A stretch of 64,000 bases of DNA from Lunularia cruciata (lineage: Eukaryota; Streptophyta; Marchantiopsida; Lunulariales; Lunulariaceae), in assembly GCA_948567375.1 (NCBI GenBank), contig OX419762.1, positions 36,747,034 through 36,811,033 of the forward strand, written 5' to 3'. The position numbers and the translations under genes were made by a program. Numbering within the stretch: the first letter of the stretch is position 1; every line of letters begins with the position of its first letter. This document shows, piece after piece, positions 1 through 64,000 of the stretch. The notes beneath the pieces are model-generated. The model did not search any database, had not been told where the DNA came from, and saw nothing but the letters and a program-made list of their open reading frames with translations.

Positions 1-65
1 ATCCACTTGTTCCAAATTCTCTTCTTGCTCCCTCTTCATCTCAGGTTCCTCATTCTTCCAAATTC

Positions 66-600
66 TTGACCCCTATATCCCAATCTCTCCAACAAGCCAA
101 GTCTCACCTCCTTGTTGCTCAGAATCACCAAAAACAATATGTGGACCACCATTGTCGTGATCTTACCTTTGAAGTCAGTGATAAAGTCATGTTATCCTCT
201 AGTAACCTCCCTCTCCCACTAGATACCCAAGTTCATAAACTTGCCTCTAATTGGACAGGACCCTTTGATATCATTCAAATTGTCTCTCTTGTTGCTTATC
301 AACTTGCATTGCCTTGTCACATGCGTATCCATCCTATCTTTCATATTTCTAAGTTGAAACCTTTTGTTCCTAGCCCCTCTTGCTTTTCCTTTGGAGTCTA
401 ACCTCTCCCTCTTCCTATCCCTATCAATGATCATGAGGAGTATGAAGTTGATCGTATCCTTGTGAGTCGCCATATTCAACAAGGCCGTCACCAACATACG
501 GAGTACAAGGTCCTTTGGAAAGGGTATCCCCTTCATGATACCACATAGGGACCTCTTTCTCACCTCCGGAATGCACATAAGGCCATCCAGGAATTCAAAG
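66..600 (+). pseudogene. integrase C-terminus plus chromodomain of chromovirus A1
   Basis: Up to about 400 the frame reads as a Ty3 integrase C-terminal domain: a 'DKVMLSS' box, a 'NWTGPFDI' box and an 'IHPIFHISKLKPF' box. From about 435 another frame reads as a chromodomain ('EYEVDRIL', then 'YKVLWKGYP'). A TAG stop at about 547 stands where the conserved Trp of the 'TWEP' motif is expected, consistent with TGG to TAG. The chromodomain in this family normally guides integration toward modified chromatin. The two blocks are in different frames, so no functional protein can be made. Confidence 0.85.
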
Positions 601-644
601 CTTCATTGGCGACAAGGACATCACCAACTAGCGATAGGGGAATA

Positions 645-1043
645 TGTAACAATATGGAGTTTAGCGACAAAGTTAGTCGGGCTTACAAAGTAGCACATGA
701 GACAAATTAGCCTTGAATATTCCGGAAGTATCTAGGAAGCTTCTTGGAAAGCTTCCTGGCTAGCTTAGCTTGCACCTCAAGTCAATAACTTCTAGAAGCT
801 TCCAACTAGCTTAGCTTGTACCCCAGGTAGGCGGCTTCTAGAAGGAAGCTTCTTGAGAAGCTTCCTAGTTAACTTGGCTTGCACTCTAAGAAAGTGGCTT
901 GAGGAATCTTCTCAAGGGCCTTGTATGCTACCTATAAATACCAAAGCCAAAGCTCATGCTAGGATTTGGAGTTTTCCCACATTCAAGTGTCCCAATGTGA
1001 GTTTCTATTCTCCTATTTCTCTCCTTGGTCTTGGTCTTTTACA
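645..1043 (+). repeat. 3' LTR of chromovirus A1
   Basis: The LTR starts TGTAACAATATGG directly after a purine-rich tract and ends in TTTTACA. It has a TATAAATACC box near 932. It matches the LTR at 2,627-3,056 (reverse complement) and the LTRs of copy A2 at about 25.48 and 30.27 kb. It carries several GAAGCTTC-type short palindromes. Confidence 0.85.
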
Positions 1044-1135
1044 CTTTGAGTACTTGGTGATACCATTTGGACTCACCAACACACCAAAAATTTCATGAGT
1101 TTGATGAATGACATATTTGGTCCATACTTAGATAA

Positions 1136-1271
1136 ATCTATTTTCAATTTTCTTGATGACATCTCAATCTACAACAAGATGATGATAGAGCACAAGCAAC
1201 ATCATCTATTTTCATTTTTCTTGATGACATATCAATCTACAAAAAGATGATGATGGAGCACAAGCAACATC
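1136..1271 (+). repeat. 68-bp tandem duplication across the RT catalytic motif of element B
   Basis: The stretch 1,136-1,203, encoding the FLDD catalytic box and the following residues, is repeated at 1,204-1,271 with a few substitutions. The offset is 68 bp, so the duplication shifts the frame and would inactivate the enzyme. Confidence 0.75.
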
Positions 1272-1939
1272 TATGAGAAGTCCTCTACATTTTGTGATAG
1301 AATCAATTATATACCAAAAACCCAAAGTGAAATTTTGGCAAGTCTGAAGTAGATTACTTGGGGCATAGAGTGAGTGCAAAAGATATCCAAATATTAATAG
1401 ATAAAATAGAAGTCATTTAGAAATGGAGTGCTCTAAAAGATCAAACTCAACTCAAGAGTTTCATAGGATTGATGAGGTTCTATCTTTGATTTTTCAAGGA
1501 CTTCTCCAAGTTTGCACAACCTCTAATTCCACTTCTTGGCAAGGAGAAGAAGCCAATGTGGAGAATTGGCCTTTTAGGAATTAAAAGATACATTATTACA
1601 TGCACCAATCTTGAAATGATATGGCCCAAAACTTCCAATCAATTTGGCTATCAATGAATCAGGCATTGCAATAAGAGTAGTCCTACAATAGGAATGGAAT
1701 GATAGATAGCTCCCAATTACATATTTGTCTCAAAAGCTATTATCGACAAAATGCAACTATCTCACCATCAAACAAGAAGATTGGCCATTGTCCTTGCAAC
1801 CAAGCATTGGAAGCACTATATTAGCAAGAAGGCATTTGTAGTGGAGATAGACCACAACCCTCTAGTCTACTTTAAGACATAGAATGATCTATCTTGTCAA
1901 TAGATTTGGTGGGTAGAGTGAAGATAATGGTTCAACATT

Positions 1940-2269
1940 ATGATCATATATGTGGAAAGCAAGAAGCAACTTACAATTACCTTCACCCAAATGCCAATGT
2001 TAAACAATCTAGTAGTAGAGATCAAGATGGACCTAGAATTTTGGTCAAGGATTCTCGCTACTACAAAATTTGACCCACAAATGGTTGGAGCTCAATTATC
2101 CAAAAGTGGAACCAATACGCAAGGACTCACCTTTTGTGATGGCAAGTTATGGATCCCAGATGCCCCAAACATAAGAGCCACTATCCTAGCAAACTGTCAT
2201 GATTTTGCCATTGTAAGCCATGTTGGAGTGGACAAAACCTTAGATGTAGTAAAATGCCATTATTACTAG
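1940..2269 (+). pseudogene. element B RNase H / integrase junction fragment
   Basis: This open stretch of about 109 codons covers the linker after RNase H and the start of the integrase zinc-binding region ('LANCHDFAIVSHVGVDKTLDVV'). It matches the Ty3 order RT, RNase H, integrase. It ends at a stop in the zinc-binding region, and the integrase core continues in other frames. It is a decayed fragment, not an independent gene. Confidence 0.65.
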
Positions 2270-2626
2270 CCTATATGAGCAATAATATGATGGAGTATGT
2301 TGAAAGATACTTTCTTTATCAACAAAATAAATCTTCTAATTAGATTCCCATAGGACTCCTTCAACTCCTACTTATTCCTACACAATGTTGGGAATAGGTT
2401 AGCATGGATCTGGTTTGTGAATTTCTCACAACCACCTCAAGGTTTGACTCCATTGTAGTCTTTGTAGACATATTGAAAATAATGATTCATATGTGTCCTA
2501 TGACCAAGGACATGATTACTTCACAATTAGCTCAATTGTACTTAGCCACATTCTTTTCTCACCATGGCCTATCTTGATTGAGGCACTCAATTTACTTTTT
2601 TTATGTAAGAACACTCTTTGCCATCT

Positions 2627-3056
2627 TGTAAAGATCAAGATCAAGACCAAGGAGAGAAATAAGAGAATGTAAGATCACATTGGGACATTTGAATGAGGGA
2701 AACTATGAATGCACAGCATGAGCTTTGGCTTTGGTATTTATAGGGAGTATAAAAAGCTCTTGAGAAGCTTCTTAAGAAGCTTTCTTGAACCGCTTTCTTG
2801 GAATGCAAGCCAAGTTAACCAAGAATCTTCCCAAGAAGCTTCCTTCCAAAAGTCGCCCACTTGGCATGCAAGCTTAGCTAGTTGGAAGCTTCTAAAAATT
2901 TCTTTTAGAAACTGCCTACTTGGGGTGCAAGCTAAGCTAGTTGGGAAGCTTCCCAAGAAGCTTCTTAGATACTTCTAGAATATTTAAGGCTAATTTGGCC
3001 TATTTACTACTTTGTTAGCCCCAACTAACTTCATTGTTAAACTCCATATTGTTATA
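2627..3056 (-). repeat. solo LTR of chromovirus family A, inverted, inside element B integrase
   Basis: The reverse complement starts like the A-family LTR (TATAACAATATGGAG) and ends GATCTTTACA. It has the same TATAAATACC box and GAAGCTTC motifs as the LTR at 645-1,043. Flanking 5-mers are CATCT (2,622-2,626) and TATCT (3,057-3,061), a target-site duplication with one transition. No primer-binding site or internal sequence adjoins it. Removing it restores the B integrase reading. It is therefore a solo LTR left by LTR-LTR recombination. Confidence 0.9.
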
Positions 3057-3186
3057 TATCTTCAAAACCAAACTTGCCATGTCCATGGTATACCATCTAC
3101 AATTTGATGGAAAAATAGAGCGTGCTATTTGCACTATTGGGGACATGCTCTAAGGCTTCACCTTAGGTGAGCAAGATAGGTGGGAT

Positions 3187-3872
3187 CGTAACATCCATTT
3201 ATACATGTGTGTGATATTGTGATATTTAGTTTGGTATAACACGTACTTAACAGATATTATTTATATAGAGATAAAGGATAGTTCTAAATTAGTCATGATT
3301 AGCTAAAGTTAGTTATAGTTAAGATAGAGGGGACTTTACTTTAGAGGAAATGAAAAAGATGAGCATCACTATTTTGGATTCTAGTGTGTTGACTTGGTAT
3401 TATTCTTAGGTGTTTGGTTTTGAGGAAAGAGTTGAGAACTCTTGGGCCAATAAGCCTTTTTGGTTTGGATTCTTCTATTGTTCAAGGATAGCTCATGTGA
3501 AGAAATCTTTGACTTAGTGGTTGGGTCAAGATAAGATCACATGCTTAGGAGAATATTCCCATGAGTATGGATATTTCTTTAAATTTTTTACTTTATTTGA
3601 CTTTTAGCCTAGTAAGTTAAGTTACTCTAGTAATTAGTAATTTAGGTGCGTAACTATTTTATAAGTATATAAATAAGGGGTGAGGAGGTACTCATCATCC
3701 TTTAATTTGCAACTATCTCTCTCTCATTGAGTTCTCCAGTGAGTCATGTCTTGAGTCTTGGAGTGTTAGCCTTAGAGGAGTATGATGGATTTGGGATTCC
3801 TTGTCTTCTTAGTCCATGTTACCATAATAACCATCAGAGGTTCATCTTGAGTGAGAGGTAGGCCGGCTTACA
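3187..3872 (+). repeat. 5' LTR of element C
   Basis: It aligns along its length with 19,816-20,503. A TATATAAATAAGGGG promoter-like box lies near 3,664. It ends GGCCGGCTTACA. A TTTTTGGTTCC stretch follows at about 3,873 and could be a primer-binding site, but I cannot assign the tRNA. Confidence 0.88.
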
Positions 3873-4750
3873 TTTTTGGTTCCATAGCCGTGATCTCTCT
3901 AGAAGGCAAGATAATGTTCCGTATATAATTTTATATTAGATAGAACGAGGCTATGAGAGTTCACTTGGAGAGAACATTAGGGTAGGAGAGAGTTGAACTT
4001 ATGTTAAAGAACTTGGATACATTTTTATATCTGGTAGTTCATTATGATGTCTTTGAGATGATTTTGTTCATCTTGTACACATGAGAGGATTTGGAGAGGT
4101 TTTGTGAAGTGGATTGGAGATTTTGGGGATTAAGATGATTTTGGATAAAATTCAAAGTTTGAAATCTAGACTTGAAATTTCTATACATAATAGCTTACGT
4201 TATTCTTTAGTTAGCACATTTAAAATTATTGTGAGAACTACTATGCGCACAAGGGTAGAATTTTTGAAACTTGATAGTGTAAACTGCTCCTGTAATTACA
4301 TGCTCTCTTGAAAATTAAGTAGAGTCTGTCATTTCTTCAGGTTTTTAGTGGATTGTTTTGAAACTTCCCAAGAAATTTCAATGCATTGTATCCTACCTGT
4401 TGACTTAAAATTTAGAGAAAGATCATTCTCTTGTAGAGAGTTATAATTTTTTAAGTGGAGGGTGGTTTCCAAACCAAATCTGAAATATATGTACTGAATA
4501 GAAAGATGCCTAGGCCAAATGGATTTATAAAAAGATCTGAAATTTTTTAAGGAGTGATGCCCTATAGTTGTGATCAAGTCTGAAAATTTTCAAATGATTG
4601 TGACATACAAGTTGAGAGATTTGAGTGACATTGCAAGGGGGGTTCAATTCTGCAAAGTTGAGATCTCATGTATAAGAAGTGTGAGAGCAACAAAAGCATG
4701 TTTGAGTGTTTAGACTCGTCTTGAGAACATGGTGGGTCAATAAAAGTATA
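3873..4750 (+). other. untranslated leader of element C
   Basis: Between the 5' LTR and the first gag-like frame I see only short frames without recognisable motifs. It fits an LTR-retrotransposon leader. Confidence 0.5.
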
Positions 4751-4752
4751 AA

Positions 4753-6190
4753 TTGAAGCTATACAAGGTTCCTCAAGAGTTTGAGGTGATTGTAAGGGTG
4801 GATTTGAGGAAAAGAGAGTTTAGAATAAAATTTGAAGACAATGTTGAGAGGATCCAAAAACCAACATCACTTGGGAGAAAGAGTGAGTCCAAGTGCTTTC
4901 TATGTGGAGAGAAGGAACGTAAGGCAAGTTCATGTCCATTGACCTTTGAGAACAAGAGATTGAGGGAAAGGAGAGGCTTACTTGACTTGGGTTTGCATGT
5001 TGGACCTTCTTCACCAAGATTGGGAGGGAGAAGATCTAAAACCAAGGAGTTGTGTGAGGTTTGTGGAATGGAGTGACATGAGTGTAGTGGAGTAAAAGCA
5101 CTTTTCGAGACTTTGGTGAAGGATCTTGGAAAGAGTCTTAGTATAGCTACAAAAATACTACCTCCTTCATCAACTAGTTTTCAAGATTAGTGATGGAGAT
5201 AATTTTTCAACTTATGGATAAACTATCCATGAGGGTTTGATAAATATGCACTCTAGGATTTGATGTTGCTATAGAAATCTTGGAGCAACCTGAACCTTTT
5301 ATGTTCCCTAGGGTCAATTACTCTCAAATGGTGTTAGTGATGTACATACTCTATTAGTCATAGAGTGAAAATTTTATTTTTTTTGAGAGAAAGATAGTGA
5401 GGGGTTAAGATGGGAAATTTTTGGTTTTCTTTAGCAAGGATGGAGAAGATATGGAGGCCTTTGTAAGAGATTTCAAGAGAGCTTGCATAGAAAACAATGA
5501 CAGGAGGAAGAATGAGAGATTGATGAGTAAGGTTACCTTTCTCAAGCAAGGAGATGGATAGAAAGTGAAAGTCTATGTAGAAAGAGTGGAAAAGTTATTG
5601 TCTAGATTTTGCATAATGTTGAAGGAGGGTGAAAATGATGTGGAGACTACTATGATTGGCAAAAGAGATATGATCACCAAGAAGTTTGTAGGAGATTTGA
5701 GACCACAAATTAGAAGCAAGGTGAGATATGAAAAACCTTCTTCCAAGGTTGAAGCTATCAAGATTACAATTCGTGTGGAAGAGAGTTTGGAAGAGGATGA
5801 GAGTGATTTGGTGGTGAAGGAGGTTGTGCATCCTCCTCAAGGTTACAAGTATGGTGGACCTTTTGATACTTTGGTGGCAAGGGTTTCACTACAAGTAGTA
5901 GTTGCTCTAGTTCTTGCACCTCCACCAAAAGATCCACCTCAAACCATCACAAAACAAGTTGTAGATCTCAAGATCAATGTGGTACAACTATAGAAGAAGA
6001 GAGAGGTGGATCAGAATGTAAGGAGAGTGCTAAGGAGTTATGGATAGCTATCCATATAGAGGAAAGCCAACCAACCAACAATTTCAATGATATAATTTTT
6101 TTTTGGTTGTGGAGAAAGAAGCCACATCCAAAGGAATTGCCCAAAGTCCACTTACCATGGAAGAAGGGGTTATGAGGGAGCCAATAGAGA
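4753..6190 (+). pseudogene. gag-like region of element C
   Basis: Several open stretches in different frames form a decayed gag. At about 4,897-4,945 and 5,052-5,093 there are Cys-rich motifs ('CFLCGEKERKASSC' and 'CEVCGME', a stop, then 'HEC'). From 5,565 to 5,993 a capsid-like stretch reads 'VEKLLSRFC', 'KFVGDLRPQIRSKV', then an acidic 'ESLEEDESD'. A zinc-knuckle remnant (Cys-Gly-Glu-Arg-Ser-His then Cys) lies near 6,107-6,150. The assignment rests mainly on position and the zinc knuckle; the capsid match is weak. Confidence 0.6.
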
Positions 6191-6215
6191 GAAAGAGGGA
6201 GGTAGTGAAACTCAA

Positions 6216-7000
6216 GTGGCTCCTAATCCAAACAAAGGTAAGGAGATAACATCTATAGATGTGGTTGAGAGCAAGGATGAGAAGGGAGAGTGCTCAAACT
6301 CCAAGGGTCTTAATTTGGAGCTTTTGGCACAAGAGAAGAAGAGACTTGTTTTGCATAGGATGTGCACTCTTCTCAAGGATTTAATCCTAGTAAGGATACT
6401 CTTATGTCTACTAGGAGCATTTGCACCTCAACACCATCAACAACAAAGAGTCCAAGAAAGAAGTTGGAGATAGAGGACTTCTTGATCTCCAAGCAACAAT
6501 GGAACTACAATGTGTTGGAGGATGTTGGTAGTCACAGAGTTAACATCAAAATGGGCCGATTGATTGCTTTGAACCCTACCTTGAGAAAGGAGCTTAGAGG
6601 TGGTTTGAGTTCTACAAAGAGCAAGAGGAAGAAGCAAGCAAAAGCTCTAGTATCAATGGGAGTGGTGGATGCCAAGCCAACACCATGGGAGGCTTGTGAA
6701 TATGCCTCCAAGATTGATGTGAGACTGAATGTCACAACATTAAGGATGCATTGGTTGATGGAGGATCAACAATGAATGCCATGTCAGAAAGGTTGATGAA
6801 GAAAGTGTGTATGATACCCTCTAGACCTTCAACATTTGTGGTGAACATAACAAACAAGCAACAAGTTCAACCAGTGGGGGTGATGGATTAGGTGGTAGTT
6901 TCAATTATGGGAATTCAAAATCTCATGACTTTTCAAGTCTTAAAGGATTCAAGCTATGATTTACTTCTTGGGAGGCCATGGTTGAGAGCAGCATGCGCAA
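6216..7000 (+). pseudogene. aspartic protease region of element C
   Basis: After a low-complexity linker, the stretch near 6,750-7,000 reads 'ALVDGGSTMNAMSE', then 'YDLLLGRPWLRAA'. This is the layout of Ty3 retropepsins: an active-site Asp-Gly box and a C-terminal Leu-Leu-Gly-Arg box. A stop near 6,888 and frame changes break it. It would have processed the Gag-Pol polyprotein. Confidence 0.7.
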
Positions 7001-7004
7001 CTGA

Positions 7005-8778
7005 TTGATGGCACAAAGGTCTTTGAGGATTGGGGCATCAATCTATAGAGTCATAGTTATAATCACTAACACCACCAACACTTCACATTCACATACACCA
7101 TCTTCTTATTATTGGGAATCAGATTCAAAAGAAGGAGCTTCAGGTGTGGACATAAGCATGGAGGAGGAGAATTCCACGGAGGAGGATGAATCTGAATTTG
7201 ATTCATATGTGTATCCCTTGTGTGCTATGGATTTTGCACCTAAGCCAGAGGTTTTGAAGGACCTAGATAAATCACAATTGACACTTGAGGAAATAGAGAG
7301 GAGGTTATCTACCTTCAAATATGGCCCAAATGTTACCAAGGAGGAGAAGGTGAGATTTGGAGAGAGTTTCTGCAAGTTCATCCACATGTTTGCTTTTAGT
7401 TACAAGGATCCAAAGGAAGTCACCTTGGAGGAGCATAAGATAGAGGTGGAGTCATATGCAAGACAAAAGCAACATTCCATTAGCCCACCAATAGCTTTGG
7501 TTGTGAAGGAGGAGATGGATAAGCTCAAGGAGGTTGGATTTATCTTTGAGGTGGAGAATTCAAAATGTGTGTTTCTAATTGTGATTGTGAAGGAAAAGTA
7601 TGGCAACCTTTGGGTATGTACAAATTACAAGATTATGTGTGGGTTGTTACAAAGAAGGACTACTTCCCATTACCATTCATTGATGAGATCTTGGAGGAGG
7701 TTGCAAGTCATGAGAGGTATAGTTTTGGAGATGGTTATAATGGATATAACCAAATCAAGATTGCACTAGAGCATCAATAACTCACCACATTCACCACTTT
7801 CAAGGGCATGCCTTTTGGACTTTGCAATGCTCCAGCCCCATTCCAATGGTCCATGCATAAGGTATTTGAACCTTTCATTGGGAAATTTTTGTGATACTTC
7901 ATTAATGACTTTTGTGTCTATGGGAGTAAGGAGGAGCACTTTGAGCACCTAATCAAGATCTTGCAATACTTGGATGAAGAGAATATATCACTCAACCTAG
8001 AGAAGTGCTCTTTTGGATGTGAAGAAGGTCTACTTTTGGGGCACATCATCTCCAAGGATGGAATAGCAATTGAACATGAAAAGATGAGGAAAATCTTAGA
8101 CCTTCCATTGCCTTCAAGCTTGAAAAAGTTATGCCAATTCTTGGAGATGGTTGGGTACTATAGGAGGTTCATCTTCTCATTTTCCAACAAGGTTTATGCA
8201 TTGACCATCTACATGAAGAAGGGTGTAGATTACATGGTGATTTTGGAAGACAAGGAGACTCTTAAAGTTTTTGAGGAGTTCAAGCAATCCCTTGTTGTAG
8301 CTTCAATTCTTGCTAAACCTGATTGCAGTAAGCCTTTCATCCTCTATATTGATGCTTCTAATGTAGCTATAGGATGCACTCTTAGCCAATTGGACCAAGA
8401 TGGGCATGATCATCCAATAGCTTATGCTAGTAGACAGATGGTTTTAGTAAAAAATAATTACTCTATTACGTAGAGAGAAGTGTTGGTAGTGATCTTTGGT
8501 CTAAAGAAGTTTAGACACTACTTGATTGCAGGGAAAGTCACCATTATCGTAGATCACAAGGCTTTGAAGTACGTCTTCAACAAGCCTTATGTGGAAGGGA
8601 AGCTAGCAAGGTGAATGATACTCTTGTCTGAGTATGACTACACCATTGAGGATAGGTCAGAGATGAAATATGCAAATTTTGATTTGTTATCTAGTGCTTA
8701 TGATCATGATAGAGATGAGCCAATGGATGATTCCTTCCCAGATGAGGAGCTCATGACAATCTTAGTCACTCAAGAGGT
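7005..8778 (+). pseudogene. reverse transcriptase and RNase H of element C
   Basis: From about 7,480 the frames read as Ty3 RT: 'EEMDKLKEVGFI', 'KKDYFPLPFIDEILEEV', 'FKGMPFGLCNAP'. The catalytic box appears as 'YFINDF' near 7,898 instead of a Y-x-D-D form. 'CSFGCEEGLLLGHIISKDG' and the RNase H start 'FILYIDASNVAIGC' (about 8,336) follow, then 'EGKLAR', a stop, and 'EYDYTIEDRS'. Frameshifts and stops are frequent. The frame runs to 8,778 and is cut by element D; it resumes at 18,493. Confidence 0.85.
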
Positions 8779-9230
8779 TGTCACGCCATTTGTAGTGTTG
8801 CATCTAGATTGCTCAGACACTAGAGTTTTAGTGATAGTAGTTAGAGTTATTTTTGTAGTATCTTAGAGACTACTTTCCGATGGTCAGATTTGGTGTTTGG
8901 GGTACTGATTTCACGGTGGGGCCCACCGTCACTTTGCATCGTTTGCACCGTCGAGTGTGCCATCAGTGGGACCATTTGGGTTTTAGAGCTAGCTCAAGTC
9001 CAGGGGGTATAGTTTTGAAGTGAGCTTGAGAGAGCTCACTTCTCTGATGTTGAGCCTTCGAGTTCCTGGTTATGGTGGACAGAGGCCGGTGAGCGTCACC
9101 TGGATTCTCTATGCTTGAGTGGGTGTGGCTTGACTATTAACAGTGCCCAGTTGTTGGCAGTTTATAGAGTGACAAATCAAGTACTGATCTGAGTTGAGTT
9201 GAGTTGAGAGTGGTAAGCAATCTGATTACA
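8779..9230 (+). repeat. 5' partial LTR of element D
   Basis: This segment aligns with 17,941-18,386 through to the AATCTGATTA end. It lacks the first ~112 bp (TGTGGGACTTTAG...) that begin the downstream LTR. It ends CTGATTACA and is followed by TCAGAG, which may be a remnant of an initiator-Met primer-binding site. A GAGTTGAGTTGAGTTGAGAG short repeat lies near 9,190-9,211. Confidence 0.8.
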
Positions 9231-10380
9231 TCAGAGAAGTGAAGTCAAAGGGAAATCGGGTGCAGGAACTTTGAGTGTTGGTGGTATCTCCAAACTCGGT
9301 GGATCATTGGTAGCTCGATTCAAGTTCAATGTTTCTCTAGTGTGCAGAAGCTCATTTGATTGATACAAATTTGGCAGTTAGGCGGACGGTGTGCGGAAGC
9401 GCTGGCCAAATTTCGAGTAAAGAAGGAGCAAATTTTGAGCAGTGGTTGTGATTTTGAGCTCAAGAGGTGAAGGTAAGACCAATTTGCTGCGAGTTGGGCT
9501 CAAAAAGTCAAATTGAAGCTGGAGTTGTGAAGCTATTCTCATGAATTTGTGATTTGGAGAAACTTGTGTTGTCAATTTGGCTCGAGTGGAAAGTTAGCTA
9601 GGGATTTGGTGGACAACCAACTTTAGGGTTTACGTCAGATTTTGGTTGGGATTTACGTTAGATTTTGGCCAGATTTGGAGGAGTTTTGCTGTTTTGAGGC
9701 TTCAAGGCATAGGGCTATGAGAGGCTACAAAGGCCTAGAAGGGCTTGCAAGCCAGCTTGCTGGCGTGAGGCTAGCTAGTTTAGAGTAGATCTTGGTCATT
9801 GGTTGGCAAAATCTGCCTTTCATGCTAGATTGTGCGCAATAGGGTTTGACCCCTAGATCTCTTGTTAGTAGACTAGTGCCCTAGCCAACTGGTCCACCCT
9901 CACTTGTTGTCCTAGTGATTGTGCCACTAGAGTGGCAGAGTCAGTCCCGTGTGTCGGCAGAGTCAGTCTCGTGTTGTATGGCAGAGTCAGTCCCGTGTTG
10001 TGTTATGAGATGAAGGGTTTTTGTTTAGATTTCATGTGATTGGACCCCCTCCATTCTCTGCTTCTTGTTTGTGCACCATGTTGTGTGAGGTGCCCTGACT
10101 TTTGAGCGTTGGTGCTTTTGGTGTGCTCTCAATGGTGAGGCTAGAGTGATGACCAGTCCGACTACCTTTGTTTCTCTCCGAAGAGGCAGGAAGTGATGAC
10201 CTACAGACCGTGAAAGTGCGTGTTATGATGGCAGGTTACAAGTTGCTCTTTCCCCTAGTGTAGTTATCTTGGTTAGAGTTACATCAGTGGGTGGTGCTTA
10301 GTTGGTATTGGCACATGGTGGTGTTGGCACTTGCGGTTGCAATTGGTGGTTTGGGTTTGCTATTGTGGTTATTTTGTCAC
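9231..10380 (+). other. leader region of element D
   Basis: No convincing coding sequence is seen. A short direct repeat (GGCAGAGTCAGTC-type, three copies) lies near 9,934-9,990. Position between LTR and gag suggests an untranslated leader. Confidence 0.5.
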
Positions 10381-11660
10381 GATGGAGTTCTTTGGAGATT
10401 CTAGAGGAGTTAGCCCTACAGTATGCAATGGGTTTACTCGGAGTGGTGCTCGGTATCAGCCTGTATCTCAAGTCCCAATGAGGGAGGAGATTGACTCTGA
10501 GTTGGAGTTTGACAGAGGAGCTGATTCAGTTGAGAGTGCACTTGGTGTGTCCGCACCGTTGTTGTGGGACATGGATGAAATTTATGGGACCTCCAAAGGC
10601 CCTAGGCGTTACTCTAGTACAATGGATACCATTGAGTTGGATGACTTCATCCAAGAGTTCGATAGTTGGTGTGATTTGTAGCAGAGGTAGAACCCGACTT
10701 TGTTCACACCCTTCATGGCATGGAAGGGGTTGTTTCAGCACTTGGAGGGTCTGCCAATGGATGACTACCATGAGTTTAGGAGAACTCATTTGGAGGAGAT
10801 TGAGTTATGGAGACAGTATTGGTCTCCACACTATGTCTCCATCACTTCAGGCTTGGTGGCCAAGAGTAGATTGGTTGTACCTACGAGTTCTAGCTCAAGT
10901 AGTGTGGGTGGAGCTAGTGGAGGTGCACTAGCTGGTGATAGTGCTACTACGAGTGGAGGTACCGCTGTAGGAGGTGGTGTGGTATTGGGGTTTAACCCCA
11001 TGGTGGAGTTCTTCCTATGTTTGAGGCTGAATTACCTGGGAGTGCGGACTGACAAGTTAAGGAGCTTGCAAGAGTTCCAGCGAAAGGCTAGAGAGAGCCT
11101 ACGTGAGGCATACACTTGCATGAGGTGGTTGATTAGTTTCACTCAAGGAGTTACTGAGGGCCGGGCAGTCCAGTTTTGGTATGGGATATTGGAGAGAGAG
11201 TTACGACGTAGAGTTTGTGATGCTACGTTGTTGTAGGCTACTTTGCCTACTTTGGCAGTAGTCTTTGGTTTGGCTGAGCGTATTGAGCTCAACATGGTGG
11301 AGGAGAGAGTGGTGACATCTGGATTTGGTAGGGAGACCTCATCCACAGCTATGACTTCTTCTAGAGTGCAGTAGAGTGCACCATGCCCAGTTGGTTTTTG
11401 AGGACAGGGTGGACAGCCCAAATCCTATGGAGCGAGTAGAGGGCCTAGTGGAGTTAGACCCTTACCTTCATTTTTGGGTCAACAACAGCCAATGAGTGGT
11501 GGTGTTGCTTATTGGACTTGTGGTGGACCTCACCATCCAAGAGAGTGTACTCAAGGAAGTGGACCTGATACCTTGGGTGCATCACAGCCAACATAGAGGC
11601 AGTGTGAGCATTGCCACAGATTTGGTCACACTAGTGACCGGTGTTTTGACCTACACCCGG
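10331..11660 (+). pseudogene. gag region of element D with two zinc knuckles
   Basis: The frame at 10,331-10,681 and the frame at 10,700-11,236 ('LREAYTCMRWLISFTQG', 'AVQFWYGILERELRRRV') form a capsid-like stretch. Two CCHC boxes follow. At 11,509-11,547 the motif reads Tyr-Trp-Thr-Cys-Gly-Gly-Pro-His-His-Pro-Arg-Glu-Cys, with the first Cys changed to Tyr. At 11,603-11,644 it reads 'CEHCHRFGHTSDRC', a perfect C-x2-C-x4-H-x4-C. These bind retrotransposon RNA in related proteins. Frame changes and stops inactivate the region. Confidence 0.75.
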
Positions 11661-12181
11661 AGTTACGGAGTGGTCGGGCTGCTATGGCAGGTAGTAGAGG
11701 AGCTCCAGTTCATGGAGGACAAGGTGGTGTTAGAGGATCTACACCTAGTAGGGGTGCAGTACCTACCTTTACTTCTGACACAGCTATGGCTACTCGGATT
11801 GAGCCGTTGTAACAAAGAATGGCTAGTATGGCTATTGCTCAGAGGAGATCAGATTCGAGTGCTGAGGCTTCCACCTCATATGCAGGTGATAGAGATGCTT
11901 TGGACTTCATGTGCGGAGCAGCACAAGTGGATGCATCTACAGTAGTGACTAGGAGTGTAGTACGTGCTCCAAAGCCTAGAGGAGCATCAGTGGAGTTGGA
12001 CCCACAGAGAGAAGAGGTTGGGAGACAGGTCAGACTTCCCCAGTCTTTCATGCTATCTGATGCATTGTAGACAACATCCATGGTTCCTAGATGTCCCAGT
12101 GCAAGTGTGGTAGGTGGTGATGGAGTGCATGATGGACTACTTGCTAGTTAGCCACCTGCTACTACACAAACTGAGTCTAGC

Positions 12182-12679
12182 ATGATGTTGGGGGCGGCTC
12201 AGCTGATTATGCGGCGTCCTTTGTTTTTGGCCAATGATATGTTTACATTGGGAGTTGACCCAGCCCCAGTATTCCAATTGGCTGCCATGTTGTGTGAGAG
12301 TAGGGATGGTGCAGTTCCTACTACTAGAGCAGAGGTGGTTGGTAGTGGAGCTGACTTGGTTGAGGAGCATGGGATCCGTTCAGCGACCAGTGGTTTATGG
12401 CAAGCAACAACAGCTAGAATAGAGGAGTTGCTAGCTAGACCAGCCTTTGAGAGAGCATGGTTTACACTTGGTGTTGTCCTATTGGATAACCAGAGGGGGA
12501 TTTTTTGTTTGGTGGGACCTTCAAGGAAGGTCTATACACCATATAGAGTCTTGTTAGACTCTGGTTCACAGCCTCTTATGTTGGGGAAGGCTGCAGTTGT
12601 CGGTCTGGAGTTACGGAAGACCGATGTGGAGAGGTGTACATTTCAGATCCAGACATCTCTTGGTAGTGGTTCGACATAG
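12182..12679 (+). pseudogene. aspartic protease of element D
   Basis: The open frame contains 'YRVLLDSGSQPLMLGKAAV' at about 12,540-12,596, a retropepsin active site (Asp-Ser-Gly). It lies between gag and the methyltransferase region, which is the expected place for the protease in a Ty3 polyprotein. A TAG near 12,677 ends the frame. The role would have been polyprotein cleavage. Confidence 0.75.
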
Positions 12680-12739
12680 TACATCATACATGGAGAGCTT
12701 GTTGTCTAGGTTTAGCCTGGTCATCTGATTGATAGCTCG

Positions 12740-13240
12740 GTGGTGAGAGCTCAGGCTATTGCGACAATAGCTGAGTCATATGATACCCCATATGTGTTAT
12801 ACCCCATGGGTTTCAGCATTGACTATTGGGAGGAGACAGCCTCTTATAGACCTGGTTGGCAGTCTGGTGAGGGACGGGTATGTTGCCTACCAATACGCTT
12901 CAGTAGTGGCAGTCTTGGCTCACTACAGTTTGGGACCATGGCAACATCAGTTTTAGCTTTTAGTGGTGCAGTTACTTGGCCTGGTGACTTGTTGGAGAGG
13001 AATGCCCATGCAGAGGATACTCCAATACCAGAGGAGATCACTCGGCTTTGGAGTACAAGTGGGATTGTTCCATCCACTTTGGATGTTCCATTGTGGAGTT
13101 TAGAGGAGGCATTGTAGCAGCATGCATATCAGTTGGTGCAGCAGGCTTGGAGTGAAGCCTTCGTACCATCAAGAGATGAGTGTGAGGATGAGCCTCTAGA
13201 GGCAATTGCTTTGACACCTCTGGATACCATACTCATTGCT
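12740..13240 (+). pseudogene. linker between protease and methyltransferase in element D
   Basis: The frame 12,740-13,117 and the continuing frame from 13,133 encode sequence with no family I recognise ('YVLYPMGFSIDYWEE', 'EEITRLWSTSGIVPSTLDVPLW'). It runs on toward the methyltransferase and is probably part of the same polyprotein. Confidence 0.5.
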
Positions 13241-13247
13241 TGGCATT

Positions 13248-14230
13248 ATCCGGTAGAGGGAATATGCCTATTGGAGTTGTTTGGTAGGATCAGCACCGGA
13301 CTAGCTGTGGTGTTACAGGCGGGTAAACGAGTACAAAGGTACTTGTATGTAGAGAGAGATGAGATTGCTAGGCAAGTCTCCTACATCATGTGGCACACTT
13401 GGCCTATCGGTATCCGGATTTATTATTGATGTCAGCAGTCAGAGGTTACCAGAAGGCCCTAGAGGAGACATTTCCATATTGGGGGCGCATGACCTAGAGA
13501 GACATGGGCCTATTCACTTGGTGATTTCTGGATGGCCATGTTAGGGACATACACATGCTGGTAGAGGATTGGGTCTTCAAGATCCTTGTTTTGGTGTGTT
13601 TTGGGAGATGTTACGGATACTATGACATCTCCAGGTTCATCAGTCTATTTCTCCAGTTTACCTTTTGGAGAATGTTCCTTTGATGGGTGATTCTTGCACT
13701 AGAGTGGTGGGGAGTACACATCAAGTCCATTCTTGGATGGGACCTGCTGTATTGTTAGATGCAACCAGAGTGGGATCATAGGCTCATTGTCTTTGTCTTT
13801 GGTGGACGAACCTCTTATCCAAAGAGGTTCTACAGCGCGCTTATGATGGGATTCAGCGACTTGACCACATCCTTGTTGATGATATCTTGGATGTTGGGCG
13901 TTAGTCTCATACAGTGGTAGTGGCTGATAGGTCACCTATGGCAATGGTGAACCTAGTTGGACAGCCTAGAGCTACATTTCCCACACTCATGAGTTTCCTA
14001 GGCTCTCATGCTTTTTGAGAGGGAGGACTTGGACTTGTTTGGGACTCATAGTTACAGTAGTTGGTGGAGCCCAACGCTAATGAGAGAAAGCGGGCAATGG
14101 GTTTTTGCACCGGTACTACCGCTGTTCCAGCAATGTCAGAGGCATCCAGGTGTCAGGTGTTAGGTCAGGCTATGGACCTAACTGTTTGAACTGGATTGTG
14201 AGCCTTGGCTTGGCAAAGCAGCATAGGATG
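13248..14230 (+). pseudogene. C5-cytosine DNA methyltransferase domain inside Ty3 element D
   Basis: Motifs in family order: motif I 'CLLELFGRISTGLA' (13,265-13,306; S-adenosylmethionine binding); motif IV 'GPIHLVISGWPC' with the catalytic Cys codon at 13,539-13,541, followed by TAG where Gln of Pro-Cys-Gln is usual; motif VI 'YLLENVP' near 13,659-13,679; a motif VIII-like region before 'LWWTN' near 13,797-13,811; and C-terminal 'KRAMGF' and 'QVLGQAMDL' (about 14,090-14,180), resembling motifs IX-X. A frame change lies near 13,385. In the main frame I read five TAG, three TGA and no TAA. The enzyme would have methylated cytosine in DNA. It lies between protease and RT, so it was made as part of the polyprotein. 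Methyltransferase-bearing retrotransposons have been reported in a charophyte alga and dinoflagellates. Confidence 0.88.
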
Positions 14231-14259
14231 CACTTGATAGGCATCACCACTCGAACACT

Positions 14260-14680
14260 TGTGAGCCCTGTGCCTATCGAGACAATTCAGGCACATGCTG
14301 GGGGCGATGGACCGAGTGGACATGGTATTCTTGGGACACAATCTGTAGCTACTAGGGAGAGTGGTCTACTTGGAGTCCATCCAAGTGAGCGTGGACTACT
14401 TGGATTACACCCTTGGTCCACAAGGGATGTAGCTAGAGGACGTGTGGAGCTTGCAGCCAGAGTGGAGGGAGTTTTTCACACAGAGGTTGGGACCTCTAGT
14501 GGTCGGGAGCATGACACTATTGCTCCCAAGGGCCCAGTGTAGCAGCCAATTAGTCCGTCTTCCATTCCTACTACAGTTACAGAGGATACTTGGGAGTCAG
14601 ATCTTGGACCCAAGCTTATTGGAGAGGAAAGACGTAGGGTTTGGAGGTTCTTGAGGAGTCACACGAGTTAATTTGCCTTC
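14260..14680 (+). pseudogene. linker between methyltransferase and RT in element D
   Basis: Two overlapping frames (14,105-14,542 and 14,442-14,654) carry a short repeated phrase, 'SGLLGVHPSERGLLGLHP'. No known domain is seen. It is probably polyprotein spacer. Confidence 0.45.
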
Positions 14681-15545
14681 AGTATGAAGGATTTGGGTGC
14701 TCTAAAGGGACCTGGTATACGGATTGAGCTAACTAGCGACACACCAGTTTTCTGACATCCTTATTGATATAGTGATATGGAGAGGACATTGATTTAGAGC
14801 CGGAGAAGTGACCTTTTTGAAGCTGGTTTGGTGGAGACTTCACATGGAGAGTAAGCATCAGCGACAGTGATGCCAGCCAAGAAGGATATGGATGGCAACT
14901 ATATAGATAGGCGGATGTGTGGAGATTACCGTCCTATCAACCGATAGACCAGGGCTGATCGGTTTGCCATGCCTACACCGGAGGAGATTTTTGATGTGAT
15001 TGGGCATGCAAAGATCTTTAGTACTTTGGATCTTTGAGTGGGATATCATCAATTACCAATCAAGGAGGAGGATAAGACCAAGATAGCATTTTGGGCTATT
15101 GATCCTCATGGCAAGGATGTGTTATATCAATGGAGGTTCTTACCATTTGGGTTAAAGAACGCTCTTGCTGAGTTCCACATGGTCATGGATAGGATCGTAG
15201 CTGGATTGGATTTTGCTCGGTGCTATATTGATGGCATTTTGGTTTATAGCACTACTATGGAAGAGCATGAGAGACAGTTGTTAGAGGTGTTTGAGAGGTT
15301 GAGATCTCATGGACTCAAATTACATCCTGGGAAGTGTAGGTTCTTCCACGAGCATATTGAGTATTTGGGTCACACTATCTACCGCGGAGGACTTGGTGTT
15401 CAGCAGACCAAGGTGGAAGCTATTGCACGTATTCCTTGGCCTACGGATGTGAGCACAATGCAAGCACAATGCGAGCATTCCTTGGGTTGGAAAACTTCTA
15501 TTGCCGCTATGTTAGAGGATTTAGTGCTATTGCCAAGGCCTTGAC
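14680..15545 (+). pseudogene. reverse transcriptase of element D
   Basis: The sequence reads 'SMKDLGALKGPGIRIEL', 'MCGDYRPINR', 'FSTLDL', then 'GYHQLPIKEEDKTKIAFW', 'QWRFLPFGLKNA', 'RCYIDGILVYS', 'GLKLHPGKCRFF' and 'YLGHTIY'. These are Ty3 RT blocks. The catalytic Tyr-Ile-Asp-Asp box reads Tyr-Ile-Asp-Gly at about 15,223-15,234. Stops occur at about 14,945 (TAG) and 15,036 (TGA). The frame shifts near 15,450. It would have copied element RNA into DNA. Confidence 0.88.
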
Positions 15546-16045
15546 AAAGCTGACCAAGCTTACACAGGAGTGGTGTTGGGGAGATGAGCAGGAGAGAGCT
15601 TTTGTAGAGCTCAAGGAGAGGTTGACATCTGCTCCTATTTTGAGGAGACCAATCAAGGGATGACCATTTCAGGTTCACACTGATTGGAGTATGTTGGGGC
15701 TTGGAACGATGCTCACCCAACATGATGATGAGGGGAAGGAGTTTGTGGTGGCCTATGCTAGTTGCTCCAACAATTCAGCAGAGGCGAAGTATAGTTCATA
15801 TGAGGGAGAGTGCTTGGCAGCAATTTGGGCAGTAGCACATTTCCAATGTTACCTATTTGGTAACCCCTTCACTCTAACCATTGATCATTAGCCACTAAAG
15901 TGGTTGATGGAGTCCGACAAGCTTTCATGGAAGCTTGCACAATGGGCACTAATTTTACAAGAGTATGATTTCACGATTGTTCATAGACCTAGAGTGGTGA
16001 ATCGTGATGCAGATGGATTGAGTAGAAACCCATGTCCCAACCAGT
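15545..16045 (+). pseudogene. RNase H domain of element D
   Basis: Reads 'LTSAPILRRPIKG', then 'GLGTMLTQHDDEGKEFVVAYAS', 'YEGECLAAIWAVAHFQCYLFG' and 'FTLTIDH', a stop (TAG), and 'PLKWLMESDKLSWKLAQW'. It ends 'HRPRVVNRDADGLSR'. These are Ty3 RNase H signatures. It would have degraded the RNA strand of the RNA-DNA hybrid. Confidence 0.85.
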
Positions 16046-16254
16046 AGGATCAGACCGGAGCACGTTGGCATGGTGAGACAGATGAGGAGATGGTGCCAGG
16101 TTGGCATGCATCGGCCCTTCTATGTACATTTGTAGAGGCTTTGGTGGTATCTCTCTCAATGCATACAAGAGGAGTTATTGAGGTCATAGATCTAGAGAGT
16201 GAAGATATTGGTACAGTTCAGCAAGACATTCATGATGATGTCTAAGTGATGGAC

Positions 16255-17480
16255 TATCTTCACACTGCTATTGTGGGTGGCACAGTTGGGGCCAAGGAGA
16301 GAGACCATGTTCTTCAGCGGGCCAGACAGTTCAGATTGGAGGGTAGACATCTTTTGCGTGTATGGGAGGATGGTAGAGTGTGAGTAGTACCCCTTCCATC
16401 TCAGAGACCACAATTGGTCTGTCATGCTCATGAGGAGCTAGGACATTTTGGAGTAAAGCGTACATATAGCTTACTCCAAAGTCAGTATTGGTGGTGCGGT
16501 ATGCAAACTGAGGTACAGCAGTTTGTTCCCAGATGTGTGGTTTGTGACCAAGTTAGAGCATCATTCAATGCTCCTACGCCATAGTTACACCCATTACCTA
16601 TCATGGGATTGGGTTACCATTGGAGTTTGGACTTTGCCGGACCTTTACCGCTGACTGTGAGACATCATCGGTATGTTTTGGTGATGGTGGAGCACTTCTC
16701 CAAGTGGATTGAGTTGGTGGCACTTCCTGACAAAGTCTAGTGAAGGGACAACTTACTCATTCTTGGATCAAGTTCTTAGTCATTTTGGTGCACCAGCTGA
16801 GGTTTTGAATGATCATGGTACAGAGTTCTTGGGGGAGTTTCAGGTCTTGTATGACAAGGCCTTGATTGATCATCGTACTACATCCCGAGATCACTCTGAG
16901 GCAAATGCCTTAGCAGAGAGAGTGGTTCAGACGGTGAAGAGAGGATTGTGAAAGTATGGTTTGCAGAGAGGCCACTTGGGAGATTGGGATCTCCAATTAC
17001 CTTGGTTGGCCATGGGCTATCAGTTCAGCCGGAAAGCCTCCTTAGCATCCTTCTCTCCATACTTTCTACTCTATGGACAAGATCCAGATTTACCTACAGC
17101 CATTTGTCAAGATGCTAGTGTACTTTTGGACTTGGATGACCCCGATGTATGGATGAACGCATGTTCTCAACGGGTAGAGATCTTTTGGAGAGTGATGCCG
17201 ATGGTCTTTGAGAACTTGGCGATTGCTTAGCATAGAGATACTTTATGTTATGCTACCATTCAAGGAGGAGGTTATAGACCCTCGATCCGCTGATTTTCAT
17301 CCAGACGACTATGTATATCTACAGCAGACAGTACCGACAACACTTGATGTTTCTACAGGCCGCACTATCTTGAGAGTGCACAAGGTTTTGCCATCTAGAG
17401 TCCTTGTGTTAGAAGGACATGATGGTGTTGTTTGGAAAGATCATGTGCGCCCTGCCACCTCCCAAACATTGATGGTACTA
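16255..17480 (+). pseudogene. integrase of element D
   Basis: The zinc-binding region reads 'CHAHEELGHFGVKRTY', then 'FVPRCVVCDQ' (HHCC type, about 16,420-16,560). The catalytic core shows Asp in 'SLDFAGPLP' (about 16,625), Asp in 'LNDHGTEFLG' (about 16,806) and Glu in 'EANALAERVVQT' (about 16,899). 'LPWLAMGYQ' and 'SPYFLLYGQDPDLP' follow, then a C-terminal stretch to 'VVWKDHVRP'. Stops and at least one frameshift (near 16,735) inactivate it. It would have inserted element cDNA. Confidence 0.87.
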
Positions 17481-17655
17481 TGGACCCAAGCTTGGCACTT
17501 GTACGTGCAGGCTTGAGGTGTATGTTATGTGGCTCTTCTGGTGGAGCTGCTACTATGTTAATGTGTGATAGCTGTTCGAGAGGATGGCATATGGCATGTA
17601 TGACTCCTCCCCTCACGGTGGTTCCTCAAGGATAGTGGTTATGACCTAGATGTAC
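17432..17655 (+). pseudogene. PHD finger at the C-terminus of element D polyprotein
   Basis: After the integrase, a +1-shifted frame reads Cys-Met-Leu-Cys (17,519-17,530), then 'MLMCDSCSRGWHMACMTPP' and 'VPQG', a TAG, Trp-Leu, a TGA at 17,642-17,644 in the place of a metal-binding Cys, then Pro-Arg-Cys (17,651-17,653). This is the Cys4-His-Cys3 order of a PHD finger, a reader of histone tails. It sits where chromoviruses carry a chromodomain, so a targeting role is a reasonable inference. Two stops and the upstream frameshift show decay. Confidence 0.82.
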
Positions 17656-17828
17656 TTGACCTATAGCTAGTTCTTTTTTTATATAGTATAGAGTGTAGAC
17701 AGGCGACTAACGATGGGCCTCTATAGCACCCGGCCTCCTGATCTTTGCCCATTAGAGGGCATACCATATACTTAGAGTAGATGGCTATCTGGAGTTAGAG
17801 GGGCCTAACCGCCAGCTAGGGGGGCTAT

Positions 17829-18387
17829 TGTGGGACTTTAGAGTCTATGTATGACTCATGTGTGAGTTGTGCTTCTATAGTGTATGATGTTGACAGTGAT
17901 GTATGTTGTGTAGCGATGTATATACGCACGACAACTATCATGTCATTTGTAGTGTCGCATCAAGATTGCTCGGACACTGGAGTTCTAGTGATAGTAGTTA
18001 GAGTTATTTCAGCAATATCTCCGAGACTACTTTCCGACGGTCAGATTTGGTGTTCAGTGTACTGACTTCACGGTGTGGCCCACCGTCACTTTGCATTGTT
18101 TGCACTATCAAGTGTGCCATCAGCAAGTACCGTTCAGGTTTCAGAGCTAGCTCAAGTCCATGGGGTATAGTTTTGAAGTGAGCTCCAGAGAGCTCACTTC
18201 TCTGATGTTGAGCCTTCGAGTTCTTGGCTATGGTGGACAGAGGCTGGCGAGCATCACCTGGATTCTCTATGCTTGAGTGGGTGTGGCTTGACTGTAATCA
18301 ATGCCCAGTTGTGGGTAGTTTATAGAGTGACAGATCAAGTACTGATCTGAGTTGAGTTGAGTTGAGAGTGATAAACAATCTGATTAT
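17829..18387 (+). repeat. full-length LTR of element D
   Basis: Starts TGTGGGACTTTAG directly after an AGGGGGG tract (near 17,818-17,824) and ends at AATCTGATTAT. From 17,941 it aligns with 8,779-9,230. A TATATACGC / TATATAAGC box lies near the end of the first 105 bp. Confidence 0.78.
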
Positions 18388-18492
18388 TGTGGCACTTTAG
18401 AGTCTATGTATGACTTATGTGTGAGTTGTGCTTCTATAGTGTATGATGTTGACAGCAATGTATGTTGTGTAGCGATGTATATAAGCACGACA
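18388..18492 (+). repeat. 105-bp LTR start repeated after the full LTR of element D
   Basis: This stretch (TGTGGCACTTTAG to GCACGACA) repeats 17,829-17,933 with few differences. It abuts the full LTR, so two LTR starts lie in tandem. Joined conceptually with 8,779-9,230 it accounts for one further LTR, lacking only 7 bp (ACTATCA at 17,934-17,940). Confidence 0.82.
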
Positions 18493-19815
18493 AGGTTCCA
18501 ATGGAGTACAAGGAGATTGTGGATTTTGTGACAAGGGGTAACTACCATGAAAGGATACATGCTAGGGAGAGGAAGTCCCTTGTAGTAAGATCTAGACCTT
18601 ACACAATGGTGGATAATATTCTTTTCACCAAAGGGTAGATGGTCTATTTCAAAGAGCAATAGGTTATGAAGAGTCTATTCTACTCATAAAGGAGTTTCAT
18701 GAAGGTTTAGTGTGTGGAGGACACTTTGCATGAAAGGTGACTACTTTCAAGATTCTAGATGTAGGTTACCATTGGAGAGGTATTTTCAAGGATTGTCTTG
18801 ATTATTGAAAAACTTTTCATATTTGTCAAGCTTTTACTAGAAAGTTTACTTCCACTCAACCACGTAAATCAATTCCATTGCTAGGACCTTTTGAGAAGTG
18901 GGGAATTGATTTTGTAGGTCCTCTCAATAGAACTCCAAGGAACTATTGGTACATTGTTTTAGTTTCTGATTACCTTACCAAGAGGGTTGATACTAGACCA
19001 TTGAGGGACAAGAATGAAGATTCACTTGGTAGATTTCTTTATGAACACATTATCACTAGGTTCAAATGCCCTTAGGAGTAAGTTTTTGATAGAGGAGAAG
19101 AGTTTATAGGAAGCATAACTACAACCATGCTACAACATTCTCTATCACACATAGGTAATTACATCCTATAAGCCAAATTCCAATGGTTTGGTAGAGAGAA
19201 CCAATCAGACCCTGTGCATGATGTTGGCCAAAGATGCAAAAATGGAGGGAGCTAAACATCGTTAGGATAAGAGGATTCATGCAATTTTGTGGGAATATAG
19301 GACAACCATGAAGATTCCATCGGATATTCTTCATTTCAATTGGTATGTGGTATTGAGTCTACCTTACCTACTCATTTTGATCTTCCTACCTTCCAAAGCA
19401 TTCATGGGAGATTGATGAAAGCACAAGGAGATGATGCAAAGAAGTCAAGGAAAGATCAACTCATAGATTTGGAAGAAGCAAGAGCAGTTGTTTTGGTTTG
19501 AGTAGAGCAAGCTCAAAGGAAACAAAAGGAGAGCTATGACAAGAGGCCAGGCAAGAAAAAGGTGGAGCCTTTCAAAGAATGTGATTGGAAATGTTATTTG
19601 ATTCCATTTGATTCAAGAGAGTGCAAAAGAAGTTTTTGCCTAAGTAGTTTGGTTCTTTCATAGTGGAGAAGGTGTGGGACAATTACATCTATGATCTCAA
19701 GGAGTTGGGAGGAAGACACTCTGATAGGATTAACCATGATAAGTTGAAGATGTATCATAAGAGGAAGAGAGACCTTCACTTTGAGGACAAAGTGAAAACT
19801 TAGTCCGAGAGTAAA
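18493..19815 (+). pseudogene. integrase of element C, part resumed after D
   Basis: Reads 'EYKEIVDFVTRGNYHERIHARE' in part, then an HHCC-like region near 18,680-18,840 ('IKEFHEGLCGGHF', 'FHICQAFTRKFTST'). The catalytic core has Asp in 'WGIDFVGPLN' (18,900-18,929) and Asp in 'VFDRGEEFIG' (about 19,083), with later frames decayed. The tail reads 'QRKQKESYDKRPGKKKVE' and 'DKLKMYHKRKRDLHFED'. No chromodomain is seen before the 3' LTR. Confidence 0.8.
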
Positions 19816-20503
19816 TATAACACTCATTTGTGCATGTGTGGTATTGTGATATTTAGTTTGGTATAATAAATAATCAAGAGATATTCTTTATACAGAGATA
19901 AAGGATGGTTCTACATTAGTCATGATTAGCTAAAGTTAGTCATAGCTAAGATAGAGGAGACCTTACTTTAGAGGAAGTGAAAAAGATGAGCATCACTATT
20001 TTGGACTCTAGTGTGTTGACTTAATATTATTCCTAGGTGTTTGGCTTTGAGGAAAGAGTTGAGAACTCTTGGGTCCGCAAGCCATTTTGGTTTGGATTCT
20101 TCTACAATTCAAGGATAGCCCAATGTGAAGGAATCCTTAACTTAATAGTTGGGTCAAGATAAGATCACATGCTTAGGAGAATATTCCCATGAGTATTGAT
20201 ATTTCTTTAGCTTTTTGACTTTATTTGACTTTTAGCCTAGTAAGTTGAGTTACTCTAGTAATTAGTAACTTAGGTGCATAACTATTTCAAAAATATATAA
20301 ACAAGGGGTGAAGAGGTACTCATCATCCTTGAATTTGCCATTATCTCTCTCTCATTGAGTTCTCTAGTGAGCAATGTCTTGAGTCATGGAGTGTTAGCCT
20401 TGGAGGAGTATAATGAAGTTTGGGTTCCTTGCCTTCTTAGTCCATGGTGCACTACCATAATAGCCATCAGAGATCCATTTTGAGTGAGAGAGGCCGGCTC
20501 ACA
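19816..20503 (+). repeat. 3' LTR of element C
   Basis: Aligns along its full length with 3,187-3,872. It starts TATAACACTCATT (TG changed to TA) and ends GGCCGGCTCACA. A purine-rich GAGAGTAAA stretch precedes it. Confidence 0.88.
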
Positions 20504-21210
20504 TGACACCTTACTTCCATTGGTGGAATTTTTCTACAATAATTCAATGAATGCATGTACATAGGTCACACCATTCTTCATGTATAGAGAGTATCCTTTC
20601 ACACCCACAAGCTTGATGAAGATCTACTCAATGGCTTCTAAGGTTGACATTGTGAACTCATTTGTTTCTAGAATCCAACATGGTGTGGAGAATGCCAAGC
20701 ATAGATTCCAGATTGCCCAAAATTGACAAAACAGTACGAAAATGCACATTGCAAGCACATGGAGTTTAGCATTGGAGATCAAGTTTGTTTGTCTAAAACC
20801 AACCTCACATTAGTTGGCCCTTGTAAGCTCAAAACTCATTTTATTGGGCTTTTTCCCATCCTCCATCAAATTGGCACAATGTCCTATCACCTTGAGCTCC
20901 TACCAGCACACATTAAGATCCATCAAGTGTTCCATGTTTTTGTACTTTGTAGATATGCACTCCAACCACCCTACTTTCCTTCCATACAGGAAGTTAGACC
21001 TTGTCCAACACTCATTGATTGCACAAAAGAGTATGAAGTCAAACACATTCTCCAAAAATGCATCCAAGGTATCCACCATGCTTGTGTAGAATATCTTATA
21101 TATTGGAAAGGGTACCCATTGTATGAGGCAACATGGAAACCAACAAACAACTTCACCCATGTATTGGTGTTAGTGCAATCTTTTGAGCAATATCTTCACA
21201 ACTAGGACAT
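20504..21210 (+). pseudogene. integrase C-terminus and chromodomain of element B, part 2
   Basis: Continues the integrase left at 3,186: 'DTLLPLVEFFYNNSMNA', then a frame change near 20,724, then 'FSIGDQVCLSKTNLTL' and 'IKIHQVFHVF'. The chromodomain follows as 'EYEVKHILQK' and 'YLIYWKGYPLYEATWKP' (about 21,030-21,150). Element B is therefore also a chromovirus, distinct in sequence from family A. Confidence 0.83.
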
Positions 21211-21232
21211 TACATCTTAAAAGGGAAAGGTT

Positions 21233-22310
21233 TGTAATACCATTAGCTAGATATATTATCTAGAGGTGGAAATTGACTTGGTAACATCTAGAAGGATTTT
21301 ATATACAATGGACTAAATAGATCACATAGAGGGGTCACCAAAATAGTACTTCCACTAATAGTGCAAGAGCCAAAAACTCAAAATTTAGAGCCAATTTTAG
21401 AAGCCTAAGTAGATTAATTAGGCCTAAAAGTGGATAGATTCCTCCACTTGAGGAAAATTGGCTTGCCTTCTCCCACCATTATTTGTCTCATCAAAAGCTT
21501 TTGAACAATACCTCACCCATGGGATTTTGAGTTTCTTATAGGAAGATTCCCTAAAGATTCTCTTTGGTCAACCTTGTTTGACAAGCAAATAGGACAAGGA
21601 CAAACATGTCAGTCATCCATGAAACTAATATAAGGATGGAGCTTGTTGACATGTCACCAATCTATGTATTTGATCCAAGGGTGGAACTTCCTTTGAAGGG
21701 ATCCTCTTTGTCATATAACAAGGTGAAGGTGTTCCATTGGGCCATTAGAGCATTGAGTGTGGAACATTGTGATTATTTTCTTGTGTTTCTCTTGGGGGTT
21801 CTACTATCCTCTAGATATCACAATATACCACCTTGGTATGCTCACCAAGTATGTCTTGATTATATCCTTTCTTGTAATGTTTCAAGGTTTCTTTTATTTT
21901 TGCTTTCTTGATTGGACGTTTGTTATGCTTTCATTCAATAAGTTTTCTGTTGTCTTGTATACATTACTTATCTTGCATCTCATTTTCATTCCATGAGTTT
22001 TGGATCTCCCATTTTGTCCTCATCTCTTTATTTTTTGAAAAAATACATTTTTTCATGCATTTTGTTCTCCATATCTCTACACGTTCATTCTTGTTTGTAT
22101 TTTTGCAAATTTATGGTTTCCTTGCAGGTTGTTATCTTTGGCTCATCTCTTGATTTTGTGCTCACTATTATTTTGATCTATCTTGTTGCTCTTCATTTCC
22201 ATTCCTCTCTTTACATTGTTTACCCATTTTTGTTTACATACATTGAAACAACAATTTCTCTATAGGTTTTTTAGCTTCAAGAATTGTGCTTGATAGAATT
22301 TTGTGATCCA
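21233..22310 (+). repeat. probable 3' LTR of element B (right end unresolved)
   Basis: A polypurine tract (AAAAGGGAAAGG, about 21,219-21,230) is followed by TGTAATACC at 21,233, the usual start of a 3' LTR. The partner 5' LTR is outside the window, so the right end is not defined. Short open frames here match nothing I know. Confidence 0.5.
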
Positions 22311-22359
22311 TTGCATTTAAAAAAGACAATAAAATGCATCTCAAGATGGGAAATCCTTC

Positions 22360-22740
22360 TAAGAAGGAGAAATCCATATGAAGCTAATCCAAATAAAGAA
22401 ATGAAATCCAAATAAAGATGAGCAACCTATAGCAAGATGCATGAATCCATAGCAAGACAAGCAACCCCTCTCTATAATGAGCAAATCCAGGTTAGAGAAA
22501 TCCATGTCAAGATGAGCAAACTTATTTAGAATAAGTGACTCCAAGTTTCAGTGAGCAAATCCATATAAAAAATATCCACATCATGACAAGCAAAACCATA
22601 TCAAGAAGAGCAAAGCTATATGAAGTGGAGCAAATCCATATCAAGAAACTCCATATCAAGACAAGCAAATCTTCAACAAGATGAGTGAACCCTTTTTTTA
22701 ATGAGATATCTACTACTTTGGAGCTGAGTGAATCCACTAC
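22360..22740 (+). repeat. degenerate short tandem repeat tract
   Basis: A loose repeat of about 20 bp based on GAGCAAATCCATATCAAGAT recurs many times with drift. No coding potential is evident. It may be a decayed minisatellite next to or inside the element B LTR. Confidence 0.6.
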
Positions 22741-23380
22741 TTTTGAGCAACTACTATATCCAAAGGATTGACCCTTAATCTATATTTGACAAAATCTGTC
22801 CTAAAACAAGAAGATCCACCAATTCCTCTAAGCAACTCCATATATCTTCAAGCAAATCCTACTCACATGAAGATGAAGGACAAAACATCATAACTTTATT
22901 CAAAAGTGCTAACTTGCAATAGTGATTTGCTATTATTGTCACTTGAATTGGCTTGGCAATCAATGGAGTAATAAAGGACAAGGTGATAACTACCTACAAT
23001 GCAATGAATGTCATCATGTGAGAAAAGATGGTTTTAATTTTGTTAGGGGTTTTCCTTAACTTTACTAATTCTAGTGTCATCTCAACTTGTTGCTTTGATT
23101 TTGCTAGCTTCTCTTTGAATCTAAAATTTTGTGCCTTCTTTCTCTCCTCTCCCTCTACCTCTATCACATGCAACTTCTTATTTTTGCTATTTATTGGGCC
23201 TTGATTTCAGCCTGTTTATACCTCCTTCTAGACTCCACTGTTTTAGACTTAATTTTGTGTGACTTGCCATATCTTGTGCATAAGCATTCAATGTACAAAT
23301 ACTCTTTGCATTTACTTTATAATATTATTCTTGTTGTGGGATTATTCATCACCTCCTTCACCTTCTTTGACCATTGAATC
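22741..23380. other. AT-rich spacer
   Basis: I see no gene, LTR or domain here; only short frames of low complexity. Confidence 0.5.
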
Positions 23381-23657
23381 TGTTAGATTATAACATCTTA
23401 AACAACTGGTTATTTTACTATCATCAAGATTTAGAGTAGCATGATCAAGAGATCTATACTAGCACCTAATCCTAGTCAGACCTTTCTATTCATGTGGAAT
23501 AGACATCTTGCATTTTGAGTCTGTTGGTTCCTGAAGGTTATGCGTTTTAGGTTCTAAGATGAGAGTTTGTATTCTATTCTATTCTATTCTAGTATGTGAA
23601 CCTCAAAGTATCAAGGTTGAACTCTCTTTATCTTTTCTTTGGCTAGTATTTTTCACA
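23381..23657 (+). repeat. 5' LTR of a Ty1/copia element
   Basis: Starts TGTTAGATTATAAC and ends TTTTTCACA, immediately before an initiator-Met primer-binding site. A short ATTCT repeat lies near 23,570-23,592. No matching 3' LTR was found. Confidence 0.7.
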
Positions 23658-23669
23658 TGGTATCAAAGC
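23658..23669 (+). other. primer-binding site (initiator-Met tRNA) of the copia element
   Basis: TGGTATCAAAGC differs by one base from the usual TGGTATCAGAGC complement of plant initiator tRNA-Met. Confidence 0.75.
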
Positions 23670-23699
23670 TAATTTAGAAAACTTTACAATTTTTTATTC

Positions 23700-24800
23700 A
23701 ATTCCTCTATGTCTGAGATTATAGGAGGATAAGAGGGGACACTTTTCTACTCTTTGAAAACCTATTGGCTTCATTTTCCAAAGAGAAATTCTCTAAATTT
23801 GAATATGCTTACTCAAGCTCCTAAACTCAAAATGGGTAATTCTTATAGCAATTTCATGCAAGGATTCTTTGAATTCAAATACGTTGACCAAGGTGGTCCT
23901 AAACCCAAAACTGGCTAATTCCTATAGCAATTTCAAGTGGTTAAACAACTACTATGGTTCTCATGTTGCCATTGACACGCCCTGGTAGCATTGCTGACGG
24001 GAATACAAGTAATGCTTTTGCATTATCATTTATAATGAATTGTCTTGACAGTCAGACTCATCATGTGACTTCTTCCTGAATAGCTTCTGAAGCTTGGACT
24101 ATTTTTTAGCAATTATATGAAGCTCAAGATGTTGTTACAAGAATGTATCTACAAGATGAACTTCAGATGCTGAAAATGATGGAAGGTGATAGTGTTACTA
24201 AACGGGTTCATTAGTTAAAAACTTAGTTAACCAACTATTTTCTGTGGAAGTACACATTTTGGATGAAAATCAAATGCTTGCTATGATGTGCAACATGTCG
24301 AACAGTCTCCTTAAACTTCTAACTTCATTGCAGGGTCAACAAATTTTCACCTTGTAAATGCTACTACATATCTACTTCAGGAGGAAAAAATGTTAAAGAC
24401 TCAGATGTTTGAGCTCACAACTTCATTATATGCTTTTGAGGGAAATTTTTCTCCAAGAAACAAGTCTTATGTAGCGAATTGGAAAAATCAGAATTTCTAC
24501 AAAGGAAAAAATGGCTCTTTTAATGCTTCAATTCCCTTCCCATCTTGGGACCTTGGGACCTTCCATAGCTAATCAACAAAATCCTACCAAGATGAAGTGC
24601 TTTTATTGTCATCTTACTAGACATCACTCCAAGGACTGCAAAAACTCAATTGCCAAGGAACGTGCAGCAAATTCTCATAAATCAAAGCTCAAGCACATTT
24701 TTCCATTTATTTATATGTTGTACTTGCTTAAAATATTTGTGAAGATTCTCTTCTTTTGTTCTACTTGCTATGACCTTAGAAATGTTTCCCATGTCAAAAC
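23700..24800 (+). pseudogene. gag of a Ty1/copia element
   Basis: Decayed frames read 'SEAWTIF', a stop, then 'QLYEAQDVVTRMYLQDELQ' and 'EGDSVTKRVH', like the UBN2-type copia gag. 'YLLQEEKML'-like text and the zinc knuckle 'CFYCHLTRHHSKDC' (C-x2-C-x4-H-x4-C, about 24,600-24,641) follow. Together with the LTR and primer site this identifies copia. No protease, integrase or RT was recognised after 24,800, so the element is 3'-truncated or too decayed. Confidence 0.78.
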
Positions 24801-25476
24801 TTAAGTTAAGAGTTTAGACTCCTCTTTAAACATGTAGGATCTATGATATTGTTTAATGAAATTTGGCTTATGCTTTATATTAAATATATACCATACATCA
24901 CTTATGGTTCTACCATATCTAGATGGGAATTTTGGTCAAAATGTTGCTTCTTCTATCATCTTGTAATTGTACCATCACCTACTTCCATCATTTTGCATTT
25001 CTGCACTTGAATATATGTTGAGAAACATTCTTTATATCAATGATATGATTATTGGCCCACTATCATGGTAATAGTTCTCATATTCTTATTTCATTACCAT
25101 TGACACTAACAGCAATCCTGGATTTTTTTTTTCAATTGATTCATCTTGCTTCTTAGCAAAATATTTGCAAAATATTTTGATTAATTTGAATGGCTTGAGA
25201 TTTTCTTTCTCTTCTTGATGTAAAATTTCTACTTGTTGCCTCATAGAGAATACTCTTTTCTAGAATTTTTTCATAGGGTTTTCATTTCCATACTATATTT
25301 TTAGTGCCTGCCTTCACTCCTTTGCTAGTGATAATTAGTACACTTAATGTTGCCTTTGTATGTTGTACAATCATTCTTTTCCTTTTCTTCTTCTTGCAAT
25401 TTCATACCAAGTTTGTCTAGATGTAGGGAGCTTGTCTTTTATTGCAAATACATTAGTATAATTTTTGGTGAGTCTT
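24801..25476. other. AT-rich spacer between copia remnant and chromovirus A2
   Basis: No gene or domain was recognised. Possibly the untraceable rest of the copia element. Confidence 0.4.
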
Positions 25477-25923
25477 TGTATGCTAATTTTGATGATATTA
25501 GTTCAAAGAATAAGCTAAAAATAGAAAAAGGTGGTAGAATAAGCATATATCTAGAGATTATAAGAATATTCTAGAGGCATCTAGGAAGTATTTTGGTAGA
25601 ATGTTCTGAAAGCACCCAGAAACTTCTTAGTAGAATGTTCTAGAAGCATCTAGGAAGCTTCTAGAACTTTCTAAAGATGGAGTAACTTGTGTGCTAAATA
25701 AATATTAGATTAGTTTGTATGCCAAGTAGAGGTCTAGCTTTGCTTGCACCTTGAGGAAGATAGTTTCTAAAAGGAACCTTCCTTGGAAGCTTTTTGTGAG
25801 TCTTGTACTTAGCTTCCCTATAAATACCAAAGATGAAGCTCATGTTAGGCACTAGGATTTTCTCTCATTTGAGAGTTCTAATGTGATCTATCTTTCTCTT
25901 ATTTCTCTCCTCTATCTTTTACA
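25477..25923 (+). repeat. 5' LTR of chromovirus A2
   Basis: Aligns with 30,271-30,649 and with 645-1,043. A TATAAATACC box is near 25,820 and the end is TTTTACA. The left end is approximate because the first 50 bp are diverged. Confidence 0.75.
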
Positions 25924-25939
25924 TTGGTATCACCAGAGG
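25924..25939 (+). other. primer-binding site of chromovirus A2
   Basis: TTGGTATCACCAGAGG directly follows the LTR and resembles the initiator tRNA-Met complement. Confidence 0.65.
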
Positions 25940-27559
25940 AATGACATGGATAGAATCTATGGACCACCAATCCATTCCCCCCAAAACCATTAGGATTTCT
26001 ATGTTCATGTAGTACCAAAACATAATTTCATGTAATTCATTATTTTATGTCTTAGTCAAAATTTCCTAAACATGATCACCTTGTACAATGAATCATTATT
26101 CCTTTTGATTGAGAGCAATAGATGTGTTGAATTTATGTATTAACTTAGGTATTATGAGTAGGTATTTTGGTAACATAGTAACCATGGTAGTAATGCTCAA
26201 ATTTATCATTTCTATGCAATAAAAAATAGAATCTTACTTGATTGTTGGAAGAGGGAGATTGTAATGATCAATGATGTAAGAAAATGTAGAGACCAACTTT
26301 CTAAGAGGAAGAAGTTCAACTTTGATTTCCAAAGCTTTAGGTGTTTGAAGGCAAGAGCTTATGTGATGTAGTGGAGAATCTTGTATTTGATTTTGAATGG
26401 TACTTTGGAGCTACAAATATTCTAGATGATCCAAGACATATCCTCTTGGCTTTGAATTAATAACATGGAGATGATTTTAGGTAGAGAAAACTCAATTGCA
26501 ATTTTTGCTCTAATCTCAACATGGAAGAATTCAAGAGTTTAATAATTAGGAGATTCTAAGTGATGTACGTCGCACGAGCCACATGAGATACATTGGAAAA
26601 ATTGAGGTAGGTTAGTTTTATGAAGAGCTATATCACTCAATTTCAAAACATAAAATGCAAATTTCAAAGATATAGGAAATCAAAGCTATAGATCTATTTG
26701 TGAGAGATTTGAAAATTTATACCAAATAGGAAGCAACCATGCATGAGCCTAAGCATTTGGAAGAAGTCATGTATTTGGCAAAGTGCTTTCATCACTTGGT
26801 TGCCACAACTTGGTCTCAACCTAGACTTTCACAGATTTAAACACACTACTCAAGGGTGGAAGACCCTACATCAATGGAGATTGATGCCATCTAAATAGAG
26901 ACCACTTGGCACTACAAGCCACAAATGATTACAAAAAAATGATGGTTGTTTTTATTGTTGTTGAATTGGAAATTGCATTACAAATGTCCAACTAGAAATA
27001 GATGACCTTGACACATTGCTCAAATAGAGTTCTTGGAGCATAAGGATTCTCAAAACAAAGAGTTTCAATAAGAGATATTGAGCCACTTACTCAAAACCTA
27101 ATTTGTTCCAATTGAATTGAAGGCTTGACCTATACAAGTTTAATTCATTTGCAAAGTACATTTGACTGGGCCCGATGAAAAATTCAAGTACTACACCAAA
27201 GTAAAAATTATTGATTAGGTTCTTTGACATCTTTGAGGAAGAAATTTAAGAATAGTTAATCCCAAGGTGAAAATTTTCTTAATGTAGGTCAATTATAGAA
27301 CAAGCTTCGGTGGAAGTTATTCTTGTTTTTGCAATGTAGATCAAACATATTATGCAAGGAGAGTCTAGTAAGGATAAGAAGCCACAAAAAATGGATGATC
27401 AAATAATTCAAGAGTGTTTTTGTGTTTTGGATGCTTTTTTAAAAAGATTGCCCTTTGATTGAGGTATGTACTTCAAAATTAAGCTATTTCCAAGAAGTAG
27501 TCCAATGAGTAGACCAATATATCAACTCGCACCAAAGGAGCTAGAACTCTAAGTAATAT

Positions 27560-28440
27560 TGATAAAGTTGTTGGAGAAGGATTTCAGATAACCAAGCACA
27601 TCTTATTGAGGAGCACAAATACTATTTGTACCAAAGAAGGACGAAGCACTTTCATTCTATATTGATTATTATGGTCTTAATAAACAAATTCTGAAGAATG
27701 CATATCCTTTGCTTTGGATTGATGACTTGTTGGATCAACTAAGTGGAGCAAAATACTTCTCAAAGTTGGATCTTTGAAGCAACTAATGGTAGATTCTAAT
27801 TGATGAGGAAGATGAGTAAAACAAGGTATGTACAAGGTATGAGTATTTTGAAAATAGAGTTTTACCAAATGGGTTCACTATGTGCACTTAATTTTCATGG
27901 ATCAAATACATTGGGTGTTAGCGGTACTATTCTATCAATACATAGTAGTGATCCTGGATAAAATTTTAATTTATAACGAGATAGAGGTAAAACACAAGAA
28001 ATAAATACTAAAAGTCATAGGATGAATTTGATAATGGAAGTTCTACATAAGAAGTCCAAGTGTGCTTTTTGGAAAAAGGAAGTTACCTTCTTGGGTCGTA
28101 AGGTCTCAATGGAAGGAATAAAGATGGAAGAGGGGAAAATCAAGGCTATTACCAATTGGCCTAATCCTAAGGATACCATGGAAGTTTGGAGATTTAATAA
28201 ATTGCCAAGATTTTACTAATGGGTCATCCATTATTATGGGAATGTGACTACAGCTTTAATAGATCTCTTGGACAGGACCATAAGCTTTGAGTGGACCACC
28301 AAGAAAGAAGAAGCATTCAAGAAACTTAAGGATATGATGTCTTCATGACCTTCCTCCAGCCATATGATCCTCAATTACATTGTGTGGTTGATTTTGATGC
28401 TTCTAACTTTGTAATTGAAGTTATGTTGCAATAGGAATTC
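27560..28440 (+). pseudogene. reverse transcriptase / RNase H of chromovirus A2
   Basis: Blocks of Ty3 RT appear in several frames: 'FVPKKDEA', '[17 protein letters not shown]', 'SKCAFWKKEVTFLG', 'KIKAITNWPNPKD', then an RNase H start 'VVDFDASNFV'. The catalytic region (about 27,930) is unreadable. More than ten stops were noted. It has no coding function now. Confidence 0.75.
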
Positions 28441-29639
28441 TGAGGTGAATTGCATCCCATTGTCTTTGTAGCTTGATGACCAAATGTACAAAAAAGGAAA
28501 AAAAAATTTTGAGATCAAGAACAATTTGCAATGTTATATGCAAAAAAAGATGTGGAGAGATCATCTCTTCAATAAAAAAGTGATAATGCAACCGATCACA
28601 AACCATTATTGTAGACTTTGCATCTAGAGCACATGAAGTTGTCATCATCATCAATGGGAAGAACAAATAAATTTTTTGATATCAAGCTTGAGTACAAACA
28701 AGAAAAGTTCCTTGTCATTTCCCATGCCATGTCATGATGACTTTACTTAAAGGCTCTTCTTGAATCTCCCATAATAATAATAATCACCATAATGTCAATG
28801 GATTTGAAGGTACAAAAATAGTTCAATATTGCTTTACAACAAGATCTCTTCTTTCATCTTCTGTAAAGTTTCCTTATAGCACATTATAAGGAGTATGACA
28901 CCTTTTCATTCAAGAATGACCATTGATTTTGTAGAATTGAATTTGTCTTCCAGAAATGGGAGATCTATAATTTTTTTGATTGCAGGAAGTGCATGAGTTA
29001 CTAATCTTTGGTTACATGGGTATGGATAAGACATTAATATTAACAATGCAAATGGTGATGGCCAAACATAACTGAAGAGGTTTGAGAGTTTGTCCAAACT
29101 TGTGAGAGCTACAAGGCAATCAAAAGTTACGTGACTACTTCAACCACTACAAATTCATCTACTTGATGGGAATATGTGAGTTTAGATCTAATCACATCAT
29201 TATCAAAGACAGACCGAGCCCATAAAATAATCATAGGGCTTATTGATAAGCTTAATAAGTAAATTTAGTAAATTTATTTGGTGTAGACCATGAATATAAT
29301 AGATATTCCAACATGGGCCAAGATCTACTTTGGCATTATTTTCAATCATTATGGGATGCCATGAGTTCTCATCTCAAATTGTGATCCTTGATTTATTGGT
29401 AAATTTTAGCATGTGCTCTTCAAGCTACTCGACACTAAGCTTGCCTTATCTATGGCCTATCATCCTTAAATTGATGGGCAAACAAATGAGCAAATCACAC
29501 CTTGAAAGATATATTATGTTCCTTTGTCAACATTCATCACACCAATTGGGATACTTGTCTTGTGGGTGCTGAATTTACCTATAATATTATTTCCAATCAT
29601 GAAAGTACCAAGATTCTCTCCCTTCTTTCTCTATTATGA

Positions 29640-30245
29640 CCAAGATCCACTCATTCCCAATTCTCTTCTTGCTCCATCATAGTCTGATGTCCATTATAAT
29701 TCCAGCTTCTTGTCTTTGTTATTTGCATCCTTACAACAAGCCAAGTCTCATCTTCTTGTTGCCAAAATTGGCAAAAGAAAAATGTTGATCTAAATTTTTG
29801 TGATCTCATCTTTCAAGTAGGTGATAGGATCAAGCTTTCCTCTAGTTACCTACTTCTCCCTCTTGACATCCAAATTCTTAAACTTTCTTCCAATTGGATA
29901 GGTCCCTTAGATATTACTTAAATCAATTCTCTCCTTGCCTAAAAATATGCCTTTCCTAGTCATACATGGATCCATCCTATCTTTCATGTTTCAAAGTCAA
30001 AACCTTGTTTTTCTAACCCATCTTCCTTCCTTACTTGTATCCAACCTCCTCCTTCAACAATCCTTGTTAAAGATCATGAAGAATACAAAGTAGATCATAA
30101 TCCAACATATTTGCCAAGAACAAATCAGATATAAGGTCCTCTAAAAAGTATACTGCCTTCATGATGCCACATAGGAATCTCTTTCTCATTTCAAAAATGT
30201 TAAAACTGCCATACAAGAGGTCAAAGACTCCAAAGCAATGAGAAA
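29640..30245 (+). pseudogene. integrase C-terminus and chromodomain of chromovirus A2
   Basis: Homologous to bases 1-600: 'LQQAKSHLLVAK', a 'DRIKLSS'-like box, 'IHPIFHVS'-like text, then chromodomain remnants with TAG at the conserved Trp position near 30,172, the same replacement as in copy A1. Confidence 0.72.
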
Positions 30246-30270
30246 ACCACTAACTAGCTATGGAGGAATA

Positions 30271-30649
30271 TGTAATAATATTGAGTTAGTAGGAGCAAAT
30301 GAGTTGGCAAAATAAGCTAAATATAACAAAAAAGTGGTAGAACTAACATATATATGTATATAAATTCTAAGAATGTTCTAGAAGCATCGAAGAAGCATTT
30401 AATTGAGAAGCTTATAGGAACTTCACAAAGATGGAGTAACTTATATACTAACTAAATGGATAGCTTGGCTTGCACTCAAAGAAAAATGGCTTCTAGAGGG
30501 AACCTTCATTGGAAGCTTCTTGGGAGTCTTATACTTAGCTTCTTGATAAATACCCAAGCCAAAGTTAGTGCTAGGCATTAGGAGTTTCTCTCATTTGAGA
30601 GTTCCAATATGATCTTCCATTCTACTATTTCTCTACTCAATCTCTTAAA
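30271..30649 (+). repeat. 3' LTR of chromovirus A2
   Basis: Starts TGTAATAATATTGAG after a purine-rich TATGGAGGAATA tract. It aligns with the 5' LTR, including the TGATAAATACCC box near 30,543. Confidence 0.8.
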
Positions 30650-31779
30650 CTAATCATGAAAATAGTTATCATATGATTGTCATTGTGTGATTTTTTCACT
30701 TCTGTGCAATAAGATCATCTTTGAATTGCTTAAGCAGATTTTGATGAGTCTTTTTGCTCCTTCTTGATTCAAGTAGTGTAAAGTATTTTTAATAGAGTCA
30801 ATACACTTGTTATTCTGATGTTAATGGAAGTGGCTGCACTGCATTCTAAAGTTCATGTGGAGTCTTTTTGATGAATTGCATGTGAAGTTCTTAAGTGGTT
30901 ATCTTGAACATCTTAGTGACTCAATTGCTTTTTCTATTGAATTTCTCTACATATTTGGTATCCATATCTAGAGTCTCTTGTACCTTTCCATTCATCAAAT
31001 CCAACAAATCAAATGTAGACAGGCTTAACTTTGTATTTCTATATGGTATAATTTATACAAGTATATTTGAACTTGTTACAAATAAAATAACTGCTAACTG
31101 AAAATTGTTTTCCTTTTCTTTGCTTTTGTGTTGCGCTTCATTTTCACTTTAGAGTTATTTAAATCCCTAATTCAAACCCTCAATTTTATTAGAAATTGTA
31201 TTTCTGCTCTGAAGCCATGTTTGAAATGTAATGTAACTCAGAGAATGTGCTTATCATTATTGTGAATGAGGAACATATAAAAGCACCTTTCGGATTCTGT
31301 TTAGACTGGTAACAGTGCAGTTCATGTCTTTATATATATATATAGAAGATGGAGTGTATTTGAGCAATCATATCAAATAGTTTAACATATGAATATAACT
31401 TTCATTTTAAACGGCACTGTTACTAGTCTATATATAGTGATTATCTCACCACTTTTAGAGTGATTGCTTGAATTTAAGTATGGTATTATTTCATCCAAAA
31501 GAGGATTTTCACAAGGATCACAATAAGTGTTTGTACATCTACATGGCAAGAGGCTGGTCTGTAATTAATCAGATAAAACGATGAAAAGGCATGGAAATCG
31601 GTGCACATTTTGTAATAATATCTCGAGACGATGATAAGCATAGACTTGTTGTAGGAGACACCTAGATATATTTTATCCATTAGATCCATTTTATATTTAT
31701 AAAATGGAAAAGGGTAGCTCAAAGCCATGGGAACCATGTGCTTACAAAGTGGCCGATGGACTACTAAATTCGGAGGCGC
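30650..31779. other. intergenic region without recognised genes
   Basis: AT-rich sequence with a TATATATATATATA run near 31,330. I see no gene, LTR or domain. Confidence 0.5.
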
Positions 31780-32373
31780 TCAACCTAGCGTCGGGATTAT
31801 TGACACATTTCCAGCTTGATCCACGTCAAGGAACACACGATAGGCGTCAAAATCCTGAGGGCAGGAGAATCCTTCCGGTCCGTAAACAAAGCTGGTTCCA
31901 AACTCCTCGGATGTTATTTTGTCAATTGCCTCCTTGTAGGGTGCACCCAAAAGCTGTGGCCATCCAGGGATAAGTCCTGATAACCATCCAAACAAATTCA
32001 AAACCGTAAGTATCAGAATTCCCTATGCCAGTGATTGGATTTCACCGGAGTAGTTAGAGCAAGAAGTTCATATTGTCAACACTAGTTCTTTAGGATTCAG
32101 AGAGCATTGGGGATAGTAGTACTCACTGTTGGGATGCAAAACGCCACGTTTGGGGATTCCCAGAATATTGCCATTGCCGTCGCCGTAGACCCAGACGTCT
32201 TCTGGTGTCTCCGGGTTGAAAGGAGGGGATTCTTCTGGGGGTGAAGGGTCCTGGAAATACACTTCAGGTACTAGCGAATTAACTTTAAGGTCCTCCAGAG
32301 CTAAACAGGTGACTTGTCTGAAATATTCGGGTCAAGCATTCTTGATGGTCCCTGCAGGATTTTCCACGGCCAT
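31780..32373 (-). pseudogene. potato-inhibitor-I-like serine protease inhibitor, two exons, with in-frame stop
   Basis: Exon 1 runs 32,373-32,127 and ends at a GTGAGT donor. Exon 2 runs 31,976-31,780 after a TTATCAG acceptor. The splice joins in frame and gives 148 codons with stop. The C-terminal about 65 residues match the potato inhibitor I family: 'GWPQLLGAPYKEAIDKI' at the start, a binding-loop region 'GFSCPQDF', the core 'AYRVFLDVD' and the terminal 'NVSIIPTLG'. Upstream is a Pro/acidic stretch ('DPSPPEESPPFNPETPED'). A TGA at 32,334-32,332 follows the only nearby Met. Either the first exon is mis-modelled (a GTATGG donor and TATTTCAG acceptor bracket the stop) or the gene is broken. 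Family members inhibit chymotrypsin/subtilisin-like proteases and often act in defence. Confidence 0.62.
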
Positions 32374-32950
32374 ACGTTAGAATCCAGCAAAAATTTCACG
32401 GATAAAAGCTTGCTGAAGCAAAAGTACACAAAGGCATGCAGTAGATATTAGAGCAGGTGTGTATATCCACTGAATGCTCTTGAAGAGAAGTGCATCAATC
32501 GTGAGCATTACTAGATTTAGAGTTTGTTTGACGACCGGAAATGCCAACTTGTTTATGAAATCGAAATCTGAAAAGTAGTTGACAGTTAGGAAACATCTAA
32601 ATAATATCCCGACATGTACATTGCAGCCAAATCTACAAAGTTCTGACATAAGCACAATGCGCATGCTTTGGGTTCCAGCTTGAGAGTTTTAGTACTGCTT
32701 TCGCTGAAATGTGCCATGGAATCAAAAGGCAGAGTTCCTGGTACAGTTTTTGGGAAGCTTGAGCAGTTAAGTCGTTTATCTACAAATGCGATTGATTGGC
32801 TCTAACGCAATCTGTGAGTCAAGAAAACTGGAGGCAGATCTAGTTAGTAATAATTCTGTTCCCGAACTTCCGCAGGTTGCAAGTCTCCTTTCGTCGGAAA
32901 CAACAATTCAGTGCCCTCAGTCCTGATAAAAGACCTAACAAAATGACAAA

Positions 32951-32991
32951 GTGGAGTATAGTTGAACCCAAGGAGGTCAACTATACTCCAC
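32951..32991. repeat. perfect 15-bp inverted repeat with 11-nt loop
   Basis: GTGGAGTATAGTTGA at 32,951-32,965 is the exact reverse complement of 32,977-32,991. A third partial copy (TATACTCAACTATACT) follows directly. No gene adjoins closely, so the role is unknown. Confidence 0.85.
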
Positions 32992-32999
32992 TTATACTC

Positions 33000-34900
33000 A
33001 ACTATACTACCTTAAGCTGATGCTGTTTTTCCACCTGTGGGCGAATGCAGTTTATGCAACAAGCGAAGAAGAAACCCCTTTATAGCGGCTGTTCGCACTC
33101 TCCCGTTCTGAAGAAGGCATACATGCCTTGCGTCTACCGTCGATCTATCGCAGGATTGATTGTAAAGTCTTGCTCTTGACTGCATATCAGTCCGTTGTGC
33201 GTCCGAAGTCATAGATGGATACTAGTATTGTTCTTCACGAAATTCACGTGGACGTAAAAATGCGGCCAAGTCGGAAAGCAGATCCAGGTCCCAGTGAATT
33301 ATCCATGTACTATCTCGACATATTCAATTTCCACACAAGCCAGACGGATACATGCGCTTTTCAAACTCGGTAGCCTAACAGTCCTAGCTTAAGTACAATT
33401 CCGGATGTTGTGGAGAGCCTATAGATTGTGCAAAGATTTTTGATAAGTAGTGCAAGCTCCTACATTGAGATTTTGAAGAAGAAGGAGGTGCCACCTACAT
33501 TGCTCCTTTTGCGATGCATTACTTCATGGGGACAAATTGGCTAGCAAAGAAAGAAAGAGGTTCCACATACATTTCCATCTTGCAAGTTATTTTGAGTCAA
33601 AACCTGAAGGACCTACAAAGATTGCCAAGTATCAACTGCCAATGCTAAGTTTGCATAGATAGGCCAATTTGTGCATGAAGATGAAGAAATTGCCTTGCCA
33701 AAGGCACCAAAGAGGAAGAAAACAAAACCAAAGAAGAAACCACTTCCTCTAGCAAGAAGTCAAAAGCAAGTGTACAAATTGTTGAAGTGCACTCTTTGGA
33801 AGATGAAGCCAAGGACATTGAAGTAGCTGAAGGTGATGAGAGAAAGGAGTATAGATCCTTCACTCTACAAGGTTCAACCTTTGCTTCAGAAGACAAGGAC
33901 AAAGGAGAAAAACCTAGGAAGATGCCTAGTTTGCTCCACATATGACAACCCAACAAGTATCACTTTTGCAATAATTGATGAGTAGTCGTTCATTTGCATA
34001 AGATACTTGTCAAGAATGGTCAAATGCACAATAAAATATAACACTTCAGTTCTTCTTGGTTGCATCTTTAGTCTCTTTTGTAGAAACCACACCCAAAAGA
34101 GAGTAGCAAGCAGTCAATCAGAATCTTGTTACAATTTAATAATACCCAAAATCACAATTCTTCAAAATCCTCTCCAAATTCATATTGATTGTGATGATTC
34201 AGTTGCTTCAAAGACGGCTACTTCACCATGAAGTGTCTTTGCCTTGGAATTGTATTCCAACACTCCATTGAAAGTACAACTTCCTCAGTCAAAGAACTTT
34301 GCATCAATCCAGATAGAGAAGATTTAATTTATCTTCTAGCATTCTACATCCATGTTTTAACTCTCTCATGGTTAGACCCTTTCCGGTGTAATTGAATTTT
34401 CAATCTCTAGCATCTTTATAAGACTCATTTACCATGCACACTTCTTGTAGAGCTAGTCACCATTCATTGTAAGAGAAAATCTTGTCCCATGTTGTACAAG
34501 GTAAGTGACAATATAACTACACTTTTCTGCACATATTTCTTACTATTCCCACCATGAATTTGACTAAAATATTCAAGATCATCTAAATAGTATAATATTT
34601 GAGTAATCATCCAGAACTTGTCTTCATCACCCTTTGCTCCTTTGCTAGTGCCAGTGGTGAATCTGGATGCGGGAGCTCCCTTTGCTCCTCCTATTCTTGT
34701 GATTGTGGATGTGGGAATTGAAGTTACCATTTTCTTGAGCAACTCTTGAAATTGGAGAGGGAGAGGGGGAAATGGAGCATAGAATGTGAACTTGAATATT
34801 TCTTATACTCTCCATCTCAATGCTCTTGGAGTCCTAGAGTTTTAGGCACCTGATTCAATTTACGGCCCGTATAACTATCTAGTTTGTCAAAGAGGCGGCT
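33000..34900. other. region without recognised genes
   Basis: A + strand Lys-rich stretch near 33,690-33,780 ('PKAPKRKKTKPKKKP') is open only over a short range. I recognise no family. The region from about 33,440 may be an old transposon body but I cannot place it. Confidence 0.4.
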
Positions 34901-34910
34901 TGTTTATTCA

Positions 34911-35038
34911 TTCACTTGTGTTCAAACACTCTTGTCTTTGATCACCCAACACTCTTATTGCCACACCATCACAATTCACTTGTGTTTAAACCCTCTTGTC
35001 TTAGATCACTCAACACTCTTGTCACCATACCACCACAT
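34911..35038. repeat. two-copy 64-bp tandem repeat
   Basis: TTCACTTGTGTTCAAACAC... at 34,911 repeats at 34,975 with an offset of 64 bp and about ten differences. It is noncoding. Confidence 0.7.
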
Positions 35039-35929
35039 GCTTAGAGTGAAAGTCTTCAAATATTAACCCATTTATGATATTTTATTACCTTTTTCCATGA
35101 GCTCCACATGGCACAATATGTTAACGAAAAGTTTACTATAATCTGACATTTCATCTAATATTGGTACCCATAAATTTTCACTAATAAACAGCTGTACCTT
35201 AAAACTGAAACCATTTCTTTCCATATAAGACTTTATGCAACCTATGACCAGATTTTCAAGAGCATTCATTTCTTGGAACCAAAAGTTTATAGATACCTGT
35301 AAAAATATTTTTTACGGATCTTGAGGCTCTGCCTATATCTGAAACACCTTAATGTCATACAAGTTTTGATTTTCATCTTTTGTCTTATTATCTCCATTTC
35401 TATTTCTTCTTCCTCAATTAGAACCACAACATTTGGTTTATTTTGGTCATTTTAAGCATGTTACATGTTATAGCCGTAGATCATGATGGCCTCAATAATC
35501 TTACTATAGCTAGATTCAATATCTATATCAATATCAATTGGATTTTCTTCTTTTCCAAGGGATTCTTTTCATTTCATGATTTTGTTATTCAAATCAAGAA
35601 GTAGGCAATTCATTTCGATGGTTTTCACCATCTCCATTTGCTTTGGGGTTTAGCATCTTTAGAACTTCCCTCTCTTGGTTTGATGCATGGTTTGTGCATC
35701 TTCAGGACTTCAAGTCTTAGGAAAACCAACCTCAACCCTAAGCTTGACGTGGATTTTAGTCAGCCTGTGCTGGCAATGCACTATCTGGATAGATACACTT
35801 TGTTTCTACAGTCTAAAGGAGTTGCGCCTTGTGCAGAACGGTTTGGAGCAGTCCCACATTTGCTACCAACTAGGCCAATCAACTGCCACATGAGTCCATA
35901 TCAAGTTATCAAGTTAGTCCACCTCAAAG
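35039..35929. other. region without recognised genes
   Basis: A 142-codon open frame starts at 35,638 but matches no family I know and runs into the palindrome at 35,930. I do not call it a gene. Confidence 0.4.
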
Positions 35930-36091
35930 GACTCTATTGGTGCTTAGCCCCTTGTTACCTCTTTTATCTCTACCTTGTACAGCTCGATTGGGAAAGGCGA
36001 CCACGTAGGAAAACGAAGGATGGGAAGACCACATCAAGCCATACAAGGGAGAGACAAAAAAGGTAACATGGAGCTAAGCCCCAATAGAGTC
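35930..36091. repeat. 162-bp palindromic repeat (foldback/MITE-like)
   Basis: Arms of about 50 bp (35,930-35,979 and 36,042-36,091; outer ends GACTCTATTGG / CCAATAGAGTC) are imperfect reverse complements. Pairing extends further at GCTCGAT / ATCAAGC. Half-units related to it occur at 39,662-39,775, 44,735-44,830 and 45,528-45,620, so it belongs to a dispersed family. Confidence 0.75.
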
Positions 36092-36274
36092 TATATGAGA
36101 AATCTGCCCTACTGCACCTAAGATATCCGAGCTATGCAAGTTGTACGGTCTACACACAATTGAAGCATCTGAAGAAACATCACCTGATGTGATTGCTCTC
36201 TTATGGATTGCACCAACCACTACCCATAGAGCAATGGACACACACTATCTAAAATATGCTACAAAGTATGAGAG

Positions 36275-36598
36275 TGAGAGTGGTACCCCTTGACGCCTAA
36301 CATGATAAGCGCTTGCGCACTCCCTAACAAATGTATCAAATGTCGTGTCCATTGCTCCATATAAATCCAAGGCTAGAGGAACAAAGAGGTGACCTCACTG
36401 CATGCCCCTATACTTGGAGACTTTGCGACCTGATGCTGCACTCACTGCCCATCCAAGGGGATGGGAAATCACTCCCTCCAAATCTGTATCCCGCATAAGG
36501 TCTATAACCACAACATCCGCTACTATCACCTGATCATCTCGGACCAAGTATAAGTCTGCCTTGACATGTGCTGTCTACAAGGCATATGAACGCTCTCT
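36275..36598 (-). pseudogene. restriction-like endonuclease tail of the non-LTR element
   Basis: The frame of the Cys-His region continues through two TAG stops. It reads 'ADVVVIDLMRD', then 'GRKVSKYRG', a TGA, and 'HLFVPLALDLYGAMD' with 'FVRECASAYH'. The Asp box followed by a Lys-x2-Lys-Tyr box fits a PD-(D/E)xK nuclease core. The assignment is by motif order and is not certain. Confidence 0.6.
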
Positions 36599-39190
36599 CT
36601 AAGCTAAGTATCCACTCTCTTGTGCCATAGCAAATACTATGTCTCTAATGGCATCATGGGTAGCTATCCTCCGTCTTCCAAAAGGACATCGTGTCATGTG
36701 GACCGCTGCTGCATCTAGTGTAGAACCACACTCACAAGTTAGTAATGAAGATGCAGATGGGTGGACCAAACCTAGGCAAAACTTCATCGATCTAGAGAAA
36801 GTAGCTGGTGCAAGTCGAGAAGCCCTAATGCACGGTCGAGCTAGGATCCAAGAGTCTGCACCCTTGCGGGAGCAAGAGCATAGACATGCTCTAGTAGCAT
36901 GAGGAATGGACGAGTCAACTAAGAGAGAATGAAGCATATGCTCACATTATCGCTCCATCAAGGAAGACTATAAACCTCTAGTCCAATCCGATGATAGTGA
37001 AGCAAAAGGTGGAAAATCCTCTTGTGCTTGTAGGGATAGACTATCTTTTATCTACCGCAATAATGCCTGGAGAGAAAAGGATCCTCCCTCCACCTCTATC
37101 ACATAAGTCTCCAAACCGGCCTATCAGCAACCACAAAACAAGAGGAAAGTAGGGGTGCCAAGAGAGCCCAACTACCCAAAAATGCTATAGGTACCGTCTC
37201 CTCCATAGAAAGCAAGCCAACCCCTCCACATGAGATTGGCAGAGCTGTCTGTCTACGTGCCAAATCCATTGTCACACACTCAAAAGTCCCTGGTCCAATA
37301 ATATCACCAAACACTCCCATAATCCTTCTATCAAATGCTCTCAAATGTCATAGGAAGGACGGTGAGAGGAGAACTGTACAGATGAGGTAGGATGGTTGAC
37401 AAGCAATACTGGAAGAGTATACCAAATGCCACCTGCGGATCTCCTAGTAATGTAAGGTCATCCACATGGAGAACATCCTCTGCAAGGGCATCGTCTAAGA
37501 AGCGTGTGACAAAATCCTTTAATCATACTAGCACTCCAAGAACATGAAGTCCATCTATAGATATGATACACCCCTCTTGAAGCTCAAGGTGAGGAGGGGT
37601 ACCTAAAGGGGACCATGCCCTACATTTTGACACCTTGACTCTCAAGCCTACTAGATGTAGCTCGATGGTCAAGTAGTCAAAGGCCTGCCTAATATGATCT
37701 ACAAGGCCTACGATGTATCATCTGCCAAGGAGAGCAATACACAACTTGGCATGGCCAAAGTAGTAGATGGGAGAGCTCTAGAGTGAGCTATGGCAAATAA
37801 GGGCCCTCCCAAAGGATCTCCCTGACGTGTACCAACAATTGCCTCCAAGACGGTGACTCCCTCTTGTGAACCACCATGCTGGTAGTAAAGGGAAGCAAGA
37901 GAGCCATAAAAAGACTGCACAAAAGGAATGAGAATTGCCAAGGATCCACCAGCCTCCCTAAGCTCTCTAAAGATGGATGCACGTGAGACGCTATTAAAAG
38001 TGTTCTCAACATCCACCTGTAGGATGACCCACTCCGGATGGATATCTAGGAGTGCTCTTATGCCTAGTGATATAGCCTCACATCCTCCAAGTGTAGCTAC
38101 TCCAAACTGATATGGACTAAGGTGCTATCGAAAGTGAGAATGATGCTGAAGGACGATGGTATGATTGACCAAACAAAAAAGATCTCTCCAATAGCAATCG
38201 GTCTAATGCCTCATGTGTCCTTCTCCATAGAGAGAAGTAGATTAGCACCTAGCACCCGACTAACAGACATAGGAATGTCTCCTCTCGTTACTATTGCAGC
38301 CATCTGAAACAACTCGGTAAAACCACTAAAAGGATCATCTGCCTAGAAGCAATCGCTAAGGTGCTCATAAACCATCCCCGACAAGTCTCCTTAGGAAAGG
38401 CAAGGGGCAGTGCACAATGCTCATGCAAATAGTGACCTATCAAGACATAAAGGTTGCTCAGGTTGATAATCTAAGACCTCTAGTGGTAGTCCCTCTACTG
38501 CTATAGGATGCAATGAGCGTAAGGAAGAGATGGGGTCATCAGTATGCCTTGCTATAGACAAAGGATGTAGCGCTCGTGCTACTCTACTAAACTCTCCCGC
38601 GTGACCAAATGTCGTACATCATCGTAATCAAGTGGAATCTGTGGTATCCAGAGGCGATGCTTGTCTCCTAATTTATGAAGCCCTAATAGACTCCTCCTAA
38701 AGAGCTGCCCAATCCCCCACTCGGAATCAACAAAATCTAGCAGCCACCTCTCTATGCCCCGCACGTACCCCTCTAGCATAACAAAGACACCATTGGGGGA
38801 GTAGGAGGAATAGGAACCATGCTAACTCGTCCAAGGCATCACGTGCCAAACGATCCAATGGTAGGCAGAAAGCCTGTCTAGCCTCATCATGGAGTGTGCG
38901 GAGTAGCCTATGGAATAGATATGGACATGGAAAACTAGTCTCAAATAACCCCAAAATGCAACCCGCCTGAGAAGCTAACCACTCCCACGACTCGATCGGT
39001 ATCCCAAGAACGATAAACGAAGGTATAGAAGAAGCGTGCGTAATCCCGAGTGTCATTGGTGTTGATATGGTCACTTGTCTCACGTGGACATCCCAAGTGG
39101 TCCAATCATAGTCCTTGTGCATCCTTCACACATGGGTCTTTACCCCTTGAGGGGTGAAGCGTCCGTGACACACCAAACATGGTATATCCA
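36599..39190 (-). pseudogene. polyprotein of the RLE-type non-LTR element
   Basis: N-terminal finger: 'PCLVCHGRFTPQGVKTHV', a TGA, then Arg-Met-His, a CxxC...H...H pattern. RT: 'QVDVENTFNSVSRASIF' (domain A), 'GTRQGDPLGGPLFA' (domain B) and 'SLADD' (catalytic domain C, about 37,722-37,708). After 37,344: 'LPISCGGVGLLSMEE'. At 36,937-36,599: 'LTCECGSTLDAAAVHMTRC' and 'ATHDAIRDIV', the Cys-Cys-His-Cys finger expected before the endonuclease. It would have copied its RNA at a nicked target. Confidence 0.75.
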
Positions 39191-39300
39191 GACCCGCTCC
39201 CGACAACCCCACATGGGAAGGTGTAGCCATGGCTAGCACAAGAATAATGATAGTAACACATGCTGCTTCTCTCCATATCTCCCCATAGCTGCAAAATCAC

Positions 39301-39799
39301 AACCCCTCACATCCCAACTCACATAAAAAAATAATCTTTTCAAACACTAAAATCTATAAGTTTTCATCACTTTCAATTTTCATCTCCAAAATTTTTAAAT
39401 TAAATTCACATGGAACTTAATCATGAAAACCGATAGCTTAGAAATGAAAATTCTTTACCCATCACTCTCAATGTATAATGATCACTCTAAACCCTAAAAA
39501 AATTGAAAATTTCATAACTTTCTATTCCATTGGGTGCTCGATTGGGGTTTTTTCCATCCTTCGTTGTTCATATGCGATTGCCTTTTTCTATCCTCAAACC
39601 TGCCAGCTATGACAAACTCCTGTCACCTACACGTCAGCATTTGGAATATTGTTAAGTCTTTTCTGTTTTCTGTGGGCCGAGCCCCATGTTATCTTATTAT
39701 GGTCTCTTTCTTGTACGATTCGATAGGGTCTTCCCATCCTTCGTTTTTCCTACGCGGTCGCCTTTTTCAATCTTTTCTGCGGACCTAGGGTGTCGTTAA
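39301..39799. other. noncoding region with palindrome-family half-units
   Basis: GGGCCGAGCCCCATGTTATC to CGCGGTCGCC (39,675-39,770) resembles the left/loop part of the palindrome at 35,930. A weaker copy is at 39,529-39,600. No gene was seen. Confidence 0.5.
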
Positions 39800-40996
39800 G
39801 TCTAAGTGCCAAAATTCAGATACTGTTAAGTCCTCTGTCCACAAACGTGTTCTGTCTTCCGCGACTATGTGGTTATGGTTGGACCGCATCACCTTTTTCG
39901 TTTGGTTCTTTGTCATCCGATCTTGAGTGAAATCAGTATTAAACGGGTATCGTTTCTTTTCCTCTTGGTCATATTCATCATATTTACAAATAAATTTCAC
40001 GACTTTGACAAAATTCACTATTTGCAAATTTTAATTTTATTTAATTTTCGTAAGTTCTAATTTTCACCTCTCTTTCGGTATTATAATGGATCATTCACTG
40101 ATGATTTTTAATCAATATTTATTCAAATGTTTATTCTGTACTTACACTTGTCAAAAATATATTTCTCCCACAGTCCATGTTATATGAGAGCTGACATGAT
40201 GTGCTCTTAGATAAACTTCCAAACTATTGGAGTTGCTAAGAAAAACTCCATTATTTTTTGGTTGTTGCATGAGAAATCACGATTCATCATGGAAAGAGAG
40301 ATCACGTACATTGTGTGCACGCTATCCTTATCATTTGCACAATAACTCCGAATATATGTCCTACAAAACCTGGGTTTTCGCTGGTTCTGGATCTATTTTC
40401 ACTGAGTTTCTTAGAACACCTTTGTTGAATCAATATCAATTCCGTCGATGGAAATGATAAAGAAATTTAGTATGAGAATGGAGACTAATTGTCATATCGT
40501 ACATTGTAGAATTAGAGTTGTCCTTTCTAGACGGAGAATTATCTTAATCTCTATCAATTGTTCACACGCCAACCTACAGTTGGTAGGATGGACACAGTTG
40601 ACGGTACAGTAGGAAGAGATACTGTAAATGTGGGTTTTCCGCCGTCTTTTGGTAATCAAGTAGAGGCCAGTACAAAACAGACCGTGGATTTGATAGACAA
40701 GGAGTGGACCAACTCATACACAAAAAAATCATATTTTCTTGAATTATTCATATTTTATTGTTCAGAAAAACGAGCACTGGTCTGTATCTGGGCTGTTCTT
40801 CCTGATTCTGTACCGTATTGCTACTTACAAGGAATTACAAGCAAGCGTCTAACCGTTGCACAATCCGTACGTAAGCTTTCAGCTAAAAAAGTAACGAGAG
40901 CTTTTCATGTACACTCAGCGAAAAGATTTGTGGATACGTTTCAAGCTATTTTCATTCCCACGTACAATGGTTTCCACATCTTGTTGATTGTTTCAG

Positions 40997-41255
40997 GACG
41001 AGGTTGATCTGCTGCTCCAGGACGTTGCTTACCATCTGCTCGTTATAGCAAACTTGGCCACTCCTATTGCAGTCGGCAATTAGAACTTTCGCGTATTTGA
41101 CCACTCCTGCTCGTCTACTTGCTCCCCTACTCTTGTTTTGACGAGACCTTCGAGGATAGATTTCCTAAATCGTTTGCGAAGCTTCCATGCCCTCAGTACC
41201 CTGAATGCGAGGAGTGGCAGAAGAATGCACACAAGTATGCACGAGACAATAATTA
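40997..41255 (+). pseudogene. NLR gene fragment in duplication copy 1
   Basis: A TTGTTTCAG acceptor is followed at 40,997-41,083 by sequence matching the start of exon 2 of the NLR gene (51,866 onward): 'DEVDLLLQDVAYHLLVIANLA' in place of 'GEVDSLLQDVRHHPLVLANLA'. A second match at 41,155-41,255 ('KSFAKL', 'YPECEEWQKNAHKYARD') corresponds to the exon 2 end (about 52,580-52,666). About 600 bp of exon is missing between. A TAG ends the first part. It is a truncated relative of the NLR, not a functional gene. Confidence 0.85.
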
Positions 41256-41840
41256 ATCTCCCCTATCCAATTTGCTGAATGAACGCCCAATACCGGGCTT
41301 AATATGACCAAGAGTAAAGGTCTGGCTCAACTTGATATTACTGTAGCATTTCTCTTGTATTCGTTATGTCGTTAGGACAAGGACCATGAGAGGTTCAGAA
41401 ATGAAGGTGTTTTCAGCAAATAAACATTTTATTAGATCTGTTTCTCATTGAAATTTATGCCTCTCAGAGCCTGAATAAAACCAGAGAGCCTGTGTCGTTC
41501 AATGCAGTGTCCAGGACAAGCAAGATTCACCTGTCGTCTGCCTCGTAAAATCCATCAACGTAGACCAATTCTGGCCTATTCAGTTTTCCTGCTTTGAGAA
41601 AATTGTCTAGTTTTCAATCGCAGAACATTCCTTGTTCCAATTCCGTTCAATCACATGATATACATCAGTACCTTAATGTCTCTGCGTTCTTTACAATTCA
41701 GCCTTGACTGCAATACTTTGAGACTTGTTTTACTTCGTCCCATCTTTCATCTCCTAGTGAGCATGAACGTGTGGTAGTTTCCCTACCCAACTTCCTGAGC
41801 TTCACTGATTTCGTTTAATCTCTGTCCTCACTACATGCAG

Positions 41841-42798
41841 GCCGGAAAGGCCTGTTTCAGGTGCGCAGGACGTGGAGGTGCCAGATAATCGATCTGTCAA
41901 GATCCAGAGTCCTGAACAGCAGCCTAAAAAATGGAAGCCGCCAGCAGGAAAACAAACGGTGATTGCAGAGAATACAAGTAATGCAGATGCTAAGTCGCAT
42001 AGTTCTAGTTTCCTGGATGTTAGCGCTGGAGTGGCATGGGTACTGATGTTTTCTTCTTCTTTATTATTCTTTACAAGAACTCTCTTCTTGTTGCTCACGT
42101 AGTATAGCTGTTTTGTTGGTGGATAGAGTTGTGACTAAAATTCCGTTTCTGCGCTGAAGGAAAGCTAGTGCACACCACTTTGTCCCGGCCGCTAGGCCAC
42201 CCAAGGCTCAGAGCTCCCAGACCTACTCATACTTTGAAGACTACTCAAAGTCTTACCTGTACAAAATCCACCACGATCAAATGAACCGCGTCCAAGGACT
42301 CTTTCACATAGTGCACGAACTTTTACCTCTCTATTCAGTGAAGATGACGGTGAGGAAGATCTCTTTGGTAGCGAATTTCCCAAGAAGCCGAGCGTCTTCA
42401 CGATTGGATCACTCCGGTTCGAGAGAGACAGTCTGCATTAAACTTCTCTTCTGATTTTCAGAGCAGGGGCCGAGGTGAAAGCAAAGGACGCTGATGTTAT
42501 TTCTGAAGCCATGAAACCTTCGCTAGCCCCATCCAAGGATCCAGTGTCAGTTTTGACCTGTGAAACAACTTAGAAGAAAGTGGGTGATGGCGATCTGTGG
42601 TCTGGAAACTCCACTGCTAAACTATCGTCGCTTCTATTTGGAGACGATGATACCGATAACGAAGATGCATTGTTTGGACCTCTCCGTGAGAAGTATTCAA
42701 GAGGAAGCAGTGATTGGTTAGCATCGACCTCATCTTTCTCCCCAGCAAAGAGCACCTCCGCTCGACGGATGGCAGGGAATTCTCTCTTTGGCGATTAG
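41841..42798 (+). pseudogene. relic with LF-acidic-LF motifs, WASHC2/FAM21-like, copy 1
   Basis: After a CTACATGCAG acceptor a frame reads 'DVEVPDNRSVKIQSPEQQ' and 'KKWKPPAGKQTV'. Another block reads 'SLFSEDDGEEDLFGSEFPKKP' in part (42,328-42,390). After a TCTGATTTTCAG acceptor near 42,460, a block reads 'LLFGDDDTDNEDALFG' (42,628-42,678) and ends 'NSLFGD' before TAG at 42,796. LF, acidic residues, LF is the signature repeat of the WASHC2/FAM21 tail, which binds retromer. A TAG at 42,571-42,573 interrupts the last block. Identification rests on two motifs only. An unrelated acidic protein remains possible. Confidence 0.5.
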
Positions 42799-43239
42799 AG
42801 TTTGTAACTGTGACCAACTATTTCATTGGTCACTGGCGTAGCTTCTTTTACTGGGACTTTTAGTGCCTATGCTAATTTAGAACGAACATTTTAGAAAATC
42901 GCTATACATTGGAGACGCACAGTCCCTTCAGCGGGTAGTCGGCTCGTATATTGCGTTGTAACAACCTCCTGGGAAATAGCGTAGTCATATCATCTTCCAT
43001 GTATAGTCCAATACGTGCCACAGAACACTAGGAAAATTTGCTGATTGATAGCACATTCATCCTACATACTTCACCTGAAGGTTATACCTACCACTATTGG
43101 AGTTGGATGAAGAAATTTCTTTCATTTAGGAAAAGACCGTGTAGAATGGAGGCTATGCACGTGCTCAGTCACCTCAGGAGATAAAAGGTAAAACTAGTGC
43201 TATATTTTCCGGAAAAAACGGAGTTTGGTTAGTCTTCTA

Positions 43240-44520
43240 TATTCATCAATTTCCATTGTTCACCACTAAGCAAGCCAGTAGAAGGGAGAAAGCTTACTCG
43301 GTTGCTAAGCGCCTTCCAAGCATTAGGATTCTTTATTAATCTGGTTCCACACTTGCCAAGAAACCGCACCCGCATCCCTAGGCCGCTGGTCGATTTCGGT
43401 GCGCTCGAAGCCCGATATCTTATGACAGTCACTGACTCACAAGTGGAAGCTTGGTAGCAGTGTGTGACTGGGAAAGGTACTCGCAGCTCGTGGGTATATT
43501 TGTCTACGACTTTACGCACGCCACCCTTGTGGCTGGGCGTTCTTAGTACCAGCGGAACGAAAAGCTATAGCGTCAAGAAAGTCGGTCGATGGGATGCGAA
43601 GGAGCGCTGGGACTAGAAACTGTCACGTACGGTCGCTAATCTTTATTTTGTTTATTCGGGTAAATGCCCCCGGGCCTTTCATCTATCGTTTAGAGCCCGG
43701 AGATTCGACGCAAACCCTTTCGGCCGAATGCTATGAGTTTAAAGGGAGAGATGCTACGCACTTTGTCTCAGAACTGTGTAATCCTGCGCACCTCTCAGCT
43801 TCCACACAGGCGGGCTACCTCTCGGTGCAGATATCGTTCATTGTACTGTAAGTGGAATCAAAGCCTCATGCAGCCCAGGGAGAATCTCTGTCTGATTTTC
43901 TTACGCATCATATTCTTAGGCACCGCCCCGATAGATACTCGATTATGGGTTGCCTGGAGAGTCGGATCGAATTGCACCATATCCGTGTGCTGAACGCGGT
44001 GGAATAGTTGGCTCCAGCACCTCTAAGCGAATCTACTGCTTCCTTGCCATGTACGGTCTCATCAGGAGACCCACGAGCCACCAATGCGACTCTATGCATG
44101 CTATATCGCTGGGTCAAACAGCGCCAGCCACCGTGTTTTCCAGGAGACGATAACGACACCGCTTGAGATGCTCCGTGACGATATCCATTGAACTGAGACG
44201 GCTTGCTTCTGAGAGATTCGGCCCGGCCAGAAACTGCTTGACTAGTTTCCCCGAACAATCCCTCCTGCTTTTGCAACTCACTCCGAAAAGACTTTCAATT
44301 TGATACCCATTTTATCAAAGTGTCAAGAAACATATAGTACAAAAACACCCATGCTCAAGTCTGCCACCTTTCGGTATAGATCACGATTACAGATTGGGCT
44401 TTTGCTTTTTGAGCTGTCCTTTAGCGGCATCGCGTCACTCAGCATCACTACAAAGCCACCCCGAAAGGAGGGATACGCGTTTACCAAGTAGAATCCTGGA
44501 CCTTCGCTATAATGTTGGAA
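43240..44520. other. GC-richer, possibly organelle-derived segment, copy 1
   Basis: Composition changes sharply to GC-richer sequence with CCCCCGGGCC and CTTTCGGCCG stretches. Several 60-120-codon frames are open on both strands but match no protein I know. At 43,601-43,638 the sequence GGAGC...AGAAACTGTCACGTACGGTC resembles domain V of plant mitochondrial group II introns. I suggest a nuclear copy of mitochondrial DNA, without certainty. Confidence 0.35.
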
Positions 44521-44734
44521 ACAGTGCCCCTACAAAGTAGGGGTTGCGCATTTCTGTGTATTCAAGATAATTGAACCAACAAGAGCCCGACTGCATGATG
44601 GGACAGGATCTTATGACCGTCACGGTTTCTTGCTCACCGGTCACCGCTCTGAATACCTTCGCAACTTAAATTCAACTTAAATCCGAAGGTTTTTGAATGG
44701 TACGTTACAGTTGGCACTACAGTTTGAAGAAAGA

Positions 44735-45625
44735 AAAAGGCGACGGGCCCAGGATAACAAGCACGGGAAGACCCCATCAATCAACCCCTACAAAGATGAG
44801 ACATAGGAGGTAAAATGAGGTTAATTCTCAATACCAGCAAGGAAGGTTCACCCTAAACCATATTATCTTCGTCGGGATTAACTAAAATTAAATAAATTAT
44901 AACAATTTCTGGAGTAATTGGAGTTCCATTTACTCCAGCAATGATGAACTCTATTGCTGGAGTAATTCGAACTCTTGGCAAAGGAGATAAATTTTGTAAT
45001 AGATATGAAGAAAATTAATTGTTCACAATGGCTAATACTAGTGAGGTGGTATATTGCCTTGTTACAAGGTGGCCTTTGGAAGCAGAGTAGTCCTATCAAG
45101 ATCATCTTCTACATTGTTCAACATGCGCACAAGTTTGTTGTTTGACAACCATAAAGGTTACATGCATCACCTGGAGGGTACATATTATATCCTGGGTCGA
45201 CTTGAATGAGGAATCTCATGAAAGTGTGTCTAGCTGAAAATGACAAAGACGAGTCCTATTTAGCTAGTACTATAAGACGAGAAATCTACTCCCTAATGGC
45301 AATCTGGAGAGTCGAGAAGGAAATAAACGGGGACTGAAAGAGAAATCCAGATTTGACAAGCATCACTTTTACCGGAACATGATTCCCTACCATGATCGCA
45401 CAAGCAGAACAGACGATTTATAAATTCTAATCTTATTCTTCGGACATCCTACATCTTGTCAAGGTGTCGTAGTTCTGATACATCTTAGGTGCCGTAGGGC
45501 GATTCCTCGTACAGATACTGTTGGGGCTAAGCCTCTTTTTACCCCCTATGTCTTTTCCTTGTACTGCTTGATGGCGTCTTCCCATCCTTCTTCGCTATCT
45601 TACGCGGTCCCCACTTTCACATCTT
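44735..45625. repeat. possible terminal-inverted-repeat element of the palindrome family
   Basis: About 95 bp at 44,735-44,830 (AAGGCGACGGGCCC to GGTAAAATGAGG) is an imperfect reverse complement of 45,528-45,620 (TTGGGGCTAAGCC to ACGCGGTCCCC). Both resemble halves of the palindrome at 35,930-36,091. This suggests an element of about 880 bp with inverted ends; no coding sequence is seen inside. Confidence 0.45.
44930..44965. repeat. perfect 13-bp hairpin, copy 1
   Basis: TTACTCCAGCAAT (44,930-44,942) and ATTGCTGGAGTAA (44,953-44,965) are exact reverse complements with a 10-nt loop. The same hairpin is preserved in copy 2. Confidence 0.85.
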
Positions 45626-48600
45626 GTCAAGGTAATCGTGTAGAGGTATTGTAGGGCAGGTCAAAGTTATGTAGCATGTGCTATCAAGGTATTACAGTTG
45701 TACAGGTATCAGAAATGTATGTTCGTATATACGTGGGACATAAGAATATTAAAATTTATCAATTGGTCAAGAATATTCTCAAAAGGCATATATATTAGTA
45801 ACTTATCCTCCAAACTCTGATATAACAAGGATCAATGTTTTGTGGACTAGGTGTTTGTAGTTGTATCTTGGTGGATATATTTTACATTTGTTTTACCAGG
45901 AATTCTGTTAACGAACCTTGTGATATAATTCACAGATGACGAGAAGGTAAAAGTACATTAGAAATGATATGAGAGATAAAACTATATTAATTGGAATGGA
46001 GCTTCCTTTAAAGACATTATATATACTCTCTTGTCAGGGGTGCGAGGTTTTAAAGAAAAGATTTAGACTTCGAGAAGTCCAGACTATTATCTGAGAGCCG
46101 AACTTATTTTAGTGGATGATCGACACCTCTAGATCTTCTCTTTTGGACCAAACCTTCATGAATTTCATTAGATATTAGACTTCAAACCTATAATGAGTGT
46201 ACTTTAATAAGGCAGAAAGGCAAAGGATCTTTATTTCCAAATTATCTCTTACATTGCACTTCTTGTCTGTCAAAATCTCACCATTGCACTTTGGAAGGTG
46301 CAATTCATGAAATACTCATCTTGCGCTGCCACGAACCCTTTTCTTTGTGTTAGTTGAAATATTTAAAGGTGCATGTCCATAATTTCTGGAAAATGAAAAA
46401 AACGGTGCAAGTAGGAAATGGAACAAAGATCATGATGATTATGAAAGAAAGTAATATTGAATTAGAATAGGAAGAGTGAGACTTGACAATCAAGAATGAA
46501 GTGTAGTTTGCAATCTAAATGAGTATCTAGAAGGCTCAATAATTTATGGCTTAAGTAGTTTAAACCATGAATGAAAATAAGGGATTTAAGAAAAATAGAA
46601 AAAGTTTATTAATTGACATAAAACGTGAAGATGTTCTAGTAGTTAAATCATGTAAGTTGTGTTAAAAAATATCATAACATAGAAATTTTAAGGCTTAAGG
46701 TGCTTGTGACAAGAGGCGTTGGATCAACATACAGAATCTGGAAAATATAAAGTAGGCTTGTAAGTAAGAAAAGGAGTTCTTTGGTGGAATTGTATATGGA
46801 ATTATAAAGGATTCTTACTGTAGAAGATAGTTAACTTAGGATAAATGGAAAATGCGAGGACATACGGAGATTGGGTGTACTAGAAAAATATTTTCCCCAA
46901 AAGTAGACCATTCTAAGCTTTGTGGACTTTTAAGTCTACAGATTAGATATATACATATGAACAACCAGAATTTTCTTTAAAACTAAAGACATTTGAGAAA
47001 AGAATTATCAAATATCTTGATTTTTTAAATACAAATACCTTTTATTGATACTAACATACATGAATGAAATAGTTTCTCACCAATCAAGTTCATTTGATTA
47101 GTTGAGAAAAATAGCATCATAGACCCAAATGAATTGTATAAATAATGAAATTATTTATATGATTAATTGAGTGAGTTCCTGTAAGTAAAAAACACTATTT
47201 TCATTATATTTATTTGACTATAAATAACTATAGATTTTTAATCTTAAATTTATATAATTAAAGATAAATAGAAAGTATGATTTTAGAATACTATTTTTAA
47301 TTAGATATGACAACCAAAACTTTCAATTCAATGAAATGAGAATTTCAAGTATTCACCACACAAAGATTTTCATTATGTAAGTTAAACATGATATGGGCTT
47401 ATTCTCCGTATATATTTCTATCCGAAAACATGAGAAGATGCATTGATTCATTCAGTCACTCTCTCATGTTTCTCTCAAACATCGTATATATCTTTCACCC
47501 TCAAAGCATTTGATATTTATCCTTGATGTCACCATCGTATCCAGAATTCAGGATGGTTATTGATGCCAATGTCACTATTTACCTTTTACCAAGTGTTTGC
47601 ATAACCCAAATACAATCATACACTAGAAAGCCTCTACTTAGGTTGACAAGTATCATTGAATTTTAATAGTATTTTGTTTATACCACAAACCTTAGAGGCG
47701 TCCAACCAAAAATCTTCTCAAGCTCTTCAAATTCTTCTACAAGCTCTTGAGATAATGTATTTCGTGAGTCTAGGATTGTTGTACCATATGTATCTCTCTC
47801 TAGTTTCACATTTGTTTCATGAGTTGGTTATGAGCCAAAACCCTTTGCTAACTTATGGTCTGCTTTGGTATCCTATTTTGGATGTCCTCCATCCATTTAC
47901 ATCAATGAGGAAATTGTTTTATTCTATAATAATATACTTTAGATCTGAGAACTTGTTTTCTCTTTATTACTATTAATACTCTCTTCTTGCATTCGTAATG
48001 TAATTGTTATGATGCATAAGTATGTCAATGAATTACATAGATATGTAATTGTTGAGATACATGAGTATCTCAATGAATTTTGGACGTACATTTAGGAAAT
48101 CAAGAAAATAGTATGAGTAGTTGTATTCAAAACAAAAGATTCATATTCTAATAAAATTTCTGATTAACGAATCTAAAAAAGAACAATAGATGTACGGTTT
48201 TAAGCGCAAGAAAGTGTATTAGGTTCAGTAATAAAAGACTTAGAGAGTTTTAGAAACTTTCATTATTTTATCAAGTCGTTTTTCCTTTCTTTCTTAAAAT
48301 GAAAAGTATAGTTTTACGCATTAAAAGATGTTCTTAGCTCAGTAATATGAGATTGTAAAAAACAACCGGAAAAGGGAATATGAGGAAAACATAGGGAAAT
48401 TTATAAGAGAATATAATAAATAAGAAAGTGGAATTCCGTATTGAGCATAGTATATTAAATATCAAATTTCTAAGAATTTTAGAATCACAGTTCAGAGTGA
48501 ATGAAATTTTAGACTCAAAAGATAAAACTACAAAGGTGGTATTCCAAAATCCTACTTTAGAATGAAGAAATAGAAAATTGATTGATAGATTTTCCTGTCC

Positions 48601-50310
48601 TCTTTGCTATCCTGTGCGTGCCACAACTTACCATAAAATAGTGTAGATGCCGGTACTTATAGTCAATGAAGTAATAGGAACAGAGCAATAGAACAACTGA
48701 CAGAAAGGTTGAATGCAAAGCTTGGCTGATAAAATACACAGATAAAGCTGCTAAGCTTTATCTGTAAAGACACATCATTTGTTTAGTCCACTTCAATAAC
48801 ACGTGCATGCAACGACTTTTCTGTGATTCTGCAATTGCGAGGCAACTGTACAAATGCCCTGGAAGTCGTCGAAGGACCCAGCCCACCAGCTGACTTTGTT
48901 CAAGTGCCTCCTCTCATAATTTTTCCGGTCTGATGTATGTGCACAATGATAGAGTCAGGGTTGCAATTCGGTGATTTGGAAAGAGAATTCAGAGAAAATA
49001 AAACACTGGCTTGCAACTCCATACTCTCATGGATCATTGAAGGTCAATGGCGTACCTAGTGGAGATATCGCGAATTGAAAATATCTCTCTACATGCGGAA
49101 CGAAAAAAATTGTTTCGGCTCGAGTCCTCATGAACATCGACCGTACGCGTAGTACTTACTGCCCTGACAGGTCCCTGAGGTATCCTACAGTTGCCTACCA
49201 TCACCAGTTCAATACCTCAAGTTTAGAATTTAAACTGTGACAAATGTTCTTCTTCATGAAACACCGCTACTAGCCCAGGATTGCATCTGTGTTACTTCAG
49301 ATTCTTCTTATATGAAATACGGCAAAATCATATATGAAATATAAATTTGACCAAGTGGGCTACTGACAGTATTGGTCACAAAGTCAGGATTTTTATATAA
49401 TAGTACCTGAATTTCATGGTTCTGTGTAGGTGCTTAATTCAGGACCCCTGGATTCTTTTATTTTGCTTGACCAAATCTTAGCAATTCAATGGAGTCATGT
49501 TCATACTTTAAAGTTATGCAGGCGCATCGCCATATCATCCAGTTAGAATACGCGATCTAAGATCGGAGAGAGCATCTGCATCAGCGAAAGGGAAGATCAA
49601 AGCTATTAAGTAGAAAGGAAATGCTCAAGCAAAGGATCTGATTCACAACTGGTACAGGTAATATGGAAACCCGGAACTCCACGAGCACCAATACTCTTTC
49701 TGTTACCTGCTCGTTCCGCGTTTGTTTCTTCATCATAAATAAACCACGTCTCGGGCCTAAATCAGTGCCTGTCTTGTGGCGGAATAAAACTCTCTCGAGG
49801 TCACCTACAGTCCATTACGAGAGCTGAGCATCCCTTAGGATGAGGTTAACTCGTTACGATCTTTTTATCATCGGGGTGCAGCCACAAGATATTTCTAAAG
49901 CTTGAAGCAAGCATCAGTTCAAGGCGAATCAATCACCTCCCTTTGCGCTTCGTGTTCATTCCCATATCCACGTCAAGCCAGGTATACATCTCCCAAATCT
50001 TTGTTCAATTTACATATGTCTACCATAAAAAAGAATCCATTCGCTTCCCTGGCTTTCGATTGTTAACTTGACTCATAAGTTGCTCTTTAAGGTGGAGAAT
50101 TCTCTTAAAACTTAGTACGAAGGATATCTGCTTGGATTCGACACTTAACCGGCGTTTTTGTATCCTTTTCTGATATTTCTTCCATTCTTTTTCGTTTGAG
50201 GATTCCAAACTGAATCTGGTCTGTTGGCCCCTCCCTCTGCGCATCTTAAATATATTACAGGAAGGTGTGGATTGGGTGAACTTGGATAGTACTCAAACTC
50301 GGAAGTTCAA
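45626..50310. other. AT-rich intergenic region upstream of the NLR gene
   Basis: About 4.7 kb of AT-rich sequence. The longest open frame (47,656-47,976, 106 codons) has no recognisable domain. The NLR promoter must lie at the right end; I see no certain core element. Confidence 0.5.
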
Positions 50311-53300
50311 ATGGCGATACTCCAGGAAGCCAAAGTTCTGATGGACATTCTTTCGACCGCAGGCAATGCAGTTATGACAGCACGGAGAAACTACATTCAG
50401 TCTTCTGATGATTTGGCAGGTTTTGACCTCAAGGCGAATGAGTTTGAGGAGAACAGAACACGATGGCAGCAACTAGTTGAGAAGTATCCTCTTCCTCCCA
50501 ATAGTCAAGTGCAATCTCGACTGAAGAAAGCTGTTGATGTGTTCGAGAAACTGGCTAACGAGGTTAAGAGAACGAAGGAGAAGACTTTTTGTTGTATGGT
50601 CTGCTATAAAGTGACCTCTCCGGACTGTATAGCTCTGAGTCTGAACGAGGTGAATGAAGTACTCGCCAGTATTTTGAAGGACATGAGGGATAGTGATGAG
50701 GCAGAGGGACTTGCAGAGAAACAAGCTGATACGGTCAGAGCACCATTCGACTTTATGGACGACGAGAAGTACGTGCCAATTAAGAAGACTGTCGAAGATA
50801 TCAAAGCATGTTTGGACAAGGACGATTCTTCTCATAACATGATCTTGCTATGCGGTGAATCTGGTCAGGGGAAGTCGTCCATGGCTAAATACATCACCTT
50901 GATGTATTATAAGGAATCAACTCGAGCTCCTCCGCCATCAGGAAGTCCATCCACCGGATTCCGTGATGGAATAGTTTTTCTTCGATGTGGGAAGAATGCA
51001 GATTCCAGATCTTTGTTAGTTTCAATGGGGAAGAAGCTGGGTTATGGAATGAGTGCATATGATCGGTCGGAAGATCTTCTAAAACAGAAAGACGAGGATG
51101 GTCTCAACCAAAAGGGACGAATCGATGTAGAAGAATTGCGGGGGATTCTCATCAAAAGATTTGAACTCCTCAGCAGCGTGTTGATAATTCTTGACGATGT
51201 TTGGGAACAACGGGTGTTACAGGATCTGGTAATACCGGTGCTACCGGAGACAAAAGTCAAGTATTTAATCACCACCCAAAACAAGTCATTGTGGAGAGAC
51301 AGAGTGGACTGCATTGAGATTGGAAGGCCAAGCAAAGAAGAGGCGAGAGAAATCTTAGCCAACCATATGGGATTATCAGAGTCCGACCTGTTGGAATTCC
51401 CATCTGAAGTAAAGGTATATTACTTCTAAACATCAATGGTGTCAGTTCAAGTCCGCTTTGAATTTTATTATTCCTATCCTGCAGGGTGGATTTCATGTTA
51501 CTGTGAATATATCGTGTTCTGTTTCCGTAATAGCGGAGGGAATGCACAAGCCATCACAAGAAAGCCTGGGTAAAGGATTAGAGATAGCATATGAAATCGT
51601 GGCAGTGTAGAAAGTTTTATTTGATCAGTCTATTGCGGTTATTCCAGAGTCTTGATTATCTTGTTTCTGAACTCAATAATTTGGCCTTCGTAGCTTACTT
51701 TGACAGAATAGAGGAAGCCGATGTTAATTCCATGTCAGGAACGTGTAGTCTTCTTGATCTCCAAGTTTACATTACGCAACAAAATATTTTGAGCAACTAG
51801 CATCACAAGCAAAACTGGTTCCTGATCTTTCATTATTAATTTTTTTCTGCTAAATTCTGTTACAGGGCGAAGTTGACTCGTTGCTCCAGGATGTCCGTCA
51901 CCATCCGCTTGTTCTAGCGAATTTGGCCACTGTGATTCCAGTCAGGAATTCCAACGTTCTAGCAACATGGAAGAACTTGAGGAAAGAGTTGCTAGATGTT
52001 CTGACTAGTGTGGATGCAAACAACCATGAATCTAGACCAACTTGCTTTAACGAGGCTTACGAGCGCAGTGTGCTACCATCGTTGACAATGGCGTTTGATC
52101 AGTTCACACCGCAAGCCCAGACACTGCTACACTGTTTAGCAATGTGCTCCGCAGAAGGAGTCGATGAAAGCGTTCTGAAATTTTGGTTTAAGGCCCTAAC
52201 TGGAAGATACAGTGAATACTCATTCAATCTTTCCTCTGGGGATCTTAAAGAATGTTCTTTTATCACGGTTGCTACCACGGAAGTTGCAGGGAGAGAAGAG
52301 CTTTGGACCCGATGGTCAATGCATGATCTCCGGCATCAACTCATTTGGGGGATGAAATTTGGAGAGATTCAAAGTGTGCTACAGAAGCTAACTGAAGGAC
52401 ACTTAAAAAGCGCAGGGCCGAAAGGAAAGGGCTCTGATGCCGACATTGAGAAGTTGTTGAGTACGGCCTTGTGTTTTCTTTATGGCAATTCAGACTGCAA
52501 CAAACAAGCACAAAGCAAATTGGACCTCCACGTGGATGTACTGTCCAGTTCCAAGGTGAACTGGCTCCGAAGTGCGAAGAAAGATTTCATCAAATCTTTC
52601 ACGAAGCTTCTGTATCCTGACTGTGAGATGGAGTGGCAGAAGAATGCACACGCGATTGCAAGAACTGTAAGCTGATAAATGAATTATATCCATGTTTCTT
52701 ATTTCTCATTTCCTTTGTTGCCAAATTGACACCTAAGCGCTCATTGTCATCCGAAAGCATTCATGCAATATCTCAGGTTATAAGTCACAAAAATCTTGCC
52801 ATATGTATATTATAATATGTAATGTAGATTAAGGATTGCTCTACATTAATCTACATTGCTCTAGGTCCTAGAGCAATGTAGATTAAGGATTTATTCCCAC
52901 ATATGTGCTTGTGTATCTATATGGCCACAGGTAATTCTCCAATATTTGGAGACCGGAAAGTTCCATGACATTGACAGAGAAATCTCGCGGCTGCTGGAAA
53001 CATCAGAGACGGCTTTGGCTACATGTGCCGCTTTGACGTCAATTTCATGGCGTAACCTCCAGGATGGAGATCTCCTTCCCAGAACAGAAAGGACCCTCCT
53101 CGAGAAAATCCACATGTACTCAGAAAGACCTCCACAACCAGGCAAAGAGCTTGATTTGTATGTGAGAGCCTTGAAGTCCTGCTTTAAAGTAAGTGAACCC
53201 TTCACTCTCCAACAAGAACCGCACATTTCCAGGTTCAGTACAGTTGTTGTCAAGTTTCTGCGGTGGCCTTGGGGCATTACTCCCCTGAAAGATGATGTAG

Positions 53301-56300
53301 GTATGGCCCAGTCACTTCTGTCCATGCTGTGGCTAGTGGTAACCAAGGATACAGGTTCGAAAATAATGTGGAAGGCGAAACTTGCATCTACTCCAGGTTT
53401 GAGCGAAATTCTTCTGAGTTTTTTGGATGTTCGTTCCATCGTCCATCGCGATCTTCATTGGTGGTCTTCTCGGGCTTTCCTCGCGATCGCATGTCAAGAT
53501 AACGAAATTAAAGCCAGAACCATCTTGCTTCCCGATGTATTGGAGGTTGTAGTTGGCATATTAGGAGAGACTCACTCTCGGTTGCATAAGAATGCAGCTC
53601 ACATATTGGAGGAGTTGGCATGGACAGCAGATAGTTCTGAGAAAATTGTCTTCCATCCGGGAGCTCTGGATGGACTGTTGAGACTCCTAGAATCTGATAT
53701 ACCTGGTACAGTATGTGCAGCACTACGGGCTTTAGCACAACTTGCCCGCATGTTACCAAACAGAGGACTTGTTGCCTCGTCTTGGGAACTACTGCAAAGC
53801 CTAATTCACCAGGATGCCCATCTTGATGTTCTGAGAAATGTGGCGACCACTGTGCTCAGCGAAGGAGTGGGTACAAACAGGGTACGACTGGCGGAGATCA
53901 TAGAGCAGTATGAGAAGCTCCTACGGGATAATGTGCCCGAGAATACTCGGGCAGGGGCAATTACAGCTTTGTGCATCTCTGCGACCACAGCGACAACGCG
54001 TGAATTGGTTGTGAGCTATCCACAACTCCTGGAGCACATGCTAGAAGGTCTCCGAGAAGGGGCGGTCACTTCTGTCTTGAAGGCTCTTTGTGAAGCCATG
54101 CAAAATGTCATCACCCATAGCAAAGGGATGGAAGATGAGCGGAAAAGAAGACTCATGGTTGAGTTGGTGCACAGATGTGTACAATTGACGCAGTCTGCTA
54201 ACGCAGAAGTGCAACGGGAAGCTGGGGGTGCTCTAAAACTTCTAGCCTCTGCTCATCAATTGTACGATGTCATGGTTACAGATCCAAATACTATAATTGG
54301 ACTATTTCTGGATTCGGTACAAGAAAGTAGAAATCATTCTGTCGTAGAGACTCTAGGGAAGATCGTTTCTCTGTTCCTCGGGACATCAAGAGAGTCTGAA
54401 CAAAAACAAGAGATCTCAAAAGATGTTCAGGGCAGGATTTGGACAACCTTTCTTGGGTTCTTAGAAGATGATACGAATCCAGAAATGCAAGAGGCTGTCC
54501 TTCAAGCCTTAGTTTACCTTACAAATAAACAAGAGGTGTACAGTGTCTTCGTTGGAGAAGCCAAAGAAATACTAGACCTTCTTGTGAGCGTTCTAAATAG
54601 AACACCAAAGCAAACGCATCTTGTCCCTGCAGCATGGCTAATTCGAAATTGTTTGGAGAGAGAAGGAGAAACGGATGCTCAGAAGACTCAAAGATTGTCT
54701 TTCATGCCAAGATTCATGCAGAGCTACGTTGCATTGCTAGCAAGTGGGAAAGGAGCTGATTTGCAAGCACAAGCAGCCCTTGCAATTGGAATCCTTTCAA
54801 TGGGGAAAGAGAACCGTGAATTCATTATGACGTTCCCAGGAACTCTGGATTCACTTGTAGCGCTCTTGACCAAAGAGAATGCGACACCGTCTGTAGCGGG
54901 GCTCGTTGGTGATGCAGTTCAACATATCAATGAGAACGGAACAAAGACGGAGAGCGTGGACGGCATTGTCTCTGATTTCAAAGCTAAAATCTTTAGAAGA
55001 TACCAGCACTTGCTAGCAGACGACGTACCGGAAAGAGTGCAGTGCAAGTCAGCAACGGCGTTATCGAAATTCCTCTATTCTGAAACGAATCGCCAATTGT
55101 TCACTAGTCTTTGCCCGAATCGTCACGACAATCTCATCCGAGTTTTCAACAAACTCGCCGGACGCGTAGCCAGTCCATGGAGCGCGAGGTTCTGGGTCAT
55201 TTGTTGCTTGACATTTCTTGACCAAGAGAGAATGGAAGAGATGCATCTCTCTAGTGCTGATGCGATAGGGGGAAGATGTTATGGTAAAATGCGCATGAAA
55301 CTGTATGGAAAAGCACTCGCAGATTTTGACAGTATTATCCAATTATCACCTTCTTGGGAGTACGTTTACAGGTGAGAGTCTTTGCCCTCCCATACGGTAC
55401 GTTCTAGCAGTTGTCGGCGAAGAAAACAACAAGCCGACTGGGATCGTTATCCTCCTTAGGGTTCCTGGGTTTCGTTTTGGTCTCACCAGGGTTTTTCGGG
55501 CTGTTCAGTGGTATTTCCGTTTTCCCTCGAACTGAACCGGCTGGCTATGTTTAGTTTACGTTGAGCGTGCATTTTATTGTGATTATTTTCAATATGAATA
55601 TCGGTTAGTAAAATTCTATTTTATATATATAACACTTTTCACAGTGTTTAATTTTAATTTTAATTTTTACTGAAAAATGATATTACACTACTAGATCATG
55701 CGAAACACATGAATACAACCAAAAATCGAGTGAAGACGAGTTTATTACCGGAGAGCACTTGAAAATATAGAATCAAATATTAAAGAACTAAATGAACACT
55801 AAATTATTCATAATTTTACTTTAGACAAATATTTTACTGCTACAGTCCTTGAAGTCCTCAAAGACTTGAAACTTGTTGATTTATATTATAACACGAAAAT
55901 AAAAAACACGATTAAACTCATCAAATCCGTTTTCTCGCCTCCTATACTTGAAATCATTCGTTATCTGCAGGTTAGTGAGAGCAGTCTAAGGTAATGAATA
56001 TGTATATTTGTTCAGCCCGCAGAAATCGAGTCATACAGGGATCCCACATGTACCTGACTGACTCCATGGTTGAGTTCTGATGTTCTTTGTCTCTCATGTT
56101 TTGCTGGCAGGGGCAGAGCTTTCGCAAGAGCCCAACTAGGGAACACAGCCGGGGCTTTGGAGGATCTGAACCGTTCCATGGAGATGGTGAGTGGGACATG
56201 GCAGCACCATTGGCAAGAGAGGGGCATCTTGAAGAGAATCATGGGTGATTACGACGGAGCGCTGTCGGATCTGAATAAGAGTTTGAACCTTGACCACGAC

Positions 56301-56489
56301 CACTACGAAAGCCTGAAGCACCGTAGTTATGTTAAGTTTCTCATGGGAGATGAACGTGGAGCCCGGTTCGATGCAGAACATGCCCTCATGAGTAAACGTC
56401 TAAAGCTCGATAGTTATCTACTGCATTATCCAAGCCTTCCATATTTCGGTTGTATGTCGGTGACCTTTTCAGAATTTGACCTTCGATAG
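50311..56489 (+). CDS. NLR immune receptor, coiled-coil-like / NB-ARC / armadillo / TPR, four exons
   Basis: My model: exons 50,311-51,414, 51,866-52,666, 52,931-55,371 and 56,111-56,489, all introns GT-AG, joined in frame; 1,574 residues. Residues 1-165 form a mostly helical N-terminal domain without a named family. NB-ARC: P-loop 'GESGQGKSS' (182-190), Walker B 'LIILDDVW' (291-298), 'KYLITTQ' (317-323), 'HPLVLANLA' (381-389, the GLPLA position) and 'SMHDL' (519-523) in the winged-helix region. Exon 3 encodes helical armadillo/HEAT-like repeats ('HILEELAWTA', 'LDGLLRLLES', 'AALRALAQLA') in place of the usual LRRs. The end of exon 3 and exon 4 encode about three TPR units ('YGKALADFDSIIQL', 'AGALEDLNRSMEM', 'DGALSDLNKSLNL'). 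Such proteins are ATP/ADP switches in intracellular immunity. No stop or frameshift is seen. Alternative: intron 1 contains an open stretch 51,485-51,607 that could be a cassette exon. Confidence 0.88.
51415..51865 (+). other. intron 1 of the NLR gene
   Basis: Donor GTATAT follows 'PSEVK'; acceptor TTCTGTTACAG precedes 'GEVDSLL'. Skipping the middle gives the normal spacing between the ARC1 and GLPLA-like motifs. The alternative acceptor CCTATCCTGCAG at 51,484 and donor GTGTAG at 51,608 would add 41 codons in frame. Confidence 0.75.
52667..52930 (+). other. intron 2 of the NLR gene
   Basis: Donor GTAAGC, acceptor ATGGCCACAG. The exons join in phase 0 ('ART' then 'VILQYLE'). It contains a perfect palindrome at 52,846-52,886. 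Confidence 0.8.
52846..52886. repeat. perfect 20-bp inverted repeat with one-base centre, in NLR intron 2
   Basis: TTAATCTACATTGCTCTAGG (52,846-52,865) pairs exactly with 52,867-52,886 around T52,866. A further partial copy (AATGTAGATTAAGG) lies at 52,821-52,834. It could form a hairpin in the pre-mRNA. Confidence 0.92.
55372..56110 (+). other. intron 3 of the NLR gene
   Basis: Donor GTGAGA after 'EYVY', acceptor TTTTGCTGGCAG. Phase 2 junction gives Arg and continues the TPR array. The middle is AT-rich with no other features. Confidence 0.8.
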
Positions 56490-58287
56490 GATTGCAGTAC
56501 ATGCACCCACCCAGGTATTTTTCCTTTTTCCTTTCGATTTCGCATATTTGATGAAGGATGTGGCCGGGGACTAAGATGCAGTGATGTAATTGACCTGAAT
56601 CATGTTTTCAATGGTTATTGAGATAAGTAAACTATATGTGGGTTGTGGGTTGAGTATGTAACTTAAAGTAGATTCAGAAAAAACTCTTATTCATTTAGGG
56701 TGCAGATGTTTAAATGTTACATTACGTACCCACTGTAATATGGGTTTTCTTGTTTAATTCTTCTTCTTCTTTTCCAGATAATTCATGCATAACAAACTTT
56801 ATAGGATTATAGTATTTGGTTATCCGCATCCGAGAAACTACTTTTTCCATTTTTGCGATAGATTGACCGATTTGTGAACCTATATGTTTACATATAGGTT
56901 CTGCTGGGAGCACTTGGCCATCGTCACTTGTTAAGCTTCATGTCTCCAATCATGTTAACTACAGCTGCAGTAAGTACATCCATTAACTAGTCTAAATGCT
57001 ATTATAAATATTGCGGATTCAGGTTGCTAGTCTTGGTTTATGTATACACCATTTCATTCGTATCAAATGGATTTTGCCCAAATGGAGGCATATTCCAAAC
57101 TTGTTATATCTAGCTGAAATTTTTAACATTATAATAAAAAACTCAAGCTCTTTGCGACCATGAAAAGTTTTCTCATAACACAGAAAATACCAAAATCCTT
57201 TCCACTTCACTTAAAGATATATAAGAAAAAAAATTGTACATGGATAGTATGCATCTCTCTGGCATAAAATTCTGTAAACTTCAGATAGCGAAGACATGAA
57301 AGCTCTAGGAGGATAGGTACATTTTATCAGGGGAAACGTCAGGACTAAAATCTATGTTATGTTTTATCAAACTTGTATGCATACCTTTGATAGGTAGAAT
57401 TTTCTCGTGGGGGTTGATGCACAAATATATGTCAAAAGGAAAAGATTATGTATCTCGGCTCTGCGTTGTTGGCATATCTCTTGATATTGGTAGAGAGGAT
57501 TATAATCACCAATTTGTGTGGTTATGTATCACGCAGGTAATGGTGATATTTGAGGCCGATATACAGTAGATGGAGGACTCGTTGTCCCAGTATCCACTCC
57601 AACATAAGTAAAGCTCTCCTACAGAATCAGTTTCTCAAGCACGCACTATATGTTTACAAAGATATGGACCTTTGCACCGTTTTGGGGTTTTGTGTTGGTG
57701 TACATGTTCTTAGAAAAATGGATTGAGCTTAAAAGACTCTGATACTTATTTAAGCGAATTTCAGCTCTGTCATTCTTCATATTAAGATATACTTTGAAGT
57801 TGATACATAAAATGTTTACCGGTACTAAACTCATAGTGTACGTATGCAGTATGTACTTTTGACTGTAATGAACTACGGTCGTTGGTATAAACTTAATATA
57901 GCTATTCTTTTCAAACAAGAAATAATCTTTTTCGTCAATGTTTGTTCATGGGAGTCTACGCAAGCGCGTCCTGATTGTGCAAAGCGGGCTAAGTACTGTG
58001 ATAACCGATTTTACAGTAGTACTATTGTATAAATTTAGTGCCAAAACGACTATCATGTTAGCCAGTGTGCATGTTGAAAGGCAGTCAAGCCACTCTTTTT
58101 AAGTCCTGCGGGTAGAGAAGTGAGGTAGAGGACATGGGGTGTATTAAACATCACAGTTCATTTCAGAATTAAAGGGTTGGTTTTACAATGATCAATGATC
58201 AATGGATGTGCAATAACAGTGAGGTTTATCAGGACTACTTAGAGAATCGTTGGACGTGCATAACATAAACGGAGAACTTACAGTTAT
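56490..58287. other. 3' flank of the NLR gene, no recognised genes
   Basis: AT-rich, with only short frames. A TTCTTCTTCTTTTC stretch lies near 56,760. I see no domain or repeat element until the second duplication starts. Confidence 0.5.
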
Positions 58288-59469
58288 GTCTAAGTGCCAA
58301 AATTCAGATACTGTTAAGTCCTCTGTCCACAAACGTGTTCTGTCTTCCTCGACTATGTGGTTAAGGTTGGACCGCATCACCTTTTTCGTTTGGTTCTTTG
58401 TCGTCCGATCTTTAGTGAAATCAGTATTAAACGGGTATCGTTTCTTTTCCTCTTGGACATGTACATCATATTTACAAATAAATTTCACGACTTTGACAAA
58501 ATTCACTATTTGCAAATTTTAATTTTATTTAATTTTCGAAAGTTCTAATTTTCACCTCTCTTTCGGTATTATAATGGATCATTCACTGATGATTTTTAAT
58601 CAATATTTATTCAAATGTTTATTCTATACTTACACTTGTCAAAAATATATTTCTCCCACAGTCCATGTTATATGAGAGCTGACATGATGTGCTCTTAGAT
58701 AAGCTTCCAAACTATTGGAGTTGCTAAGAAAAACTCCATTATTTTTTGGTTGTTGCATGAGAAATCACGATTCATCATGGAAAGAGATATCACATACATT
58801 GTGTACACGTTATCCTTATCATTTGCACAATAACTCCGAATATATGTCCTACAAAACCTGGGTTTTCGCTGGTTCTGGATCTATTTTCACTGAGTTTCTT
58901 AGAACACCTTTGTTGAATCAATATCAATTCCGTCGATGGAAATGATAAAGAAATTTAGTATGAGAATAGAGACTAATTTTCATATCGTACATTGTAGAAT
59001 TAGAGTTGTCCTTTCTAGACGGAGAATTATCTTAATTTCTATCAATTGTTCACACGCGAACCTACAGTTGGTAGGATGGACACAGCTGACGGTACAGTAG
59101 GAAGAGATACTGTAAACAAATGTGGGTTTTCCGCCGTCTTTTGGTAATCAAGTAGAGGCCAGTACAAAACAGACCGTGGATTTGATAGACAAGGAGTGGA
59201 CCAACTCATACACAAAAAATTCATATTTTATTGTTCAGAAAAACGAGCACTGGTCTGTATCTGGGCTGTTCTTCCTGATTCTGTACCGTATTGCTACCTA
59301 CAAGGAATTACAAGCAAGCGTCTAACCTTTGCACAATCCGTACGTAAACTTTCAGCTAAAAAAGTAACGAGAGCTTTTCATGTACACTCAGCGAAAAGAT
59401 TTGTAGGTACGTTTCAAGCTATTTTCGTTCCCACGTACAATGGTTTCCACATCTTGTTGATTGTTTCAG

Positions 59470-59729
59470 GACGAGGTTGATCTGCTGCTCCAGGACGTTG
59501 CTTACCATCTGCTCGTTATAGCAAACTTGGCCACTCCTATTGCAGTCGGCAATTAGAACTTTCGCGTATTTGACCACTCCTGCTCGTCTACTTGCTCCCC
59601 TACTCTTGTTTTGACGAGACCTTCGAGGATAGATTTCCTAAATCGTTTGCGAAGCTTCCATGCCCTCAGTACCCTGAATGCGAGGAGTGGCAGAAGAATG
59701 CACACAAGTATGCACGAGACAATAATTAA
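59470..59729 (+). pseudogene. NLR gene fragment in duplication copy 2
   Basis: Same two blocks as in copy 1: a 3' splice site (TTGTTTCAG) then the exon 2 start (59,470-59,556), a replaced or deleted middle, and the exon 2 end (about 59,627-59,729). The stop after 'AVGN' is shared, so the damage predates the duplication. Confidence 0.85.
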
Positions 59730-60313
59730 TCTCCCCTATCCAATTTGCTGAATGAACGCCCAATACCGGGCATAATGTGACCAAGAGTAAAGGTCTGGCT
59801 CAACTTGACATTACTGTAGCATTTCTCTTGTATTCGTTATGTCGTTAGGACAAGGAGCATGAGAGGTTCAGAAATGAAGGTGTTTTCAGCAAATAAACAT
59901 TTTATTAGATCTGTTTCTCATTGGAATTTATGCCGCTCAGAGCCTGAATAAAACCAGAGAGCCTGTGTCGTTCAATGCAGTTTCCACCACAAGCAAGATT
60001 CACCTGTCGTCTGCCTCGTAAAATCCATCAACGTAGACCAATTCTGGCCTATTCAATTTTCCTGCTTTGAGAAAAGTGTCTTGTTTTCAATCGCAGAACA
60101 TTCCTTGTTCCAATTCCGTTCAACCACATGATATAAATCAGTACCTTAATGTCTCTGCGTTCTTTACAATTCAGCCTTGACTGCAATACTTTGAGATTTG
60201 TTTTACTTCGTCCCATCTTCCATCTCCTAGTGAGCATGAACGTGCGGTAGTTTCCCTACCCAACTTCCTGGGCTTCACTGATTTCGTTTCATCTGTGTCC
60301 TCACTACATGCAG

Positions 60314-61271
60314 GCCGGAAAGGCCTGTTTCAGGTGCGCAGGACGTGGAGGTGCCAGATAATCGATCTGTCAAGATCCAGAGTCCTGAACAGCAGCCTAA
60401 AAAATTGGAAGCCGCCAGCAGGAAACCAAACGGTGATTGCAGAGAATACAAGTAATGCAGATGCTAAGTCGCATAGTTCTAGTTTCCTGGATGTTAGCGC
60501 TGGAGTGGCATGGGTACTGATGTTTTCTTCTTCTATATTATTCTTTACAAGAACTCTCTTCTTGTTGCTCCCGTAATATAGCTGTTTTGTTGGTGGATAG
60601 AGTTGTGACTAAAATTCAGTTTCTGCGCTGAAGGAAAGCTAGTGCACACCACATTGTCCCGGCAGCTAGGCCACCCAAGGCGCAGAGCTCCCAGACCTAC
60701 TCATACTTTGAAGACTACTCAAAGTCTTACCTGTACAAAATCCACCACGATCAAATGAACCGCCTCCAAGGAGTCTTTCACATAGTGCACGAACTTTTAC
60801 CTCTCTATTCAGCGAAGATGACGGTGAGGAAGATCTCTTTGGTAGCGAATTTCCCAAGAAGCCGAGCGTCTTCACGGTTGGATCACTCCTGTTCGAGAGA
60901 GAAAGTCTACATTTAACTTCTCTTCTGATTTTCAGAGCAGGGGCCGAGGTGAAAGCAAAGGACGCTGATGTTGTTTCTGAAGCGATGAAACCTTCGCTAG
61001 CCCCATCCAAGATCCAGTGTCAGTTTTAACCTGTGAAACAACTTAGAAGAAAGTGGGTGATGGCGATCTGTGAACTGGAAACTCCACTGCTAAACTATCG
61101 TCGCTTCTATTTGGAGACGATGATGACGATAACGAAGATGCATTGTTTGGACCTCTCCGTGAGAAGTATTCAAGAGGAAGCAGTGATTGGTTAGCATCGA
61201 CCTCCTCTTTCTCCCCAGCAAAGAGCACCTCCGCTCGACGGATGGCAGGGAATTCTCTCTTTGGCGATTAG
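60314..61271 (+). pseudogene. relic with LF-acidic-LF motifs, WASHC2/FAM21-like, copy 2
   Basis: Parallel to 41,841-42,798. The second motif reads with one change ('LFGDDDDDNEDALFG'). The shared TAG and a copy-specific TGA and one-base deletion lie before it. Confidence 0.48.
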
Positions 61272-61689
61272 AGTTTGTAACTATGACCAACTATTTCATT
61301 GGTCACTGACTTTTAGTGCCTATGCTAATTTAGAACTAACATTTTAGAAAATCGCTATACATTGGAGACGCACAGTCCCTTCAGCGGGTAGTCGGCTCGT
61401 ATATTGCGTTGTAACAACCTCCTGGGAAATAGCGTAGTCATATCATCTTCCATGTATAGTCCAATACGTACCACAGAACACTAGGAAAATTTGCTGATTG
61501 ATAGCACATTCATCCTACATACTTCACCTGAAGGTTATACCTACCACTATTGGAGTTGGATGAAGCAATTTCTCTCATTTGGAAAAAGACCGTGTAGAAT
61601 GGAGGCTATGCGCGGGCTCAGTCACCTCAGGAGATGAAAGGTAAAACGAATGCTATATTTTCCGGAAAACGGAGTTTGGTTAGTCTTCT

Positions 61690-62960
61690 ATATTCATCAA
61701 TTTCCATTGTTCACCACCAAGCAAGCCAGTAGAAGGGAGAAAGCTTACTCGGTTGCTAAGCGCCTTCCAAGCATTAGGATTCTTTATTAATCTGGTTCCA
61801 CACTTGCCAAGAAACCGCACCCGCATTCCTAGGCCGCTGGTCGATTTCGGTGCGCTCGAAGCCCGATATCTTATGACAGTCACTGACTCACAAGTGGAAG
61901 CTTGGTAGCAGTGTGTGACTGGGAAAGGTACTCGCAGCTCGTGGTTATATTTGTCTACGACTTTACGCACGCCACCCTTGTGGCTGGGCGTTCTTAGTAC
62001 CAGCGGAACGAAAAGCTATAGCGTCAACAAAGTCGGTCGACGGGATGCGAAGGAGCGCTGGGACTAGAAACTGTCACGTACGGTCGCTAATCTTTATTTT
62101 GTTTATTCGGGTAAATGCCCCCGGGCCTTTCATCTATCGTTTAGAGCCCGGAGATTCGACGCAAACCCTTTCGGCCGAATGCTATGAGTTTAAAGGGAGA
62201 GATGCTACGCACTTTGTCTCAGAACTGTGTAATCCTGCGCACCTCTCAGCTTCCACACAGGCGGGCTACCTCTCGGTGCAGATACCGTTCATTGTACTGT
62301 AAGTGGAGTCAAAGCCTCATGCAGCCCAGGGAGAATCTCTGTCTGATTTTCTTACGTATCATATTCTTAGGCACCCACCCGATAGATACTCGATTATGGG
62401 TTGCCTGGAGAGTCGGATCGAATTGCACCATATCCGTGTGCTGAACGCGGTGGAGTAGTTGGCTCCAACACCTCTAAGGGAATCTGCTGCTTCCTTGCCA
62501 TGTACGGTCTCATCAGGAGACCCACGAGCCACCAATGCGACTCTATGCATGCTATATCGCTGGGTCAAACAGCGCCAGCCACCGTGTTTTCCAGGAGACG
62601 ATAACGACACCGCTTGAGATGCTCCGGGACGATATCCATTGAACTGAGACGGCTTGCTTCTGAGAGATTCGGCCCGGCCAGAAATTGCTTGACTAGTTTC
62701 CCGGAACAATCCCTCCTGCTTTTGCAATTCACTCCGAAAAGACTTTGAATTTGATACCCGTTTTATCAAAGTCTCAAGAAACATATAGTACAAAAACACC
62801 CATGCTCAAGTCTGCCACCTTTCGGTATAGATCACGATTACAGATTGGGCTTTTGCTTTTTGAGCTGTCCTTTAGCGGCATCGCGTCACTCAGCATCACT
62901 ACAAAGCCACCCCGAAAGGAGGGATACGCGTTTACCAAGTAGAATCCTGGGCCTTCGCTA
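61690..62960. other. GC-richer, possibly organelle-derived segment, copy 2
   Basis: Parallel to 43,240-44,520. The domain-V-like stretch is at 62,052-62,089 and is unchanged. Confidence 0.35.
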
Positions 62961-63380
62961 TAATGTTGGAAACAGTGCCCCTACAAATTAGGGGTTGCGC
63001 ATTTCTGTGTATTCAAGATAATTGAACCAACAAGAGCCCGACTGCATGATGGGACAGGATCTTATGACCGTCACGGTTTCTTGCTCACCGGTCACCGCTC
63101 TGAATACCTTCGCAACTTAAATTCAACTTAAATCCGAAGGTTTTTGAATGGTACGTTACAGTTGGCACTACAGTTTGAAGAAACAAAAAGGCGACGGGCC
63201 CAGGATAACAAGCACGGGAAGACCCCATCAATCAACCCCTACAAAGATGAGACATAGGAGGTAAAATGAGGTTAATTCTCAATACCAGCAACGAAGGTTC
63301 ACCCTAAACCATATTATCTTCGTCGGGATTAACTAAAATTAAATAAATTATAACAATTTCTGGAGTAATTGGAGTTCCAT

Positions 63381-63416
63381 TTACTCCAGCAATGATGAAC
63401 TCTATTGCTGGAGTAA
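63381..63416. repeat. perfect 13-bp hairpin, copy 2
   Basis: Identical to the hairpin at 44,930-44,965, with arms 63,381-63,393 and 63,404-63,416. Confidence 0.85.
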
Positions 63417-64000
63417 TTCGAACTCTTGGCAAAGGAGATAAATTTTGTAATAGATATGAAGAAAATTAATTGTTCACAATGGCTAATACTAGTGAGGTGG
63501 TATATTGCCTTGTTACAAGGTGGCCTTTGGAAGCAGAGTAGTCCTATCAAGATCATCTTCTACATTGTTCAACATGCGCACAAGTTTGTTGTTTGACAAC
63601 CATAAAGGTTACATGCATCACCTGGAGGGTACATATTATATCCTGGGTCGACTTGAATGAGGAATCTCATGAAAGTGTGTCTAGCTGAAAATGACAAAGA
63701 CGAGTCCTATTTAGCTAGTACTATAAGACGAGAAATCTACTCCCTAATGGCAATCTGGAGAGTCGAGAAGGAAATAAACGGGGACTGAAAGAGAAATCCA
63801 GATTTGACAAGCATCACTTTTACCGGAATATGATTCCCTACCATGATCGACACAAGCAGAACAGACGATTTATAAATTCTAATCTTATTCTTCGGACATC
63901 CTACATCTTGTCAAGGTGTCGTGGTTCTGATACATCTTAGGTGCCGTAGGGCGATTCCTCGTACAGATACTGTTGGGGCTAAGCCTCTTTTTACCCCCTA

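Follow-up and report, generated by a model that had tools for sequence, protein, structure and literature searches.

Why would a plant retrotransposon carry a DNA methyltransferase? The question is raised by a 64,000-nucleotide stretch of the genome of the liverwort Lunularia cruciata (the window). A preliminary description, made from the letters alone, had placed a C5-cytosine methyltransferase between the protease and reverse transcriptase (RT) of a Ty3/gypsy polyprotein in what seemed to be a land plant. Both the placement and the host are confirmed. The methyltransferase lies in the Pol of a Ty3/gypsy element of 9,714 bases (window positions 8779-18492), after the protease motif and before RT. 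The full domain order is gag with a CCHC knuckle, protease-like motif, methyltransferase, RT, RNase H, integrase and PHD finger (Table 1), which contains the protease-RT-RNase H-integrase succession of Ty3/gypsy elements. The PHD finger and a set of split direct repeats are new beyond the preliminary description.

The window element is an old copy of a family that is abundant in L. cruciata. It is dead, because it carries many stops and because motif I and motif IV of its methyltransferase lie in different frames. It was apparently inserted within a chromodomain Gypsy element (PF00385; about 7649-21205), whose reading frame seems, by eye, to be unbroken across the insertion site. About 170 kb away, a sequence (L010; G000:C12:36933746-36937413) matches the 3' part of the element and its flank with 99.56% identity over 3,668 bases; this is a segmental duplication rather than a new insertion. 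Elsewhere in the window, 39795-45548 and 58283-64000 contain stretches of 97-99% identity repeated at a spacing of approximately 18.4-18.5 kb, a recent tandem or segmental duplication. An NB-ARC frame (50290-51429) followed by a long armadillo-repeat frame (52865-55375) is possibly a liverwort gene resembling immune receptors. Contig C74 of the genome encodes a plastid matK that is 100% identical, across 74% of the query, to an L. cruciata matK record of 367 aa. In the Lunularia plastid, a matK match (L079) includes one TGA and one TAA, and a 454-aa frame is open; a frameshift may lie close to the 5' end.

Table 1. Features of the methyltransferase-bearing element and its target site, in window coordinates
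Feature	Position	Strand	Remark
Left target-site duplication, AGGT	8775..8778	none	Identical to 18493-18496
A1, 5' terminal repeat (A alone, without B), begins TGTC	8779..9228	+	
Stretch after A1 at the expected primer-binding site	9229..9250	+	By eye, no canonical TGG tRNA site
gag region, broken; CCHC knuckle at 11603-11644	10382..11800	+	Boundaries judged by eye; no match in Pfam
Aspartic-protease-like motif LLDSGSQ	12551..12571	+	By eye; no Pfam family matched there
DNMT3-type C5-cytosine methyltransferase domain, with frameshifts and stops	13235..14230	+	
Reverse transcriptase	14912..15379	+	PF00078, E=1.7e-25
RNase H	15577..15966	+	PF17917/PF17919
DDE-type integrase, zinc-binding and core regions, in two pieces	16354..17101	+	P0046 integrase is 47% identical, E 1.5e-59
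PHD finger at the Pol C-terminus; end of finger damaged in this copy	17519..17653	+	PF00628, E 3e-10
Run resembling a polypurine tract, CTAGGGGGG, preceding B1	17816..17827	+	By eye
B1 repeat	17828..17933	+	
B1/A2 junction, GACA-NC-TNTC	17930..17939	none	Exact palindrome GACAGCTGTC not in this copy
A2 repeat	17936..18386	+	
B2 repeat, ending GACA	18387..18492	+	
Right target-site duplication, AGGT	18493..18496	none	Identical to 8775..8778

All of the methyltransferase motifs named earlier were located in the expected order: ELFGRISTG (13274-13300), ISGWPC (13524-13541), LLENVP (13662-13679), LWWTNL (13797-13814), RAMGF (14091-14105) and GQAMDL (14163-14180). Motifs I, IV (PC), VI (ENV), VIII and IX-X of C5-cytosine methyltransferases are represented in a domain that is broken in the window copy, spreading over three frames with nine stops in its longest segment. 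The profile comparison suggested at the outset does return PF00145 at E=1.3e-4 (in the frame of 13119, with stops read as X), at a score of 21.9 bits that falls short of the cut-off of 22. Among solved structures, the best matches are DNMT3A and DNMT3B (best E=5e-5). A relative (P0002) likewise matches DNMT3A best (6e-12), followed by 4onj (1.2e-8), a 'DNA methyltransferase' that we take to be tobacco DRM, and by DRM2 (1.6e-4). The linear order of the motifs and the proximity to DNMT3A/3B identify the domain as DNMT3 rather than DRM, with few reference sequences in the tree. In that tree of 23 rows, which supplies the phylogeny proposed in the preliminary description, 20 element methyltransferases form one clade against DNMT3A and the DNMT3-like and DRM-like genes of Lunularia; support is 100/100, with a long-branch warning for the host branches and host rows classed by eye.

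Marchantia, Riccia, Calypogeia and Sphagnum also encode relatives. The best match in a protein database search is a Sphagnum protein with PF00145, at E=2e-100. Of 1,573 candidates in this search, 32 were relatives with E no higher than 0.001, and a second search for longer proteins yielded 19 among 2,941; no protein named for Klebsormidium was among the matches of either. Identity to 12 Marchantia proteins is 50-61% across the domain, and two proteins from this genus (P0035 and P0042) show the same order of methyltransferase and RT as the Lunularia element. Viral contigs gave no match in one search and two distant loci with 23-24% identity in another. Judged from its motifs and relatives, the window block is a real DNMT3-type C5-cytosine methyltransferase domain in a Ty3/gypsy Pol. 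The lineage is real and large, and it is probably old; almost certainly it is a land-plant variant of DNMT3-bearing Gypsy elements.

The methyltransferase is a trait of the family. Of 20 well-preserved copies selected solely for their repeats, 19 contain it, so the block is not a peculiarity absent from other copies, as the preliminary description had allowed. RT is present in 19 of the same 20 copies, as fragments only in L078, while neither domain was found in the stretch taken for L064. Among these 19 methyltransferases, L062 and L078 are free of stops; the other 17 have a stop or a frame break. In the selection analysis, 19 copies out of 30 likewise carry stops, and few copies could therefore make the enzyme. 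Many of the stops are TGA or TAG where a relative has R or Q, as C-to-T decay after insertion would give. Conserved boxes persist among 30 copies, with GWPCQG kept in 28, LENVP, RAMGF and GQAMDLN in 27 each, and AHRLRLWW in 22.

Selection was assessed on 30 of 36 methyltransferase pieces considered, six having been dropped for no match or a split or short match; twelve fetched pieces (L080-L091) were chosen for long open frames, a possible source of sample bias. The median pairwise dN/dS is 0.41 (435 pairs). When all substitutions at shared sites are counted, omega for the methyltransferase is 0.45 in the true frame versus 0.42 and 0.65 in the shifted frames, which does not discriminate; for RT the values are 0.18 versus 0.49 and 0.61. 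Shared transversions in the methyltransferase comprise four nonsynonymous and six synonymous changes versus 1512:371 expected (omega 0.16, p 0.006), a test that has only ten shared changes and was chosen after the all-substitution result had been seen. The corresponding controls give 7:1 and 7:1 in the shifted frames and 46:8 for singletons. These few changes suggest that the methyltransferase was constrained before insertion and evolved neutrally afterward.

Decay was followed by comparing A1 with A2 in 18 copies, which show 312 differences, including 47 transversions. Changes of the C/T type affect 105 of 1184 CG sites, 96 of 1763 CHG sites and 64 of 4918 CHH sites. This excess at CG and CHG indicates that the copies were probably methylated in both contexts by the host, the element or both, and that carrying a methyltransferase gave no sparing from such decay. 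A1/A2 divergence ranges from 4/447 to 38/447 across 17 copies; the alignment for the window copy has 59 differences in 459 positions, some non-homologous end bases included.

The repeats themselves are arranged as A1 - internal - B1 A2 B2, such that A stands alone at the 5' end and B1-A2-B2 at the 3' end. A search of the genome (565.77 Mb in 74 contigs) with B1A2B2 gave 40 scored matches, all spanning approximately the whole query; these are the best-scoring 40 of 8,356 first-look candidates, not a random sample. Twenty copies were examined (L011-L030). B1A2B2 is present in every one and A without B is present at the 5' end of 17, whereas no A was found within the 3 kb fetched at the 5' side of the other three. 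Read by eye, 4-bp target duplications are exact in 15 of 17 copies and have one mismatch in two. No canonical tRNA site could be recognized by eye after A1, and a candidate 'iMet-like' primer site was not upheld.

Each element begins with TGTC and ends with GACA, and these ends face one another at the B1/A2 junction as GACA-NC-TNTC or close variants. The exact palindrome GACAGCTGTC occurs at this junction in 12 of the 29 copies listed, and the A2|B2 junction reads CTGATTA|TTGTGG in 28 of 29. Allowing up to two mismatches, the B1/A2 junction is found at 2,511 genomic sites (1262 + 1249), compared with none for a reversed control. Twenty sites were chosen solely for the B|A pattern out of the 100 exact matches listed first, which all lie on contig C1; one of them, L096, was left out. 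A and then B follow downstream in all 19 informative cases, and the primer-site sequence follows in none.

The complete LTR at each end that defines LTR retrotransposons is missing, and split repeats such as these belong to the DIRS order, where they are direct or inverted. DIRS elements use a tyrosine recombinase and, to our knowledge, make no target duplication; the Lunularia family instead has an integrase and 4-bp duplications. No recombinase family is among the Pfam matches of the pieces scanned, mostly in one frame only. A simple model of two-LTR circles predicts equal numbers of A-B-A-internal-B insertions and is rejected by the 19 of 19 B|A sites that have A then B instead. Simple inheritance of the DIRS type predicts separate A1 and A2 lines, but in 18 copies none of 430 columns differs in majority between them. 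Separate inheritance of A1 and A2 has thus left no trace, as expected under LTR-type reverse transcription; this support is limited by a mean A1-A2 distance of 0.040 within copies versus 0.049 between copies and by the partner repeat being nearest for only 4 of 36. Neither simple integration model explains all of the data.

The PHD finger provides a second unusual component of Pol. Of 30 copies (L009-L038), 23 retain its C4HC3 spacing, which lies shortly before the Pol stop codon; four of these (L016, L019, L030 and L036) have a stop codon inside the finger. The seven copies without the pattern include the window copy and its duplicate. Best structure matches by sequence include CHD4, KMT2D, PHF12 and PHF21A, and several of these fingers read unmodified H3K4. 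A linker preceding the finger resembles NCAPCHLP.ID in an alignment of environmental polyproteins. Among leading results in the open-licence literature, no report of PHD fingers in Gypsy Pol was found.

The explanation that we prefer, with a probability of about one half, combines self-methylation, PHD-guided integration and an integrase acting on circular or end-joined DNA. The methyltransferase would be made as part of Pol and would thus travel with RT and integrase. Its target for de novo methylation could be new element cDNA or a copy that has just been inserted. The PHD finger, at the tail of the integrase, would read histone H3 and place the insertion. Together, the two domains may re-create the pairing of DNMT3 with a histone reader. 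The integrase would insert DNA ending at the TGTC/GACA junction. Such ends differ from those made by ordinary reverse transcription, which makes circular or end-joined DNA the probable substrate. A more specific version is offered tentatively, at somewhat longer odds. A DDE integrase might cut the internal palindrome (GACA-GC-TGTC) of circular or end-joined DNA to give permuted split-repeat insertions with 4-bp duplications; the DNMT3 and PHD polyprotein might have arisen as a convergent counterpart to the DNMT3-ADD combination of animals; and the lineage might be an ancient streptophyte one, extending from algae to bryophytes.

Other roles for the enzyme are conceivable. It might act against the host by competing with or misdirecting methylation by host DNMT3, DRM and CMT, such that other copies escape silencing. 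The host does have its own DNMT3-like and DRM-like genes (L001 and L002; classed by eye), element junctions are abundant, and the main text of PMC9985172, from which 'methyltransferase' and 'DNMT' are absent, ascribes the size of the Lunularia genome to Ty3/Gypsy bursts. However, divergence within copies is mostly of the C-to-T type at CG and CHG, the signature of methylated copies, and a role of this kind is unlikely. There is also a low probability that the methyltransferase is a passenger that plays no part at present and that a recent burst happened to retain. Stops in many copies, the non-discriminating all-substitution test and the small, post hoc transversion test all leave room for a passenger. 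Set against these are the apparent constraint on shared transversions, the identity to Marchantia proteins, the near-universal presence among repeat-picked copies, and the many TGA and TAG stops that fit decay after insertion.

For the DNMTs of LINEs, de Mendoza et al. (main text of PMC5890265) suggested an RNA substrate; here this would be genomic RNA or primer tRNA. Such a role is improbable for the Lunularia enzyme, whose nearest solved relatives are DNMT3A and DNMT3B, with no DNMT2 among the matches listed; moreover, DNMT3s from retrotransposons of a dinoflagellate methylate CG DNA in yeast, according to the same text. The PF00145 score of the window copy, just below the curated cut-off, might suggest that the similarity is due to chance or that a host methyltransferase gene was inserted later as a separate event. 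Relatives at E 2e-100, the 19 of 20 copies and the position before RT in P0035 and P0042 led us to reject this reading, which has almost no probability left. The element itself can be set beside several known systems.

The closest of these is KnitGypsy-Dnmt3 from the charophyte Klebsormidium nitens (de Mendoza et al. 2018, PMC5890265), part of the 2018 findings in a charophyte alga and in dinoflagellates that the preliminary description correctly cited. As given in the main text of that paper, it is an LTR Gypsy element whose Pol ORF includes Dnmt3 with no rearrangement of domains, and it has DIRS-like repeats and purifying selection on the DNMT. Because it also joins Gypsy Pol, Dnmt3 and DIRS-like repeats, the Lunularia element is a land-plant variant of that type. 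It differs in its land-plant host and its 2,511 junction sites, and is set apart by description in its PHD finger, palindromic junction and 4-bp duplications; 'PHD' does not appear in the main text of PMC5890265. There, the isolated Klebsormidium Gypsy DNMT had no activity in yeast, a result that its authors call inconclusive. SymbioDIRS-Dnmt3 of Symbiodinium also has DNMT3 in a retroelement, but it belongs to the DIRS order and is, per the same main text, unrelated to the Gypsy element. The available text of PMC12344493 cites de Mendoza et al. for DNMT3 in streptophyte and dinoflagellate retrotransposons and names Copia and DIRS families.

Environmental Pol polyproteins (P0046-P0051) share RT, RNase H, a methyltransferase (36-39% identity) and an integrase zinc-binding or core domain with the Lunularia element, and their methyltransferases fall in one clade. 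Five of the six (P0046, P0047, P0049, P0050 and P0051) also have a PHD finger, and none is listed in P0048. Their methyltransferase lies between RNase H and integrase, unlike that of Lunularia between protease and RT. A single capture with later relocation is the simplest reading of this difference, short of proof. Plant host DNMT3 genes such as PpDNMT3b have the same DNMT3-type rather than DRM-type domain, but are described with a DUF3444 domain in the available text of PMC6453930, and the tree places the element methyltransferases apart from the Lunularia host gene.

Leading results in the open-licence literature, including those on split repeats, contained no report of methyltransferase-bearing Gypsy elements in land plants or bryophytes. 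Such elements, found there in one charophyte only, are now also known from land plants. With thousands of junction sites in a liverwort and relatives in other liverworts and Sphagnum, their role can be put to the test in land plants that are easy to work with (Marchantia). The same split direct repeats, A1 - B1 A2 B2, occur in PAT, Ngaro and VIPER elements, which use a tyrosine recombinase (available text of PMC6681497), whereas the Lunularia family combines them with a DDE integrase and 4-bp duplications. Split repeats in this company challenge the rule that ties them to tyrosine recombinases, and the insertions that carry them are relevant to the question of whether circular DNA can serve as an integrase substrate.
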